DNA of 64,000 bases from Ruegeria spongiae. Its GTDB lineage: Bacteria; Pseudomonadota; Alphaproteobacteria; Rhodobacterales; Rhodobacteraceae. The stretch lies in the NCBI RefSeq assembly GCF_023502395.1, contig NZ_JAMFMB010000003.1:1-64000 (forward strand). The letters run 5' to 3'. Below, one piece after another: positions 1 to 64,000 of this stretch; the stretch's first letter is position 1; every line of letters starts with the position of its first letter. The translations under genes were made by a program, and so were the position numbers. The notes below the pieces were generated by a model. That model saw only the letters and a program-made list of their open reading frames with translations, made no database searches and was not told the DNA's origin.

Positions 1-136
1 CAATGGGTCCAGAGCCTAGCTTTGAAGGAGATCAGTGCCAAATGACGCATGAAGCTCGAGGTTCTCAGGAGCGCCACCACATCCATGCCTCAAACCAGAA
101 ATCTGGACTCATATGCAGCGCGATCTTTTTTGTCAT

Positions 137-334
137 TTACTTCATTGTTTCTTGAAGAAGTCTGGCTATCGCGTCTCTGCTAAATCCACGGTCCTTTAGA
201 GCAGCCCAATATGCATCAAGGGTTTCACGGCGTTGGTCGCAATCAAATCCATTCTCTATGGCTCCAAAAATGTATTGGTTGAGAAAATAAATTTGTCCCT
301 CGGCACTATAACGGGAAGATATGTTAACAATCAT
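137..334 (-). CDS. Small hypothetical protein beside IS element
   Basis: A 65-residue frame read from the ATG at 332-334. The frame stays open upstream, through a TTG at 437-439, into the left end of the IS element at 444, as far as the transposase stop codon. The native N-terminus may therefore have been removed by the insertion. I recognise no family. The predicted protein is soluble and mixed-charge, ending in an amphipathic stretch (RDAIARLLQET). The DNA is less GC-rich than the rest of the window and the ribosome binding site is poor (GTGGAA right before the ATG). It could be a gene remnant or a chance frame. Confidence 0.35.
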   Translation of the reverse strand: MIVNISSRYSAEGQIYFLNQYIFGAIENGFDCDQRRETLDAYWAALKDRGFSRDAIARLLQETMK

Positions 335-443
335 TTCCACAGACTGCACAAGGAAAATTTCATTTCCAGGCCGGGACGGGTATTTTTTCCCTAAGCACTC
401 CCTTCCGAACGAAACCTGGGTTCCCAGCGTTCGGCCCAAAATA

Positions 444-1544
444 GGCGTTGTTGCAGGGACCAGCGAACAAGCGCAGATTGCCCTTAGCCATGAATTAGCT
501 CAGCCGACACGCTCGAACTTAGCGCGGCCAAGTTCGGTCATTCTGTTAAGAGCTTGCACCCCGATCCGTGCCTCTGTTTTCTGGTTGTCGAAGGTCCGAG
601 ATCTCAGTTTCGGCCCAATCACAGCTTTCCAGCGCCCGATTTGTGCTTCTGCCCGGCTACGCTGATTGTAGCCGCTGTTGGCTTGCCAGGCCAATCGGCC
701 GTGGGCTTGTATCTGGGAGATATGCTTGTCTCGGGGTGAGGGATCATCAGGCGATTTCGAGGTAAGAACGGCATTTCTTGGAGGTGGGATGACAATTTCG
801 ACGCCGTCACCGAAATGCGCCGCGAGCAGCTCATTTGTTGGAGCGCCATCATATGCACCGTCAGCAAGGAAACGCGAAACCGGATCGTCAATTTGGTACA
901 AAAGCCCTGGTAAGGCGGTTGGATCACCAACGTCGTCCAGCGTCAGTTCCGCGCAAACGACCTCTCCGCTTGCAAGGTCCAGACCCAGATGGCGCTTGCG
1001 CCACGATTTACGTTTGGGATTGGTTTCATGCTTGCTTTGTTGCCACTCACCTTCGCCGAAGATTTTCAAACCGGTACTGTCCACGGTCAGGTGGATCGGT
1101 TCAGTATTTTCAATCCGCGGCTTTTCGGGCAGTTTCAGACCCTGAGTACGTCGTGACAGCGTCGAGAAATCCGGCACCGGAACTTCCACTCCCATCAGTC
1201 GTGCAATGCTGCGCATCAGCCCTTGCGTCTGGCGAAGCGGCAGTTTGTAAATCGTGCGCATAATCAGGCAAGTTGCGATGGCTAAGTCTGAGTATTTCGA
1301 CTGACCTCCCGGCGTCGACCGGCGCGGCGCTCGCCATTGTTTCAGCGCGTCGTCAGTAATCCAGATCGTCAGATCGCCCCGCTGCCGGAGGCTCTCATTG
1401 TATTCTGACCAGTTCGTCACACGATATCGCTTCTTGGTAAACTTGTGCCGGCTGGCATCATTGTACTTGTGCGGCATCAGGGGCTTCCAAACTGGTGAAC
1501 AAACGCTCTGGTATCAGCCAGACTGCGATCTGTGCAACAACGCC
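444..1544. mobile_element. IS5-family insertion sequence (IS903-like group), intact
   Basis: An element of about 1.1 kb. The left end begins GGCGTTGTTGCA (444-455) and the right end closes with the exact inverse TGCAACAACGCC (1533-1544). Beyond these 12 bp the match continues imperfectly for about 6 bp. One transposase gene fills the inside on the minus strand. No target-site duplication is visible: the flanking 9-mers are CCCAAAATA on the left and TGTGCGAGG on the right. This suggests that a flank was later deleted or rearranged. The right end lies about 80 bp beyond the stop codon of enolase. Confidence 0.85.
500..1477 (-). CDS. IS5-family DDE transposase
   Basis: A 325-residue transposase in one uninterrupted frame, the usual length for the IS903-like group. 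The N-terminus carries the family's W-x-x-YN-x-SL-x-x-RG-L signature near residues 23-36. DDE catalytic candidates are Asp in LTVDSTGLK, Asp in FLADGAYDG and Glu in RSRAEAQIGRWK. It should catalyse cut-and-paste transposition of the element bounded by the inverted repeats at 444 and 1544. The gene looks intact and potentially active. It is the only gene in the element. Confidence 0.92.
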   Translation of the reverse strand: MPHKYNDASRHKFTKKRYRVTNWSEYNESLRQRGDLTIWITDDALKQWRAPRRSTPGGQSKYSDLAIATCLIMRTIYKLPLRQTQGLMRSIARLMGVEVPVPDFSTLSRRTQGLKLPEKPRIENTEPIHLTVDSTGLKIFGEGEWQQSKHETNPKRKSWRKRHLGLDLASGEVVCAELTLDDVGDPTALPGLLYQIDDPVSRFLADGAYDGAPTNELLAAHFGDGVEIVIPPPRNAVLTSKSPDDPSPRDKHISQIQAHGRLAWQANSGYNQRSRAEAQIGRWKAVIGPKLRSRTFDNQKTEARIGVQALNRMTELGRAKFERVG

Positions 1545-1625
1545 TGTGCGAGGGATCGACCAGCGCCACATCAATCGCGCCGTCGCTGTCCTTGGAACCC
1601 TACATCTTTTGCCACTGTTTCCCGT

Positions 1626-3915
<2,290 letters not shown>

Positions 3916-4167
3916 GGTTTTCTCCTCAGACCTTGAATGACGTAGAAATTCTGATGTTGGACCGGCAGCGCATCATAATGGCCAAAGCACCCTGATCGCC
4001 CCGAGAGTGTTAGCGGTAACAAGCACAGATCCTGACCGATTGTCAAGCAAATGCCAGACCAGGAGTGTCACGCTGTCCTTCGATACCGGGCCCTGATTGC
4101 GGCTGGTCTCAGGCGGTAAAGCCCGGCATAGTCGGGTTATGTCAATTCATCCATAGCGCGCCCAATC

Positions 4168-5103
4168 ATGTCACGACGCCACTACAACCTGCCCCCTTTC
4201 GCTACGCTTTCGGCTTTTGAAGCCGCCGCCCGGCATCAGAGCTTCAAGGACGCCGCGCAGGAATTGTCGGTGACCCCCGGCGCGGTCAGCCATCAGATCA
4301 AGGCGCTGGAGCGGGAACTGGGCCTTGCCCTGTTCCAGCGCCGACATCGCGGAGTGGAACTGACCGAGGCGGGGCGCGACCTGTTTCAGGGGTTGTCGAC
4401 CGGGTTCAGCCGGATGTCGCAGAGCCTTCAGGCACTGCGCGACCGGTCCGAGGACAAGGTGGTGACCATCGGCTCGACCTCTGCCGTGGCGACGCTGTGG
4501 CTATCGCAAGCGGTGCTCCGGTTCTGGCGCGAGCACCCGGATATCAACGTGAACCAGATCGTGCGGGACCGTCCTTTTGCTAACCCGAACGACCTCGACC
4601 TGTTCATCTGGTATGGACCCTATCGCCATTCTGAGATGGATCGCACTGTGCTTTATCGCGACCGGCTGTTGCCGGTGGCGCAGCCGGAGCTGGCGGCATC
4701 ACTGAACGAGTCGGGTCTGGCGACACTGGCCGGTCAGCGGCTGATCCACACGACCTCCGACAATTCAAACTGGACCGAATGGGGTGACTGGTTTCGTCAG
4801 TTGGGTCATGACGGCCCGGTCAATCCTGGCATACGCGTGAACAATTACGCCATCGCGCTACAGGCTGCACAGGACGGGGCCGGGCTGGTACTGGGATGGG
4901 AACGCCTGATTGCGCCACTTCTGAGCAACGGCGCCTTGGTGGCAATCACGCCGCATATGCTGCGCGCGCCGCATCGGTTTTACCTCCATGGCAAACCGGA
5001 TGCCGATCTTTCGGCCAGCGCGATGCAGTTGCGCGACTGGATCATCCGGGAAATTCGCTCGGGCTCGCATGATCTGAGTTCATCTCAAACGCAACTTTTC
5101 TGA
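4168..5103 (+). CDS. LysR-family transcriptional regulator (GcvA-like)
   Basis: A 311-residue regulator. Residues about 8-67 form the winged helix-turn-helix (FATLSAFEAAARHQSFKDAA, then SVTPGAVSHQIKALE), which resembles the GcvA subgroup. The remainder is a type 2 periplasmic-binding-like effector domain. It ends 64 bp before the Rieske oxygenase gene on the same strand, so it may control that gene. The divergent gap-eno pair is a less likely target. The effector is unknown. Confidence 0.9.
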   Translation: MSRRHYNLPPFATLSAFEAAARHQSFKDAAQELSVTPGAVSHQIKALERELGLALFQRRHRGVELTEAGRDLFQGLSTGFSRMSQSLQALRDRSEDKVVTIGSTSAVATLWLSQAVLRFWREHPDINVNQIVRDRPFANPNDLDLFIWYGPYRHSEMDRTVLYRDRLLPVAQPELAASLNESGLATLAGQRLIHTTSDNSNWTEWGDWFRQLGHDGPVNPGIRVNNYAIALQAAQDGAGLVLGWERLIAPLLSNGALVAITPHMLRAPHRFYLHGKPDADLSASAMQLRDWIIREIRSGSHDLSSSQTQLF

Positions 5104-5167
5104 GGTTGTGAGAACCCGCCAAAGCGCGTTCAATACCGCTCCGACACATCACAGCGGAGGCAGCCCG

Positions 5168-6325
5168 ATGAACAAACCGACACAGCTTGCACCGGTCATG
5201 GCATCGGTGAATACCGCCAACGGCCTGCCGAACGCGCACTACACTGATCCTGAGACCTTTGCAGAAGAGCGTTCAGCCGTCCTGTTCGGGAACTGGGCCG
5301 GGGTGGGATTTGGCAAGGACATTCCGGAAACCGGCGATGCAAAGCCCACCGACTTCCTCGGCATGCCCCTCCTGCTGGTGCGCGACAAGGACGGCGAGGT
5401 TGGCGTGTTCCAGAACACCTGCCGCCATCGCGGCATGATCCTGGTCGATGCGCCAAAGAAGATCACCGGCGCGATCCGCTGCCCCTACCACAGCTGGTGT
5501 TATGATCTGAAAGGCCGGTTGCGCGCGACGCCGCATGTGGGCGGGCCGGGCCAGAACCGGCATGAGGATGTGAAGCTGGACGAACTCGGTCTGGTGCGCA
5601 TCCGGTCCCATGTCTGGAAGGACGTGATCTTCGTTAATATCGACGGCACAGCGCCCGCATTCGAAGAGGCCCATGCCGACCTTCTGGACCGCTGGGCCGA
5701 GTTCGAACAGCCCCTGCATGCGGGCGGCGGTACATCTTCCTTCAAGCTGGAGGTTGCCACCAACTGGAAACTCGCGGTCGAGAATTTCTGCGAAAGTTAC
5801 CACCTGCCCTGGGTGCATCCCGGCCTCAACAGCTATTCCCGGCTGGAGGACCATTACAATATCGAGAAACGCGGGGCCTATTCCGGGCAGGGTACGCTGG
5901 TCTATCGACAGCTCAAGGGTGCGGATGGCGCGGTTTTTCCCGATTTTGCCGGGCTCAGCGACAAATGGGATGAGGGGGCGGAATATATTGCCGTCTATCC
6001 CAACGTATTGCTGGGCGTGCAGCGCGACCATAGCTTTGCGATCGTGCTGGAACCGGTCGGCTGTGAGCGCACGGTCGAGCATGTGGAACTCTATTATGCC
6101 CAGTCCAGTACGGATACGCCCGAGTTGAACGCGCTGCGCGAGGCAAATGCGCAACAATGGCTCGGTGTGTTTGAAGAGGATGTCTTTGTCGTCGAGGGCA
6201 TGCAGCGCGGGCGCCATGGCATGTTGTTCGATGGCGGACGGTTCTCGCCGGTGATGGATGGGCCAACGCATAATTTCCACCATTGGGTGGCCAGTCAGGT
6301 CGAAGGGCGGCGGGCCACGCCGTGA
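5168..6325 (+). CDS. Rieske non-heme iron oxygenase, alpha subunit
   Basis: A 385-residue aromatic-ring-hydroxylating-type oxygenase. The Rieske 2Fe-2S ligands are Cys85, His87, Cys105 and His108 (CRHRG and CPYHSW). The mononuclear iron site shows His212 and His217 in NFCESYHLPWVHP, with a downstream acidic ligand candidate in FEEDVFVVE. The ATG at 5168 is chosen because GGAGG lies 7 bp upstream; the frame also opens earlier at 5108. The length and sequence resemble the GbcA/choline monooxygenase-like group, so the substrate may be aliphatic rather than aromatic. No reductase gene is nearby. The next gene overlaps its stop. Confidence 0.88.
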   Translation: MNKPTQLAPVMASVNTANGLPNAHYTDPETFAEERSAVLFGNWAGVGFGKDIPETGDAKPTDFLGMPLLLVRDKDGEVGVFQNTCRHRGMILVDAPKKITGAIRCPYHSWCYDLKGRLRATPHVGGPGQNRHEDVKLDELGLVRIRSHVWKDVIFVNIDGTAPAFEEAHADLLDRWAEFEQPLHAGGGTSSFKLEVATNWKLAVENFCESYHLPWVHPGLNSYSRLEDHYNIEKRGAYSGQGTLVYRQLKGADGAVFPDFAGLSDKWDEGAEYIAVYPNVLLGVQRDHSFAIVLEPVGCERTVEHVELYYAQSSTDTPELNALREANAQQWLGVFEEDVFVVEGMQRGRHGMLFDGGRFSPVMDGPTHNFHHWVASQVEGRRATP

Positions 6326-6561
6326 ATGCCCGCGCACTTGATCAGCAATTGCTGCAGGCCCATGCTGCGGAGGACAAAACAGCGCTGGTGCGGCTCTATA
6401 CGCAGGCGGCGGATCACAGCGAAGCAGGCGGTGATCTGGACGCCGCCTGTTTTTATCTGACTCATGCCTTTGTTTTTGCGCTGGAAATCGGCGTGCCCGA
6501 AGCGCGGGCTCTGAATGCGCGTCTGGTCGACAAAGGCCGCGCGCACCCGTGGCAGCCCTGA
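6322..6561 (+). CDS. Small hypothetical protein coupled to Rieske oxygenase
   Basis: A 79-residue protein starting at GTG 6322, which overlaps the TGA of the Rieske oxygenase (GTGA), so the two are probably translationally coupled. Upstream GAAGGGCGG can serve as ribosome binding site. The sequence is helical and Ala/Leu-rich and resembles one or two TPR-like helix pairs (LLQAHAAEDKTALVRLYTQAAD, then DLDAACFYLTHAFVFALE). I cannot name a family. Tight coupling suggests that it assists or is regulated with the oxygenase. Confidence 0.75.
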   Translation: MNARALDQQLLQAHAAEDKTALVRLYTQAADHSEAGGDLDAACFYLTHAFVFALEIGVPEARALNARLVDKGRAHPWQP

Positions 6562-6565
6562 GCGG

Positions 6566-7363
6566 TCAGGCGAAATTCACCGCAACCGCGCCGAAGGGGC
6601 CGAAATCCGCCTGGATGCGCGAGCCGGGCGGGCATTCGACAGGCCGGATAAAGCTTCCCGACAGGATGATCTGCCCCGGCTTGATGCGCTGGCCATAGTG
6701 CGCCATGCGGCGGGCCAGCCAGACGACGCTTTCCACCGGATCGTTCAGCACCCCCGCGCCCAGCCCGGTTTCTTCAACCTCATCGTCGCGGAACGTCAGC
6801 GCACCGACCCAGCGCAGGTCAAAATCATCGACGTCATGACGTTCGGCACCCAGCACCACACCGGCATTGGCGGCATTGTCGCTGATCGTGTCAAAGACAT
6901 TGCGGGCGCGGCCACTTTCTGGGTCAGCGCGCAGGATGCGCGTATCCAGGATTTCGATGGCAGGGCAGACATAATCGGTTGCCGCGCGGATATCCTCCGC
7001 CGTCACCTCTCCGCCCACGGGGGATTTCATCACAAAGGCGATCTCGGTTTCGATCCGGGGCTGGATAAAGCGGCCCTGCGGCACCATCGCACCGGTCTCG
7101 AACGCCATGTCATCAAACAGAATGCCGCTATCGGGGATATCGATCTTCAGCGCCGATTGCATCGCTTTCGAGGTCAATCCGATCTTCCACCCGATCACCC
7201 GTCGGCCCTGCGCCAGTTTATGCGCCATCAATGCGGCCTGCACCGCATAGGCGTCATCCATATCGATCTCGGGATGGCGCAGGCTTAAAAGCCCGATCTG
7301 TTGGCCGGTCTCTTCGGCGCGCAGTAGATCCGAGGCCGCCTGCGCATGCTCTTCGGGCGTCAT
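6566..7363 (-). CDS. hpaH: 2-oxo-hept-4-ene-1,7-dioate hydratase (HpaH-like)
   Basis: Probable hydratase of the homoprotocatechuate meta-cleavage pathway. It adds water to 2-oxohept-4-ene-1,7-dioate before aldol cleavage. The 265 residues match the MhpD/HpaH fold: N-terminal helices with IGLLSLRHPEIDMDDAYAVQ, then GWKIGLTS, IEPEIAF-like ETEIAFV, and the conserved IEILDTRI. Last gene of the minus-strand hpa operon, overlapping the preceding gene by 4 bp. The aldolase gene hpaI, expected as the next pathway step, is not in this window. Confidence 0.85.
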   Translation of the reverse strand: MTPEEHAQAASDLLRAEETGQQIGLLSLRHPEIDMDDAYAVQAALMAHKLAQGRRVIGWKIGLTSKAMQSALKIDIPDSGILFDDMAFETGAMVPQGRFIQPRIETEIAFVMKSPVGGEVTAEDIRAATDYVCPAIEILDTRILRADPESGRARNVFDTISDNAANAGVVLGAERHDVDDFDLRWVGALTFRDDEVEETGLGAGVLNDPVESVVWLARRMAHYGQRIKPGQIILSGSFIRPVECPPGSRIQADFGPFGAVAVNFA

Positions 7364-8211
7364 GCCTCGTCCTCCACCCCGTTGCGCAGGAGGCCGATGC
7401 CCTCGACCTCGACCTCGACGACATCACCCGGAACCAGATAGCGCGGCGGGTCGAACCGCGCGCCAGCACCAGTGGGGGTGCCGGTGATGAGGATGTCGCC
7501 GGGTTCAAGCGTGGTGAAGGTCGAGATATAGGCGATCTCTTCGCGGATCGGGAACATCATGCGATCCAGCGTATCCTCCTGCCGCACCTCGCCATTCACT
7601 CGCGTTACGATCCGCGCCGCATCCAACTGCGCGGGATCGGTGAAAGGCACCAGCCACGGCCCGATTGCGCCCGAAAGGTCCCAGTTCTTGCCTTGAGTGA
7701 CGTTGAATTTCGCGTGCCGTACCCAGTCGCGAATGGTGCCCTCATTGCAGAGCGTCAGCGCCGCGATGTGGTCATAGGCGTCCTGCGTGGCGATCCGACG
7801 ACCCCCTTTGCCGATCACCACCGCCACCTCGCCCTCGTAATCCAGCGTGTGGTTCTCGGGCGGGCGGATCAGGGGCTGGCCATGTCCGGTAAAGGATGAG
7901 GCAAAGCGCGGAAACAGCGACATGTATTTCGGCAGCGCGCTGCCATCCTTGTATTCTGCGTTGCGGTCGGGAAAGTTGACGCCCACGCAGATGATCTTGC
8001 CGGGGTTCGGCACCGGGATCTGATAGATGACATCGGCATGCGTGACCTCCCGGCCCTGCGCTGCCTGCTCCAGCACCGGCAGGCCCTGTGCTGCAATCAC
8101 GTCGCGCAGCGTCGGCCACTGCGGAAATTCTGGGCTGAGCGCGATCATGCCGGCATCGGTTACGGCGCCATAAAATGTCTCGCCTTCGGCGGAATAGGTG
8201 GCAAACCTCAT
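7360..8211 (-). CDS. hpaG: Fumarylacetoacetate hydrolase-family protein (HpaG-like)
   Basis: A 283-residue single FAH domain. The motif KIICVGVNFPDRNAEY, the metal-binding acidic residues in LDYEGEVAVVIGKGG, and GTPTGAG are all present. In the pathway context it is the likely 5-oxopent-3-ene-1,2,5-tricarboxylate decarboxylase / 2-hydroxyhepta-2,4-diene-1,7-dioate isomerase. The enteric HpaG is a two-domain fusion of about 430 residues, whereas this is a single-domain version. It overlaps both neighbours by 4 bp (ATGA), so translation is coupled. The assignment relies on operon context; FAH-family paralogues are hard to separate by sequence alone. Confidence 0.75.
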   Translation of the reverse strand: MRFATYSAEGETFYGAVTDAGMIALSPEFPQWPTLRDVIAAQGLPVLEQAAQGREVTHADVIYQIPVPNPGKIICVGVNFPDRNAEYKDGSALPKYMSLFPRFASSFTGHGQPLIRPPENHTLDYEGEVAVVIGKGGRRIATQDAYDHIAALTLCNEGTIRDWVRHAKFNVTQGKNWDLSGAIGPWLVPFTDPAQLDAARIVTRVNGEVRQEDTLDRMMFPIREEIAYISTFTTLEPGDILITGTPTGAGARFDPPRYLVPGDVVEVEVEGIGLLRNGVEDEA

Positions 8212-9605
8212 GCGATCTCCTTCCAGACCTCGTCGATGACCTGCGCTGCCATCATCACATCGTCGCGGGTGCAGTCGAACTGGCCAACCGAAAACCGGAT
8301 GATCTTGCGGCCCTTGTGCATCCCTTGGGTCAGGTAGATGCGGCCATCATCGTTGAGCGCATCAACCAGCCTTTGCTGGGTTGCATCATCACCGGGACAG
8401 CGAAAGGAAAACAGGCTCAGGATCGGTTCGGTCACAATCTCGAACCCGTCAAGCGCGCGGATACGTTCACAAAGCTCACCGGCCCAGGTGACGTGGTTGC
8501 GGATACGCCCGCGTAGCCCCTCGACGCCGTAGGCACGCAACAGGAACCAGATTTTCAGCGCCCGGAACCGGCGGCCCAGCGGGATCGTCCATTCGGAAAA
8601 ATTGGTGACCTTGGCACCCGAGGTTTTCAGATATTCCGGCTCGATCTTCAGCGTGTTGAGCTGCGCCTGCGGGTCACGCAGGAATTGGACCGAGCAATCG
8701 AACTGCGCGCCCAGCCACTTATGTGGATTGAAGACGATACTGTCGAATCCGTCCACATCCGCCCAGAAGTCATTGCGAAATTCCGGACAGATCATCGCCG
8801 CTCCGGCCCAGGCGGCATCCAGATGGGTATAGAGGTCCTCGTCCCGCGCCACCTGCAGCACCGGGCCCAGAATGTCGCTCGCTCCGATCCCCGTCGCGCC
8901 GGTCACGGCGATGATCCCCGCTGGGATATGCCCCGCAGCGCGATCTGAGGCGATGGCACGGCGCAACACCTCCATATCAATCCCATGGCGTGGTCCTGTT
9001 GTGCTGATCTTGACCAGATTGTCCTGCCCGATTCCGGCCACCCAGCAGGCCCGGTCGATCGAGGAATGGACCTGATCCGAACAATAGATCCGCAAGGCCC
9101 CCTGCCCCGACAACCCCTCGCGGTTGCCGCGCCACCCGGTGGCGCGCTCGCGCATGGTCAGCACCGCCGACAGCGTCGCCGAAGACGCGCTGTCCTGAAT
9201 GACACCGCTAAAGCCCGCGCCCAGCCCCAGCGCCTGACGCAGCCAATCGACCATGACGCCCTCGACCTCGGTAGCGGCGGGCGAGGTCTGCCACAACATG
9301 CATTGCGCGGCGATCGTGGTGACCAGCATCTCGGCCAGCATCGAGGGTGGCGCGGCATTGGCCGGGAAATAGGCAAAGAAGCGGGGATGTTGCCAATGGG
9401 TGATACCCGGCATCACGATCCGCTCGAAATCGGCCATGATGGCATCCATCGCCTCAGCGCTTTCCGGCGGTGCGGTGGGAAGTTGTGCCGCGATCTTACC
9501 GGGTGCTGTCTGCGCGCGCACTGGCCGGTCCCGCAGGGTCTTGTGATACTCCGCCGCCCAATCCGAGATATGCTTGCCCCAATGGGCGAATTCATCCCAC
9601 TCCAT
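8208..9605 (-). CDS. PLP-dependent aromatic-L-amino-acid decarboxylase
   Basis: A 465-residue group II decarboxylase of the tyrosine/DOPA/tryptophan decarboxylase type. PLP is held by Lys296 in FNPHKWLG, Asp263 in HLDAAW and a ring-stacking His180 in SDQVHSSIDRA. The N-terminal HPRFFAYFPA and the pocket around TSPAATEVE are typical of the family. The ATG at 9605 is preferred because GAGG lies 6 bp before it; a TTG at 9617 would overlap hpaD. It sits between hpaD and hpaG in the same operon. A plausible role is to feed tyramine or dopamine toward hydroxylated phenylacetates. The exact substrate is not readable from the sequence. Confidence 0.85.
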   Translation of the reverse strand: MEWDEFAHWGKHISDWAAEYHKTLRDRPVRAQTAPGKIAAQLPTAPPESAEAMDAIMADFERIVMPGITHWQHPRFFAYFPANAAPPSMLAEMLVTTIAAQCMLWQTSPAATEVEGVMVDWLRQALGLGAGFSGVIQDSASSATLSAVLTMRERATGWRGNREGLSGQGALRIYCSDQVHSSIDRACWVAGIGQDNLVKISTTGPRHGIDMEVLRRAIASDRAAGHIPAGIIAVTGATGIGASDILGPVLQVARDEDLYTHLDAAWAGAAMICPEFRNDFWADVDGFDSIVFNPHKWLGAQFDCSVQFLRDPQAQLNTLKIEPEYLKTSGAKVTNFSEWTIPLGRRFRALKIWFLLRAYGVEGLRGRIRNHVTWAGELCERIRALDGFEIVTEPILSLFSFRCPGDDATQQRLVDALNDDGRIYLTQGMHKGRKIIRFSVGQFDCTRDDVMMAAQVIDEVWKEIA

Positions 9606-9613
9606 TGTTGACC

Positions 9614-10597
9614 TCAAGGTGCGATGATCGGGCTGGCATCCAGATCCGGGTCGTTCACCGGAACGCCCACAAATTCGGTGCCATGTTCAAACCAGCTGCG
9701 CGGTGCGGGGGCACCCCAGAGTGTTTGACGCTGCGGGTCTTTCAGGTCCCATTTGATCGGCTCGTGATCGGAATCGACGGTTTGGTAATCCGAGCTGTAG
9801 ATCTCGATCCGGTGGCCGTCCGGGTCCAAGATATAGAGGAAGAAGGCATTGGAAATCCCATGCCGCCCCGGCCCCCGCTCGATATTGCCCACGTAGCCGG
9901 TGGTTGCCATCACATCCAGCAGGTCGATGATATGCAGCGGGTTGGCCACCCAGAAAGCCACATGATGCATCCGCGGCCCGCGCCCGTTGGTGAACGCCAT
10001 GTCATGCACGCCGCCCTTGCGGTGCAGCCACGCGGCCCAGAGGCGCTTGCTCTCTTCATCCTCGGTATATTCCGTCACTCGGAAGCCGAAATCGCTGTAG
10101 AAGGCAACGCTGTCATCCACATCGGTCGAGAAACAGTTGAAATGGTCGATCCGGAGCGGCCGCACCCCGTGATACCGCCCATACTCCTGATGGATGGGTG
10201 CCAGCCGGTCCATCTGGTGATAGAACTCCAGCGGAATGCCCATATTGTCCGAGGTCAGCAAGGTGCGGCCCTGAAACGGGCGCTGCGCCCATTCGGTTGG
10301 CCGCCCCTTGGCGCGGAAATAGGCATCGGCCCGGTCCAGATCGCCCTCATCGAAGGTCTTGAACCCCATTACCTCAACCGTGCCGGGCTGGTCGGAGCGC
10401 TGCAGAATCACCGAATGATGCCCCCGCTCTTCCAGCGCGCGCAGGTAGATATAGGTGTCATCCTCATCGGTGACCTGCAGCCCGAACATATCGACATAAA
10501 AGGCGCGCGAGGCGGCCAGGTCGCTGACATTGAGGCACACATGGCTGAGCCGGATCGTGTTGAAAGCGGGATAAAGATTGGGGGCGGGAACGGGCAT
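9614..10597 (-). CDS. hpaD: 3,4-dihydroxyphenylacetate 2,3-dioxygenase (type I extradiol)
   Basis: Opens the ring of homoprotocatechuate between C2 and C3 to give 5-carboxymethyl-2-hydroxymuconate semialdehyde. The 327 residues form two vicinal-oxygen-chelate modules. Metal ligands expected from the Brevibacterium fuscum enzyme are present as His152 (RIDHFN), His212 (MHHVAF) and Glu265 (GHRIEIY). The acid-base His corresponds to His198. Fe(II) or Mn(II) is the likely metal. It lies 12 bp downstream of hpaE and 8 bp upstream of the decarboxylase start. Confidence 0.92.
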   Translation of the reverse strand: MPVPAPNLYPAFNTIRLSHVCLNVSDLAASRAFYVDMFGLQVTDEDDTYIYLRALEERGHHSVILQRSDQPGTVEVMGFKTFDEGDLDRADAYFRAKGRPTEWAQRPFQGRTLLTSDNMGIPLEFYHQMDRLAPIHQEYGRYHGVRPLRIDHFNCFSTDVDDSVAFYSDFGFRVTEYTEDEESKRLWAAWLHRKGGVHDMAFTNGRGPRMHHVAFWVANPLHIIDLLDVMATTGYVGNIERGPGRHGISNAFFLYILDPDGHRIEIYSSDYQTVDSDHEPIKWDLKDPQRQTLWGAPAPRSWFEHGTEFVGVPVNDPDLDASPIIAP

Positions 10598-10609
10598 CAG
10601 GTCTCTCCT

Positions 10610-12118
10610 TTACGCACCCAGACGCGGGATCTTGTGAGCACCGGTGGCAAAACCGATATGTTTCTGCTCCATGTAAAATTCGAAGGACCAGTCGCCGCCA
10701 TCACGCCCGATACCGCTGGATTTGACGCCGCCGAAGGGCGTGGGCAGGTGGCGGACATTCTCGGAATTTACCCAGATCATCCCCGCTTCCAGCTGGTCGG
10801 TAAAGCGCAAAGCGCGGGTCAGATCGTTGGTCCAGACATAGCCCGTCAGCCCGTATGGCGTGTCATTGGCGAGGGCGAGCGCCTCTTCCTCGGTTTTAAA
10901 TGGGATCGCGGTCAGGACGGGACCAAAGATTTCTTCGCGCGCGATACGCATGTCATTGCTGGCCCCGGTGAACAGCGTGGGACGCACGAAATAACCTGCG
11001 TCACCCACCGTCTCACCCCCGGCAGCAACGGTGGCACCATCCCGCCGCGCGATATCAAAATACGAGGTGACCTTGTTGAAATGCTCCTCGCTGATCAGCG
11101 GCCCGATCTCGGTCGCCGGGTCCAGCGGGTGGCCGACATTGATGTTGTTCACCCGCTCGACCAGCTTCGCCTCGAATTCTTCGCGGATCGTGTCCTGCAC
11201 CAGCAAGCGCGAGGACGAGGTGCAGCGCTCGCCATTGATCGAATAGATCATGAAGATCACCGCATCCAGCGCCCGGTCCAGATCAGCGTCGTCAAAAACG
11301 ATCACCGGGTTCTTGCCGCCCAGCTCCAGATGGTTGCGCTTGAGCGTGTCCGCCCCCTGTTTGGTGATCAGACTGCCAGTCCGGCTTTCGCCGACAAAGG
11401 CAATCGCGCGGATCAGGGGGTGTTCGCACAGTGCGCGGCCCGCATCCTCGCCAAATCCGTTCACCATGTTCAGCGCACCGGGCGGCAGACCCGCCTCTTC
11501 GGCGATCTCGACCAGCAGGCGTGCGGTCAGCGGGCTGGCCTCGGCTGGTTTGTGCACCACCGTGCAGCCCGCCGCCAGCGCCGGAGCAATCTTCCAGGTG
11601 CTCAGCATGAAGGGCGTGTTCCACGGCGTGATGACCCCCACCGGGCCAATCGGTACTCGGGTGGTGACATTCATCAGCGTCGGCGATTTCAGATGTTGAC
11701 CATCGCGGGCCTGTACCACCTGATCGGCGAAATAGCGGAAATTCTCGGCCCCGCGCAGTGCCGCCTTGGACATGAAACGCAATGCCTGTCCGGTGTCCCA
11801 GCACTCACATAGCGCGATTTCCTCGGCGCGCGCCTCGATGCCCGCTGCTACGTTGAACAGGATTTCGCGCCGTTCACCCGCTGACGTGTCGCGCCAACCG
11901 GCAAAGGCTGCCGCCGCCGCCTGTGCCGCCGCGTCGATATCGGCAGCGTCGCCACGCGCCACGTCGCAGATCACGCTCTTGTCCACCGGTGAGATCGTCG
12001 GAAACGTGCCACCCGATCCGCCCCGATCCTGCCCTGCGATGCGATGCCGGATACCCTTGGCGCGAAACCGGGTCAGGAACCCGTCGAGTCGTTCGATGTT
12101 CTGGGACAGCGCTGTCAT
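10610..12118 (-). CDS. hpaE: 5-carboxymethyl-2-hydroxymuconate semialdehyde dehydrogenase
   Basis: NAD-dependent oxidation of the HpaD ring-cleavage product. A 502-residue aldehyde dehydrogenase with the expected catalytic Glu in LELGGKNPVIVF and catalytic Cys in NGERCTSSSRLL. The substrate-specific assignment comes from its position directly upstream of hpaD and directly after hpaF, with a 4-bp overlap with hpaF, and from the HpaE-like C-terminus with its THE-type PTPFGGVKSSGIGRDGG. The N-terminus (about 30 residues before the ALDH core) matches the family. Confidence 0.9.
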   Translation of the reverse strand: MTALSQNIERLDGFLTRFRAKGIRHRIAGQDRGGSGGTFPTISPVDKSVICDVARGDAADIDAAAQAAAAAFAGWRDTSAGERREILFNVAAGIEARAEEIALCECWDTGQALRFMSKAALRGAENFRYFADQVVQARDGQHLKSPTLMNVTTRVPIGPVGVITPWNTPFMLSTWKIAPALAAGCTVVHKPAEASPLTARLLVEIAEEAGLPPGALNMVNGFGEDAGRALCEHPLIRAIAFVGESRTGSLITKQGADTLKRNHLELGGKNPVIVFDDADLDRALDAVIFMIYSINGERCTSSSRLLVQDTIREEFEAKLVERVNNINVGHPLDPATEIGPLISEEHFNKVTSYFDIARRDGATVAAGGETVGDAGYFVRPTLFTGASNDMRIAREEIFGPVLTAIPFKTEEEALALANDTPYGLTGYVWTNDLTRALRFTDQLEAGMIWVNSENVRHLPTPFGGVKSSGIGRDGGDWSFEFYMEQKHIGFATGAHKIPRLGA

Positions 12119-12504
12119 CGGGGGCCTCCAAGGTGTTCACGGATCGTGCCGGTTTTGGGCGACAGCTCGGGGTCAATGTCGCGCATCTCCAGCGACAGGG
12201 CCAGCGAGTTCTGCGCCATGTAAGGCGCAAGAAATTCTTCCGCCGCGCGGAACAGTACATCCGCCGCTGCCTTGCGGGTTTCCATCGGGCGACCGGCCCG
12301 CAACCGGACCGAGATATCGACAAAGCCATGCTTGGGATCGCCATCGGCAATGGCATAGTGATCGGCGCGCAAGGCCCGCACCTGCAGCCCGGCCAGAGGA
12401 AACGCCTCGATCCCGGCAGCAGCCTGTCGCAGATGCGCGCATAGTGCCGAGATATCGACGCAGTCATCCAGATTTGCCGAATATTCGATCGACAGGTGCG
12501 GCAT
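12115..12504 (-). CDS. hpaF: 5-carboxymethyl-2-hydroxymuconate delta-isomerase
   Basis: A 129-residue tautomerase-superfamily trimer subunit that isomerises 5-carboxymethyl-2-hydroxymuconate. Start at ATG 12504, because GGAGA lies 7 bp upstream and because the second residue is then Pro (MPHLSIEYS), which becomes the N-terminal catalytic proline after Met removal. The longer upstream frame would bury that proline. It is the first gene of the hpa operon (hpaF-hpaE-hpaD-decarboxylase-hpaG-hpaH). The stop overlaps hpaE by 4 bp. Confidence 0.9.
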   Translation of the reverse strand: MPHLSIEYSANLDDCVDISALCAHLRQAAAGIEAFPLAGLQVRALRADHYAIADGDPKHGFVDISVRLRAGRPMETRKAAADVLFRAAEEFLAPYMAQNSLALSLEMRDIDPELSPKTGTIREHLGGPR

Positions 12505-12527
12505 CACAGGTTCTCCGACTCTATTAG

Positions 12528-12539
12528 TTATCATGTTAA
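12528..12539. promoter_or_regulatory. Candidate operator upstream of hpaF
   Basis: TTATCATGTTAA is a near-perfect 12-bp palindrome (10 of 12 positions) in the AT-rich 85-bp gap between hpaF and the mutarotase gene. It is placed where a promoter for hpaF would lie and is flanked by ATTA and TAAT. MarR-family HpaR repressors are known to bind AT-rich dyads at hpa promoters, but no hpaR gene is in the window. That this is an operator is inference. Confidence 0.3.
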
Positions 12540-12589
12540 TGAAAATGTAGGAAAAAGTCAACGAACTGGTTCCGTGTGCAATACCGTGA

Positions 12590-13597
12590 TCAGATAAGGT
12601 GTTGAAATCTGAACTGGCTGTGACTGCGGTATGCCCTGTCCGGGGTCAGAATCGCGTCGGGAAAACGCGTCTGGTTCATCGCATCCGGCCAGACCTGCGG
12701 CTCAAGCGCAAGACCGCCATACCGTTGATACGGCCCGCCTTGCAGGCCGAGGCGATCCGGCTCATCGAATTGGCTGTTGGTGTAAATCTGCAAGCCTGGC
12801 TCGGTGGTGTGGAGGCTCATGCCCAGCAATCCATCAGACGACATCAATCGCCCCACTTGGCGCAGTTCTGACCGTTCGGATGACAGGCAGAGATTGTGGT
12901 CGAAAGGGTGATCACCAACCGCGCGGAGCTGGCGAAAGTCGAACCCGGTGCCCGCGACGGGATGCTGTACGCCGGTAGGGATCAGATCGCCATCAACCGG
13001 CAGGTAGTGATCCGCGGCAATCTCAAGCTGATGGTCCCGGATACTGCCGCTGCCATCCAGAATGAAGTAGTTATGAGGTGCGAAACTGCAGGGTGTTTCC
13101 TGATCGGAGTGCGCCTCGATCACGATTTCCAGCACCGCACTAGGCCGGATCGCATAAGTGACCTCCACGCCCAGATTGCCGGGAAAGCCCATTTGACCAT
13201 CTGGCATTTCCAACGTCAGCGTCACCGCATCCTCGGTCTGTGCGGCCAATGACCAGAGCAACTTGTCACTGCCCTGACGGCCTCCATGCAATGTATGGCG
13301 GCCACGGAAATTCCGGTCAGTTTGGTGCCAGCGCCCGCCTGCGCGAAACCGCCCCTGCGCGATCCGATTGGCAAAGCGCCCGACAATGGCCCCGAAGTAG
13401 GCGCCGCTTTGCAGGTAATCCGCTAGCCTGGGCCAACCCAGCACCAGCGGATAGGCGACCCCGTCCAGCCGCAGGTCCTGCAGTATCGCCCCATAGGTCA
13501 GCACCTGCGCGCATAACCCGTCTCGGGCAATGGCAATGCGCTGAACCTGCCGACCATCGGGCAGCGCTCCGAAGCGTGTGACCCGCGCAGGACTCAT
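12590..13597 (-). CDS. Aldose 1-epimerase family protein (mutarotase)
   Basis: A 335-residue galactose-mutarotase-like beta-sandwich enzyme that interconverts alpha and beta anomers of free sugars. Recognisable are FANRIAQGRF, the His-containing RGRHTLHGG, PHNYFILDGSG and the C-terminal Glu region GLALEPQVWPD. It overlaps the aldehyde dehydrogenase gene by 4 bp and is the last gene of the nucleoside/deoxyribose operon. A role on deoxyribose or ribose (DeoM-like) is therefore as plausible as galactose. The assignment galM by name alone would be misleading. Confidence 0.88.
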   Translation of the reverse strand: MSPARVTRFGALPDGRQVQRIAIARDGLCAQVLTYGAILQDLRLDGVAYPLVLGWPRLADYLQSGAYFGAIVGRFANRIAQGRFRAGGRWHQTDRNFRGRHTLHGGRQGSDKLLWSLAAQTEDAVTLTLEMPDGQMGFPGNLGVEVTYAIRPSAVLEIVIEAHSDQETPCSFAPHNYFILDGSGSIRDHQLEIAADHYLPVDGDLIPTGVQHPVAGTGFDFRQLRAVGDHPFDHNLCLSSERSELRQVGRLMSSDGLLGMSLHTTEPGLQIYTNSQFDEPDRLGLQGGPYQRYGGLALEPQVWPDAMNQTRFPDAILTPDRAYRSHSQFRFQHLI

Positions 13598-15966
13598 TCG
13601 CCGTAGGGGATCCAGACGTTTTTGACCTCGGTTGCCTGCCGCAGATATTCCTGACCTTCGGCCTGTTCGGGGTTCAGCCAGTCGATGGCCTTGCCATAAT
13701 TCACCCAGGTCCGTTTCAGGTTGGCAGCGGCGGCGTGTTCCACCATCTTCGACCCCTCGGCCGAGCCGTGATACCAGACCCCGTCGACGCCATAGTGATC
13801 GGCCAGCGTCTTGCTCAGCTCGTCCCGATCTCCGGTCACGATATTGACCACCCCGCCCGGCAAGTCGGAAGTGTCGAGGACCTGATAGAGGTCGGTGGCC
13901 ACCAGCGGATGTACCGGCGAGGGCACTGCCACTACAGTGTTGCCCATGGCAATTGCCGGTGCCACGAGAGAGACAAAGCCCAGCAACGGTGCCTCATCCG
14001 GGCAGGCGATGCCCATCACGCCGACCGGTTCCTTCATCGCCACGGTCACGCCGCGCACCGGCACCGAATGCACCTGCCCGTCATATTTGTCGGCCCAGGC
14101 GGCATAAGTGAACAGCCGGTTGACGGCGGCGTCGACCTCTTGCGCGGCGGATTTGACCGATGCTCCGGTCATTGCGCTCAGACGGGCCCCGAACTCTTCA
14201 GCGCGTGCAGCGAGGTTTTCACCGATGAAATAAAGGATCTGCGCTTTGTTATGCCCCGAGGCTTTGACCCAGCCGCCCGATGCCGCAGTCGCCGCCTCGA
14301 CCGCGTTGCGAATGTCCTTGCGGTTGCCCAGTCCCACATGGCTGATCAGCTTGCCTTTGGGGTTGGTCACCGGTGCGCTATAGCCGCTATCGGGCCGCGC
14401 CTGCTTGCCGCCGACATACATCTTGGCGGTGCGGTCGATGCCCTCACCGCCCCCTTCGCTGAGCGCATGAGGTTTGGCCGGAGCGGCATCCTTCAGCGAC
14501 TTAAGGTAGCTCGGTTTGACATATTCATAGAGCCCCTCGCGCCCGCCTTCGCGCCCGAACCCGCTTTCACGGTAACCGCCGAAGCCTGCGGCGGCGTCAA
14601 ATTGGTTGGTGCAGTTGACCCAGATCACCCCCGCCTTGATCTGCGGCGCGACACCAAGGGCGAGGTTGATATTTTCGGTCCAGACGCTGGCCGCCAGCCC
14701 GTAGCGGCTGTTATTGGCTAGCTGCACCGCCTCGGCGGGGGTGCGGAAATTCATCGAGACCAGAACCGGGCCGAAGATCTCTTCCTGCGCCAGAGTGTCA
14801 CCTGCCTCGATCCCGGTCAGCAGGGTCGGCGGATAATAACAGCCATTCTCCGGCAAGGAGGCTTCGCCGCGAAACGCTGTGGCACCCTCGGCCACGCCCT
14901 GATCCACCATCGCGGTGATCTGCTTGTGTTGGACCGGATCGACGACGCAACCAATATCGATGGACTTGTCCAGCGGGTCTCCTACCCGCAGGCTCTGCAT
15001 CCGCAGCCGCAATCGGTCATGAAAGGTCTCGGCGATGTTCTCCTGTACCAGCAGGCGCGACCCGGCGCAGCAGACCTGCCCCTGATTGAACCAGATCGCA
15101 TCCACGATCCCTTCGATCGCGCTGTCCATATCGGCGTCGTCGAAGACGATGAAGGGGGATTTTCCGCCCAGTTCCAGCGTCAGCTTCTTGCCGGTCCCGG
15201 CGGTCTGTTCGCGCAGGATGCGACCCACCCGGGTTGAACCGGTAAAAGCCACCTTGGCCACGTCCTTGTGTTCGGCAATCATCGCGCCGACGGGACCGTG
15301 GCCGGTTACGATGTTCACCACACCCTCGGTCAGCCCCGCCTCGACACAGATCTCGGCAAACAGAAGCGCGGTGAGCGAGGTGTATTCAGCCGGTTTCAGC
15401 ACCACCGCATTGCCCATCGCCAGCGCCGGAGCGATCTTCCATGCCAGCATCAGGAAGGGGAAGTTCCACGGGATCACCTGTCCGGCGACACCGATCGGCT
15501 CATAGCCCTGCATCTCGCTTTCCACCAGCTGTGCCCAACCGGCGTGATGGTAAAAATGGCGTGCGGCCAGCGGAATGTCCGCATCGCGGCTTTCGCGGAT
15601 CGGTTTGCCATTGTCGAGGCTTTCCAGCACGGCAAACAGACGGGCGTGTTTCTGGATCAGCCGTGCCAGCGCATATAGATGCCGCGCCCGCCCGGCCCCG
15701 CCAAGCGCAGCCCAGCCTTTCTGCGCTTTCGAGGCGGCTTTGACGGCGGCGTCCACATCCTTGGCCGTAGCCTCGGTCAGCGACGCCAGCACCTCGCCAT
15801 TTGCAGGGTTCACGCTGTCGAAACACGCCTTGCCGGGCTTGGTGAAAGCTCCGCCGATGAACAGGCCGAACGTGCGATCATGGCGGTCGAGCCAGGCGTT
15901 CACCTCGGACGCGCTTTCGGGGGCGGTGCCGTAATCCATGGTCTTGAAGATCTCTGAAACTGTCAT
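13594..15966 (-). CDS. Tandem two-domain aldehyde dehydrogenase
   Basis: A 790-residue protein with two aldehyde dehydrogenase modules. The first (residues 30-500) is complete: Glu265 in LELGGKSPF and the catalytic Cys pair 299-300 in NQGQVCCAGS. The second (about 510-790) has the NAD-binding half (MKEPVGVMGIACPDE, VPSPVHPL) but ends without a normal catalytic Cys segment, so it is probably non-catalytic. It lies 10 bp after deoC. Since DeoC releases acetaldehyde, oxidation of acetaldehyde to acetate is a sensible inferred role. It overlaps the mutarotase gene by 4 bp. Confidence 0.88.
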   Translation of the reverse strand: MTVSEIFKTMDYGTAPESASEVNAWLDRHDRTFGLFIGGAFTKPGKACFDSVNPANGEVLASLTEATAKDVDAAVKAASKAQKGWAALGGAGRARHLYALARLIQKHARLFAVLESLDNGKPIRESRDADIPLAARHFYHHAGWAQLVESEMQGYEPIGVAGQVIPWNFPFLMLAWKIAPALAMGNAVVLKPAEYTSLTALLFAEICVEAGLTEGVVNIVTGHGPVGAMIAEHKDVAKVAFTGSTRVGRILREQTAGTGKKLTLELGGKSPFIVFDDADMDSAIEGIVDAIWFNQGQVCCAGSRLLVQENIAETFHDRLRLRMQSLRVGDPLDKSIDIGCVVDPVQHKQITAMVDQGVAEGATAFRGEASLPENGCYYPPTLLTGIEAGDTLAQEEIFGPVLVSMNFRTPAEAVQLANNSRYGLAASVWTENINLALGVAPQIKAGVIWVNCTNQFDAAAGFGGYRESGFGREGGREGLYEYVKPSYLKSLKDAAPAKPHALSEGGGEGIDRTAKMYVGGKQARPDSGYSAPVTNPKGKLISHVGLGNRKDIRNAVEAATAASGGWVKASGHNKAQILYFIGENLAARAEEFGARLSAMTGASVKSAAQEVDAAVNRLFTYAAWADKYDGQVHSVPVRGVTVAMKEPVGVMGIACPDEAPLLGFVSLVAPAIAMGNTVVAVPSPVHPLVATDLYQVLDTSDLPGGVVNIVTGDRDELSKTLADHYGVDGVWYHGSAEGSKMVEHAAAANLKRTWVNYGKAIDWLNPEQAEGQEYLRQATEVKNVWIPYGE

Positions 15967-15976
15967 GCCCTGTATC

Positions 15977-16993
15977 CTAGCTGATGCCGTGGCGAAACGC
16001 GGCCGAGTAGCGGCCCGTTACGAAATGTTCGAGTTGGCGTTCGATGTCGCCCAGAAGGCTGGAGGCGCCAAAGCGGAACAGGTCCGGCTCCAGCCAATCA
16101 TTGCCGCGCTCTTCCTTCATCAGCGACATGTAGACCAGCGCATCCTTGGCCTTTGATATCCCACCCGCCGGTTTAAAGCCGATCTTGTAGCCGGTGCGCG
16201 CCTCGTATTCGCGTGTGGTGCGCACCATGGTGAGGCTGACGGGGAGCGTTGCGTTGACGCTTTCCTTACCGGTCGAGGTCTTGATGAAATCGGCCCCCGC
16301 CATCATGCAGACATGAGAGGCGCGCGCCACATTGCGCAGGCTGCCCAGATTGCCGGTCGAGATGATCGCCTTCACATGCGCCTCGCCGCAGGCCTCGCGA
16401 TAGGCGCGCATCTCGTCATAAAGCGCCTGCCAGTCGCCACTCAGCACGTGGCGGCGCGAAATGACGATGTCGATTTCAGCTGCACCGGCCTTGACCGATT
16501 CCTCGATCTCCTGCACCCGCAGGTGGAACGGGCTGAGCGCGTCGGGAAAGCCGGTCGAGACGGCGGCAACCGGGATGCCGCTGCCCTCGAGCGCCTCGAC
16601 CGCCGTGCCGATCATGTCGTGATAGACGCAGACAGCGCCGGTGGTGATGTTGAGGTCTTGGACCCCCAGCGCCTCAACAAGGTCCTGGCGCAATGGGCGT
16701 TTGGCCTTGGCGCAAAGGCGGCGGACTTTGCCGCGCGTGTCGTCACCGTTGAGCGTCGTCAGGTCCATCAGCGTGATCGCGCGCAGCAGCCAGGCGGCCT
16801 GATAGTCCTTCTTGACGCTGCGCCGCGCACCGAGGCTACCAGCGCGGCGTTCCACGGCAGAGGTGTTGGCCTGAACCGAGGACACCCAATCAAGGTCTAG
16901 TGGTATGCCGGGATTGCGCGGGAACCGCGCAGGGTGCGGCGCGACGGGCAGTTGGTCCGCCGTTTGGGTGATGTCTTTGCTGGAAACAGTCAC
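15977..16993 (-). CDS. deoC: Deoxyribose-phosphate aldolase
   Basis: Cleaves 2-deoxyribose-5-phosphate to glyceraldehyde-3-phosphate and acetaldehyde in the cytosol. The 338 residues form a class I TIM-barrel aldolase of the longer DeoC type. The Schiff-base Lys is expected in AHVKAIISTGN or in FIKTSTGKES, both of which are present. GTG start overlapping the deoB stop by 4 bp, with GAGGAG upstream inside deoB. It sits between deoB and the aldehyde dehydrogenase, which gives a complete route from deoxyribose-1-phosphate to acetate and glycolysis. Confidence 0.95.
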   Translation of the reverse strand: MTVSSKDITQTADQLPVAPHPARFPRNPGIPLDLDWVSSVQANTSAVERRAGSLGARRSVKKDYQAAWLLRAITLMDLTTLNGDDTRGKVRRLCAKAKRPLRQDLVEALGVQDLNITTGAVCVYHDMIGTAVEALEGSGIPVAAVSTGFPDALSPFHLRVQEIEESVKAGAAEIDIVISRRHVLSGDWQALYDEMRAYREACGEAHVKAIISTGNLGSLRNVARASHVCMMAGADFIKTSTGKESVNATLPVSLTMVRTTREYEARTGYKIGFKPAGGISKAKDALVYMSLMKEERGNDWLEPDLFRFGASSLLGDIERQLEHFVTGRYSAAFRHGIS

Positions 16994-18192
16994 TGTTTCT
17001 CTCCTCGCAGGGGCAGGAAGCTGGCGCCATGTGGCGTGGCGGGTACGCCCAGATGGGCGGCGATGCTGGCACCGATATCGGCGAAACCGCGCACACCCAG
17101 CGAACCGGGGGCCAGGGATTTGGATTTGATGAGAACCGGCACCTGTTCTCTTGTGTGATCGGTGCCAGCCCAGGTGGGATCGTTGCCGTGATCGGCGGTG
17201 ATGATGAGCAGGTCGTCGGGGGCCATTTTTGCAAATAGCTCGGGCAGGCGCGCGTCAAAGTCTTCCAGCGCGCCCGCATAGCCCAGCGGGTCGCGGGCAT
17301 GGCCGAACTCGGTGTCGAAATCGACGAAATTGGCAAACATGAGGCCACCCTCCTGCAGGTCGTCCATGGCGGCAAGTGTCAGGTCAAACAGGGCCATGTT
17401 GCCATGGGTCTTGCGGGAATCGGTGATGCCGCGTCCGGCATAGATGTCACTGATCTTGCCCATGGCCAGAACCTGCCGCCCGGCAGCGGTCAAATTGTCA
17501 AGCAGCGTATCCTCATCGGGAGGCATGGTGAAATCGCGGCGGTTGCCGGTGCGTTTGAAATCCTCGGGCGTGGTGCCCACAAAAGGCCGGGCGATGATGC
17601 GACCGACGCGATAGTCGTCGCAGATCACCCGGGCGATGCGGCAGAGGTCATAGAGGCGATCAAGGCCGAAATGTTCCTCATGGGCGGCAATCTGCAGCAC
17701 GGAATCGGCCGAGGTATAGACGATGGGTTTGCCCGTGCGGATGTGTTCTTTGCCCAGTTCGCGCAGGACCGGCATGCCCGAGGCGTGTTTGTTACCAAGG
17801 ATACCCGGCAGGTCGGCTTGCGCGATCAGCGCATCAAGCAGCGCTTGCGGAAACGAGCATTCCAACGCTTCGAAGACATGCGGTGGCTCCATCACCGGCA
17901 GGCCGGTGATCTCCCAATGGCCCGAAGGTGTGTCCTTTCCCCGTCCCACCTCGCGCCCCACCGCCCAAATTGCGTTTGGGCGTGGTTGCGGATCGCTCCA
18001 GGCGGTGTCGCTGGAATGGGCCAGAGCCTGATAAAGCCCCATATCGGCGAGGTTCGGCAGGACCAGCCCGGCCTCGCCCCGCGCATCGAGGATATGGCCA
18101 ACAGTGCTCGACCCTTCGTCCCCGAACGCAGCCGCATCCGGCGCGCCACCGATGGCGACGGAATCCATCACGATAAGCAAGGCGCGGGTCAT
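16990..18192 (-). CDS. deoB: Phosphopentomutase
   Basis: Converts (deoxy)ribose-1-phosphate to the 5-phosphate. A 400-residue alkaline-phosphatase-superfamily enzyme. Metal ligands are visible in the N-terminal IVMDSVAIGGAPDA, in NFVDFDTEFGHARDP and in ITADHGNDPTW; the DTPSGHWE segment is diagnostic. It overlaps both the regulator gene upstream and deoC downstream by 4 bp. A nucleoside phosphorylase (deoA or deoD) that would supply its substrate is not in this operon. Confidence 0.97.
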   Translation of the reverse strand: MTRALLIVMDSVAIGGAPDAAAFGDEGSSTVGHILDARGEAGLVLPNLADMGLYQALAHSSDTAWSDPQPRPNAIWAVGREVGRGKDTPSGHWEITGLPVMEPPHVFEALECSFPQALLDALIAQADLPGILGNKHASGMPVLRELGKEHIRTGKPIVYTSADSVLQIAAHEEHFGLDRLYDLCRIARVICDDYRVGRIIARPFVGTTPEDFKRTGNRRDFTMPPDEDTLLDNLTAAGRQVLAMGKISDIYAGRGITDSRKTHGNMALFDLTLAAMDDLQEGGLMFANFVDFDTEFGHARDPLGYAGALEDFDARLPELFAKMAPDDLLIITADHGNDPTWAGTDHTREQVPVLIKSKSLAPGSLGVRGFADIGASIAAHLGVPATPHGASFLPLRGEKQ

Positions 18193-19175
18193 GAGGTGCC
18201 ACCGAAACTGACGGGGGCCTCGGACAGGACGGCGCGGGCCAGATGCTCGTCCAGCACGATCTCGTCGATCAGGCCCGAGCGCAGCACGCCCAGCACCGCT
18301 TGCGTCTTGCGCAATCCAGCAGCCATGCCCAGCACGCGGCGGCCCGCCAGTTCCTGCCCCCGCATGCCCACTGTCTTGCGGCCCAGTTCGGTTTCCACGA
18401 TGCGACCATGAATATCATAGAAACTGCCCGCAATATCGCCCACCACACCTGCTGCGCGCAGGTCGTTCAATTCCTGCGCGCTGATCTCCTGCGTGCGGGC
18501 CAGATTGCTTTCTGCGTCGATCGAACCGATGCCGACCACAAAGATGTCGGATTTTCGGGCCAGCTCCATCAATTCCTGCACGCTCTGATAGGACTGGAAG
18601 CTTTCGCGTTCCTCGACCGAAGAGGCAAGATACGGCACCGGCAGGAAATAGGCCTCTCCCCCGGTTTTGCGCTGCATCTGCATTACCACGTCCAGCGGGT
18701 TGGCGGAGAGCTTGCGCAACAGGCTGCCGGTGATCGAGACGATTTTCAGATCAGACCGCTGAGCCGCGTGCATCGCGGCCACGGCAGCACTCATGGTTTC
18801 GCCCATGCCGACGCCGATCTGGGTGATCGCCTTTTTCTCCAGCAGGTGCGACAGGTAGTGCCCGGCGGCCTCGCCCACGCTCTGCAGCAGCGCCTCATGG
18901 TCGTCGCGCCCGGACATGCCCGCCGAGGCCACGGTGCAGCGGGTCAGGCCAAAGCTCTGCTTCAGGCGGTTTTCCAGATCCAGCAGCTCTTCCGAGCCGC
19001 CCTCGATCCGGATGGTGACATAGCCCTGTTCCAGCGCGTGGTTGATCAGCCGGTGCACCTTGGACTGGGACATCTCAAGTTCGCGGGCGATCTGCGACTG
19101 GGTCTGGCCTGCCACAAAGGACATCCAGGCCGTCTTGGTCGACAGGTATCTGAGAGTGTCAGTGCTCTTTTTCAT
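18189..19175 (-). CDS. SorC-family sugar-binding transcriptional regulator (DeoR-like)
   Basis: A 328-residue regulator. A helix-turn-helix at about residues 18-50 (FVAGQTQSQIARELEMSQSKVHRLI) precedes a SorC/DeoR effector domain with a NagB-like fold (VGVGMGETMSAAV, FVVGIGSID, GDIAGSFYD). It lies between the nucleoside transporter genes and deoB, overlapping deoB by 4 bp, so it probably controls this operon in response to a (deoxy)ribose phosphate, as Bacillus DeoR does. It starts 36 bp after the last permease gene. Confidence 0.9.
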   Translation of the reverse strand: MKKSTDTLRYLSTKTAWMSFVAGQTQSQIARELEMSQSKVHRLINHALEQGYVTIRIEGGSEELLDLENRLKQSFGLTRCTVASAGMSGRDDHEALLQSVGEAAGHYLSHLLEKKAITQIGVGMGETMSAAVAAMHAAQRSDLKIVSITGSLLRKLSANPLDVVMQMQRKTGGEAYFLPVPYLASSVEERESFQSYQSVQELMELARKSDIFVVGIGSIDAESNLARTQEISAQELNDLRAAGVVGDIAGSFYDIHGRIVETELGRKTVGMRGQELAGRRVLGMAAGLRKTQAVLGVLRSGLIDEIVLDEHLARAVLSEAPVSFGGTS

Positions 19176-19211
19176 CTCACGACTCTGCGGTGTGCGGCTG
19201 ACCCGTTTGGG

Positions 19212-20180
19212 TCAACGCTCTTTGGTGTAGGGTTCGCCACCGGCCAGTGGCGGGATGGCACGGCCAACCAGACCGGCCAGGATCACCACGGTCAGGATAT
19301 AGGGCAGCGCGTCCATGAACTGGACCGGGATCACGAAGTTGCCGATCTCGATATTCTGGTAGCGCAGCGCCACAGCCTGCAGCACACCAAACAGCAGACA
19401 GGTCCACATGGCAGGCCACGGCTTCCACTTGGCAAAGATCAGCGCGGCCAGCGCGATGAAGCCGCGCCCAGCAGTCATGTCCTTGACGAAGCCCGCCTGC
19501 AGCGCGGTGGCCAGATAGGCCCCTGCCAGCCCGCAGAGAACGCCGCAGATAATTACCGCCATATAGCGCAGCCGCGTGACCGAGATACCGGCGGTGTCCA
19601 CGGCGGCCGGGTTTTCACCCACCGCGCGCAGACGCAGGCCAAAGCGGGTACGATAGAGCACCCACCAGGTCAGCGGCACGACCAGAACTGCGATATAGAC
19701 CAGCAGGAACTGGCCCGAGATCAGCTCGTAGTAGATCGGTCCAAGCACCGGCACGTTTCTCAGCGTTTCGGCCAGTGGCAACGTCACCGACTCGAACCGA
19801 CCATCTCCCGTCAGGGAAGGCGTGCGCCCGCCCTGTTCGAACCAATGCTGGGCGACCAGCACAGTCACGCCAGCAGCAAGGAAGTTGATTGCCACGCCCG
19901 AGATCAACTGGTTGCCCCGGAAGGTGATCGAAGCCAGCCCGTGGATCAGCGCCAGCGCCACCGATGACGCAATGCCTGCCAGCAGCCCAACCCAGACCGA
20001 ACCGGACATATATGCGATGGCGGCCGAGAAAAACGCCGCCACCAGCATCTTGCCCTCAAGGCCAATGTCGATAACGCCCGCGCGTTCCGAAAACAGCCCG
20101 GCCAGACAGGCCAGCAGCAGCGGTGTGGCCAGGCGCACAGAGGAATCGAGCACTTGCAGAATGGTCAGGAAATCCATCAC
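19212..20180 (-). CDS. ABC transporter permease, nucleoside type (NupQ/YufQ-like)
   Basis: A 322-residue inner-membrane permease of the BMP/ribose-type ABC family with about eight hydrophobic segments. Conserved elements are FSERAGVIDIGLEGKML near the N-terminus and the loop GENPAAVDTAGISVTRLR. It pairs with the permease encoded just upstream to form the transmembrane channel. The start may be GTG 20180 or ATG 20177; the former overlaps the preceding stop. Third gene of the importer. Confidence 0.92.
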   Translation of the reverse strand: MMDFLTILQVLDSSVRLATPLLLACLAGLFSERAGVIDIGLEGKMLVAAFFSAAIAYMSGSVWVGLLAGIASSVALALIHGLASITFRGNQLISGVAINFLAAGVTVLVAQHWFEQGGRTPSLTGDGRFESVTLPLAETLRNVPVLGPIYYELISGQFLLVYIAVLVVPLTWWVLYRTRFGLRLRAVGENPAAVDTAGISVTRLRYMAVIICGVLCGLAGAYLATALQAGFVKDMTAGRGFIALAALIFAKWKPWPAMWTCLLFGVLQAVALRYQNIEIGNFVIPVQFMDALPYILTVVILAGLVGRAIPPLAGGEPYTKER

Positions 20181-21271
20181 GTATTCCCCCTGCGCATCAT
20201 GGCAAAGAGCGATTCAAGCGGCATTCGGACCATGTTGTCCAAGGCGCCGGTGAACATGATGACCAGCGCCTGAATAACCACGATCAGCTCGCGCGGGATA
20301 TCGGTCCACAGCGCCAGCTCGGCCCCGCCCTGATAGAGGAAGCCGAAAAGAAGCGCGGCCAGCAGCACCCCAAACGGGTGATTGCGGCCCATCAGCGCCA
20401 CGGCGATGCCGATAAAGCCCGCGCCTTCGACCGAGTTCAGGACCAGTCGTTCGGCCTCGCCCATGGTGGTGTTGATCGACATCAGCCCCGCCAGCGCGCC
20501 CGAGATCAGCATGGCGATCACGATGGTGCGCTTGGGGTGGATGCCCGCATAATTCGCCGCTGTTTCCGACTGGCCGAAGCTGCGGATCTCATAGCCCAGC
20601 TTGGTGCGCCAGATCAGCAGCCAGACCAGCACGCAGGCAAGCAACGCCAGAAAGAAGGTGACATTCGCGGGCGCGCCGCGGAACAACGGTGTTTCTGCGG
20701 TCGAGAACATGGCCTGGAAGGTCGGCAGATTGGTCGCGTCGGGGAACGGACCCGAGGCCGGGTCCATCGCGCCAGTCGGGCGCAGCAGATTGACCAGCAC
20801 GTAGTTCAGAAGTGCTGCCGCGATGAAGTTGAACATGATCGTGGTGATCACGATATGGCTGCCGCGTTCAGCCTGCAGATAGGCCGGGATAAAGGCCCAG
20901 AGTGCCCCGAACAGCCCCGCTGCGACCGTCGCCCCGACAAGGGCGATCGACCAATGCGGCCAGGGGATATAGAGGCAGACCAGCGCCACGCCGAGACCCG
21001 CAACAATCGCCTGCCCTTCACCGCCGATATTGAACAGCCGCGCGTGAAAGGCGATCGCCACCGCAAGCCCGGTGAAGATGAAGTTGGTCGCGTAATAGAG
21101 CGTATAGCCCCAGCCCGCCGAGCGCATCAGCGAGCCCTCGACCATCAGCTTGAAAGCGGCCCAGGGGTTTTCGCCGATGGCCAGCACCACCAGCGCCGAC
21201 AGCAAGCCCGCCAGCAGCAGGCTGATCAATGGGATCAGGACGACATCCGCCCAATGTGGCAAGGTCCTCAT
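20177..21271 (-). CDS. ABC transporter permease, nucleoside type (NupP/YufP-like)
   Basis: A 364-residue inner-membrane permease. After an N-terminal membrane helix (VVLIPLISLLLAGLLSALVV) come further membrane segments and the conserved FNIGGEGQAIVAGLG. The loop SFGQSETAANYAGIHPKR matches the ATPase-contacting region of the family. It overlaps the ATPase gene and the second permease gene by 4 bp each, so the three subunits are translated in sequence. Confidence 0.92.
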   Translation of the reverse strand: MRTLPHWADVVLIPLISLLLAGLLSALVVLAIGENPWAAFKLMVEGSLMRSAGWGYTLYYATNFIFTGLAVAIAFHARLFNIGGEGQAIVAGLGVALVCLYIPWPHWSIALVGATVAAGLFGALWAFIPAYLQAERGSHIVITTIMFNFIAAALLNYVLVNLLRPTGAMDPASGPFPDATNLPTFQAMFSTAETPLFRGAPANVTFFLALLACVLVWLLIWRTKLGYEIRSFGQSETAANYAGIHPKRTIVIAMLISGALAGLMSINTTMGEAERLVLNSVEGAGFIGIAVALMGRNHPFGVLLAALLFGFLYQGGAELALWTDIPRELIVVIQALVIMFTGALDNMVRMPLESLFAMMRRGNT

Positions 21272-22815
21272 GCGGCGTCCTCCCCTGTGACGCCCGCCAT
21301 CAGCAGGCCCAATTCGCGTTCATCGGTGGCGGCGGCGTCGCGCTCGCCCATGATATGGCCGTCAAACATCACCGCAACCCGGTCGGCGAGCGACAGGATC
21401 TCCTCAAGTTCGACGCTGACCAGCAGGATCGCCTTGCCCTGATCGCGCAGCGCCACGATCTGCTGGTGGATAAACTCGATGGCACCGATATCGACGCCCC
21501 GCGTCGGCTGGCCGATCATCAGCAGATCCGGGTTACGCTCGATCTCGCGGGCCAGTACGATTTTCTGCTGGTTGCCGCCCGAAAAGCTTTTGGCGGCGAG
21601 GCGGGGATTGGGCGGGCGCACATCGAAGCGCCCCATCATCTGATGCGCCTCTTCCAGAATGGCGGCGTTTTTGATGAACGGTCCGGATGTCCAGCGCGCG
21701 TCATGGTGATAGCCGAAGACCGCGTTTTCCCAGGCGCTGAAATTCATGATCAGTGCCTCGCGGTGGCGATCTTCGGGCACATGGGCGATATGTACCGCCC
21801 GCCGCGCGCGCCCGTCAGAGCCCGAGCCCGTCAGTGGCAGTTCCTTACCGTTCAACCGCACGGTGCCTTCGCCCGGGCGCATGCCGCCCAGAACCTCAAG
21901 CAGTTCGGACTGGCCATTGCCTGCCACCCCGGCGATGCCCACGATCTCTCCGGCGCGGACGGTAAGGTCGATGCCCTTGACCCGCTCGACGCCGTTGCCA
22001 TCCACCACGCGCAGCTTCTCGACCTCGAGTATGGGTTTGCCCGGTTGGGCCGGGGTCTTGTCGACCCGCAGCAGGACCTTTCGCCCCACCATCAACTCGG
22101 CCAGATGCTCTGGGTTGGTCTCGGCTGTCTTGACGGTTGCGGTCATCTCGCCGCGCCGCATCACGCTGACCGTGTCAGTGTATTCCATGATCTCGCGCAG
22201 CTTATGGGTGATCAGGACGATGGTTTTGCCTTCGGAGCGCAGTCGGTCAAGAATTCGGAATAGCTGATCGGCCTCGGAGGGTGTCAGCACACCGGTGGGC
22301 TCATCCAGGATCAGGATCTGCGCCTGCCGGTAGAGCGCCTTGAGGATTTCAACACGCTGCTGGTGGCCAACGCTGAGATTTTCGGTGACCGCATCGGGGT
22401 CGACATTCAGCTCATATTCCTTGGCCAGATGTTCCAGCTCGCCGCGCGCCTTGGCCAGCGACGGGCGCAGCAGGCCCCCGTCTTCGGCCCCCAGAACGAT
22501 GTTTTCCAGCACGGTGAAGTTTTCGACCAGCTTGAAATGCTGGAACACCATGCCGATGCCCGAGGCGATGGCGGCCTGGCTGTCGGGGATGTCGGTCTTG
22601 GTGCCGTTGATCCAGACTTCGCCTTTGTCGGCCTTGTAAAAGCCGTAAAGGATGCTCATCAGCGTGGATTTCCCGGCGCCGTTTTCACCGATGATCCCGT
22701 GGATCGAACCGGGTCGGACCGAGATCGAGATATCCTTGTTGGCCTGAACAGGGCCAAACGCCTTGGATATGCCACGTAGCTCAATGGCGGGGGGCTGGGT
22801 GTTGCTGGCTGCCAT
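21268..22815 (-). CDS. ABC transporter ATPase, nucleoside type (NupO/YufO-like)
   Basis: A 515-residue protein with two nucleotide-binding domains. The first has Walker A GENGAGKST, signature LSVGHQQRVEI and Walker B ILILDEPT. The second is of the degenerate kind usual in this family (GVAGNGQSELLE, FSGGNQQKIVLARE). It powers import by the two permeases encoded downstream. First gene of the operon. A BMP-family substrate-binding lipoprotein gene would be expected next to it but none is present: the neighbouring gene is a divergent MFS transporter. Confidence 0.93.
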   Translation of the reverse strand: MAASNTQPPAIELRGISKAFGPVQANKDISISVRPGSIHGIIGENGAGKSTLMSILYGFYKADKGEVWINGTKTDIPDSQAAIASGIGMVFQHFKLVENFTVLENIVLGAEDGGLLRPSLAKARGELEHLAKEYELNVDPDAVTENLSVGHQQRVEILKALYRQAQILILDEPTGVLTPSEADQLFRILDRLRSEGKTIVLITHKLREIMEYTDTVSVMRRGEMTATVKTAETNPEHLAELMVGRKVLLRVDKTPAQPGKPILEVEKLRVVDGNGVERVKGIDLTVRAGEIVGIAGVAGNGQSELLEVLGGMRPGEGTVRLNGKELPLTGSGSDGRARRAVHIAHVPEDRHREALIMNFSAWENAVFGYHHDARWTSGPFIKNAAILEEAHQMMGRFDVRPPNPRLAAKSFSGGNQQKIVLAREIERNPDLLMIGQPTRGVDIGAIEFIHQQIVALRDQGKAILLVSVELEEILSLADRVAVMFDGHIMGERDAAATDERELGLLMAGVTGEDAA

Positions 22816-23103
22816 GTCAGATACGGCTCTGCCGCGTTGCGATCACTGTCATAATGTCCTCACTCCTGGCCCGTGGACTCCATTATGACTGGCATTTCTA
22901 TGGTGCACGACGATTCGGCGCAATGAATTTTAATTCACGATTGGCATATTTCTTCATTTTCTTTGGCAGCAACCCCCGGTCTACGCGTCCTGAACGCAAA
23001 TTCAGACACAGAACAGCTGGAATTCAAAGGGCGGGCCTTCTTTTGGAGCACCAAGGCTGGTAGATCAGTCCCGGCAGACAATAGCATCCGCAGGCGGTTA
23101 GGA

Positions 23104-24381
23104 ATGACGGACGATCTGGCTAAGGTTGAAAGGCGCAATTTCCCGATCATCACGGGGCAGAGCACGGTTGCGCAGGTGGCCTGGACCATGGCCAGCCCGT
23201 CGATCGTGCTGACCTTTCTTGCGGTCGCGCTGAATCTTCCGGTGTTATTTGTCGGCGCGTTGGTGACCATCCGGCAGTTGGCGGGCACGCTGGCGGATAT
23301 CTTTCTGTTTGATCCGATCTCGCGCATCAGGAACCGCAAGCTGGCCTTGTCGCTGACCGATATCGCGCTGGGGGTCTGTTTCGTGCTGGCCATCGCGGCG
23401 ACGCTGCTTGGGACGACGCCGGTAATCATGGTGGTCTTTGCGGTGGTGATCTTCGTTCTGGGCCTGATTGACGAAAGCCAGACCCTGCTGTTGACCGATT
23501 TTATCAGCGACAACCTGCAGTCGAAGTCGCGGATGCGGATGAAATACGCCCAACTGGCCCTGGGTGGGGGCATTGCCATCGCGTTGACTTTGGCGGCGCA
23601 TGAAATGTCCAAACAGATGCCGCCCCTGCAGCGGCATTCGATCGTCATCACCATCGCGATCCTGTGTTTCATGGTGGCTGGTTTTGTCACGCTTGCCGTG
23701 CGCGATACCGGAACGAGTCTCAAACGCGAGACCGCGCCGATCCGCTCGCCCATTACGGCGCTGAGAGACTATATCCTCAACGCGTATGACATGCTGACAC
23801 ATCCCTGGTTCCGCAAATACATGAGCGTCCGGCTGCTTTATGTGGTGACCCTCCTGTCGGTGCCCTTCTTCGCGCTGATCTCGGCAGAGACCCACAAGCA
23901 TTCCGACAAGGGGCTGACCGCGCTGATCATCTCCACCGCGGCAGGTGCTGTGGTGTCAGGGCCGCTCTGGCGGGTGCTGAACAACCGTTCGCACCGCACG
24001 GTCATGGTGACTAGCTGCCTGATGGTGGCCGCGACCGGGATGGTTCTGGTCGGGGCGCATTTCCTGCATCTGGACAACAATGTACACCTGCATGCGGTGG
24101 CGATGTTCGTCATCACCGTGGCGGTGAACGGGCTGGTCACGGTGCGGGGGCTTTATTACATGGACCTCGCCCCGAAAGAGGAGCGGGTCCGCGGCGTCGC
24201 GGTGTCGCGCAGCCTGAGCCGGTTGACCGCGATCGTCGTTTCGGCGTCGCTGGCGGCGATCGCACATATGCACGAGACGGTCTGGGCGTTGGTGATGATC
24301 GTCGGGTTCAGTATCCTCTCGGCGCTGGTCAGCTATATCGTCGCCAAGCCCGAGGTGCAGGCACAGCCCGCCTCGGCCTGA
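23104..24381 (+). CDS. MFS-type membrane transporter
   Basis: A 425-residue polytopic protein with roughly twelve hydrophobic segments, beginning with a conserved IITGQSTVAQVAWTMASP stretch. It resembles major facilitator proteins of unknown substrate. The ATG at 23104 is chosen over the upstream in-frame ATG at 22963 because the sequence before it has no transporter-like features and AGGCGG lies upstream. It is divergent from the nucleoside ABC genes (288-bp gap, AT-rich) and convergent with ugpC. A link to nucleosides is possible but not shown. Confidence 0.8.
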   Translation: MTDDLAKVERRNFPIITGQSTVAQVAWTMASPSIVLTFLAVALNLPVLFVGALVTIRQLAGTLADIFLFDPISRIRNRKLALSLTDIALGVCFVLAIAATLLGTTPVIMVVFAVVIFVLGLIDESQTLLLTDFISDNLQSKSRMRMKYAQLALGGGIAIALTLAAHEMSKQMPPLQRHSIVITIAILCFMVAGFVTLAVRDTGTSLKRETAPIRSPITALRDYILNAYDMLTHPWFRKYMSVRLLYVVTLLSVPFFALISAETHKHSDKGLTALIISTAAGAVVSGPLWRVLNNRSHRTVMVTSCLMVAATGMVLVGAHFLHLDNNVHLHAVAMFVITVAVNGLVTVRGLYYMDLAPKEERVRGVAVSRSLSRLTAIVVSASLAAIAHMHETVWALVMIVGFSILSALVSYIVAKPEVQAQPASA

Positions 24382-24413
24382 GGCGTCATTGCCCGAGGTT
24401 CAGTGGGTTCCGT

Positions 24414-25460
24414 TCAGATACGGAACCCGTCCTCGCGCGAGAAGAAATGCACCGCGCCGGGGTTGATGCCCACCGGAATCGTGCCGGTTCCGGCCTCGTG
24501 ATCCTTGTTGACGTTAACCGAAAACGCCTGCCCGCCCAGCGTGCCATGCAGCAGCCGCTGCGCACCCAGTTCCTCGACGATCTGCACGTCGAAGGGGGTC
24601 GTGCCCTCGCCCAGCGTCAGGTCCTCGGGGCGGATGCCCACCAGGATCGGACCCGAGGAGGCGGCGGGCGCGCTGACCGGCAGTTCCAGCCCCGCGTCCA
24701 GCGTCACCTGCTGGTCGCTGACGGTGGCGTTCAGCACATTCATCGGCGGTGCGCCCATGAAGCTGGCCACAAAGGTCGAGGCGGGCGTGTTGTAGATTTC
24801 CTTGGGGGTGCCGATCTGTTCGATCCGGCCGCCGTTCAGGACGATGATCCGGTCGGCCATGGTCATCGCCTCGACCTGATCATGGGTCACATAGACCGCC
24901 GTGGTGCCAAGGCGGCGCTGCAGGGCGCGCACCTCGATGCGCATCTGATTACGCAGCTTGGCATCCAGATTGGACAGCGGTTCGTCAAACAGGAACAGGT
25001 CGGGCTGGCGCACGATGGCGCGGCCCATCGCCACCCTCTGACGCTGGCCGCCCGAAAGCTGACTGGGTCGGCGGTCGAGATAGTCGCTGAGGTTCAGCAT
25101 ATCCGCCGCTTCGCGCACCTTGGCCTCGATCGCGGCCTTGGAAATCCCCCGGTTCTTGAGTCCGTAGCCCATGTTCTTGGCAACCGTCATATGCGGATAA
25201 AGCGCATAGTTCTGGAACACCATCGCGATATTGCGATCCGCCGGGTCGACATCATTGACCACCCGGTCCCCGATGCTGAGCGTACCTTCTGTGATCTCTT
25301 CGAGCCCCGCAATCATCCGCAAAAGGGTGGATTTGCCGCAACCCGACGGGCCGACCAGCACCACAAACTCGCCATCCTGAATGGTGAAGCTGCAGGTTTG
25401 AACGGCCTCGAACCCGTTCGGATAGACTTTGTGAATGCCCTCAAGCAAGACCTGGGCCAT
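24414..25460 (-). CDS. ugpC: sn-Glycerol-3-phosphate ABC transporter ATPase
   Basis: A 348-residue ATPase of the MalK/UgpC group. Walker [11 protein letters not shown]-loop [11 protein letters not shown], signature [14 protein letters not shown], Walker [15 protein letters not shown] and switch His in YVTHDQVEA are intact. The C-terminal third is the TOBE/OB regulatory domain (GIRPEDL). Last gene of ugpBAEC, 11 bp after ugpE. Because the binding-protein gene of the operon is interrupted, the transporter may now lack its dedicated receptor. Confidence 0.92.
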
Positions 25461-25471
25461 ATGCGTATTCC

Positions 25472-26368
25472 TTATTTGTCAGATTCCGTGAGGCCCTTGA
25501 CGAACCAGCTCTGGAAGAAGATCACGATCAGCACCGGCGGCACCATGGCGACGATCGCCAGTGCCAGCGCCTGCCCGTGTTCGGGGATTGCGGCGTCGGA
25601 ATAGGTGAGCACGATCTGTTTGATCCCGCGTACCAATGTGAACAGCGATTCATCGGTGGTGATCAGTGTGGGCCACAGATACTGGTTCCAGCCAAAGACG
25701 AACATGATGATGAAGATCGCCGCAATCATGGTGCGCGACAGCGGCACCAGAATGTCGATGAAGAACTTCACCGGCCCCGCCCCGTCGATGCGGGCGGCCT
25801 CGACCAGTTCCTCGGGCACCGCGCGAAAGAACTGCCGGAAGAAGAACGTGCCCGTGGCCGAGGCGATCAGCGGCACGATCAGACCGGTATAAGTATTCGC
25901 CAGACCCAGCCGCTGGATTGCCTCGTAGGACGGCAGGATACGCACTTCCAAAGGCAGAAGCAGCGTGGTGAAGATGATCCAGAAGGCAAAGGTCGCAAAG
26001 CGCAGCCGGAAATAGACGATCGCATAAGCCGCCATCATCGAGATGACGATCTTGCCGACCGCAAAGCCGATGCCAAGGATGAACGAGTTCTTCAGCATCA
26101 CCATCCCGTCCACGGTCTTGGTGAACCCGCCCTTTTCGAACATGGCCTTGTCAAAATTGGTGCCCAGTTGGTCCCCGAAGGTCAGCGCCAGCCCCTCCCG
26201 GTGAATGGTCACCGGGTCATAGCTGGCGGTGACGAAGGCATAAACCAGCGGCATCAGCATCAGCAGCGATCCGGCGATCAGCACCATGTGATCGAAAAGC
26301 GTGCTCCATTTGAAGCGCAGCCGCGAGGGCGTCGGTTGGGCAACTCGGGTCTGTGTCAGTTCAGCCAT
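25472..26368 (-). CDS. ugpE: sn-Glycerol-3-phosphate ABC transporter permease UgpE
   Basis: A 298-residue MalG-type inner-membrane permease with six predicted helices. The EAA loop that contacts the ATPase reads [18 protein letters not shown]. Start at ATG 26368, with GAGGCGGG just upstream; the frame stays open much further but that extension lies over ugpA and is not protein-like. It lies 8 bp after ugpA and 11 bp before ugpC. Confidence 0.92.
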
Positions 26369-26376
26369 GTCCCGCC

Positions 26377-27258
26377 TCACGTATAATGGATGCGCCGCTC
26401 GATCAGGCGGAACTGGAAGATTGTCAGAACAAGGACCAGCACCATCAGGATCACCGATTGCGCCGATGAGCCACCTAGGTCGTTGCCCCGGAACCCATCG
26501 ATATAGACCTTGTAGACCAGCGTCATCGGGTTGGCGCCGGGCTCGCCCTTCATCATCGTGTCGATGATGCCGAAGGTGTCGAACATCGCATAGGTGATGT
26601 TGATGATCAGCAGAAAGAACGCGGTGGGTGCCAGCAGTGGAAAGGTGACATCCCAGAACCGGCGAAAGCCCGAGCCATTGTCGATCAGCGCCGCTTCGCG
26701 CACGGCGCGCGGGATCGACTGCAGACCGGACAGAAAGAAGATGAAATTGACCGGGATCTGCTTCCACACCGCCACGATGATCATCGCGGTGGCAGTGTCG
26801 AAATAATCGACCCCCAGTTTGAAGTCCCAGCCAAAGAAGCCAAAAAAGCGCGTCAGCGGCCCGTGGCTCTGATCAAAGAACATGATGCCAAGGAACCCGG
26901 CCACCGGCGGGGCAATGGCATAGACCCACATCAAAAGCGTACGATAGGTTTTGGCCCCGCGCAGCACATTGTCGGCCTTGACCGCCAGCAAAAGCGCGAT
27001 CGACAGCGACAGAAAGGTCACGATGGCGGTGAAATACACGGTGAACCAGGCCACCTTGCGATATTCGGTCGATTCCGCGATGTCGGTGTAGTTTTCGGCG
27101 CCCACATAGGTCGAGCCAAATCCAAACGGATCCTGCAGGTAGAAGGACGATTGGATCGCCCAGGCCGCAGGCCAGTAGAAAAACACAGCGATAATGGACA
27201 GTTGTGGCACAAGCAGCAGGATGGGCAGCCACGGGTTGGTGAAACCGGCTCGCTTCAC
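26377..27258 (-). CDS. ugpA: sn-Glycerol-3-phosphate ABC transporter permease UgpA
   Basis: A 293-residue MalF-type inner-membrane permease. The first helix is PWLPILLLVPQLSIIAVFFYW and the EAA loop reads SIPRAVREAALIDNGSGFRRF. GTG start at 27258. It is separated from ugpB by about 70 bp. Partner of UgpE in the membrane channel. Confidence 0.92.
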   Translation of the reverse strand: MKRAGFTNPWLPILLLVPQLSIIAVFFYWPAAWAIQSSFYLQDPFGFGSTYVGAENYTDIAESTEYRKVAWFTVYFTAIVTFLSLSIALLLAVKADNVLRGAKTYRTLLMWVYAIAPPVAGFLGIMFFDQSHGPLTRFFGFFGWDFKLGVDYFDTATAMIIVAVWKQIPVNFIFFLSGLQSIPRAVREAALIDNGSGFRRFWDVTFPLLAPTAFFLLIINITYAMFDTFGIIDTMMKGEPGANPMTLVYKVYIDGFRGNDLGGSSAQSVILMVLVLVLTIFQFRLIERRIHYT

Positions 27259-27330
27259 GGGCGTATTCCTTTGAATGAACCCGGCGGCCGCTTAGAGGCA
27301 GCCGCCGGTCGTATTGCGGTCAAACGCGCG

Positions 27331-28626
27331 TCAGTTCTGCGTCTTGGCGAAGCGTTCCAGCAACTTATTGGACTCGGCCTCGATATTGGCGAACGCGGTG
27401 TCGACATCGGTTTCACCGGTCAGGATGCGGCCGTATTCACGGTTCATCACGTCTCGGATCTGCACGTAGAAGCCCATGCGATAGCCCTTGGTGTGGTCCC
27501 CCGCAGGCAGCGAGAGCTGCTGGATGCCGACCTCGGCCGCCGGGAACTTGTCGTAATGACCGTCTTCCTTGGCCACGCCATAGGCAGCCTCGGTGATCGG
27601 CACATAACCGGTGTCCTTGTGCCAGCCATACTGAACCTCGGGGGTGGTCAGGTAGCGGAAGAACTCGGCGGTGGCCTTGTTTTCCTCATCCGACTTGCCC
27701 GACATCGCGAACAGTGCGGCCCCGCCGATAAAGGTCTGTTTGGGGTCAGGATTCACACCTTCCCAATAGGGCAGCATGGTGGCCGAAAACGGAAAGTCGG
27801 CCGTCTGAAGCAGGCCGCCGAACGAACCGGAGGAACCCAGCCACATGGCAACCTTACCTTCTTCGAACGGCTTGACATTGTCACCCCAGCCGGTGCCGTA
27901 CCATTCAAACAGGCCCTGATCTTTCCAGTCTTTCAGGGCGGTGAAATGGGATTTGATGGCGTCATTGTTGACCAGAATCTGGGTGTCACCGCCATCATAG
28001 CCATTGTCGTTGGTCGCAAATGGCAGATCGTGGCGCGAATGGAAGTTCTCGGTAAAGATCCAGGGCAGATGCGACTGGCTGAGCGGGATGTACCCGGCCT
28101 CTTTAAGCGCCGGTGCGGTGGTTTCAGCAAACTCTTCCCAGGTTTTTGGCGCGGTTACGCCCGCCTTGGCCAGCGCATCCTCGTTGTAGTAGAGAACCGG
28201 CGTGGAGGAGTTGAACGGCATGCCGATCATCTTGCCATCTGCATCGGCGTAGAAATAGCGCACGCCGGCAATGTAGTCGTTGATATCAAACGGAATATCG
28301 TTGGCGGCAAGCAAATCCTCGACGGGGATGATCGCGCCCTCGGCCCCGATCACAGTGGCAGCGCCAGCGTCGAACACCTGCATGATGTTGGGCTATTCAC
28401 CAGCGCGGAAGGCGGCGATACCAGCGGTCAGGGTTTCCTCGTAGGAGCCCTTGAATACTGGGGTGATCTTGTACTCGCTCTGGCTGGCATTGAAGTCTTC
28501 GGCGATCTGGTTGACGGTTTCGCCCAGTTGACCGCCCATGGCATGCCACCATGTGATTTCCGTCTGCGCAGAGGCAGATGTGGCGGCAAAAACCAACCCT
28601 GTTGCGGCGATTTTTAGGAGTTTCAT
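27331..28626 (-). pseudogene. ugpB: ugpB, glycerol-3-phosphate-binding protein, split by an amber codon
   Basis: Periplasmic binding protein of the ugp importer. Start at ATG 28626 with GGAG 7 bp upstream. A clear Sec signal peptide (MKLLKIAATGLVFAATSASA, then QTEITWWHAMGG). At 28393-28395 the minus strand reads TAG in frame (AFRAGE-stop-PNIMQVFDAG), and the frame then continues without shift to a normal end at 27331. Without the stop it would encode 431 residues, the usual UgpB length. CAG to TAG is a single-base change. The alternatives are a sequencing error, a true nonsense mutation or readthrough. ugpA, ugpE and ugpC are intact. Confidence 0.85.
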
Positions 28627-29071
28627 TTCCATACTCCGATTGTTGAGCCGCTGGTCGCGGCCATTAAAATTTTCGCAGCGCTTGTTTAGCGCTACCAGGT
28701 TCCATTGGCACGCAATTAGCCCCCTCCCGCAAGCGGAAAATTGCATTGCTACAGCTGGCGTCGAGTGACCCCATCAACGTGCACCCGCGACCAGTTATAG
28801 GGTTTGTTTGACGATTCTGTGAAACAAAATACGTGATCTACGAATTAGTTCGTTGGTTCTGATACCGGATGGCTTTTTTGCCCATCTAGAATCCTACGGG
28901 CAGAAACATACATATTTTCAATGGGATGAAAAAACTTTCGAAAACCGCCATGCCCGCGATGCCCGTCCCTTACCTGCGATGCAGAAGCTCGGTGGATATG
29001 TTACGCAAGTGTTGTCGAAACCCTGCTAAGCTCGGCTGAGTTGCCATTGCGAACCCCAAGGACCTGCCCCC
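28627..29071. other. 445-bp gap between ugpB and the 2H phosphoesterase gene
   Basis: An AT-richer stretch holding the divergent promoters of ugpB (minus) and the phosphoesterase gene (plus). Besides the AGCGCT repeat it contains a 7-bp inverted repeat TTTGTTT/AAACAAA (28803-28809 and 28822-28828) and a small dyad ACGAA-TTAG-TTCGT (28840-28853). I see no convincing coding frame, tRNA or terminator. Confidence 0.5.
28677..28693. promoter_or_regulatory. AGCGCT repeat upstream of ugpB, candidate operator
   Basis: AGCGCT-TGTTT-AGCGCT. Each half is itself a palindrome, so the pair is both a direct and an inverted repeat with 11-bp centre-to-centre spacing. It lies about 50 bp upstream of the ugpB start, where a regulator could act. 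I do not recognise a PhoB-box array here. The function is inferred only from symmetry and position. Confidence 0.3.
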
Positions 29072-29587
29072 GTGTCTGACCTTTATTCCCTCTGGCTCAC
29101 CTTTCCGCAGCCGCTTGAAGAACAACTTGGCGAACATGTGGCGACGCTCGCCCGGCTGACCACTGGGCCGGTCTTCCAGCCGCATGTCACGCTTGTGGGC
29201 GACCTGCCTCAGGACCGGGCGCGTGAGATTTTCACTTCTGAACGGATCGGACCGATCGCGCCGCGCCTGCAGGGACGGTTCGGGCAACTATCCCATGGCA
29301 ACACATACTTTCAGTCGCTCTTTCTGGAGGTCGCCCTACCCGTCCAAGTCGCCCATGCGCGGCACCAATTGCTGGAGGAACTTGACCTCGATCCGGCCTA
29401 CCCGCCCCATGCCAGCTTGGCCTATGGCAGTCTCGCCGGAGAAGTCCCGTTTCCACATCTCGACCGAATCACGGCCACGTTTTGCAACCAACCTGCACCG
29501 ATTGCCTTTCTGGCTCTGGTTGCCTCGTCTGAAACCCGACCGGTGGAAAGCTGGAAGATCATTGAGCGCCTGCCGCTGAACGTCTGA
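29072..29587 (+). CDS. 2H phosphoesterase (cyclic phosphodiesterase-like)
   Basis: A 171-residue protein with the two paired catalytic motifs of the 2H phosphoesterase superfamily: His38 in PHVTL and His113 in PHASL, about 75 residues apart. The length and motif spacing fit cyclic phosphodiesterases that open 2',3'- or 1'',2''-cyclic phosphates, more than the ThpR/LigT RNA ligase type. GTG start at 29072 with AAGGA upstream. It stands alone, convergent with the RND pump gene 8 bp away. The substrate (RNA ends, ADP-ribose cyclic phosphate or other) cannot be read from the sequence. Confidence 0.82.
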   Translation: MSDLYSLWLTFPQPLEEQLGEHVATLARLTTGPVFQPHVTLVGDLPQDRAREIFTSERIGPIAPRLQGRFGQLSHGNTYFQSLFLEVALPVQVAHARHQLLEELDLDPAYPPHASLAYGSLAGEVPFPHLDRITATFCNQPAPIAFLALVASSETRPVESWKIIERLPLNV

Positions 29588-29594
29588 ATCTCAT

Positions 29595-32500
29595 TCAGGT
29601 TCCGTCAACGCTCTGCCTGCCGCGCATCCAGGACAGGGTCCTCTCGCGCAGCGATTGGAAGGTCAGGTAAAGCACCGGGATCATCAAAAGGCCGACCGTG
29701 CTGTCAAAGATCATGCCGACCAGCACCGGGTAGCCGATCGAGACCCGCCCCGCCGCTCCGGCTCCGGTGGCCAGCACCAGTGGCAGTACGCCAACAATGA
29801 AACACAGCCCCGTCATCGTGACCGGGCGGAACCGAAGCTCGGCCGCTTTCAGTGCTGCTTCGCGGATCGGTGTGCCGCGCGCGCGTTCGTCATTGGCAAA
29901 TTCCACCACCATGATCGCCTTCTTGGCCGCCAGACCGATCAATAGCACCATCCCCACCTGCGCGAAGATGTTGTTGCTCAGATGCGGGATCAGCGCCAGC
30001 GGCACCAAAGCGCCAAAGACCGCGAATATTGTCGAACTCATCACCGCCAGAGGCAGCGTCCAGCTTTCGTAAAGCGCCACCAGAAAGAGATAGGACAACA
30101 CCACCGCACCCATCAGGATATAGGTCACCAGCCCGCCCGCCGCGACCTCTTGCTGGGTGACGCCGGACCATTCGATGTCGAAATCGTCCGGCAGGGTGGT
30201 ATTGGCAATGGCCTGCATCGCGGCGATGGCCTGGCCCGAGCTCATTCCGTCGGCAAGCTGCGCATTGATCGAGGCAGCGGTGTAGAGGTTGTGGCGCGGA
30301 ATGCTGTCCGGACCCAGTACCGGCGCGTACCGGACCAGCACGCGCAGGGGGAAGGACTCGCCATCGGCATTCTTGACATAGATATTGCCGATATCGTCCA
30401 GCGATTGCCGGAAATCCGCATCCGCCGATATGACGATCCAGTGGACCTTGTTGCGCTTGATGAAATTGCCGACATAGTAGGAACTCAAACTGGCCTGCAG
30501 CGCCGAGAAGATGTCGATCACCTCCACACCCAGCGTTTCGGCCCGGTCGCGGTCAACTGATAGCAGGTATTGCGGCACGCTGGCCGAGAAACTGCTATGC
30601 ACATGGCTGAATTCGGGCGCGGCGTTCAGCGCGGTCAGGAACGCGGTCTTGGCCGCATCCAGCTTGTCGACATCGCCATCGGCAAGATCGACCAGTTCCG
30701 CCGACACGCCGCCGCCAACACCCAGCCCATGGATCGAGGGCAGCGGGAACACGAAAGAGGTCGCCTCGGGAAGGGTCGCCAGCTTGTCATTTGCCGCTGC
30801 CATGATCGCATACCACTGCAGTTCGGGCGTTTTACGCTGATCCCAGGGGGCAAGCGCGATCACCACCATGCCGGTGCTGGGCCTAGTGCCGCTCATCATG
30901 CTGAAGCCCGACACGGTGGTGACGCTATGCACCCCCGGCATCGCCCGGATCATGGTATCGACCTGGGTCATCACCGCCTCGGTCCGCGCCAGCGAGGCGC
31001 CGTCGGGCAGGTCAATACCAGCAAGCAGGATGCCGCTATCTTCGGGCGGAATGAACCCGGAGGGCACGGTCTTGAACAGATAGACCGTGCCGCCCACGAA
31101 CCCGGCAAAGACCAGCAGGCTGAGCGCCAGATAACGCAGCATCAGCCCGACCAGCCGCATATAGAGCCCCCGCACCCAGGCGATCAGTGCCGGCACCAGC
31201 CGCAGCGGCCCGCGCGGGCGGCCCCCCTGCCGCAGCAGCAACGCGCACAGCGCCGGGCCCAGGGTCAGCGCATTCACCGCCGACAGCATGAAGGCAAAGA
31301 TGATGGTCAGCGCAAATTGCAGATAGATCTTGCCGGTGATGCCCGGAAAGAAACAGACCGGCACAAAGACCGCCGCCAACACAAAGGTGGTGGCGATGAT
31401 CGGGCGGGTGACCTGATCCATGGCCTTTTCGGTGGCAGCGCGCGCTTCAAGCCCCTCATCCTCCATGATCCGTTCGGCGTTTTCGATGATGACGATGGCG
31501 TCATCGACCACCAGCGTGATCGCCAGCACCAGCGCCAGCAGGGTGATCATGTTGGCGCTGAACCCGATCAGAAAGATCAGTGCCACCGCCCCCAGCAACG
31601 AGACCGGGATCGCGATGGCGGGCACGATGGTGGCGCGCCAGCTGGCCAGGAACAGGAACGTCACAAGGACCACCAGACCGGCGGTCAGGCCCAGCGTGAA
31701 CAGGATGTCGCGGATCGACAGCCGCACCGCAGTGGTGATGTCATAAGGAACCTCATAGCTCACACCATCGGGGAATTTCTGCGCCAGATGGTCTAGTTCC
31801 GCTTGGACAGCGGTGGCGATATCGAGCGCATTGGCAGTGGCGTTTTGATGAATGGCGATGGCGGCCGAGCCCTTGCCGTTGAAGCGCGACGCACCCGAAT
31901 AGCTTTCCGCCCCGAGCTCGACCCGCGCCACGTCGCCCAACCGCACCAACGACCCGTCGGTGTTTGAGGCGACGATGATGCGCTCGAATTCCTCAGCTTC
32001 GCGCAACAGTCCGCGCGCCTGCAGCTTGAACTGGAAATCAGGCGTCTTCGCTCCGAATGGTGGCGCGCCCAGCTCGCCTGCGGCAGCCTCCACATTCTGG
32101 TTCTGGATGGCTGTGGCAATGTCGGAGGCGGTTATGTTCAGCGCCGCCATCTTGTCGGGCCGGGTCCAGACCCGCATGCTGTATTCCAGCGGGCCGAACT
32201 GCGTCACCGCGCTGACGCCCGCGATCCGGGCCAGCGGATCCTGCACGAAATCGGCGGCGTAATTGCTGAGATACAGCTCATCCCGCGAGCCATCGGGCGA
32301 AGTCAGGTTGATGACCATCATCATCCCGCCCGAGCGTTTCGAGACATTGATCCCCTGCTGGATCACCGAGGGCGGCAGCATCGGTTCGGCCAGCGCAACA
32401 CGGTTCTGCACATCGATTGCCGCAATATCGGGATCGGTGCCGATCTCGAAAGTCACGGTCAACTCATAAGTCCCGCTGTTGGAACTGCCCGACGACATAT

Positions 32501-32732
32501 AGAGCATGCCGTCCACGCCATTGACCTGTTCCTCGATGGGTGTTGCGACTGCCTCCTGGATCAGCGCCGCATCGGCACCGGGATAGCGGGTGGTGACATA
32601 GACCTGCGGCGGCGTGATCTCGGGGTATTGCGCGATTGGGATCAGGCGGACGCCCAGCAGCCCGGCCAGAACCATCAGGATGGCGATGACGATGGCGAAA
32701 TTCGGCCGCTCGATGAAATAGCGCGAGATCAT
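29595..32732 (-). CDS. RND multidrug efflux pump, inner-membrane subunit (HAE-1 type)
   Basis: A 1045-residue AcrB/MexB-like proton-drug antiporter. The N-terminal FIERPNFAIVIAILMVLAG helix, two large periplasmic loops and twelve membrane helices are visible. The proton-relay Asp pair is present in VLAITLVVDDAIVIIENAERI. The start codon overlaps the stop of the membrane fusion protein gene (ATGA), so the two are translationally coupled. No TolC-like outer-membrane gene is adjacent, so the pump probably uses one encoded elsewhere. The substrate range is unknown. Confidence 0.95.
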   Translation of the reverse strand: MISRYFIERPNFAIVIAILMVLAGLLGVRLIPIAQYPEITPPQVYVTTRYPGADAALIQEAVATPIEEQVNGVDGMLYMSSGSSNSGTYELTVTFEIGTDPDIAAIDVQNRVALAEPMLPPSVIQQGINVSKRSGGMMMVINLTSPDGSRDELYLSNYAADFVQDPLARIAGVSAVTQFGPLEYSMRVWTRPDKMAALNITASDIATAIQNQNVEAAAGELGAPPFGAKTPDFQFKLQARGLLREAEEFERIIVASNTDGSLVRLGDVARVELGAESYSGASRFNGKGSAAIAIHQNATANALDIATAVQAELDHLAQKFPDGVSYEVPYDITTAVRLSIRDILFTLGLTAGLVVLVTFLFLASWRATIVPAIAIPVSLLGAVALIFLIGFSANMITLLALVLAITLVVDDAIVIIENAERIMEDEGLEARAATEKAMDQVTRPIIATTFVLAAVFVPVCFFPGITGKIYLQFALTIIFAFMLSAVNALTLGPALCALLLRQGGRPRGPLRLVPALIAWVRGLYMRLVGLMLRYLALSLLVFAGFVGGTVYLFKTVPSGFIPPEDSGILLAGIDLPDGASLARTEAVMTQVDTMIRAMPGVHSVTTVSGFSMMSGTRPSTGMVVIALAPWDQRKTPELQWYAIMAAANDKLATLPEATSFVFPLPSIHGLGVGGGVSAELVDLADGDVDKLDAAKTAFLTALNAAPEFSHVHSSFSASVPQYLLSVDRDRAETLGVEVIDIFSALQASLSSYYVGNFIKRNKVHWIVISADADFRQSLDDIGNIYVKNADGESFPLRVLVRYAPVLGPDSIPRHNLYTAASINAQLADGMSSGQAIAAMQAIANTTLPDDFDIEWSGVTQQEVAAGGLVTYILMGAVVLSYLFLVALYESWTLPLAVMSSTIFAVFGALVPLALIPHLSNNIFAQVGMVLLIGLAAKKAIMVVEFANDERARGTPIREAALKAAELRFRPVTMTGLCFIVGVLPLVLATGAGAAGRVSIGYPVLVGMIFDSTVGLLMIPVLYLTFQSLRERTLSWMRGRQSVDGT

Positions 32733-33844
32733 TGCGTTGGGTGACCGCTGGCATCCACCGGGGTGACCGTGGCGCCGTCATGGATTTTCTGCAGCCCCTG
32801 CACCACCACTTTTTGCCCTTCTTTCAGGCCTGAGGTGATCTGCCATGCCCCGGCAATCTGCTGGCCGGTGTCGACAGGCTGGCGGTGAACCATGTTCTTG
32901 TCGTCGAGCACAAAGACGAAATGCCCGTCCTTGTCCAGTTGCAGCGCCGATTGCGGCACCGTCAGGCTTGGCGTGGCACCGGCATCCTCGAGAAAGGCCG
33001 AGACGAACTGGCCGGGCAGCAGGGCACCATCGGGGTTTGCGAAACTGGCCCGCAATTCGATCGTGTCGGTATCCTGCCGGACTTGCGTGCCGACATAGAT
33101 CACCTGTCCGCTGGTGCCGTACTCACTGCCATCCGACAGATGAATACGCGCCTTCAGCTTGATCGCATGGTCGGCGATCAGCCCTTTTTTGCGCACGTCG
33201 ATCAGGGTTCCTTCGCTGACGAAAAAGCTGACATAGATCGGATCAACGCTGGTGACGGTGGCAAGCACGCCACTATCCGAATTGATGACATTGCCGGCAT
33301 CCACCGACGACCAGTCGATGCGGCCATCCAGCGGGCTGGTGATCTCGGTATAGCCCAGGTTGATCTGTGCCAGCTTCAGCGCGGCTTTGGCCTGATCCAC
33401 CGCCGCCAGGTCCTGACCGTAGTCGGCCAGCGCTCCGTCCACTACCGATTGCGGCACATCGCCTTTTTCCAGCAGGTTCTGGTTTCGTTTGAGCACCACA
33501 TCCGAGCCTTTGGCAGTCGCTTCGGCCCCGGTGACGGAAGCCCTGGCGCTGGCAACATCGGCTTCATAGACATCCTGCTCAATCCGAAACAGCACGTCAC
33601 CCTTGGACACCTGGCTGCCGGGGATGAAATTTACCTCCTGCAATATCCCCTCGACCCGCGCCTGCAGATCAACGCGCTGCTGCGCGATCACCCGTCCCAC
33701 ATAGGCGTCGGCGGTCTGCACAACCGCGCTGGTGACGGTGGCCACAACCACGCCCGGCGCCGCATCATCCTGGGTTTGCGCAGCAGCGGTGCCGCCCAGG
33801 CAAAGCGTAAAAAGACAAGGGGTTACAAGTCTTGGAATTGGCAC
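32729..33844 (-). CDS. RND efflux periplasmic adaptor (membrane fusion protein)
   Basis: Links the RND pump to an outer-membrane channel. The protein has an AcrA/MexA layout: N-terminal signal segment (PIPRLVTPCLFTLCLGG, then TAAAQ), a barrel-sandwich hybrid half (VDLQARVEGILQEVNF), an alpha-helical hairpin, then GYTEITSPLDGRIDW and a C-terminal beta barrel. I favour the GTG at 33844 (371 residues) because it gives a signal peptide; the frame is open to 34081 but the extra residues look non-native. Upstream lies a divergent dctB-like gene. Confidence 0.85.
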   Translation of the reverse strand: MPIPRLVTPCLFTLCLGGTAAAQTQDDAAPGVVVATVTSAVVQTADAYVGRVIAQQRVDLQARVEGILQEVNFIPGSQVSKGDVLFRIEQDVYEADVASARASVTGAEATAKGSDVVLKRNQNLLEKGDVPQSVVDGALADYGQDLAAVDQAKAALKLAQINLGYTEITSPLDGRIDWSSVDAGNVINSDSGVLATVTSVDPIYVSFFVSEGTLIDVRKKGLIADHAIKLKARIHLSDGSEYGTSGQVIYVGTQVRQDTDTIELRASFANPDGALLPGQFVSAFLEDAGATPSLTVPQSALQLDKDGHFVFVLDDKNMVHRQPVDTGQQIAGAWQITSGLKEGQKVVVQGLQKIHDGATVTPVDASGHPTQ

Positions 33845-34081
33845 ATCACACCCCGGATCAAGGCTATTGGCATTGCACGCACTATGAGCCGGTTGCAGCA
33901 ACCAGACAACCATTATGAGCGGTCTGACACAACGCGCGCTTTGGTGAACGCGACCGCCCGGGCATGCCCGAACCGGCGCAAACCTTAGGTCGGCGATGCT
34001 CCGCCGCTTGGCCATTCCGCTCGTCACCGACAGGCCAGCCGCTTCTTGCGTTCCTGCCGGAATCTCGCCAAGCACCCGCAT

Positions 34082-35812
34082 ATGCGCCGCCTATCCGCCT
34101 TCCTCTTCATCCTTGCCACCCTGCTTGCCGCTGTTGGTGTGTTTCACCTGTCCTACCGCTATTTCCACGCAGAAGAGCTGTCGCGCGCCAAGGGGCGACT
34201 GTCGCTCTACCGCAGTTCGGTCACCGCCGAGCTTGAGCGGTTCTCGCATCTGACCCACGTGCTGGCCCGCGATACCTATGTGGTCGACACTGCCGCCGGA
34301 GCATCAACCGGGGCTCTGAACCAGCGGCTGGAAGGGTTTGCCGATCAGGCGGGACTGGATGCAATCTATCTGATGGGCGCCGAAGGACTGACCATCGCAG
34401 CCTCGAACTTTCGCGCGCCCACAAGCTTTGTCGGACAGAGCTATGCGTTCCGCCCCTATTTTCGGCAGGCGCTGGAAGGGCGGCAGGGGCGGTTTTATGC
34501 GATCGGCACCACCACCGGCCTGCCGGGCTATTTCATCGCCGACGCTGTACGCAACGCAGCCGGTCAGGTGGATGGCGTGATCGCAATCAAGATCGATTTC
34601 TCTCAACTCGAAGACAGTTGGCGCAACGCGGGCGAGCAGGTGTTTCTGGCCAATGAAGATGGTGTCATCCTGCTGGCCTCGGACCCGGGTTGGCGCTACC
34701 ACGTGCTGCAAGCGCTGAGCGCCGACCAGCGCGCCCGCATCGAGGCGGCGCGGCAGTTCCCCGGCCAGAAGCTGGCGGTTCTCGACTGGTCCGGCCTGCC
34801 CGATCAGCGCGCCCGTCTGACCGGGGTCGAGCGGTTGCATCTGACCTCGGCCGACCTGCCGCATGGTTGGGAGCTGCATTACTTTACCAGCGATGATCGG
34901 GCGGTGGACCGCGCATGGCTTGTTTCCGTCTCGGTCGTGCTGCTGGCCGGGCTGGGGTTCATCCTGTTGCAGGTCCAGCGTGCCCGCCGCATGGGTGCGG
35001 CGCTGAAACGCTCGGAAGAGGAAGAGGCGCAGCTGCGTCAGGCCAATGAACGGCTGGCTGTCGAGATAACCGAGCGCCGCACCGCCGAGCACCAGCTGCA
35101 GCGTACCCAGAACGAGTTGGAACGCGCCAGCCGTCTGGCGGCGCTGGGTCAGTTGGCGGCGTCGGTCACCCATGAGCTCGGCCAGCCCATTGCCGCCATG
35201 CGCAACCACCTGGCTGCCGCCGAGATTGCCGCGCGCGAGGGCACCGGCCTCACCTCCAAGATCGGTGCGCTGGTCGAACGGATGGAAGGCATCACGCGGC
35301 AGCTCAAGTTTTTTGCGCGCTCGGATGTCGAGGAGTTCGCGAATTTCGACCTGCGCGAGGCAATGGAGGCGGCTTTGGCGCTGGTTGCGCCCAACGTGGC
35401 AGAGATCGGCGCAACCCTGCAAATCAGCTTGTCTGAGGCTCCGGTCACACTGCGCGGCAGCAAGCTGCGGGTCGAGCAGGTTATGACCAACCTGCTGCGC
35501 AATGCGCTCGATGCTGTAGAAGAGGTCGAGACGCCGACGGTCTCGGTCCGTCTGGGTGCCTCGGACAGCGAAAACTGGTTCGAGATCCGCGACAATGGCC
35601 ACGGTCTGGGTGCTGCCACGCTGGCCGAACTGCAGGAACCTTTCGTGACCACACGGGAAAGCGGGCGCGGCATGGGGCTGGGGCTGGCGATCTCGGCCAG
35701 TATCGTCAAGGATCATGGCGGCGTGATGACCGCCCGGAACGCCCGCACGGTGGGCGCAGTGTTCCGGGTGAGTTTTCCCAAGGTCGAAGCAGAGCAAAGC
35801 GGGGCGGCATGA
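34082..35812 (+). CDS. dctB: DctB-like sensor histidine kinase
   Basis: A 576-residue membrane kinase. Layout: N-terminal membrane helix (LSAFLFILATLLAAVGVF), a large periplasmic sensing domain of the double-Cache type up to the second helix (LVSVSVVLLAGLGFILL), a coiled coil, a HisKA box with the phospho-His in ASVTHELGQPIAAM, and an ATPase domain with NLLRNALDA, DNGHGL and GMGLGLAIS. Start at ATG 34082. It overlaps dctD by 4 bp. DctB proteins usually sense C4-dicarboxylates in the periplasm, but the ligand here is unknown. A TRAP transporter lies 6 kb downstream with unrelated genes between. Confidence 0.88.
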   Translation: MRRLSAFLFILATLLAAVGVFHLSYRYFHAEELSRAKGRLSLYRSSVTAELERFSHLTHVLARDTYVVDTAAGASTGALNQRLEGFADQAGLDAIYLMGAEGLTIAASNFRAPTSFVGQSYAFRPYFRQALEGRQGRFYAIGTTTGLPGYFIADAVRNAAGQVDGVIAIKIDFSQLEDSWRNAGEQVFLANEDGVILLASDPGWRYHVLQALSADQRARIEAARQFPGQKLAVLDWSGLPDQRARLTGVERLHLTSADLPHGWELHYFTSDDRAVDRAWLVSVSVVLLAGLGFILLQVQRARRMGAALKRSEEEEAQLRQANERLAVEITERRTAEHQLQRTQNELERASRLAALGQLAASVTHELGQPIAAMRNHLAAAEIAAREGTGLTSKIGALVERMEGITRQLKFFARSDVEEFANFDLREAMEAALALVAPNVAEIGATLQISLSEAPVTLRGSKLRVEQVMTNLLRNALDAVEEVETPTVSVRLGASDSENWFEIRDNGHGLGAATLAELQEPFVTTRESGRGMGLGLAISASIVKDHGGVMTARNARTVGAVFRVSFPKVEAEQSGAA

Positions 35813-37149
35813 CGGACAAACCTGCGTTCAACATTCTGATTGTCGATGACGACCGGTCCATGCGCCAGTCGCTGGTCGAACTGATCAAGGCCGCGGGCTG
35901 GCAGGCCGAAGCGGTGTCACGCGCCGAACGGGTGGCTGCGCATCTGGTGAATGCGCGGCCCGACGTGATCCTGTCGGATGTGCGGATGCCGGGCATGTCC
36001 GGGCTGGATCTGCTGGCCAGCCTTGATACCGGCAATGGTCCGCCCGTTGTGCTGATCTCGGCGCATGGTGACATTCCGATGGCGGTCGGGGCGATTCACA
36101 ACGGCGCCTACAGTTTTGTCGAAAAGCCGTATGAGCCACGCCGTCTGCTGACCATCCTGCGCAACGCCGCTGAACGGAACCGTATGAAGCAGCGCAATCG
36201 ACGGCTGGCCGACCGGCTTTACAGATTGTCGGGTCTGGACCGAATCCTGCTGGGTCAGAGCGATGACGTGATGGCATTGCGCCGCGACATTCTCGATCTG
36301 GCTGACACCGATGCGGCGGTCCTGATCGAGGGTGAAACCGGCACCGGCAAGGAACTTGCCGCCCGCGCGCTGCATGATCTGGGTACCTCACCCGACAGCC
36401 CTTTCGTGGCGCTGAACTGCGCGGCGCTCACCCCTGACCGGTTCGAGGTCGAGATGTTTGGCGTTGCGGGCGAATCCGGCGGCAGGCTGCGTGCGGCGGC
36501 GGAAGGCACCCTGTTTCTGGACGAGGTCTGTTCCTGCCCGTCACCGGTGCAGGCCAAACTGCTGCGGGTGATCGAAGACAAGCAGGTGCTGCCGGTGGGC
36601 GCCACTGCCCCGGTGCCTGTCAGGTTCCGCGTGATCTCGGCCACCAACGAGGATGTAAGCCTGGCTGTCTCAGAAAGCCGGCTGCGCCAGGACCTGCTGT
36701 TCCGGCTGAACACTGTGGTGCTGTCGCTGCCGCCGCTGCGCAACCGTCGCGGGGACCTGACCATGCTGATGACGCATTTTCTGGATCACTACGCCCAAAC
36801 CTACGAGATCGCCGCACCTGAACTGAGCGCCGACGATCTCGCGGCACTGATGGCCCATGACTGGCCCGGTAATGTGCGTGAATTGCGCAATGTTGCGGAA
36901 CGCCGGGTGCTGGCGGCGCGGCGTGGGGGCGGCTCGGTCGCGCAGGCGCTGCAAAGCGCGGTGCAGGCCGAAGAGGTGCCCGACACCCTGCGCGAAGCGG
37001 TCGCCGCCTTTGAACGCGAGTTGATCGGCAAGGCGATCCGGACCCATCAGGGCCGCATGGACGCCGCCGCCGAGGCGCTCGGCATCGGGCGGCGCACGCT
37101 GAACGAAAAGATCGTGAAGCTGGGGCTCGACAAAGAGGCACTGCTGTAG
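35809..37149 (+). CDS. dctD: DctD-like response regulator with AAA+ domain lacking GAFTGA
   Basis: A 446-residue regulator: receiver domain (phospho-acceptor Asp57 in ILSDVRMPG), AAA+ domain (Walker A GETGTGKE at 175-182, Walker B GTLFLDEV, arginine finger region SRLRQDLLFRLN), and a Fis-type helix-turn-helix (EALGIGRRTLNEKIVKL). The segment between EMFG and the Walker B strand (216-233) is shortened and reads GVAGESGGRLRAAAE. The sigma-54-contacting GAFTGA loop is missing. Regulators without this loop, such as Rhodobacter NtrC, can act through the housekeeping RNA polymerase. Cotranscribed with the dctB-like gene. Confidence 0.88.
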   Translation: MTDKPAFNILIVDDDRSMRQSLVELIKAAGWQAEAVSRAERVAAHLVNARPDVILSDVRMPGMSGLDLLASLDTGNGPPVVLISAHGDIPMAVGAIHNGAYSFVEKPYEPRRLLTILRNAAERNRMKQRNRRLADRLYRLSGLDRILLGQSDDVMALRRDILDLADTDAAVLIEGETGTGKELAARALHDLGTSPDSPFVALNCAALTPDRFEVEMFGVAGESGGRLRAAAEGTLFLDEVCSCPSPVQAKLLRVIEDKQVLPVGATAPVPVRFRVISATNEDVSLAVSESRLRQDLLFRLNTVVLSLPPLRNRRGDLTMLMTHFLDHYAQTYEIAAPELSADDLAALMAHDWPGNVRELRNVAERRVLAARRGGGSVAQALQSAVQAEEVPDTLREAVAAFERELIGKAIRTHQGRMDAAAEALGIGRRTLNEKIVKLGLDKEALL

Positions 37150-37208
37150 ATTGGCTGGGCGCAGGCTGACATGTCTTGACCCGACACCTGGGCACAGGAC
37201 TATGGCTC

Positions 37209-37232
37209 GGCCACCCTCGGATATGGGTGGCC
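37209..37232. terminator. Hairpin downstream of dctBD
   Basis: GGCCACCC, an 8-nt loop, then GGGTGGCC: an 8-bp GC-rich stem 60 bp after the dctD stop, in the gap before the convergent LacI gene. No T-tract follows on either strand, so it is at best a weak or Rho-assisted terminator. A pair of GACATGTC-based inverted repeats flanks it (37166-37175 and 37296-37305). Confidence 0.4.
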
Positions 37233-37356
37233 CGTATTGATCTATACGACCTCCTTCCATTCTGGTTGCCGGTGCGAACCCACATAGGTGCGGCGGACAT
37301 GTCAGACTTAGGCTGGTCTGATCGCAAACACCGCTCCTTTGGGTGAATGCGCGGTT

Positions 37357-38391
37357 CTAAATTGCCCGAATTGGTGCTGGGATATTTTCCGGGGTTACCA
37401 CCTGAATGGCGGTGATACGTCTTTGCACCGGTTCCGAGGCAAGTTTGTGAAATGCCAGAAAGGCGTCGAAGGCGTTTTTCAGATCCAAGGGCAAGTCGTG
37501 GTGCAGAATGAAATCCAGCCGCTGATCCGCGATCAGGTCCCGATTTTCCTGGTCAAGATCATGGGCCACAAAAACATCGGGCCTGATCCCATTGTGCCGA
37601 AGTGTTTCCAGGATCGATCGATTGCCACCCCCCATCGAATAGACGGCGCGTAAATCGAGGATGCCACCAATTGCGCCCGTCAGGATTCTGGACGTTTCAA
37701 AACTGACACCACTGCCGCCGTGGACCCCCATGACCCGCAGCTTCGGACAACGACGCGTCAGTGCTTCAACGAAGGCGGTCTCGCGCTCTTCCTCTCCCAG
37801 AAAACGCTCATGGCTGCGGGTGGCCAGAACCGTCCCGGCGACATCACCGATCGACCTGGCCACAAGATAGGCGGCGGTGCGCCCGGCCCCTTTGTTGTCC
37901 AGCCCCACATAGGTCAGGCGATCAGTGTCACCAATGTCGGTCACGAGCGTCACAACCGGGATCTTGGCGACGGCCAACGAGTTCACGGCTTCCCTGATTC
38001 TTGGGGTGTCCCGCGCCTTGAGGCACACGCCGTGGCTGCCGCGTTTCAAGATGCGCATTAGCGTCGCGACAACCACGTCTTCATCCATGATCTCCTGAAA
38101 CAGAAATCGCGGGCGGCAGACCGCCCTACCGATCTGCGGCAGGATCGCTTCGGCAGCCGCCTTCACTTCGCGGCTGAAACGCGCAGGCGCCTCGACGACG
38201 AAGTCGAAGAACAGACGCCTGCCCCGGGTGGCCAGCTGGACCTCTTGCGCCGCCAGTTCTTCAATCGCGGAGGCCACACGCAACCGGGTTTGAGGGCTGA
38301 CATTTGCCCTGTTGTTGAGGACCCGGTCAACCGTGGCTGTCCCCAACGCGGCTTGCCGGGCAATTTCCTTTATTGGAAAGCGATGAGTCAT
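37357..38391 (-). CDS. LacI-family transcriptional regulator
   Basis: A 344-residue repressor. The LacI helix-turn-helix is at the N-terminus (PIKEIARQAALGTATVDRVLNNRANVS) with the hinge near residue 50. The effector domain has a periplasmic-binding fold (GLDNKGAGRTAAYL). It is divergent from the PhyH-like gene with an 80-bp gap, so autoregulation and control of that gene are likely. The nearby heparinase-like and TRAP genes may belong to the same regulon. The ligand is unknown, probably a sugar. Confidence 0.9.
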   Translation of the reverse strand: MTHRFPIKEIARQAALGTATVDRVLNNRANVSPQTRLRVASAIEELAAQEVQLATRGRRLFFDFVVEAPARFSREVKAAAEAILPQIGRAVCRPRFLFQEIMDEDVVVATLMRILKRGSHGVCLKARDTPRIREAVNSLAVAKIPVVTLVTDIGDTDRLTYVGLDNKGAGRTAAYLVARSIGDVAGTVLATRSHERFLGEEERETAFVEALTRRCPKLRVMGVHGGSGVSFETSRILTGAIGGILDLRAVYSMGGGNRSILETLRHNGIRPDVFVAHDLDQENRDLIADQRLDFILHHDLPLDLKNAFDAFLAFHKLASEPVQRRITAIQVVTPENIPAPIRAI

Positions 38392-38415
38392 TTGATGTGT
38401 TTTTGATGTGTTTTG
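38391..38415. promoter_or_regulatory. Tandem repeat in lacI-phyH promoter, candidate operator
   Basis: TTTGATGTGTT occurs twice in direct succession (38391-38401 and 38402-38412), an 11-bp period or one DNA helical turn. The first copy touches the start codon of the LacI-family gene. AACACAA follows shortly after (38432 onward). This lies in the only space between the divergent genes. LacI proteins generally bind palindromes, so this may be a different factor's site. Low confidence. Confidence 0.35.
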
Positions 38416-38471
38416 AAACCCAACACAATCCCCGTTGCCACGATAATGGTCCCGAAAGAGGAGAAGCTTCC

Positions 38472-39653
38472 ATGACAGACCTCGCCGCGACCACCGCTGC
38501 CTACTACGATCCCGATGCCTGTGACCTGCGGGAATTTACCGCTCTTATTGACCGGACCACCCGCCCAGATCAGGTGCCGCATGCCGCAGCCGTCGAAAAG
38601 AACATACCCGTCTATGACATGAAAGCGCTGCGCCCGTCTCTCGAAGATGAGGCCGCCCGCCGGATGATCATGGCAGAGTGGGCGCATGTCCTGCGCAAAG
38701 GGGCCGGGGTGGTTGCGCTCAAAGGGACTTATGCCGACACGGCGGTGCTGGATGACGCAACAAGCATCTATGAACAGATCATCGCCGATGAAAAGCAGCG
38801 CAGCGGCGGCGGTGGCGATCATTTCGCGGCGTCAGGCGCCAACGACCGAATCTGGAACTCCCTGCAGAAGCTGTGCGAAGCCTCGCCCGAGGTCTTCTTG
38901 AACTACTTTGCCAACTCTTCCATCGCTGCCGTCTGCGAGGCATGGCTGGGGCCGAATTATCAGATGACGGCACAAGTGAACCTCGTCCATCCCGGCGGTG
39001 CGGCCCAGCAGGCCCATCGTGACTATCATCTGGGGTTCCAAACTGCCGATGTCAGCGCGTCCTATCCGGCGCATGTCCACGATGTTTCGCCGATTTTGAC
39101 GTTGCAGGGGGCCGTTGCGCATTGCGACATGCCGCTGGAAAGTGGCCCGACGAAACTGCTGCCCTTCTCGCAAGCCTATCGTCCGGGTTACGCAGCATGG
39201 CGCAGGGATGATTTCAGGGCCTTGTTTGAAGAGCGCCATGTGCAGTTGCCCCTGGCCAAGGGAGACACCGCATTCTTCAACCCCGCCCTGTTTCATGCTG
39301 CTGGGGCGAATACCAGCCAGGACATTCACCGCTTTGCCAACCTTTTACAGGTTTCGTCTGCATTCGGTCGCGCGATGGAAACGATCGACCGGGACAAGAT
39401 GTGCAAGCTGCTCTATCCGCACGCCGCCAAGGCCCGGGCAGAGGGCCGATTGCATCCGGCGGACTTGTCTGCCGCGATTGCCGCAACGGCGGAGGGCTAT
39501 TCCTTCCCGACAAATCTTGACCGGGATCCGCCGACAAACGGGCTTGCCCCCGAAACCCAGGCGGCCTTTTTCGCGCGCGCCCTGTCCGAAGGAATGAGCA
39601 ATGAGGATTTCGGTAGGCATCTTGATCACACCAACGCCATGCGATTGGCCTAG
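38472..39653 (+). CDS. Phytanoyl-CoA dioxygenase (PhyH)-family protein
   Basis: A 393-residue Fe(II)/2-oxoglutarate-dependent dioxygenase-like protein. Iron ligands are expected as His and Asp in QQAHRDYHLGFQ and the distal His in NPALFHAAGANTS; Arg in DIHRFANLLQ would bind 2-oxoglutarate. Start at ATG 38472 with AGAGGAG about 9 bp upstream. Divergent from the LacI gene and convergent with the heparinase-like gene. The substrate is unknown; members hydroxylate lipids, ectoine, phosphonates and others. Confidence 0.85.
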   Translation: MTDLAATTAAYYDPDACDLREFTALIDRTTRPDQVPHAAAVEKNIPVYDMKALRPSLEDEAARRMIMAEWAHVLRKGAGVVALKGTYADTAVLDDATSIYEQIIADEKQRSGGGGDHFAASGANDRIWNSLQKLCEASPEVFLNYFANSSIAAVCEAWLGPNYQMTAQVNLVHPGGAAQQAHRDYHLGFQTADVSASYPAHVHDVSPILTLQGAVAHCDMPLESGPTKLLPFSQAYRPGYAAWRRDDFRALFEERHVQLPLAKGDTAFFNPALFHAAGANTSQDIHRFANLLQVSSAFGRAMETIDRDKMCKLLYPHAAKARAEGRLHPADLSAAIAATAEGYSFPTNLDRDPPTNGLAPETQAAFFARALSEGMSNEDFGRHLDHTNAMRLA

Positions 39654-39679
39654 CGGGCAGGATCAGGCATCCGGCCTTC

Positions 39680-41695
39680 TCACTCATCGCCCTGCAGTGT
39701 GGGGTTGGCGAGAGTCGCCAACAGCCGCCACTCATCAAGCGGCCTCAGCTGTGGCTCATCGAGTTCGGCGCGCACCGGATCGCTCATAAGCAGTACAGCG
39801 ATGCGGCGCGAGGCCTGGGGCTGGGCATCCACCGCGATCATCAGCCGCTGAAGTCCGACATTGGGATTCTGCGCATCGCAATCGGCGTCATATGCCGTGT
39901 CGCAGGGATTGGCCGAGCGCTGCTCAAAGCGCGCCCCGGCGGGCGACAGGATGAGCGCCGTCATCTCTTGCCCCCCCTGCTTCAGCACCGCCTGCGCGCC
40001 GTCCAGGCCGAGCTCAGCTTCGGTATGCATGGTCCATGTCACGGCACCGGCAACCTCGCCGGTGATCTCATCCTGTATCAGCACCGCCGCATCGTTTATC
40101 AACGCCACGCCGCGCCGGACCGAGCCTGATTGCGCCCCATAAGGGTCGGACAGATCAGCAATGGCGAAGGTGAAGCCCGGGACCTGCGCAAAATCCTCGA
40201 CAAAGGCGCGACCCGTTACCTGCTGATTGGCCCCGTCAAAGGCCAACGTGTTCTGGCCAATGGTCGCGGTCCGGTAATAGTCGAACCGCTTTGATGTGAA
40301 GTAGCCCGGCAGATCGTAATTCCCCAACCCCAGATCAACAGCCCACCGGACGCCTTTGGCATCAATCACAAAGGTGCCCGCATCGAGGTTGTTGTGATGG
40401 CTTTGCAACGGCCCGGCCTTGAACCCCACATAGGTGGCGTCAGCATCATTCCAAGCCGAGCGCATGGCGACCAGACCGCGGCCCCCGAACCACAACGCTT
40501 TTGGTTCGCGAACTTGCGGGCTGACACCCGCGCCATACCGCCAGAGCAGGTTGAGCGCGGGATGGGATGAGCCCGGCGCGCCAGTCTTGCTCCAGTCATA
40601 ATCGGGCCGTCCGAACCGGTGCGACAGCCATGGCAACACCACCGGATCGGTGGCGGTGTCACTGTCGCCATAGTTGAACAGCAGGCCGGTGGGGCCGGTC
40701 ATATGCATCAGGTAGTCGCCGAAACCCGGCAGGCCAGCAGCCTCGGACAGGTCGAAATCATGGCCATAAACGCTGTCCAGCGCGGTGACGAGAATTGCGG
40801 TGTCGCGCGCCGACAGGGCCCCATACATGGGGCCTTCGGGCCATGCACCGTCAGGCGCAAACAGCGCCAGCCCGTTTCGCAGCGACAGCTGCGCGCTTTC
40901 GATCACCTGCGCAGCCAGGTCCGGCTCGGCCCCCGAGACCGCCAATGCCGCGACGATCAACCCGGTGTTGCACACGATGTTCCAGTTGAACGAGGCGACC
41001 GGCCAGGTGATATCCGCCGTTGCGGTCCCGTCGGGCAACGTGTCCGGCACCTTGACCGGCGGCAGCCAGTCATGCGGCCGAATCCAGCCGGTATCGAAAT
41101 ACTGCCGATCCTTGTCATAGATGGCGATACCCGGCTTCAGCGCCTTGTCGACGAGTGCTGTGCGGATGATCTCATGATCCTGCACCTCAAGCGCGTCGCT
41201 CAGCCAGCTATATCCCAGCGCCACCGCCAGCGTGATCCGAGTCAGGCCCAGAAAATGCGCGGGGTACCAGCTGTCTATCTGTGCAAGCCCCAGCAATTCC
41301 TGCCTGCCGCGTGCGGCATAGCGCGCCTCGCCAGTCACACGCCAGGCCATGGCGATCGTCGTCAGACGTTCGACCGCCTTCTCGCTCAGCCCGTGCAGTG
41401 CGCTTGGATCGCCCTTGTAGTCGGTGCGGAACGCTTCGGCGATCGTCGGCTCTTTCAGATAGGCCCGCGCTGCTGCAATCAGAACCTCGTGATCCTGCGC
41501 AATCGCGGGATCGGTCTGACGCAGCGCCTTCAGCCGCGCCAGCACGTCATCGGTGAGTATGATCTGAGGAACCATGACGCCATTTTCGGGCGTCGAGCGC
41601 TGAGACGCGGTCTGGGCTTCTGGACGCGAGGCCGCCCCTGAAAACGACAGCACATGTATCACGACCAGGAAAGCGATCAAACAGGTGCGGGACAT
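39680..41695 (-). CDS. Secreted heparinase II/III-like polysaccharide lyase
   Basis: A 671-residue exported protein. The signal segment is SRTCLIAFLVVIHVLSFSGAA after ATG 41695 (AAGGA upstream). Residues about 40-400 form an alpha/alpha-toroid (alginate lyase/heparinase type: RGRQELLGLAQIDSW, NWNIVCNTGLIVAAL, WPEGPMYGA). From about 440 comes the heparinase II/III beta-sandwich with SHHNNLDAGTFVIDAKGVRWAVDLG. It should depolymerise a uronic-acid-containing glycan in the periplasm or outside. It is divergent from the TRAP transporter, which could import the products. Confidence 0.85.
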   Translation of the reverse strand: MSRTCLIAFLVVIHVLSFSGAASRPEAQTASQRSTPENGVMVPQIILTDDVLARLKALRQTDPAIAQDHEVLIAAARAYLKEPTIAEAFRTDYKGDPSALHGLSEKAVERLTTIAMAWRVTGEARYAARGRQELLGLAQIDSWYPAHFLGLTRITLAVALGYSWLSDALEVQDHEIIRTALVDKALKPGIAIYDKDRQYFDTGWIRPHDWLPPVKVPDTLPDGTATADITWPVASFNWNIVCNTGLIVAALAVSGAEPDLAAQVIESAQLSLRNGLALFAPDGAWPEGPMYGALSARDTAILVTALDSVYGHDFDLSEAAGLPGFGDYLMHMTGPTGLLFNYGDSDTATDPVVLPWLSHRFGRPDYDWSKTGAPGSSHPALNLLWRYGAGVSPQVREPKALWFGGRGLVAMRSAWNDADATYVGFKAGPLQSHHNNLDAGTFVIDAKGVRWAVDLGLGNYDLPGYFTSKRFDYYRTATIGQNTLAFDGANQQVTGRAFVEDFAQVPGFTFAIADLSDPYGAQSGSVRRGVALINDAAVLIQDEITGEVAGAVTWTMHTEAELGLDGAQAVLKQGGQEMTALILSPAGARFEQRSANPCDTAYDADCDAQNPNVGLQRLMIAVDAQPQASRRIAVLLMSDPVRAELDEPQLRPLDEWRLLATLANPTLQGDE

Positions 41696-41752
41696 CGGGG
41701 TTTCCTTGCTTTGAGCGTCAAAAATACCGGCGGAGAACACCCCGTCAATGCT

Positions 41753-41770
41753 CCTGCGGATATCCGCAGG
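41753..41770. promoter_or_regulatory. Perfect 18-bp palindrome between lyase and TRAP genes
   Basis: CCTGCGGATATCCGCAGG is identical to its reverse complement over all 18 bases. It lies midway in the 174-bp region between two divergent starts (41695 minus, 41870 plus), the ideal place for one operator controlling both. LacI- and GntR-type regulators bind such symmetric sites. The LacI gene 3.4 kb away is a candidate. A role as an operator is inferred. Confidence 0.55.
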
Positions 41771-41869
41771 GATCGGCGCGGGGCACGCGCGGATTCCTTC
41801 ATTGCCAAGCCGGAACACACAGGCGATGCTTCCCGTCATCGCATTCGAGCGCTTCTGGGAGGAACCATC

Positions 41870-42883
41870 ATGCGCAATTATCTCACCGGGACGGCTGTTG
41901 CCGCCCTAACCCTTGCCTTTGCAGGCGAAGCGCTGGCCACTGAGTGGAATGTCTCGCTCTGGGGCAAGCGGCGCGCCTTTACTGAACATGTGGAAAAACT
42001 GGCCGAACTGGTCAATGAAAAGACCGGTGGCGCGTTCACGCTGAACATCAGCTATGGCGGGCTGTCCAAGAACAAGGAAAACCTCGACGGGATCGAGATC
42101 GGCGCCTTCGAGATGGCGCAGTTCTGTGCCGGATATCACCGCGACAAGAACCCCTCGATCACCGTGCTGGAACTGCCCTTTCTGGGTGTGAATTCGTTGG
42201 AGCAGGAGATCGAGCTGTCGATGGCGGTCTATCAGCATCCCGCCACGGTCGAGGATCTGGCGCGCTGGAACGCAACGCTGCTGATGCCTTCGCCGCTGCC
42301 GCAATACAATCTGGTCGGTGTTGGCGACGCCCCTGCCTCGCTGGCGGATTTCGAGGGTCTCAACGTGCGGGCTACCGGCGGTATCGGCAAGGCGATGGAA
42401 ACCGTGGGCGCGGTGCCGACATCAATGTCCGCCACCGAAGTGCGTCAGGCGATGGATAGCGGTGTGGTCAAGGCGGTGGCCTTTGCCCCCCATGCGCATA
42501 TGTCCTTTGGCACCATCGAAAATGGCGCCTGGTGGACCTCGAACCTGAACCCCGGCACGGTAAACTGCCCGGTGGTGGTCAATACCGATGCGCTGAACGA
42601 CCTGTCGGAGGAACATCGCGCCGCACTGCTGGGCTCGGTCGAGGAATCGCTGGCCCATTACGTGGACAACTACAACAACAACACCATGAACGCCTGGGGT
42701 CCGGCGCTGGACGAACGCGGGATAACGCAGGTGACCTTCTCGGACGGGGATATCGAAGCTTTCAAAGCGGCCGCCGCTGCACCTGCCGCCGCGGCCTGGA
42801 TCGAGGAAAACAAGGCTCGCGGCCTGCCCGCGCAGGAGCTTTATGACCTCGTGACCGGCATGATTGCCGAGGGCAACAGCTAA
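41870..42883 (+). CDS. dctP: TRAP transporter substrate-binding protein
   Basis: A 337-residue periplasmic receptor of the DctP family. Signal peptide MRNYLTGTAVAALTLAFAGEALA. The receptor body shows GGLSKNKENLDGIEIGAFEM and the ligand-gripping NVRATGGIGKAMETVGAVPTSM, where the Arg normally forms a salt bridge to a carboxylate. Start at ATG 41870 with GGGAGGA 8 bp upstream. First gene of dctPQM. The ligand is probably an organic acid, perhaps a uronate or oligouronate given the lyase next door (inference). Confidence 0.93.
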   Translation: MRNYLTGTAVAALTLAFAGEALATEWNVSLWGKRRAFTEHVEKLAELVNEKTGGAFTLNISYGGLSKNKENLDGIEIGAFEMAQFCAGYHRDKNPSITVLELPFLGVNSLEQEIELSMAVYQHPATVEDLARWNATLLMPSPLPQYNLVGVGDAPASLADFEGLNVRATGGIGKAMETVGAVPTSMSATEVRQAMDSGVVKAVAFAPHAHMSFGTIENGAWWTSNLNPGTVNCPVVVNTDALNDLSEEHRAALLGSVEESLAHYVDNYNNNTMNAWGPALDERGITQVTFSDGDIEAFKAAAAAPAAAAWIEENKARGLPAQELYDLVTGMIAEGNS

Positions 42884-42958
42884 GCCCGACACCCCGCGCC
42901 CCTCAGCGGGGCGCGGGGCTGTGCCCAGCCAACACTTCACATGGAAGGAGCGTCCGTC

Positions 42959-43591
42959 ATGGCCGGTTCATCTCTGGTGCTTTCCGATGACAGTCTGCTC
43001 AGCCGGTTGGACCAACGCCTGTACCGCCTTGAGGGGGTGCTGGCCCTGCTCAGCGGTCTGGCGGTGTTTTCGCTGATGCTGCTTGCCGTCGTCTCGGTCG
43101 GTGGACGCAACCTGTTCAACCAGCCGCTGCCGGGCTATGTGGACTGGATCGAACAGGCGATGCCGCTGATCGCGTTCATGGGAATCTCTTACACCCAGCG
43201 CGATGGCGGCCATATTCGCATGGACATGATCGTCGGCAAGCTGCGCGGACGCACGCTGTATCTGGTCGAGTTCATCACCACGTTTGCGATCCTGATCCTG
43301 ATGGCGCTGCTGGTCTGGGGCAGCTGGGCGCATTTCGACCGCAGCTTCGATTTCGGTGCGCCGCTGTGGAGCCGCGACAGCTCGATGGATATCGCTCTGC
43401 CGATCTGGCCCGCCAAGCTGCTGGCGCCGGTTGCGTTCGGCGTGCTCTGCCTGCGGCTGGTGTTGCAACTTATCGCTTATGGCAAGGCGTTCCGAGACAA
43501 TGATGCGAGACCAGTGGCGGTGCCACTGATCGCCGATGCCGCGACGCAGGCCGCGATGGAGGCCGAGCATGTCTCGGCCCACGAAGAATAG
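42959..43591 (+). CDS. dctQ: TRAP transporter small membrane subunit
   Basis: A 210-residue four-helix membrane protein that pairs with DctM (segments near ALLSGLAVFSLMLLAVVSV, VDWIEQAMPLIAFMGISY, FITTFAILILMALLVW and LLAPVAFGVLCLRLV). Start at ATG 42959 because GGAG is 9 bp upstream; another in-frame ATG lies at 42941. 75 bp after dctP, 12 bp before dctM. Confidence 0.9.
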   Translation: MAGSSLVLSDDSLLSRLDQRLYRLEGVLALLSGLAVFSLMLLAVVSVGGRNLFNQPLPGYVDWIEQAMPLIAFMGISYTQRDGGHIRMDMIVGKLRGRTLYLVEFITTFAILILMALLVWGSWAHFDRSFDFGAPLWSRDSSMDIALPIWPAKLLAPVAFGVLCLRLVLQLIAYGKAFRDNDARPVAVPLIADAATQAAMEAEHVSAHEE

Positions 43592-43603
43592 GGGTAGCAG
43601 GCC

Positions 43604-45004
43604 ATGGAACCGATTGAAATTGGTCTGATCGTTTCAGGCGGTATGCTGGTGCTGGTCGTGCTGGGAATGCGGGTGGCCTTTGCCGCCGGGCTTGCCGGGC
43701 TCATTGGCCTGATCTGGATCTTCTGGGCCAAGTTCGGCTATGATCCCGAGCGCTTTGGCAAAGCGGTCACCGTTGCGGTCAAGACCGCAGGTCAGGTCCC
43801 GCATTCCAAGATCTCGTCCCAGGCGCTGTCGCTGATCCCCACCTTCATCCTGATCGGATATCTCGCCTATTACGCCGGCCTGACCAAGGCGCTGTTTGAG
43901 GCCGCCAAGCGCTGGCTGGCCTGGGTGCCGGGCGGGCTGGCCGTCTCCACGGTCTTTGCCACCGCGGGCTTTGCCGCCGTGTCCGGTGCCTCGGTCGCGA
44001 CCTCGGCGGTCTTTGCCCGCATTGCCATCCCAGAGATGCTGAAGATCGGCTATGACAAACGCTTTGCAGCCGGTGTGGTGGCCGCAGGCGGCACGCTCGC
44101 CTCGCTGATCCCGCCCTCGGCCATCTTGGTGATCTACGCAATCATTGTCGAGCAGGATGTGGGCAAACTGCTGCTGGCGGGCTTCATCCCCGGCGCGTTT
44201 TCAGCGCTGATCTACGGGCTGCTGATCATCACCATGGCGCTGATGATCAAGGGCTTTGGCCCGCCGGTCTCGGGCTTTACCTGGCGCGAGCGGTTTGTGT
44301 CGCTGCCCCCGGCGCTGCCCATCCTCTTTGTTGTCGTGACCATCATCTTCTTTGTCTACAACCCCTTTGGCGGCGATGCCTGGGGAACCCCCACCGAGGG
44401 CGGTGCTATCGGGGCTTTCGTGGTGTTCCTGATGGCGCTCTATCGCGGTATGCGGTGGGCCGAGTTGAAGGACGCGCTGCTGGAAACCGCCAAGCTCAGC
44501 GTGATGATCTTCACAATCATCTGGGGCGTGCTGATTTATGTGCGCTTCCTGGGTTTTGCCGATCTGCCGGGTGCGTTCTCCGACTGGATCACCTCGCTGA
44601 CCATGTCTCCAATGCTGATCCTGGTCTGCATCCTGCTGGCCTATGCGGTGCTGGGCATGTTCATGGACGCCATCGGCATGCTGCTCTTGACCCTGCCCGT
44701 GGTCTATCCGGCGGTGATGGCGCTGAACGGCGGCGAGGCTGTGTCAGCGGCGGACAGCACCTTTGGCATGAGCGGGCCGATGTGCGCGATCTGGTTCGGG
44801 ATACTGGTGGTGAAAATGGCCGAGTTCTGCCTGATCACCCCGCCCATCGGGCTCAACTGCTTTGTGGTGGCGGGCGTGCGCGACGACCTGAGCGTGCAGG
44901 ACGTGTTCAAGGGCGTGACACCCTTCTTCATCGCCGACGCAATCACCATCGCGCTGCTGGTGTCTTTCCCGGCAATCGTGCTGTGGCTGCCCAGTCAGGT
45001 CTGA
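43604..45004 (+). CDS. dctM: TRAP transporter large permease
   Basis: A 466-residue sodium-driven permease with about twelve to fourteen membrane segments. Family motifs include SGASVATSAVFARIAIPEMLKIGYDKRFAAG, SLIPPSAILVIYAII and the C-terminal GMFMDAIGMLLLTLPV with LITPPIGLN. It completes the dctPQM operon. The next gene downstream is a decayed SDR. Confidence 0.94.
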   Translation: MEPIEIGLIVSGGMLVLVVLGMRVAFAAGLAGLIGLIWIFWAKFGYDPERFGKAVTVAVKTAGQVPHSKISSQALSLIPTFILIGYLAYYAGLTKALFEAAKRWLAWVPGGLAVSTVFATAGFAAVSGASVATSAVFARIAIPEMLKIGYDKRFAAGVVAAGGTLASLIPPSAILVIYAIIVEQDVGKLLLAGFIPGAFSALIYGLLIITMALMIKGFGPPVSGFTWRERFVSLPPALPILFVVVTIIFFVYNPFGGDAWGTPTEGGAIGAFVVFLMALYRGMRWAELKDALLETAKLSVMIFTIIWGVLIYVRFLGFADLPGAFSDWITSLTMSPMLILVCILLAYAVLGMFMDAIGMLLLTLPVVYPAVMALNGGEAVSAADSTFGMSGPMCAIWFGILVVKMAEFCLITPPIGLNCFVVAGVRDDLSVQDVFKGVTPFFIADAITIALLVSFPAIVLWLPSQV

Positions 45005-45114
45005 ACAGTCGCGGCCATCCGATTTGGCGCAAACGGATCGGCGGGTGACGGTATCCGCGCAGCGGTCGCACCCCCACGCCGACAGGCTGAGACAATTGCG
45101 ATGGAGGGTTCGTT

Positions 45115-45546
45115 TTGGGTTTTGACGGTAGATGCATTCTGGTCACCGGCGGCGTCAGCGGGATTGGCCATGCCATTGCGCGCAAGTGTGCCTCAGCCGG
45201 TGCGGTTGTTGCCGTTGCGGACCAGAACGAAGCAGGCGCGCGCGACGCGGCTGCCGCTATTACAGCTTCCGGCAGCAAGGCAGTCGCAATAAGAGCCGAC
45301 ATATCCGACCCTGAAGATGTCAGCTGGATGTTCACCTTTGCATCAGCGCTCACCGGGCGAATAAACGGCATGGCGCACTGCGCCGGGATCGCGGCCAACC
45401 GCTATGGCACGCCGGAGGAAGTTGCTGAAGTTGCAGCCTTCCTGCTCAGCGAAGCGGCGGCTTACGTGAACGGCGTTGTGATGCCGATTGACGGCGCGTT
45501 CATGCGTTCAGGCGTGATCAAAAGAAACATGAACCCTGGTCGCTAG
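45115..45546 (+). pseudogene. Short-chain dehydrogenase with internal deletion
   Basis: A 143-residue remnant of an SDR that is normally about 250 residues. The NAD-binding half is present (ILVTGGVSGIGHAIARK, RADISDPEDV, GRINGMAHCAGIAAN) and joins directly to a normal C-terminal segment (RYGTPEEVAEVAAFLLSEAAAYVNG, IDGAF). The catalytic Ser and Tyr-x-x-x-Lys region of about 110 residues is missing, with the frame kept. TTG start with GGAGG upstream. It lies about 110 bp after dctM and may have been part of that operon. Without the Tyr/Lys it should be catalytically dead. Confidence 0.8.
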
Positions 45547-45605
45547 GTATCGGATCAGGCAATTTGATGGTGTGATCCGTTCGTCGGGCGGAAATCTGGA
45601 GCGTC

Positions 45606-46484
45606 TTAATCGGCCATTGATCTCAGAAATGCCGTGACCTCACCATGGAAAGGAATGGACGCTGCGGCACCGGTTTTCTGCACCTTGAGCGCCGCGCCCG
45701 CGCTGGCGAAGCGCATGGCCTGCGCGACCGGTTCTCCGGCAGCGTAGCGCGCCAGAAACATGCCAAAAAACGTGTCCCCTGCCCCGGTGGTATCCACTGG
45801 ATCAATCCGGAAGGCCGGGACCGAGATCTCTTGGCCCTGCGACCAGTGAACGGCCCCTTTGCTGCCATAGGTGATCAGGAAATCGGGCGCGGTTAGATCG
45901 CGGTATGACCCGCCTATGGCGGCCTCGAACTGGGCGGTTTCGGTCTCGTTCATCGACACCAGATCCACCTGCCGGATCAGGTCCGGCAGGGTATCGCCAT
46001 CAAAAGGCGCGGCCACCAGCGCAACCTTCATGCCCTTTTCGCGGGCAATCTTCAGCCCCAGATCATTGGCATTGGTTTCGTTCTGCAACAGCAGCCAGTC
46101 GCCCGGCAGCACCCCGGCAAGGGCGGCACGCACCATCTCTTCGGTAAAGCTGTGATTGGCACCGCCATGAATCACGATGCTGTTTTCGGATGCCGCATCC
46201 ACATAGACGATCGCATGACCAGTGCTGGCCTCAACCTCGGCAATCAGTTCGCCTTTGACGCCCAGATCATCCAGCATCGCGCGCACCTGCGCGTCGCCCT
46301 GCCCGACCGCGCCGACATGTCGGATGTCACCACCCGCGCGCAGCGCGGCGACGGTCATGTTCAGCCCCTTGCCGCCCATGTTCACGATATAGTCGCGCGC
46401 CGACAGGGTCTCTCCCGGGGTGGGCAGGTGATCGACCAGATAGAGGTGGTCGATATTAATTGAGCCGAGATTGTAGATGGTCAC
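45606..46484 (-). CDS. PfkB-family carbohydrate kinase (ribokinase-like)
   Basis: A 292-residue sugar kinase. Conserved features are GSINIDHLYLVDHLP at the N-terminus, GGKGLNMTVAALRAGG for sugar binding and DTTGAGDTFFGMF near the C-terminus with the catalytic Asp. It lies 9 bp after the nucleoside hydrolase gene, so phosphorylation of ribose released from nucleosides is the likely role (inference). Convergent with the SDR remnant. Confidence 0.9.
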   Translation of the reverse strand: MTIYNLGSINIDHLYLVDHLPTPGETLSARDYIVNMGGKGLNMTVAALRAGGDIRHVGAVGQGDAQVRAMLDDLGVKGELIAEVEASTGHAIVYVDAASENSIVIHGGANHSFTEEMVRAALAGVLPGDWLLLQNETNANDLGLKIAREKGMKVALVAAPFDGDTLPDLIRQVDLVSMNETETAQFEAAIGGSYRDLTAPDFLITYGSKGAVHWSQGQEISVPAFRIDPVDTTGAGDTFFGMFLARYAAGEPVAQAMRFASAGAALKVQKTGAAASIPFHGEVTAFLRSMAD

Positions 46485-46493
46485 CGGTCACCC

Positions 46494-47405
46494 CTATTCC
46501 AGCGTGGCGACAACATCGAAGAACCGCGCCTTGACTGCCTCGGCATCGATGCCGAGGCAGATGTCGACCGGCGGGTTTGACGGGTCGCGGATTGTCTGGC
46601 CCGAGGCCGCTTCGGTCAGGTCGACGGTCAGACCGCTGCGTTCGGTCGTGAACAGCCCCATATGCGTGGCCGCGATCACCGCCGTGGCATCATGCATGGC
46701 GCAGCCGGTCTCACCAACGACGGTTTCGTAGAAATTACGGTAGAATTCACTGATCTTCAGCAGGAACCCTCCGGCCTTGGGCGCGGCTTGGGCAAGCGTC
46801 ACGAAATCCTCGCGCAGACAGAGCGTCTGCATGGTCACATCCAGACCAACCAGCGTGATCTTGGCGCCGGAGGCAAATACCTCGGCAGCGGCATGGGGGT
46901 CGTGAAAGATGTTGGCCTCGGCATGGCCGCGGATATTGCCGGGCACGTCCACCGCCCCGCCCATGATGACAATGCGCCCGACATTTGCGGCAAATTTGGG
47001 ATCAAGCCGCACTGCATCAGCGATGTTGGTCAGCGGAGACACCGCGCAGACGGTCAGTTCGCCGGGATTTTCCCGCGCCATGCGCACCAGAAATTCCGCA
47101 GCGCTTTCGTCGATTGGAGCGCGCGTTGTGGCGATGTCGATATGGTCCCCGAACCCTTCGGGTCCGTGCACATGCGCCGAAGGCTTGAACCCGGTCATCT
47201 CGTAGGGAGCGGCGGCGCCCTGCGCCACCGGACAGTCCGCGCCCAGAAAGTCGACCAGGTAATTGGCGTTGCGGGTGGCCTGTTCGACCCAGACATTACC
47301 GAATACCGAGGTCAGCCCCACCAGTTCGATATCTGGCGCGGCATGGGCGTAAAAGATCGCCATGGCGTCATCCACGCCCGGATCGGTGTCTATGATGATC
47401 TTCAT
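46494..47405 (-). CDS. Nucleoside hydrolase (inosine-uridine preferring family)
   Basis: Hydrolyses the N-glycosidic bond of ribonucleosides to give ribose and a free base. A 303-residue protein with the Ca-binding signature DTDPGVDDAMAI at the N-terminus, VCAVSPLTNIADAV, and EANIFHDPHAAAEVF. The active-site His candidate is in GCAMHDATAV. It forms an operon with the downstream ribokinase-like gene. The upstream hybrid kinase gene on the same strand ends 36 bp away. Confidence 0.92.
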   Translation of the reverse strand: MKIIIDTDPGVDDAMAIFYAHAAPDIELVGLTSVFGNVWVEQATRNANYLVDFLGADCPVAQGAAAPYEMTGFKPSAHVHGPEGFGDHIDIATTRAPIDESAAEFLVRMARENPGELTVCAVSPLTNIADAVRLDPKFAANVGRIVIMGGAVDVPGNIRGHAEANIFHDPHAAAEVFASGAKITLVGLDVTMQTLCLREDFVTLAQAAPKAGGFLLKISEFYRNFYETVVGETGCAMHDATAVIAATHMGLFTTERSGLTVDLTEAASGQTIRDPSNPPVDICLGIDAEAVKARFFDVVATLE

Positions 47406-47441
47406 CGCTGCCTCCGCTCGCGGCCCGGATCGCGTCAGTAC

Positions 47442-49640
47442 TTACCCGGGAAGACCTGCCAGATACGCCTTTAGCGCGCCCGGATCAAATGGCTTGTGCA
47501 ACAGCAACGCACCCAGGCGCTCTGCCGTGTCCCGCAGCGCGATGTCGCGATCAGCAGAGACCAGACAGGCCGGCAGCGGGCCAAAGCGGTTGCGGAGCGC
47601 CGTGATTGCGTCAGAACCCGACCGCCTGTCATCCAGTTGCATGTCCGCAACCACCACATCGGGTGCGACGCCGATCTCGCCCAGCAGGGCGAAAGCCTCG
47701 TCTTCGCTGCAACAGGCCAGCACATCGAGGCCCCATTGTTCCATCGTCACGGTCAGCGCATTGCGCAGTTCCGCGTCATTTTCGATCAGCAGCACGATCA
47801 GATGGCCGATCTGCCCGTCCTGCGCTGGCGCGGCCACTCCGGGTTCGGGCGCGGCAACCCGCCCCGCCCTGGGCAATTCGACCCAGAACACGGTGCCCCC
47901 ACCGGGCTGTGACGACAATCCTAGCGGATGCCCCAGCAAGGCACAGGCCCGTTCAACGATGGCCAGCCCCAGACCCATACCGTCGGCGGCGCTTGCGCTG
48001 GCGTTGAGGCGCTGAAACTCGCCAAAGATCCGGTCCTGTTCCTCTTCTTCAATACCAGGTCCGGTGTCCCAGACCTCAACCCGTACTGCCTTTCCCAGAT
48101 GCCGCACACCGACCAGCACGCGGCCATTATCAGTGTAGCGGATCGCGTTCGATATGAGGTTCTGCAGGATTCGCTGCAGATAGGTGGTGTCGCTTGCAAC
48201 CTGAACTCCGGTGGCCAGGACCCTGAAATCCAACCCTTTGGCATCGGCCATCGGTCGCCACTCGTCGCGCAGCTGGTTCAGCATCAGACCCAGCGAGACC
48301 GGAAGCACATGCACGCTGGCCTGCCCCGAATCCAGTTTCGAGATATCAAGCAGCGCGCCCAGAATGGTCTCGACGCTTTGCAGCGCTTTGGTCGCCTTGG
48401 AGGCCATCTCGCCGGGCGGGCCCCCGGCAAGCTCCTGTTCAAGTGACGCCAGATAGAGCTTGGCCGCCGACAAAGGCTGCAGCAGATCATGCGAGGCCGC
48501 CGCGACAAAGCGCGATTTCGAGGCGTTGGCCCGTTCTGCTTCGCTCAGTGCATCCTCAAGGTCCAATGTGCGGTCCAGAACACGTTGCTCCAGCGTTTCC
48601 TTGGCCTCGATCACCGCCCGGATCGCCTGCCGTTCCGAGGTGACATCGGTAAAGCTGATCACGAAACCGCCATCGGGCATCTGCTGCATGAAAACGGTCA
48701 GCACCCGACTGCCACGGCCCTGGATTTCGAACGAAAGCGGCTCCCGCCTGCCCTTGTGACCGGCCCAGTCCAGCACCAGCCGGGGCGAGGCATGGTCGGA
48801 AAAGCTGTAATCGCCGCGCAACCGCTTGAAGATCGTCGAGAATCGGTTACCGATTTGAAACTGGCCCACCGGGATCGACAGCAATGCGCCCGCCCGGCGG
48901 TTCCAGCCAACCAACCTGCCCTGCGTATCGAAGATGCAGACCCCCTGTTCGAGATGTTCCAACGTCGCCCGGATCAGCCGCGCCTGATCATCGAGCATGC
49001 GCTCACGTTCGCGGCGTTCCAACCGCATGATGTCGGTCACATCGGTCTGCAGGATCACGGTACCGCCATCGGTCGTGCGGTGTTCGCTGACCTGAACCCA
49101 GCGCTTGCCGGTCATTCGCGCGTTGAAGATGACCGAGTTGTCCTGATGATGCCGCATCCGCCGCTGTGCCCAGGCTTGCGGCGTCTCGCCATCCGGAAGC
49201 GACAGAAACACACTCTGGCTGACCACCTGCACATAATCCGCAAAACCCAGCCCGGGTTTCAACTGATCGCGGATGTCGGGCATATGCATGCCGAACCGGC
49301 TGTTGCACATGACCAGTTCGTCCGCAGCATTGAACAGCGCGAACCCCTCCTGCACCGTCTCGATCGCGTTAGCGAGGTTGGATCGGGCGGCTTCGGTCTC
49401 GCGGTTGGCGATGGCCAGCCTGGCATTCGATTCGTTGAGCAGATCCAGCGCACGTTCCAGGTCCTGCGTGCGCGAGCGGACCTCTTCCTCCAGCATCACG
49501 GCGCGCTGGAACTGGGTATAGGCCAAACCCGAAGCGTCGGTGTCCTGTTCAACCCGGCGCATCAGGGTTTCGGTGATCCTGAGCAGTTTCTCGTTCTGCC
49601 GGGCCAGCGAATCTCGTGGGTCGATCAAGGCATGCGGCAT
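47442..49640 (-). CDS. Hybrid PAS sensor histidine kinase (NahK-like)
   Basis: A 732-residue soluble kinase without membrane helices. Layout: N-terminal coiled coil (1-95), PAS (about 90-205, TVQEGFALFNAADELVMCN), a second PAS (about 225-335, LEQGVCIFDTQGRLVGWNRRAG), HisKA with phospho-His384 in AAASHDLLQPLSAAKLYL, an ATPase domain (NLISNAIRYTDNG, DTGPGIE, GMGLGLAIVERA) and a C-terminal receiver with phospho-Asp in VVVADMQLDD. The ASHDLLQPL H-box is typical of the NahK/ErcS' group. It follows the FIST gene by 3 bp, so the two proteins very likely work together. Confidence 0.9.
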   Translation of the reverse strand: MPHALIDPRDSLARQNEKLLRITETLMRRVEQDTDASGLAYTQFQRAVMLEEEVRSRTQDLERALDLLNESNARLAIANRETEAARSNLANAIETVQEGFALFNAADELVMCNSRFGMHMPDIRDQLKPGLGFADYVQVVSQSVFLSLPDGETPQAWAQRRMRHHQDNSVIFNARMTGKRWVQVSEHRTTDGGTVILQTDVTDIMRLERRERERMLDDQARLIRATLEHLEQGVCIFDTQGRLVGWNRRAGALLSIPVGQFQIGNRFSTIFKRLRGDYSFSDHASPRLVLDWAGHKGRREPLSFEIQGRGSRVLTVFMQQMPDGGFVISFTDVTSERQAIRAVIEAKETLEQRVLDRTLDLEDALSEAERANASKSRFVAAASHDLLQPLSAAKLYLASLEQELAGGPPGEMASKATKALQSVETILGALLDISKLDSGQASVHVLPVSLGLMLNQLRDEWRPMADAKGLDFRVLATGVQVASDTTYLQRILQNLISNAIRYTDNGRVLVGVRHLGKAVRVEVWDTGPGIEEEEQDRIFGEFQRLNASASAADGMGLGLAIVERACALLGHPLGLSSQPGGGTVFWVELPRAGRVAAPEPGVAAPAQDGQIGHLIVLLIENDAELRNALTVTMEQWGLDVLACCSEDEAFALLGEIGVAPDVVVADMQLDDRRSGSDAITALRNRFGPLPACLVSADRDIALRDTAERLGALLLHKPFDPGALKAYLAGLPG

Positions 49641-49643
49641 GGG

Positions 49644-50813
49644 TTACGCCCCCTTGGGCGGATAGATCGCAACGCCGGTCAAGGTCTGGTTCACATGCAT
49701 CGAGTTGATCTGTTCACCATAGGTACTGAACCCCACGACCCGGTTTTCTGCCAATATCCGCGACAGCTGGCCAGTTTTCTGCTTCTGTTGCGCCTCAAGC
49801 TTTCGCAACAGGCAGTCGCAGGCCAGAATGATGTCGGGCGGACCCTCTGCGGTCAGCGCGTCCAGCTCGGATTGCAGATGCTCGCCCATGTCGCGCGGAT
49901 CGGCCAAGGTCAATACAACCCCTTCGTCGATGGCTGAAAAGAAAACCAGATCGCCGTTTTCGGCAACCTGCTGGATCGAACGTACGTGATGCTGTCCACC
50001 CAACCGGACCACGACCGGATGCGCCGCAAAGGTGAACGTGTCGAGTTGTTCCGGGTCCTTGCCCAGCAGGCGGGCATATTCGCGCGCGGCGGGTTCGGCG
50101 TTGATCTCATGCACGATCCGTCGCGCCGGATCGGCGCCTGTCACCACCATGCGCTGCTCGGTCGGCAGCAGGTGGTCGGTATTGAACACCCGGATCGGGC
50201 AATTCGTGCGCACCTGAACCAGCACCGCCGCATTCGACCGCACAACCCCGTCATACAGGACATAAGCCTGCCCGAAATCGGTGCCGTCCCCGGACGAGCC
50301 GCCAAAGAGTGGAACCGGTCCAAGCCCGGGGGCCAGATCGGCGGTCAGCGCGTCTTCCTTGATTGACAGCCCGTCGATCATCATGAAGGTGAATTCGAAA
50401 GGCCAGTCGGGCGTTTCGCGCGCCATCTCGTTTCGGTGACGGATGATCTGATCGATCAGACCCTGACTGTCATAACTGTCCAGATCGTCAATCTGCAGAA
50501 CCCGGGTGCAGAAATTGCCGCGCGGCAGGCCAATGGCGACGATCCCGCCATCGGAATACCCCTGTCCGGACAGCTCACCAGCGGTAGTGCATCCAACTAC
50601 GTGGGCCGGGGCCAGCAAGTGCTGCGCCTGCGCCGTCACCAGCGGTAGATCGGCGGTGGGTGAGGCGAACAGGATCACAAGCTCCAGATCCGCAGGCAGA
50701 AGATCGCGCGCGAGGTGCTCAACCGCATCGGGATCACTGGCATCTGCAAAGGCTGAGCGCACGATTTCCGGGGCGCTCGCCAGCGCCCGCGCAAGACCGA
50801 GGGCCTGGCTCAT
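49644..50813 (-). CDS. FIST-domain sensor protein (NosP-like)
   Basis: A 389-residue cytosolic protein with FIST_N (about 30-220: HVVGCTTAGELSGQGYSDGGIVAIGLP, LFGGSSGDG) and FIST_C (about 225-375: DIILACDCLLRKLEAQ, VVGFSTYGEQINSMHVNQT). NosP of Pseudomonas aeruginosa, a heme-binding FIST protein that senses nitric oxide, is encoded next to the hybrid kinase NahK in the same arrangement as here. Heme binding by this protein is not proven; His pairs such as GQHHVRS are candidates only. It sits between the LuxR-type regulator and the kinase. Confidence 0.88.
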   Translation of the reverse strand: MSQALGLARALASAPEIVRSAFADASDPDAVEHLARDLLPADLELVILFASPTADLPLVTAQAQHLLAPAHVVGCTTAGELSGQGYSDGGIVAIGLPRGNFCTRVLQIDDLDSYDSQGLIDQIIRHRNEMARETPDWPFEFTFMMIDGLSIKEDALTADLAPGLGPVPLFGGSSGDGTDFGQAYVLYDGVVRSNAAVLVQVRTNCPIRVFNTDHLLPTEQRMVVTGADPARRIVHEINAEPAAREYARLLGKDPEQLDTFTFAAHPVVVRLGGQHHVRSIQQVAENGDLVFFSAIDEGVVLTLADPRDMGEHLQSELDALTAEGPPDIILACDCLLRKLEAQQKQKTGQLSRILAENRVVGFSTYGEQINSMHVNQTLTGVAIYPPKGA

Positions 50814-50852
50814 CGGGTCTCCTCCCCATTTTGTGGGCGGATCGTACGCGGC

Positions 50853-51536
50853 CTAGACGCTGTCTTGCAAGGTGTTGGCGAAACTGGTGCTCTTGGCGAT
50901 CAGCACTGCCTGGGTCCGGCTCTGGACCCCCAGCTTGCGCATGATCGCAGTGACATGCGCCTTGACCGTGGTTTCCGCGATCGACAGGTCATAGGCGATC
51001 TGCTTGTTCAGCTTGCCCTCGCAGATCAGTTGCAGGATGCGCGCCTGCTGCTTGGTCAGCGAGGCCAGGCGCGAGATCGCATCATCCGGCCCAGCCTCTT
51101 CTCGGTCCAGCAGCACATGGCCCGGCGGTAGAAAGCGCTGCCCGTCATGCAACACCCGGAAGGCGGCCTGGAACACTTCGCGCTGGCTGTGCTTGGGTAC
51201 AAACCCTGACGCGCCCGCATGAATGGCCGCGCTGATGACCCGGTCATCATCCATTGAGGACACCACGATCACCGGCACCTTGACCATGTTCTTCAGCCGC
51301 ACCAACCCCTCGAGCCCGTTCACATCCGGCAGGTTCAGGTCCAGCACGATCACATCGGGCGTGCCGTTCTGTGTCACAATCTGCACGGCACTGTCCAGAT
51401 CGGCTGCCGTCCACACCTCGCTGATCCCGATCGACGCCTTGAGCGTCATCGACAGGGCATCGCAGAAGAGCGGGTGGTCATCCACGATCAGGGCAGAGTT
51501 GAATTCGGGGGCCGGAGGTGCCGTCAAACTGCTCAT
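50853..51536 (-). CDS. LuxR/NarL-type response regulator
   Basis: A 227-residue regulator: a receiver with phospho-Asp in VIVLDLNLPDVNG (acidic pocket VDDHP) and a C-terminal LuxR helix-turn-helix (LTKQQARILQLICEGKLNKQIAYDLSIAETTVKAHVTAIMRKLGV). Start at ATG 51536, where the receiver fold begins; the longer frame to 51734 is not protein-like. First gene of the signalling cassette and divergent from coxG with 215 bp between, so it is a prime candidate regulator of both. Confidence 0.92.
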   Translation of the reverse strand: MSSLTAPPAPEFNSALIVDDHPLFCDALSMTLKASIGISEVWTAADLDSAVQIVTQNGTPDVIVLDLNLPDVNGLEGLVRLKNMVKVPVIVVSSMDDDRVISAAIHAGASGFVPKHSQREVFQAAFRVLHDGQRFLPPGHVLLDREEAGPDDAISRLASLTKQQARILQLICEGKLNKQIAYDLSIAETTVKAHVTAIMRKLGVQSRTQAVLIAKSTSFANTLQDSV

Positions 51537-51751
51537 GGATTTCTTTCGGTTGCGCGGGCGTGTCTTATGCCCGCAAGATGCCATATCGCATCCTACGTGC
51601 CGAAAGGTCGTGGCTTCAATGCAGAGATGTGAGGAAACCGGGGCGGTGTGCCCTTTGACGGGCGCGGCCGGAATGCGCAACTGCGCCTTTGGTCGAATAT
51701 GCCAGCCTGTCCCTTGCGCATAGGTTCGAACCACAATTTGGAGATTACAGC

Positions 51752-52303
51752 ATGCAACTGAGCGACAGCCGCGAAATCGCCGCTCCCCGCCCCGAGGTCT
51801 GGGCCAACCTGCTTTCTGCCGAAACCCTCAAGGGTTGTGTACCGGGATGCCAGGAAATGACCGGGTCCGCCGCCGAGGGGTTCGAGGCCGTCGTCGTGCA
51901 GAAGGTCGGCCCGGTGAAGGCGACGTTCAAGGGCGCGGTGACCATCTCGGATGTGGTCGATGGCGAAAGCCTGACACTGACCGGCGAGGGCAAGGGCGGT
52001 GCTGCAGGCTTTGCCAAGGGTGGTGCCAAGGTGAAACTCAGCGATGGTGACAATGGCGCGACGCGTCTGGAATATGATGTCGAAGCCAAGGTCGGCGGCA
52101 AGCTGGCGCAGCTTGGCAGCCGCATCATCGACGGCTTTGCAAAGAAGATGGCCGACCAGTTTTTCGAAAGGTTTCAGCAGTCTGTCGAAGGGCCGGTCGA
52201 AGAAACTGTAGCCGAACGCGATGAATCATCCCAAGATGGCGATGGGGAAGCAAAGAAAAAGGGCTGGCTCGGGCGTGTTCTGGGCAGCAAGAAAGACAAA
52301 TAG
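51752..52303 (+). CDS. coxG: CoxG-family protein (START-like carbon monoxide dehydrogenase accessory)
   Basis: A 183-residue CoxG/SRPBCC protein. The START-like domain (1-145: [45 protein letters not shown]) is followed by an acidic-to-basic tail. CoxG of Oligotropha is thought to anchor CO dehydrogenase to the membrane; the lysine-rich tail ([16 protein letters not shown]) fits such a role. Start at ATG 51752 with GGAG upstream. First gene of coxG-S-L-M, 14 bp before coxS. Confidence 0.92.
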
Positions 52304-52317
52304 GGAGGAAAGGTCAT

Positions 52318-52803
52318 ATGACCAAGGTGACCATGACGATCAACGGGAAACCCAGGTCCGGCGAAGCGGAGGGGCGCACATTGCTGGCGTCGTTCCTGCG
52401 CGAAGAGCTGGGGCTGACCGGAACCCATGTGGGCTGCGACACCAGCCAATGCGGCGCCTGCGTGGTGCATGTGGACGGCAAAGCCGTCAAAAGCTGCACC
52501 ATGTTCGCGCTCGAGGCTGACGGCGCGCAGGTCGACACGATCGAAGGACAGGCTGACGCGGATGGCACGCTCAACTCGCTCCAGCAGGCCTTTCAGGATT
52601 ATCACGGTCTGCAATGCGGCTTCTGTACGCCGGGCATGGTGATGAGCGCGGCGGCGCTGCTCAAGGACAACCCCAAACCCAGCGAGGCGGAAATCCGTCA
52701 TTATCTGGAGGGTAATATCTGCCGCTGCACCGGCTATCACAACATCGTCCGCGCCATTCTGGCCGCCAGCGGTCAGGACGTGCCCGCCGTGGCCGCCGAA
52801 TAA
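52318..52803 (+). CDS. coxS: CO dehydrogenase-like small subunit (2Fe-2S)
   Basis: A 161-residue iron-sulfur subunit of the xanthine dehydrogenase family. The plant-type cluster is bound by Cys40, Cys45, Cys48 and Cys60 ([10 protein letters not shown]...C); the second by Cys100, Cys103, Cys135 and Cys137 ([12 protein letters not shown]). It passes electrons from the Mo site in CoxL to FAD in CoxM. Perfect AGGAGG-like site upstream of ATG 52318. Confidence 0.97.
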
Positions 52804-52827
52804 CCCGAACCAGGGAGGAGAATTTAC

Positions 52828-55197
52828 ATGCCTAAAGACAGTGGCATCGGCGCCAGCCCAAAGCGGCGCGAAGACATCCGGTTTCTGACCGGAACCGGTA
52901 ACTATACCGACGACATCAACATCAACGGCCAGACCTATGCCTGGTTCATCCGCTCGGATGTGGCCCATGGCACGATCAACAGCATCGACGCTTCCGCCGC
53001 CGAAGCGATGGAGGGTGTACTCAAGGTGTTCACCTCTGCCGATTTCGCGGAAGCCGGGGGAATTCCCTGCGGCTGGGAGGTGACCGACCGGCATGGCCAG
53101 CCCATGCAGGAACCCAAACACCCGATCCTCGCCGAGGGCAAGGTGCGCCATGTTGGCGACCCGATTGCCGTGGTTGTGGCCGAGACGCTGGAACAGGCCC
53201 GCGACGCCGCCGAGGCGGTCGAGATCGATATCGACGAGCTTGAGGCGGTCATCGACATGAAAGCCGCCGTGGCCGAGGGCGCAACCAAGGTCCATGACGA
53301 TCTGACCTCGAACCTTTGCTATGACTGGGGTTTTGTCGAAGAGAACCGCGAAGCGGTGGATGAGGCGATCAAATCCGCAGCCCATGTCACCACGCTGGAA
53401 TTGGTCAACAACCGCGTCGTTGCCAACCCGATGGAACCCCGCGTGGCCGTTGGCGACTATAATCGCGCAGGCGATGAGCATACACTCTACACCACCAGCC
53501 AGAACCCGCATGTGATCCGCCTGCTGATGGGCGCGTTTGTGCTGTCCATCCCCGAGCACAAGCTGCGGGTGGTAGCCCCCGATGTGGGCGGCGGTTTCGG
53601 TGCCAAGATCTATCACTACGCCGAAGAAGCGTTTGTGACCTATGCCGCCAAGGTGCTGAACCGTCCGGTCAAATGGACGTCGAGCCGGTCCGAGGCCTTC
53701 ATCTCGGACGCCCATGGCCGCGATCACGTGACCAAGATTGAACTGGCGATGGACGAAAACCACAAGTTCACCGCAGTTCGCACCGATACCTATGCCAACA
53801 TGGGCGCTTACCTGAGCACCTTTGCACCATCCGTACCCACCTGGCTGCACGGCACGCTTATGGCGGGCAACTACATCACGCCGCTGATTTATGTGAATGT
53901 GAAGGCGGTCTTCACCAACACAGTGCCGGTGGACGCCTATCGCGGCGCGGGCCGCCCCGAGGCGACCTTCCAATTGGAACGCGTGATCGACAAGGCCGCG
54001 CGCGAGCTGGGCATGGACCCGGTCGAGTTGCGGCGCAAGAACTTTATTCAGCCCGATCAGTTCCCCTACGACACGCCTGTGGCCGTCACCTATGACACCG
54101 GAAACTATGACGCGACGATGGACAAGGCGCTTGAGGTTGCCGACTATGCCGGGTTCGAAGCACGCCGCGCCGAAAGCGAAGCGCGCGGCAAGCTGCGCGG
54201 TATCGGCGTGGCCCATTATATCGAGGCCTGCGGCATCGCGCCGTCGAACCTTGTGGGCCAATTGGGCGCCCGCGCCGGGCTTTATGAATCCGCGACCGTG
54301 CGGGTGAACGCCACCGGCTCGATCAGTGTCTTCACCGGATCGCATAGCCACGGCCAGGGCCACGAGACCACCTTTGCACAGGTCGTGTCCGAGATGATTG
54401 GTGTGGATGCCAGCCAGATCGATATCGTGCATGGCGACACCTCCAAAGTGCCGATGGGCATGGGCACTTACGGGTCCCGCTCTATCGCGGTGGGGGGCTC
54501 GGCCATGGTGCGCGCGACCGAGAAGATCATCAACAAGGCCAAAAAGATCGCGGCCCACCTGATGGAAGCCTCGGAGGCGGATATCGAGCTGAAGGACGGT
54601 GCCTTCAGCGTCGCGGGCACCGACAAGTCGGTGGCCTGGGGCGATGTCACTTTGGCGGCCTATGTGCCGCATAACTACCCGCTGGAGGATATCGAACCGG
54701 GGTTGGAGGAAAGCGCCTTCTACGATCCAGCCAACTTCACCTACCCGTCGGGCGCCTATATCTGCGAGTTGGAAGTGGACCCCGAAACCGGGGTGATCGA
54801 CATGCTGAACTTCACTGCGGCTGATGATTTCGGCAATGTCATCAACCCGATGATCGTCGAAGGTCAGGTCCATGGCGGCCTGGCCCAGGGCATCGGTCAG
54901 GCGCTGATGGAGGCATGCATTTATGACGAGAACGGCCAGCTGCTGAGCGGGTCTTTCATGGACTACACGATGCCACGCGCTGACGACATGCCGATGATGA
55001 ACGTCGACCATTCCTGCCAGACGCCGTGTACCCACAACCCGCTGGGCGTGAAGGGCTGCGGCGAGGCCGGGGCCATCGGATCGCCGCCTGCGGTGGTGAA
55101 TGCGGTGATCGATGCGCTGCACCGGGCCGGACACAAGGTGGAGCATATCGACATGCCCGTGTCTCCGGCGCGCGTCTGGAAAGCGATGCATGGGTGA
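52828..55197 (+). CDS. coxL: Form II CO dehydrogenase-like large subunit (molybdopterin)
   Basis: A 789-residue molybdopterin-cytosine-dinucleotide subunit. The active-site loop reads AYRGAGR (370-376), the hallmark of form II; form I enzymes proven to oxidise CO carry AYxCSFR with the Cu-binding Cys, which is absent here. The catalytic Glu is Glu746 in [14 protein letters not shown]. Other conserved pieces are [10 protein letters not shown] and [15 protein letters not shown]. The reaction could be CO oxidation at low rate or hydroxylation of an unknown substrate; in marine roseobacters form II alone has not been tied to CO oxidation. 24 bp after coxS. Confidence 0.95.
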
Positions 55198-55293
55198 GAC
55201 CGGGAGGAACGTGGGGGCCAGCCCCCCACACCCCTCGGGATATTTATAGCCAGATGAAGGGCGGATCGACGCTCTTTGGGAAGGTAAGACAAG

Positions 55294-56082
55294 ATGTACA
55301 ACTTTGAGTTTGTAAAACCCTCGACGGTCGAAGAAGCCGCGGCCGCCTTGCAGGGTGAGGGCGCGCAGGCGCTTGGTGGCGGGCAGACCCTGCTGCCGAC
55401 GATGAAACAGCGGCTGGCCTCGCCGGAAACGCTGGTCAGCCTGACCGGTGTTGAAGGTATGGTGGGCATTTCCGCTGGGGACGGTACCGTCACCGTGGGT
55501 GGGGCCACCACCCATGCGCAGGTGGCGTCCGAGGCGGCCTCGGCCTATCCGGCGCTGGCGGCGCTCGCGGGCCAGATCGGCGATCCGGCGGTGCGCAATC
55601 GCGGCACGATTGGCGGGTCGCTGGCCAACAATGACCCGGCGGCCTGCTACCCGTCGGCGGCGCTGGGATCGGGCGCGTCTATCTCGACCAACAAGCGCAA
55701 TATCGCGGCGGACGACTATTTCCAGGGCATGTTCGAAACCGCGCTGGACGAGGATGAGATCGTCACCTCGGTCAGTTTCCCGGTGCCCGAAGCCGCAAGC
55801 TATCAGAAGTTCCTGCAGCCTGCCTCGCGCTTTGCCCTGACCGGCGTGTTTGTGGCGAAATTCCCCGGCGGTGTCCGTGTGGCGGTCACCGGAGCGTCCA
55901 ATAACGGCGTGTTCCGCTGGACCGAGGCCGAAGAGGCGCTGAGCAAGGAATTCCGCGCCGATGCGCTGATGGATCTGCGGATCAACCATCTGAACATGAT
56001 CAGCGACCTGCATGGGTCGCAGGAATACCGGGCGCATCTGGTCGGTGTCATGACGAGACGCGCGGTGGACGCGGCGGGTTGA
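55294..56082 (+). CDS. coxM: CO dehydrogenase-like medium subunit (FAD)
   Basis: A 262-residue FAD-binding subunit, shorter than usual for CoxM (about 285) but with all FAD contacts: GGGQTLLPTMKQRL near residue 29 and IGDPAVRNRGTIGGSLANNDPAACYP near residue 96. The C-terminal domain for cluster contact is present. Separated from coxL by 96 bp. Last gene of the operon, before a strong terminator. No coxDEF-type maturation genes are in the window. Confidence 0.94.
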   Translation: MYNFEFVKPSTVEEAAAALQGEGAQALGGGQTLLPTMKQRLASPETLVSLTGVEGMVGISAGDGTVTVGGATTHAQVASEAASAYPALAALAGQIGDPAVRNRGTIGGSLANNDPAACYPSAALGSGASISTNKRNIAADDYFQGMFETALDEDEIVTSVSFPVPEAASYQKFLQPASRFALTGVFVAKFPGGVRVAVTGASNNGVFRWTEAEEALSKEFRADALMDLRINHLNMISDLHGSQEYRAHLVGVMTRRAVDAAG

Positions 56083-56098
56083 ACCCGGCAGAAACCTT

Positions 56099-56127
56099 AA
56101 AAGACCCCATTCATGTGGGGTCTTTTT
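56099..56127 (+). terminator. Rho-independent terminator after coxM
   Basis: AAAAGACCCCA (56099-56109), a 6-nt loop TTCATG, then TGGGGTCTTTT (56116-56126) and a further T. An 11-bp perfect stem ending in a U-run, 17 bp after the coxM stop. It defines the 3' end of the coxGSLM transcript. Confidence 0.92.
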
Positions 56128-56517
56128 CATTTCGGTGCAGTTGCGCGTGGGTTCGGTAAAATTTTTTTGCCTTATGTGGCCTGGATTACAGAACTGCTCA
56201 CAAAATTGTGGCTCAATGAGGTCATGCGGTAAGATATTCGCCGCTGTAGTTTGGGGGCAATTGACCGAAACTATTCAACCGAAGCGCACGATAATTTTCT
56301 GCGTTGGCCTGGTATTTCCGACAGGCCGCGCCTCCGGAGATCGATTTTCGATCAGTGAGTGACCCGGTGATGAACATGCGCGACAGAAACGATTATAGGC
56401 CGCGATGCGGTGTTTGATTTTGACGCTCTCCCAAAGGCGTGGTGTACCGAAACGGGTTGTCCCCGTTTCGGTTTCCATTTTTCTGCACCCGGCTTTGCGA
56501 TACTCTGACTGACGCGA
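56128..56517. other. 390-bp gap after cox terminator
   Basis: AT-richer than the surroundings, including a long T-run near 56161-56168. A 75-residue open frame on the plus strand (56135-56362) does not look like a protein. The stretch ends with an 11-bp hairpin followed by a T-rich run (56446-56481) on the plus strand. Because the cox terminator lies upstream and only a minus-strand gene lies downstream, the second terminator has no obvious gene to serve. Confidence 0.5.
56446..56481 (+). terminator. Orphan Rho-independent terminator
   Basis: ACCGAAACGGG (56446-56456), loop TTGTC, CCCGTTTCGGT (56462-56472), then TTCCATTTTT. An 11-bp perfect stem with a T-rich 3' side on the plus strand. It could end an unannotated RNA starting between 56130 and 56440, back up the cox terminator, or loosely stop the convergent MFS transcript on the minus strand, although no T-run follows there. 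Confidence 0.65.
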
Positions 56518-57702
56518 TCACGAGTGTGACGGGCGCCGGTTCTGCGACAGGCTGCCCAGCACCAACACGATCGCCGCCACACAAGCCACGCCCGAGGCCA
56601 CCAGAATCACGGTTCGGAAATCATAGGCCTGGGCGATCAGACCTGCGGCCGGACCCGCCAGGATCCCGGTCACCATCAGCGTGTTCCAATAGAGTGCGGT
56701 TGCCCGCGCGGGCCGGTTCGGAGCAAAGGACTGGACAAAGCTGATCCCAAGGCTGGCATACAGCCCATAATAGAACCCCTCCATCGCCGCACCGGCCAGC
56801 ATCTGCGGATAGCTTTCCACCGAGGCCAGTACCTGAATGGTAACGATCGCCAGCAGCGTCACTGCCAACAGTGATCTCCGCAATCCGAATCGCGCGATCA
56901 GGTAGGGCGTCGAAAAGATCGCGAACACCTCGACAAAGGTCTTCACGCTGAAGGCGGTGCCCGGCGCATAGCCGGGCAGGCCTACTTCTTGCACGTAATA
57001 GAGCGGCAGTGCCGAGAAGGTCAGTGAATGTGCCGTCGACAGGCAAAACACAAACGCCGCCGCCAGCCACAGCCCGGTGTTAAGACCGCCCTGCCCTTGC
57101 TTGGATGATTGATCGTCTTTGGTCTCAAGGCGCATGTCATGCGGCACGGCCCGCCACCACAGCGCCAGCCAGAGCAGCGACAGGATCGCGCTTAGCTTGA
57201 ACACCGCCGTCGCGCCCAGTTGATCGGCAACCAGAAAGGATACCGCCGGGCCGATCATCCACGCGGTCGAGGTGGTCGCCCGCATGTAGGCGTTGAACCG
57301 GCTGCGGGCGATCCCATGCCGTTCGGCCATGCTTCCACCAAGGCTGAACAAGGTCGAAACTGTACTGGTGCTGATCCCGAAGCCCAGCACACCAACGCTC
57401 AGCACCACCCAGAAGACAGGCGCGATCGACAGCACAAGATTGGCGATCAGAAAAGCGGTCGCGGCGATACCGATCAGCGGAAAGGCATTGGCCCCACCAT
57501 CCAGCCGCACGGCGAAATTGCGGTTCACCAGAATCGCCAGGCAGGACACCAGCCCGGCATAGATGCTGATCGTCCAGGGCTCGTGCCCAAGCCCGTTGAC
57601 GATAAAGAACCCCATATACGGCACGATCATTGCGCTGCAGACAGTTCCCACGAAAAGAAGCAGCAAGAAAGGCAGCAGCGCGGCGGGAAATGTCCTGAAC
57701 AT
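56518..57702 (-). CDS. MFS transporter
   Basis: A 394-residue major facilitator protein with about twelve helices, starting FPAALLPFLLLLFVGTVCSAMIVPYMGFF. It has the charged loop after helix 2 (LVNRNFAVRLDGGAN). The fold resembles sugar-efflux and enterobactin-exporter-like members, but the substrate is unknown. ATG 57702 is preferred over the TTG at 57711. Divergent from the HCCA isomerase gene by about 150 bp. Confidence 0.85.
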   Translation of the reverse strand: MFRTFPAALLPFLLLLFVGTVCSAMIVPYMGFFIVNGLGHEPWTISIYAGLVSCLAILVNRNFAVRLDGGANAFPLIGIAATAFLIANLVLSIAPVFWVVLSVGVLGFGISTSTVSTLFSLGGSMAERHGIARSRFNAYMRATTSTAWMIGPAVSFLVADQLGATAVFKLSAILSLLWLALWWRAVPHDMRLETKDDQSSKQGQGGLNTGLWLAAAFVFCLSTAHSLTFSALPLYYVQEVGLPGYAPGTAFSVKTFVEVFAIFSTPYLIARFGLRRSLLAVTLLAIVTIQVLASVESYPQMLAGAAMEGFYYGLYASLGISFVQSFAPNRPARATALYWNTLMVTGILAGPAAGLIAQAYDFRTVILVASGVACVAAIVLVLGSLSQNRRPSHS

Positions 57703-57850
57703 GACACTCAACCAAAAAGTGAAATTCTATGCCAGTGGCATCGCATGTGTGATCGCATAGAACAAGCCTCGCATCGGCACCAGTTGGCATCAGGGCACGG
57801 AACGGCAACACTGCCACCAAGAAAGCCTCTGCCCAGACAGGACCCGGCCC

Positions 57851-58459
57851 ATGCCCCGATTACATTTCTGGTACGAATTCGCCTCGACATATTCCTATCT
57901 CAGCGCCATGCGGATCGAGGGGTGCTGCCGCGCCAGGGGGATTGACGTGATCTGGCACCCGTTCCTGCTTGGCCCGATCTTCCACGCGCAGGGGTGGGAA
58001 ACCTCGCCTTTCAACATTTACGAAGCCAAGGGTCGATACATGTGGTGTGATCTGGAGCGTCGCGCGGCGGCACACGGGTTGCCACCGGTGCATCGCCCTG
58101 ATCCGTTTCCGCAAAATGGCCTGCTTGCCGCGCGGATCGCCACCATCGGTGCCGAGGCCACCTGGGCCCCCGCTTTCACGCGCGCTGTCTATAGCGCGCA
58201 GTTCGCGACAGGGGCGTGTATCAGCGACGCTGAATTCCTGACTTGCCTGCTCGACAGCCTTGATCAGGATGGGCCGGAAATTGTCCACAGCGCGCAAACC
58301 GACCCTGCTGTCAAGGACGGGCTGCGCAAGTCTACGGAAACGGCGCAATCTCTGGGCCTGTTCGGCGCACCGAGCTTCACCACCGATGACGGAGAGCTGT
58401 TCTGGGGCGACGACCGGCTTGAGGAGGCTATGGGCTGGGCCGCGCGCCCAAAAACCTGA
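57851..58459 (+). CDS. 2-Hydroxychromene-2-carboxylate isomerase family (DsbA-like)
   Basis: A 202-residue thioredoxin-fold protein of the GST-kappa/HCCA isomerase type. The N-terminal FWYEFASTYSYL carries the active-site Ser in place of a redox Cys, and FGAPSFTTDDGELFWGDDRLE is the family's cis-Pro and end motif. HCCA isomerases are glutathione-dependent and act in naphthalene breakdown, but many family members sit outside such pathways, as here. Convergent with gabD (17-bp gap). Confidence 0.87.
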   Translation: MPRLHFWYEFASTYSYLSAMRIEGCCRARGIDVIWHPFLLGPIFHAQGWETSPFNIYEAKGRYMWCDLERRAAAHGLPPVHRPDPFPQNGLLAARIATIGAEATWAPAFTRAVYSAQFATGACISDAEFLTCLLDSLDQDGPEIVHSAQTDPAVKDGLRKSTETAQSLGLFGAPSFTTDDGELFWGDDRLEEAMGWAARPKT

Positions 58460-58476
58460 GCGCGCCGCCTGACCCG

Positions 58477-59952
58477 TTACACCGAAAGGCAGATGTATTT
58501 CATCTCCAGGTAATCCTCGATCCCGTGATGGCTGCCTTCGCGGCCAAGACCCGATTGCTTGACGCCACCAAAGGGGCCGACCTCGGTCGAGATGATACCG
58601 GTATTGACGCCAACAATGCCATATTCGAGCGCCTCGGCGACCTTGTAGACCCGGCTCAGATCCTTGGCATAGAAATAAGAGGCAAGGCCGAAGATCGTGT
58701 CATTGGCCATGGCGATGACCTGGTCCTCATCCTCGAATTTGAAGAGTGGCGCGAGGGGACCAAAGGTTTCTTCCTGAGCGACCTTCATGTCCTGGGTCAC
58801 CCCAGTGACGACGGTGGGTTCATAAAACGTCCCGCCCAAAGCGTGCCGTTTGCCACCGGTCAGAACCTGCCCACCATGGGCGGTCACGTCCTGCAGATGC
58901 TCTTCGACCTTGGCCACAGCCTCGGCGCTGATCAACGGGCCGGTGGTGACGCCTTCGGTCAGCCCGTCGCCGACGTTCAGCTTCTCGACTGCCACTTTCA
59001 GCTTGGCGGCAAAAGCGTCATAGACGCCGGCCTGCACATAGATGCGGTTGGCGCAGACGCAGGTCTGGCCATTGTTGCGGAACTTGCACAGCATCGCGCC
59101 TTCCACGGCCGCATCAAGGTCGGCGTCGTCGAACACGATGAACGGTGCGTTGCCGCCCAATTCCATCGAGCATTTCATGACCTGCTCGGCGGATTGGCGC
59201 AGCAGAATGCGGCCCACCTCGGTCGAGCCGGTGAAGGTTAGCTTGCGCACCACCGGGTTTTCGCAGAACTCCTTGCCGATCTCGCTGGCCGAGGATGAGG
59301 GAACGATGTTCAGCACCCCGGCAGGAAGGCCCGCACGTTCTGCCAGCACGCCCAGCACCAGCGCCGAGAGCGGGGTTTCCGAGGCCGGGCGCGCAACAAA
59401 GGCGCAACCCGCCGCCAGCGCCGGACCCGCCTTGCGGGTGATCATCGCGTTGGGAAAGTTCCACGGCGTGATCGAGGCTGCCACGCCGATGGGCTGTTTC
59501 AGCACCATGATCCGCTTGTCGCGCTGGTGTCCGGGGATCGTCTCGCCATAGATGCGTTTCGCCTCTTCACCGAAGAATTCGATGAAGGAGGCGCCATAGC
59601 CGATCTCACCCACCGCCTCGGCCAGCGGTTTGCCCTGTTCGGCGCTCAGGATTTTGCCAAGGTCATCGGCGTTTTCGATCATCAGCTCGAACCAGCGGCG
59701 CAGGATCACCGCGCGCTCTTTGCCTGTCAGCCTGACCCAGTCCTTCTGCGCGGCTTCCGCGGCGGCGATGGCTTGTGCAACCTGTGCACGGCTCAGATCG
59801 GCGACCTCTGCGATCACATCCCCGCGTGCCGGGTTGGAAACCGCGAATGTGCCTTTGGCGCCATCCACCCACTGCCCGTTGATATAGGCTTGCGTGACCA
59901 GCAGTGAGGGGTCTTTCAGCATTGATTTCAGATCGGTGGCGGTGTCGAGCAT
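58477..59952 (-). CDS. gabD: NAD(P)-dependent succinate-semialdehyde dehydrogenase
   Basis: A 491-residue aldehyde dehydrogenase. Start at ATG 59952 with GGAGA 6 bp upstream; the longer frame to 60123 is not protein-like. Catalytic Cys in FRNNGQTCVCANRIYVQ, Glu in MELGGNAPFIVFDD and the GabD-type NPARGDVIAEVADLS and GVNTGIISTEVGPFGG. It oxidises succinate semialdehyde to succinate in the GABA route. No gabT is adjacent. The NAD versus NADP preference is not clear from the sequence. Confidence 0.9.
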   Translation of the reverse strand: MLDTATDLKSMLKDPSLLVTQAYINGQWVDGAKGTFAVSNPARGDVIAEVADLSRAQVAQAIAAAEAAQKDWVRLTGKERAVILRRWFELMIENADDLGKILSAEQGKPLAEAVGEIGYGASFIEFFGEEAKRIYGETIPGHQRDKRIMVLKQPIGVAASITPWNFPNAMITRKAGPALAAGCAFVARPASETPLSALVLGVLAERAGLPAGVLNIVPSSSASEIGKEFCENPVVRKLTFTGSTEVGRILLRQSAEQVMKCSMELGGNAPFIVFDDADLDAAVEGAMLCKFRNNGQTCVCANRIYVQAGVYDAFAAKLKVAVEKLNVGDGLTEGVTTGPLISAEAVAKVEEHLQDVTAHGGQVLTGGKRHALGGTFYEPTVVTGVTQDMKVAQEETFGPLAPLFKFEDEDQVIAMANDTIFGLASYFYAKDLSRVYKVAEALEYGIVGVNTGIISTEVGPFGGVKQSGLGREGSHHGIEDYLEMKYICLSV

Positions 59953-60162
59953 AGTGATTCTCCGAAGGGTGTTGGATTCCGGCATCGCGGATCGTTGTCG
60001 CAACGCTAGTTGAGCCCGCGCGCCTGTGAAAGGGCCAGTTTTACCTGCCGAACGATCCAGATTGGCGGGGTCGCGACACTTGGCCGGAACAGTTTGCTCG
60101 ACACCGCCGGACCCATTTGCCACATATACCAGTGAACCCCGAACCGGCCAAAGGGCACCGAA

Positions 60163-60429
60163 ATGATCGCGGCGTTGAGATTTCTGATTCCGCTGCTTGT
60201 TATTCTGACGGTTGTCTATGTCTGCCTGTCGCTCTATTCCCGCAATGTGCGACGCGGCAAGCTCGAGGCGCGGTGGCGGGAAAAAGGCATGACGGGCGAC
60301 CGGGATGCCTTTGTGAGACGGGGTCTGAAGAGATATGATGCCTCATTCCGCCGCAAGCTGATCCTTGGGGTCTATGTGGTGCCGCTCGGGCTGATCGGGC
60401 TGCTGATCTATGTAACGAATTTCATGTGA
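60163..60429 (+). CDS. Small membrane protein, function unknown
   Basis: An 88-residue protein with two membrane helices (FLIPLLVILTVVYVCLSLY near the N-terminus and LILGVYVVPLGLIGLLIYV near the C-terminus) and a basic cytoplasmic loop between. AGGG before ATG. 9 bp upstream of the DUF1523 gene, so the two form an operon and probably one membrane complex. Conserved family not named. Confidence 0.82.
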   Translation: MIAALRFLIPLLVILTVVYVCLSLYSRNVRRGKLEARWREKGMTGDRDAFVRRGLKRYDASFRRKLILGVYVVPLGLIGLLIYVTNFM

Positions 60430-60438
60430 GGACCCGCC

Positions 60439-61083
60439 ATGGTCTATGTCAAATGGGCATTCATCCTTCTCTTCTGGGGCACGGTTGCGGCGGCGCTGCA
60501 CTACACGTTGCCGCAATATGACGTGGTGCGGATCACCGATACCTATGAAAAGCGTATCGACCCGGGTGACAACAGCCTGTTCTGGTCGCGCGCCGATGTG
60601 GGCAGCGATACCACGACGCCGAACCGGGACGTGTTCTTCATCCAGACCCGCAAAGCGGATGGCAAGGTCATGGTCTATCGCAACGAGGATACCGGCTGGG
60701 GCTGGCCGCCCTATTTCAAGGTGCATTCCTCGAACCTGCAAGCCGAGGCGGTGGACATGAAATCGACCGCAGAGAACCCCAAATGGGTGCTGATGCGCCA
60801 TTATGGCTGGCGCAATGAATTTCTGTCGATCTTTCCCAACGCGGTATCGCTCAAGCCGGTAGAGGGACCAGACTACAAGGTCGTCAACTGGTTCAACATC
60901 GTCTTCCTGACGGTCTTTTTCGCCCTGCTTTGGGCGCTCTATGTGCGTTGGCGCCGTTTCCGCCAGCGCCGGATCGACCCGATGCTGGAAGATGTCGAAG
61001 ACAGCTTCTACGCGGCAGGCGACGCCATCGCCGAGAAACAGGGACGGCTCAAGCGCTGGTTAGGTGGTTCAAAGGCCAAGTAG
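60439..61083 (+). CDS. DUF1523 family membrane protein
   Basis: A 214-residue protein with one membrane helix at each end (YVKWAFILLFWGTVAAAL and WFNIVFLTVFFALLWALYV) and a periplasmic middle part with the conserved YDVVRITDTYEKRID and WPPYFKVHSSNLQAEA. The C-terminal tail is cytoplasmic and basic. A family of unknown function found mainly in Rhodobacteraceae. Operon with the preceding small membrane protein; convergent with the glycosyltransferase gene (5-bp gap). Confidence 0.88.
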   Translation: MVYVKWAFILLFWGTVAAALHYTLPQYDVVRITDTYEKRIDPGDNSLFWSRADVGSDTTTPNRDVFFIQTRKADGKVMVYRNEDTGWGWPPYFKVHSSNLQAEAVDMKSTAENPKWVLMRHYGWRNEFLSIFPNAVSLKPVEGPDYKVVNWFNIVFLTVFFALLWALYVRWRRFRQRRIDPMLEDVEDSFYAAGDAIAEKQGRLKRWLGGSKAK

Positions 61084-61088
61084 GTCGC

Positions 61089-62666
61089 TCAGTCGGCATA
61101 AAGATGGTCGGTGGCGGCGATCTGCAGACCTTTCTCTGACGAGATGGACAGGAACGCGGCCAGCTTTTCGCCATTGGTTTCCGCATCGGCGGCCTGATGG
61201 ATGCGGCCATATTTCTCAAAGCCCGCGTCGCGAATCCGGTCAGCCTCATAGGTCAGGTCGTTGCGGATGGTGGGCAGCAGCCGTTCCAGCGTTGCCTGCG
61301 ACGTGCGCTCGCCCGCCAGACCGACCCGGCGGGCATGACCGATCAGGTAGTCGTCGGTGAACTGACATTCGATCTCCAATATGCGCGTTTTTGAACGGTC
61401 GGAATAGAAATCGTTCAGCAACTCGATATTCGACGGGTCCATGCAGACGACAAGCCGGTCGGTGTCGAAATACTCAAACAGCATCCGCATCAATGCACGG
61501 CGGTGGCGGGTGCGTTTGCCAAGCGTTGCCTGAATGCCGCCCAGATCGGGCAGCGCGGTGGCCTCTTCGTCAAACAGATAGTCGATGGCGGGCAGGTTGG
61601 TGACCTGCCTGATCTGTTCCAGCAGGCGCTTGGCCACATGCCATTTCTTGCAGACCACAATCATCAACTCGCGCTCGCGGCCCAGCGAACTCTCAGTCTC
61701 CCAAAACCGCATCGCGAAACGACGCCCGATCCGGCCGCGCCCGGTCAGGAATTTATAGAGACTGCGCCCCTCGTTCGAAATCTGGAAATCAACGCCGCGC
61801 GTTGCATAGAGCCGGCCGAGACGGATCTTCAACTCTTTTGCCTCTGGGCTGATCTTGCGGGCGAACAGGAAATCCTGGCTCAGCAGCAGATCATAGTGAT
61901 CGTTATAGAAGCTGACCGGCATGCCGTAGTCCGAAAACATCAGAAAAGTCAGCGTCCGGCTGTCGATCTCTTCCTCGGGGATCAGATGGCGGACCAGCGT
62001 CTGAAAAAAGGTCTCATCCGGGATCCAGGTGGTCCGGAAAAACCGCATCACATCGCGGCGGGTGCGGCTAAACTCCAGAATCGCCTCAATGGTCTGTCGC
62101 CGTAAGCACCACCATTGGCTGCCGATCATCATCTGGAGGTCGGCAGGAATCTCTCGTGTCAGGCCCAGTTTCCTTTGCAGGTTGAACGACGCATAGAACA
62201 GTTTTTTGTGCTTGCGCTCGTTGAAATAGTGGCGATAGATCAGCCGCTCTTCGCGCATGCCGGTCTTGATCCAGTAGCTGTCGAAGAAATCGACGCTTTC
62301 AACGAAGTCCTTGTCATTTTCATCCAGAAACTCATGGGCATATTCCGCCGTCTTGATCGCCATGCAGTCACCCGAGAGCATGTAGAAATGCGTGGCATCC
62401 GGGAACGCCTCGACTGCGGCTTCGATGGCGTTGAGCGAGGCCTGCACCAGCGACCATTCCCCCCAACCGCATTTGATGCGCTTGCGGGCGAAGGTGACAT
62501 TCGGGTTGTCGTGCAGAACCTGTTGGATTTTCTGGAAATGCCGGGAATTGGCGCGGGCGTCGAAATGGATCGACATGTAATCGCCCGCCGCCGTCAGACG
62601 TTCGGCCTGCAGGATGATCGCGTCAGGATCCTTATGACAGAGAAGGATATAGGCGATTTTTGCCAT
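61089..62666 (-). CDS. GT14-like glycosyltransferase with DUF5928 domain
   Basis: A 525-residue protein. Residues 1-270 resemble core-2/I-branching beta-1,6-N-acetylglucosaminyltransferases (AYILLCHKDPDAI, CGWGEWSLVQASLNAIEAA, HFYMLSGDCMAIKT, IGSQWWCLRR, TWIPDETFFQTLV). The C-terminal half (about 290-525) is the DUF5928 domain seen in Rhodobacteraceae. A cytosolic enzyme of cell-surface glycan assembly is likely. Divergent from the sulfotransferase gene 142 bp away, which suggests one surface-polysaccharide task for both (inference). Confidence 0.85.
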   Translation of the reverse strand: MAKIAYILLCHKDPDAIILQAERLTAAGDYMSIHFDARANSRHFQKIQQVLHDNPNVTFARKRIKCGWGEWSLVQASLNAIEAAVEAFPDATHFYMLSGDCMAIKTAEYAHEFLDENDKDFVESVDFFDSYWIKTGMREERLIYRHYFNERKHKKLFYASFNLQRKLGLTREIPADLQMMIGSQWWCLRRQTIEAILEFSRTRRDVMRFFRTTWIPDETFFQTLVRHLIPEEEIDSRTLTFLMFSDYGMPVSFYNDHYDLLLSQDFLFARKISPEAKELKIRLGRLYATRGVDFQISNEGRSLYKFLTGRGRIGRRFAMRFWETESSLGRERELMIVVCKKWHVAKRLLEQIRQVTNLPAIDYLFDEEATALPDLGGIQATLGKRTRHRRALMRMLFEYFDTDRLVVCMDPSNIELLNDFYSDRSKTRILEIECQFTDDYLIGHARRVGLAGERTSQATLERLLPTIRNDLTYEADRIRDAGFEKYGRIHQAADAETNGEKLAAFLSISSEKGLQIAATDHLYAD

Positions 62667-62808
62667 TTTTAACGATCAGTCCCTGTTTCTGCCCGCCATT
62701 TGCCCATTCGCCGCTAACACCGATTGAACAAACGGAATATTTTTGCTTGGTTTAAGGTCAAGACGCCTGCGGTCAATTATGACGAAGCGGGGACAGGAGG
62801 CAAGGCAG

Positions 62809-63627
62809 ATGGGCTTTCCAGGAACCTGGATGACTGAAAGCGAAAGCGTGGTCTATCGCGTGGTGCCAAAATGCGCCTGCTCGACCATCGGTCAGATCAT
62901 GTATTACTCGGACCACGGCCAGTTTTTCGACGGCGATATCCATGATGCGCAATCCGGCCTGCACAAATGGGCGCTGGAGGGCAGCCAGCAGCCAATTGCC
63001 CACAATGTGCAGACCCATAAATCCTACGCATTCACCTGCGTCCGCAACCCCTATACCCGGATCCTGAGTTCGTTCTTCGACAAGATCTGCGGCATCCAGC
63101 GCAATGGCAGCCGGTATCGCGGCAACATGGTGCCGATGCTGGTTTATAAATACGGGGTCGAGGTCGGCGGCGACGACGGCAAGCAGGAGTTCGACCAGAT
63201 CGCAAGCTTTCGACGCTTCCTGCTCTTTGCCCGTGACACCATCCGCTGGCGTCGCCCGATGGACCCGGACATCCATTGGTCGGCCATGTCAGGCCATGTC
63301 TCGACCTTCATCAGCAATGGCGGGCAGTACGACAACATCTTCTGGACCGAGACCTTCAATGACGGCATGCAGAAGGTCGTCGATGCCATTGACACCCCGC
63401 ATCAGGTCGATCTGGAGACAGTGCCGCGGTTCAACGAATCCGAAGGGCACGGACCAAAGCGGCAGCATCCGGTCGAGGACTATTTCGACGATCTGTCGAT
63501 GCATATGGTTTATGAGATCTACAAGCGCGATTTCGACTTGTTCAAATACGATTTCGAAAACCCGGCCAACAAGATGCCGACCGGAGAGATTGATCTGGAC
63601 GAGGTCCACGCCAAGCTGGGCGCGTGA
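62809..63627 (+). CDS. Sulfotransferase family protein
   Basis: A 272-residue protein with a PAPS-binding 5'-phosphosulfate loop at PKCACSTIG (20-28) and the 3'-phosphate motif in CVRNPYTRILSSFFDKI. ATG 62809 with AGGAGG 8 bp upstream decides the start. It probably transfers sulfate to a carbohydrate. Divergent from the GT14/DUF5928 glycosyltransferase gene; convergent with ggt (3-bp gap). Confidence 0.85.
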   Translation: MGFPGTWMTESESVVYRVVPKCACSTIGQIMYYSDHGQFFDGDIHDAQSGLHKWALEGSQQPIAHNVQTHKSYAFTCVRNPYTRILSSFFDKICGIQRNGSRYRGNMVPMLVYKYGVEVGGDDGKQEFDQIASFRRFLLFARDTIRWRRPMDPDIHWSAMSGHVSTFISNGGQYDNIFWTETFNDGMQKVVDAIDTPHQVDLETVPRFNESEGHGPKRQHPVEDYFDDLSMHMVYEIYKRDFDLFKYDFENPANKMPTGEIDLDEVHAKLGA

Positions 63628-63630
63628 TGC

Positions 63631-64000
63631 TTAGCGCCCCATCGCGATCCCTTCGCGACGCGGGTCTGCCGCACCGATCAGTTTGCCATCCTTGATCAGG
63701 ATCGCGTGCAGCCCGCTATTGAGGTCGCGCGGGTTCACCTCATGACCCTTGCCGCCAAGCGCCTCGGCAAAGCCCGCCGCGCTTGTGCCTTCCTCCAGAT
63801 CAACCGCGCCGGTGTTGCGATGCACGAAATGGCCGGTTTCGATGGCGTCCTGCGGATCCATGTCCCAATCCAGAACGGCGATGATGGTCTTGGCCACATA
63901 GTTGATGATCCGGCTACCGCCGGGGGAGCCGACCAGCAGATACGGGGCGTCGTCCTTCATCACAATTGTCGGGGCCATTGAGCTGCGCGGGCGCTTGCCG
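63631..64000 (-). CDS. ggt: Gamma-glutamyltransferase, C-terminal part (runs off window)
   Basis: About 123 residues of the small-subunit end of a gamma-glutamyltransferase. The frame is open to the last base of the window with GKRPRSSMAPTIV before the motif GSPGGSRIINYVAKTI, which forms the oxyanion region. The stop is at 63631. The catalytic Thr and the rest of the gene lie beyond 64000. The periplasmic enzyme would cleave glutathione and other gamma-glutamyl compounds. Confidence 0.92.
   Translation of the reverse strand, partial: GKRPRSSMAPTIVMKDDAPYLLVGSPGGSRIINYVAKTIIAVLDWDMDPQDAIETGHFVHRNTGAVDLEEGTSAAGFAEALGGKGHEVNPRDLNSGLHAILIKDGKLIGAADPRREGIAMGR

What the first reader, a model, noticed from the sequence alone, without database searches (positions are those of the whole stretch)
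47442..56127. FIST/hybrid-kinase/LuxR signalling cassette divergent from form II cox operon
Three adjacent minus-strand genes encode a LuxR response regulator, a FIST protein and a soluble hybrid PAS kinase with an ASHDLLQPL H-box. The FIST-plus-kinase pair has the same arrangement as NosP and NahK of Pseudomonas, where the FIST protein binds heme and senses nitric oxide. Their promoter region faces coxG-S-L-M. A diatomic-gas sensor controlling a carbon monoxide dehydrogenase-like enzyme would be a new pairing. The sequence shows domains and arrangement; heme binding and regulation of cox are inference.
Basis: partly seen in the sequence, partly recalled or inferred. Interest (0 to 1): 0.72.

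Follow-up and report, generated by a model that had tools for sequence, protein, structure and literature searches.

The report
Alcohol-type sensor module beside CO-dehydrogenase-like enzyme
In a marine bacterium, a three-gene sensor module of the kind that elsewhere controls alcohol and formaldehyde oxidation sits next to, and shares a conserved DNA switch site with, a CO-dehydrogenase-like enzyme whose real job is unknown, which suggests that the enzyme belongs to alcohol or aldehyde metabolism.

Summary
In detail: LuxR regulator, FIST protein and soluble hybrid kinase lie divergent from form II coxG-S-L-M (AYRGAGR). The linkage is not accidental. Of 150 family-level genomes, 50 hold this FIST clade; 44 of these hold the cox enzyme, 25 within 25 kb, against about 0.5 expected. 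Layouts differ: divergent, one-strand, or at the two ends of a PQQ-alcohol-dehydrogenase (ped) cluster. A 14-base motif (TATNCGACCWWKGG) found upstream of the regulator recurs in held-out promoters of coxG, PQQ-ADH and pedF. Upstream of cox it is nearly absent in genomes without the triad (1 of 25) but present in 9 of 17 where the triad lies elsewhere. CrbR/ErdR's ACTU site words match it better than their shuffles. The R-T-S gene order is that published for FlhRS/AfdRS/RfdRS formaldehyde systems. I read it as an alcohol/aldehyde-type regulon that includes form II cox, not a CO-sensing circuit. Heme binding, signal, DNA binding and substrate are untested. My paper searches found no paper on this pairing; the gas-sensor reading is weak.

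The parts
47442..49640 (-). soluble hybrid histidine kinase, NahK/PedS1-like (two PAS_7, HisKA H-box ASHDLLQPL, HATPase, receiver)
   Evidence: Pfam and NCBIfam; sequence
49644..50813 (-). FIST protein (FIST_N + FIST_C), NosP/GfdT-like
   Evidence: alignment of 16 sequences
50853..51536 (-). LuxR/NarL-type response regulator, nearest curated model ErdR (below cut-off)
   Evidence: start chosen by ATG at 51536
51537..51751 (.). divergent intergenic control region
51686..51699 (-). putative regulator site TATTCGACCAAAGG, 52 bases before the coxG ATG, best score in the whole window
   Evidence: one of 3 exact pattern matches in the genome, the other two inside mechanical open frames
51601..51614 (-). 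weak second copy GCCACGACCTTTCG near LuxR (score 8.3, below the 95% null level)
51752..52303 (+). coxG
   Evidence: Pfam COXG; start by ATG and upstream GGAG
52318..52803 (+). coxS, [2Fe-2S] subunit
52828..55197 (+). coxL, form II molybdenum subunit (AYRGAGR)
55294..56082 (+). coxM, FAD subunit

Best explanation
LuxR-FIST-kinase is a two-component triad of the FlhR-orf2-FlhS / AfdRTS / NosP-NahK / PedS1-AgmR kind. The FIST protein gates the soluble kinase (inferred from NosP-NahK); the kinase phosphorylates the LuxR regulator (inferred); the regulator binds TATNCGACCWWKGG sites in the divergent promoter and drives coxGSLM, probably also its own gene (motif and its distribution shown, binding inferred). 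In relatives the same site stands before PQQ alcohol dehydrogenase, pedF and cox alike, so the output is an alcohol/aldehyde oxidation regulon. The form II 'CO dehydrogenase' is then most likely an aldehyde- or alcohol-pathway molybdenum hydroxylase (inferred). The window species has no PQQ-ADH that I could find and holds the triad with cox alone.
For: Linkage: 25 of the 44 genomes holding both have them within 25 kb (about 0.5 expected); 38 of 80 named loci have coxL within the 10-kb flank (the best 80 of at least 535 relatives, several genomes shared with the first set). Layouts differ and contexts interleave on the FIST and CoxL trees. In 9 loci SBP-coxGSLM, with pedF before it in 8, run on one strand with gaps of at most 135 bases (coxM not within the stretch in 2); an annotated Ruegeria plasmid shows the same cluster. 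Motif held out, over the 95% null level: ped-type coxG 9 of 11, PQQ-ADH 14 of 17, pedF 9 of 14, NMT1-like 6 of 7, LuxR 10 of 18, one-strand coxG 4 of 6, against FIST 0 of 18 and coxL 0 of 11. In trans: 9 of 17 against 1 of 25 distinct genomes without the triad clade. The six distinct ACTU words of CrbR/ErdR seen score higher than all but 0 to 28 of 2000 shuffles each. R-T-S gene order of afd, rfd and flh operons. In G029 the LuxR gene alone lies before cox, with a strong site upstream. Own genome: no match over the CO dehydrogenase cut-off, no PQQ-ADH at E<=1e-100.
Against: No expression or binding data. The motif is missed in 2 of 11 ped-type coxG promoters and 8 of 17 trans cases; at the 99% level only 5 of 11 coxG, 4 of 17 PQQ-ADH and 1 of 18 LuxR pass. 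In the named loci coxG passes in 7 of 11 divergent (3 of 7 without training words) and 17 of 26 one-strand loci, LuxR of the latter in 10 of 26. Near the distant, GSH-FDH-linked FIST copies it is mostly absent (PQQ-ADH 0 of 11, LuxR 2 of 17, GSH-FDH 4 of 12). Kinase-upstream regions scored 9 of 18, which I put down to conserved FIST codons. Genome-wide the pattern is not enriched (86 hits with up to one mismatch, 136 for the reversed pattern). That afdT/rfdT/orf2 are FIST proteins is inferred from order, not tested. 14 of 50 clade-1 genomes have FIST near neither cox nor PQQ-ADH, and 70 cox genomes lack the clade, so cox does not need it. Outside the family none of 14 loci shows cox.
Confidence: 0.62

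Rival explanations
1. One reading: the FIST protein is a heme NO/CO sensor and the triad switches a CO-oxidising enzyme according to the gas.
For: FIST proteins named NosP bind heme and gate kinases in an NO-dependent way in other species (PMC12570481 passages; PMC8846402 passages). Invariant His275, His276, His373 and Cys332, Cys334 in 16 aligned sequences could ligate heme.
Against: Context of the FIST relatives is largely alcohol/aldehyde oxidation. Form II cox has no settled CO role (PMC13203968; PMC13240472; passages). Score below the NosP cut-off. The review writes 'perhaps' and 'may' for FIST and NO.
Confidence: 0.12
2. The triad does control cox as part of alcohol regulation, but the enzyme does oxidise CO, as a supplementary electron source during alcohol or C1 growth.
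For: Same linkage and motif data; the nearest solved structures by sequence are CO dehydrogenases.
Against: AYRGAGR lacks the form I cysteine motif; isolates with only form II often show no CO uptake (passage). The best NCBIfam model of the large subunit is a glyceraldehyde dehydrogenase (666 bits, below its cut-off 790; CO dehydrogenase 646, cut-off 991).
Confidence: 0.16
3. Neighbourhood by inheritance only: the triad regulates something else and cox merely shares the locus.
For: 14 of 50 clade-1 genomes keep the triad away from both cox and PQQ-ADH, and 70 cox genomes lack the clade.
Against: Motif before cox in 9 of 17 trans cases (some may be contig breaks), repeated linkage in different layouts.
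Confidence: 0.1

Closest known systems
FlhR-orf2-FlhS (Paracoccus denitrificans), AfdR-T-S and RfdR-T-S (Rhodobacter, now Cereibacter, sphaeroides)
   Same: Regulator, middle gene T and kinase in one operon; formaldehyde/methanol context (PMC4776306 passages; PMC8879981 passages). Cereibacter johrii, same genus as R. sphaeroides, has two FIST genes, one of them in the cox locus, so that one probably corresponds to Afd or Rfd.
   Different: Published targets in the passages are GSH-formaldehyde dehydrogenase and C1 genes; cox is not named in them. T as FIST is inferred.
ped/exa cluster triad PP_2663-PedS1-AgmR / nosP-nahK-erbR (Pseudomonas)
   Same: FIST, soluble hybrid kinase and LuxR regulator together in the cluster of PQQ-ADH, pedF and ABC genes (PMC12997753, passages and two sections); relatives of the window locus share these.
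   Different: No cox in the table passages read; window genome has no PQQ-ADH found; gene order differs (LuxR first here).
CrbS/CrbR (MxtR/ErdR) acetate/ethanol system and ACTU site
   Same: Regulator's best curated model is ErdR; ACTU words match the motif (PMC5715377 passages).
   Different: Kinase there carries a transporter domain; no FIST named in the passages; regulator score 171 against cut-off 390.
Form II aerobic CO dehydrogenase (CoxSLM)
   Same: AYRGAGR motif and S-L-M order.
   Different: coxG is the first gene and the unit shares a site with ped genes; AAA, CoxE-like and XdhC genes are not adjacent in the window.

Membership tests
NosP (NCBIfam NF041558) | FIST_N and FIST_C domains | tested here: met
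NosP (NCBIfam NF041558) | score over the curated cut-off (450 bits) | tested here: not met
   389.6 bits
NosP (NCBIfam NF041558) | heme and NO binding | not testable with these tools
   candidate His/Cys residues only; no solved relative by sequence at E<=0.01
NahK / near_NosP_CTERM | score over cut-off (400 bits for NF041832) | tested here: not met
   350.7 bits
ErdR | score over cut-off (390 bits) | tested here: not met
   171.3 bits, best of 80 models
FlhRS/AfdRTS/RfdRTS | regulator, T gene, kinase in that order in one operon | tested here: met
   order and short gaps in window and relatives; published arrangement
FlhRS/AfdRTS/RfdRTS | sequence orthology to FlhR, FlhS, AfdT | tested here: inconclusive
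   no named sequences compared; two FIST genes in C. johrii; 'GfdT protein' as annotated name of a FIST relative
FlhRS/AfdRTS/RfdRTS | response to formaldehyde | not testable with these tools
   -
ped/exa regulatory triad | linked PQQ-ADH and ped genes | tested here: not met
   window genome has no PQQ-ADH at E<=1e-100; met in relatives, 22 of 50 clade-1 genomes within 25 kb
Form II CO dehydrogenase | AYRGAGR motif and coxSLM order | tested here: met
Form I CO dehydrogenase | score over TIGR02416 cut-off (991 bits) | tested here: not met
   646 bits
CO dehydrogenase (function) | CO oxidation | not testable with these tools
   -

The most novel reading that the evidence does not exclude
Form II 'CO dehydrogenase' of this bacterial family is an alcohol/aldehyde-pathway molybdenum hydroxylase, placed in the PQQ-alcohol (ped) regulon by a FIST-kinase-LuxR triad and one shared operator; in lineages without the PQQ enzyme the triad and the molybdoenzyme persist as a stand-alone aldehyde-response unit. 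The FIST protein would read an aldehyde or alcohol-derived signal, possibly combined with NO through the NO-linked role of GSH-formaldehyde dehydrogenase (recalled).
Probability: 0.4. Interest if true: 0.78.

Novelty: new variant of a known kind. Interest (0 to 1): 0.6.

Why it matters
[quoted passage not shown] A named regulator, a precise candidate operator and a pathway context turn the question into a few direct experiments, and warn against counting such genomes as CO oxidisers. It also re-frames FIST/NosP proteins: in these bacteria their neighbourhood is alcohol and formaldehyde oxidation rather than nitric oxide or CO.

Tried and rejected
CO/NO sensor as first choice: set back by context. 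Aldehyde dehydrogenase at 58477-60123 as part of the unit: rejected; it is 32-36% identical to the ALDHs next to triads in L047, L048, L050, L054, L103, L107, L111, L213, L214, L217, L220. Genome-wide regulon of the window species by pattern: 3 exact matches, two inside open frames; 18 of the 83 one-mismatch hits were looked at, 2 clearly intergenic; none of the six neighbouring proteins searched in Pfam is an alcohol or aldehyde enzyme. Kinase-upstream motif hits are read as FIST codons. Presence/absence of triad and cox is only weakly associated (44 of 50 against 70 of 100, Fisher p 0.015); the strong signal is position. Heme ligands: not decidable; no solved FIST relative by sequence, and no structure was predicted. 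NosP papers PMC10478957, PMC5468770, PMC6812680 and the 2004 R. sphaeroides paper (JB 186:7914) were not held. Paper searches for the pairing: one search gave 1 paper, one search gave 4, (coxL, flhS, flhR, NosP, pedF, afdR, any two) gave 3, none with coxL; one search listed 12 of 416. By titles and abstract starts none of those listed is about the pairing.
Full report
What is there. The three minus-strand genes and the divergent coxG-S-L-M set are as described. The kinase carries two PAS_7 folds, an ASHDLLQPL H-box, an ATPase and a C-terminal receiver. The FIST protein has both FIST domains. The regulator has receiver and LuxR DNA-binding domains; its likely start is 51536. CoxL has the form II motif AYRGAGR. 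In NCBIfam the best hits are NosP, NahK/near_NosP_CTERM and ErdR, all below the curated cut-offs, so I do not file them as those equivalogs.

Conserved linkage. The FIST protein was searched in 150 family-level genomes: 57 have it. 50 genomes hold the closer clade (at least 49% identity); 18 hold a copy at 36-43% identity, 11 of them besides the closer one. On the tree the distant copies fall into two groups. A close CoxL relative is in 114 of 150. Of the 50, 44 have coxL, 25 of them within 25 kb on one contig (window included); about 0.5 are expected by chance placement (binomial about 1e-36, which ignores shared ancestry). Two further genomes have coxG at the end of the FIST contig and coxL near the start of another (L049, L053). 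22 of 50 have a PQQ alcohol dehydrogenase within 25 kb, 11 both, 36 either, 14 neither.

Layouts. Of the 25 linked loci, 8 are divergent and adjacent like the window (coxG not called by my mechanical gene finder in two), 1 is divergent with two ped ABC genes between, 6 carry LuxR-FIST-kinase-coxGSLM on one strand, 9 have cox at the far end of a ped cluster, and 1 has PQQ-ADH plus cox maturation genes between. The ped genes were named on one representative each, over their cut-offs: PQQ_enz_alc_DH, PQQ_ABC_repeats, PQQ_ABC_bind, PQQ_ABC_ATP, PedC, c550_PedF. In a second listing of 80 named loci (the best 80 of at least 535 relatives), 38 have coxL within the flank, 14 PQQ-ADH, 4 only coxG/S (one of these with PQQ-ADH), 25 neither; some loci are cut by contig ends and several genomes are the same as in the first set. 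Annotated plasmids agree: Ruegeria sp. THAF33 shows the divergent layout, with one small gene between, Ruegeria sp. SCSIO 43209 the full ped-cox cluster; a third, Rhodobacteraceae bacterium SC52, has the triad followed by pedF and no cox within 9 kb.

The shared site. Upstream regions of LuxR from 15 divergent or one-strand loci (9 including the coxG-only locus L046, plus 6) gave one ungapped 14-base motif, 15 of 15 on the same strand, information 13.2 bits against 8.8-9.2 in six block-shuffled sets (60 restarts for the real set, 40 for the shuffled). With the matrix from those 15 words, promoters not used for training were scored against random 230-base stretches. Over the 95% level: ped-type coxG 9 of 11, PQQ-ADH 14 of 17, pedF 9 of 14, NMT1-like 6 of 7 (these share a divergent region with PQQ-ADH in several loci), LuxR 10 of 18, one-strand coxG 4 of 6; FIST 0 of 18, coxL 0 of 11; cox units of the coxL-only loci 1 of 4 (coxG) and 1 of 19 (coxS). 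Over the 99% level the figures are 5 of 11, 4 of 17, 7 of 14, 2 of 7, 1 of 18 and 1 of 6. Ped-type coxG against coxL-only: Mann-Whitney p 1.2e-5. The kinase-upstream control scored 9 of 18 because conserved FIST codons (FSTYG, my reading) resemble the motif. In the named loci coxG passes in 7 of 11 divergent (3 of 7 without training words) and 17 of 26 one-strand loci, LuxR of the latter in 10 of 26, coxL and FIST in none.

In trans. Where a genome holds the clade-1 triad but cox lies elsewhere, 9 of 17 cox units have the site (8 of 11 led by coxG, 1 of 6 led by coxS); without the clade it is 1 of 27 rows, 1 of 25 distinct genomes. The exception, L065, has ped ABC genes beside coxG and a distant FIST copy elsewhere. 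Some trans cases (such as L233, L239, at short contigs or contig starts) may be contig breaks. In G029 the regulator alone lies before coxGSLM with a strong site upstream of it, while FIST and kinase lie beside an aldehyde dehydrogenase. The window site is 51686-51699, the best in the window and one of three exact pattern matches in the genome.

What kind of system. The ACTU site of CrbR, the ErdR orthologue, was shown to be needed for activation in Pseudomonas fluorescens (PMC5715377, passages). Six distinct ACTU words visible in that passage, some of them predictions of the authors, score on my matrix higher than their own shuffles: as high in 0, 26, 6, 23, 7 and 28 of 2000. A review describes afdR-afdT-afdS, rfdR-rfdT-rfdS and flhR-orf2-flhS as regulators of formaldehyde oxidation (PMC4776306, passages; FlhRS also PMC8879981, passages). 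The order matches LuxR-FIST-kinase. Each of three Cereibacter/Luteovulum genomes has two FIST genes, one in the cox locus. The other groups on the tree with copies of G046 and G084, which lie near GSH-formaldehyde dehydrogenase and a PQQ dehydrogenase (L191, L196). Of 18 fetched loci of distant FIST copies, 13 hold the GSH-formaldehyde dehydrogenase family and 11 the PQQ dehydrogenase (families named on one representative each; XoxF is my name for this PQQ enzyme, by context). So the cox-linked copy of the Cereibacter group probably corresponds to one of the two R. sphaeroides systems; which one I could not test. In Pseudomonas the pair lies in the ped cluster (PMC12997753, passages and two sections). 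Outside the family (17 of 289 class-level genomes have FIST at E<=1e-50, 13 of them in other families) I fetched 14 loci: 10 hold PQQ-ADH, ALDH, ped ABC or GSH-FDH relatives, 2 others formylglutathione hydrolase or SoxYZ/SoxH-like PQQ relay genes, 2 none of these; cox in none.

Enzyme. All 45 CoxL compared carry AYRGAGR, and the contexts interleave on the tree (bootstrap not fully settled), so one enzyme type seems to have been linked to or unlinked from the triad repeatedly. The window genome has no hit over the CO dehydrogenase cut-off and no PQQ-ADH at E<=1e-100. Two 2026 surveys call the role of form II unclear or unresolved (passages).

Judgement. Shown: genes, linkage, site and its distribution. 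Inferred: that LuxR binds the site, that FIST gates the kinase, what the signal is, and that the enzyme oxidises an aldehyde or related compound. The gas-sensor reading is not excluded but rests on the NosP resemblance. My searches listed no paper on form II cox with a FIST triad; the library lacks most subscription papers.

Noticed in passing
L046 and L208 (G069): coxG alone stands beside the triad while coxSLM with XdhC and another maturation-type gene lies elsewhere in the genome.
   Followed up: partly
L226 and L054 (G029): Triad is split: LuxR with coxGSLM, FIST and kinase next to an aldehyde dehydrogenase.
   Followed up: partly
L062-L081: Of 20 cox loci without the clade-1 triad, 13 have an XdhC/CoxI gene and 13 an IF-3 gene in the stretch, often with AAA and CoxE-like VWA genes; only 5 have coxG.
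   Followed up: no
L229, L231, L234: cox is paired with ped ABC genes (ABCatp, in two loci PedC too) although the triad lies on another contig, and the site is present.
   Followed up: partly
L190-L207: Distant FIST copies lie with a PQQ dehydrogenase, GSH-formaldehyde dehydrogenase and SoxYZ/SoxH-like PQQ relay proteins; the cox-type motif is mostly absent there.
   Followed up: partly
window 41654-47405: TRAP transporter genes, a ribokinase-like PfkB and a nucleoside hydrolase: perhaps a nucleoside or ribose uptake set beside the cassette.
   Followed up: no
window 61089-63627: DUF5928/Branch glycosyltransferase-like gene beside a sulfotransferase.
   Followed up: no
plasmid records: FIST relatives on 212 plasmid records, among them Sinorhizobium 76, Pantoea 48, Pseudosulfitobacter 40.
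   Followed up: no
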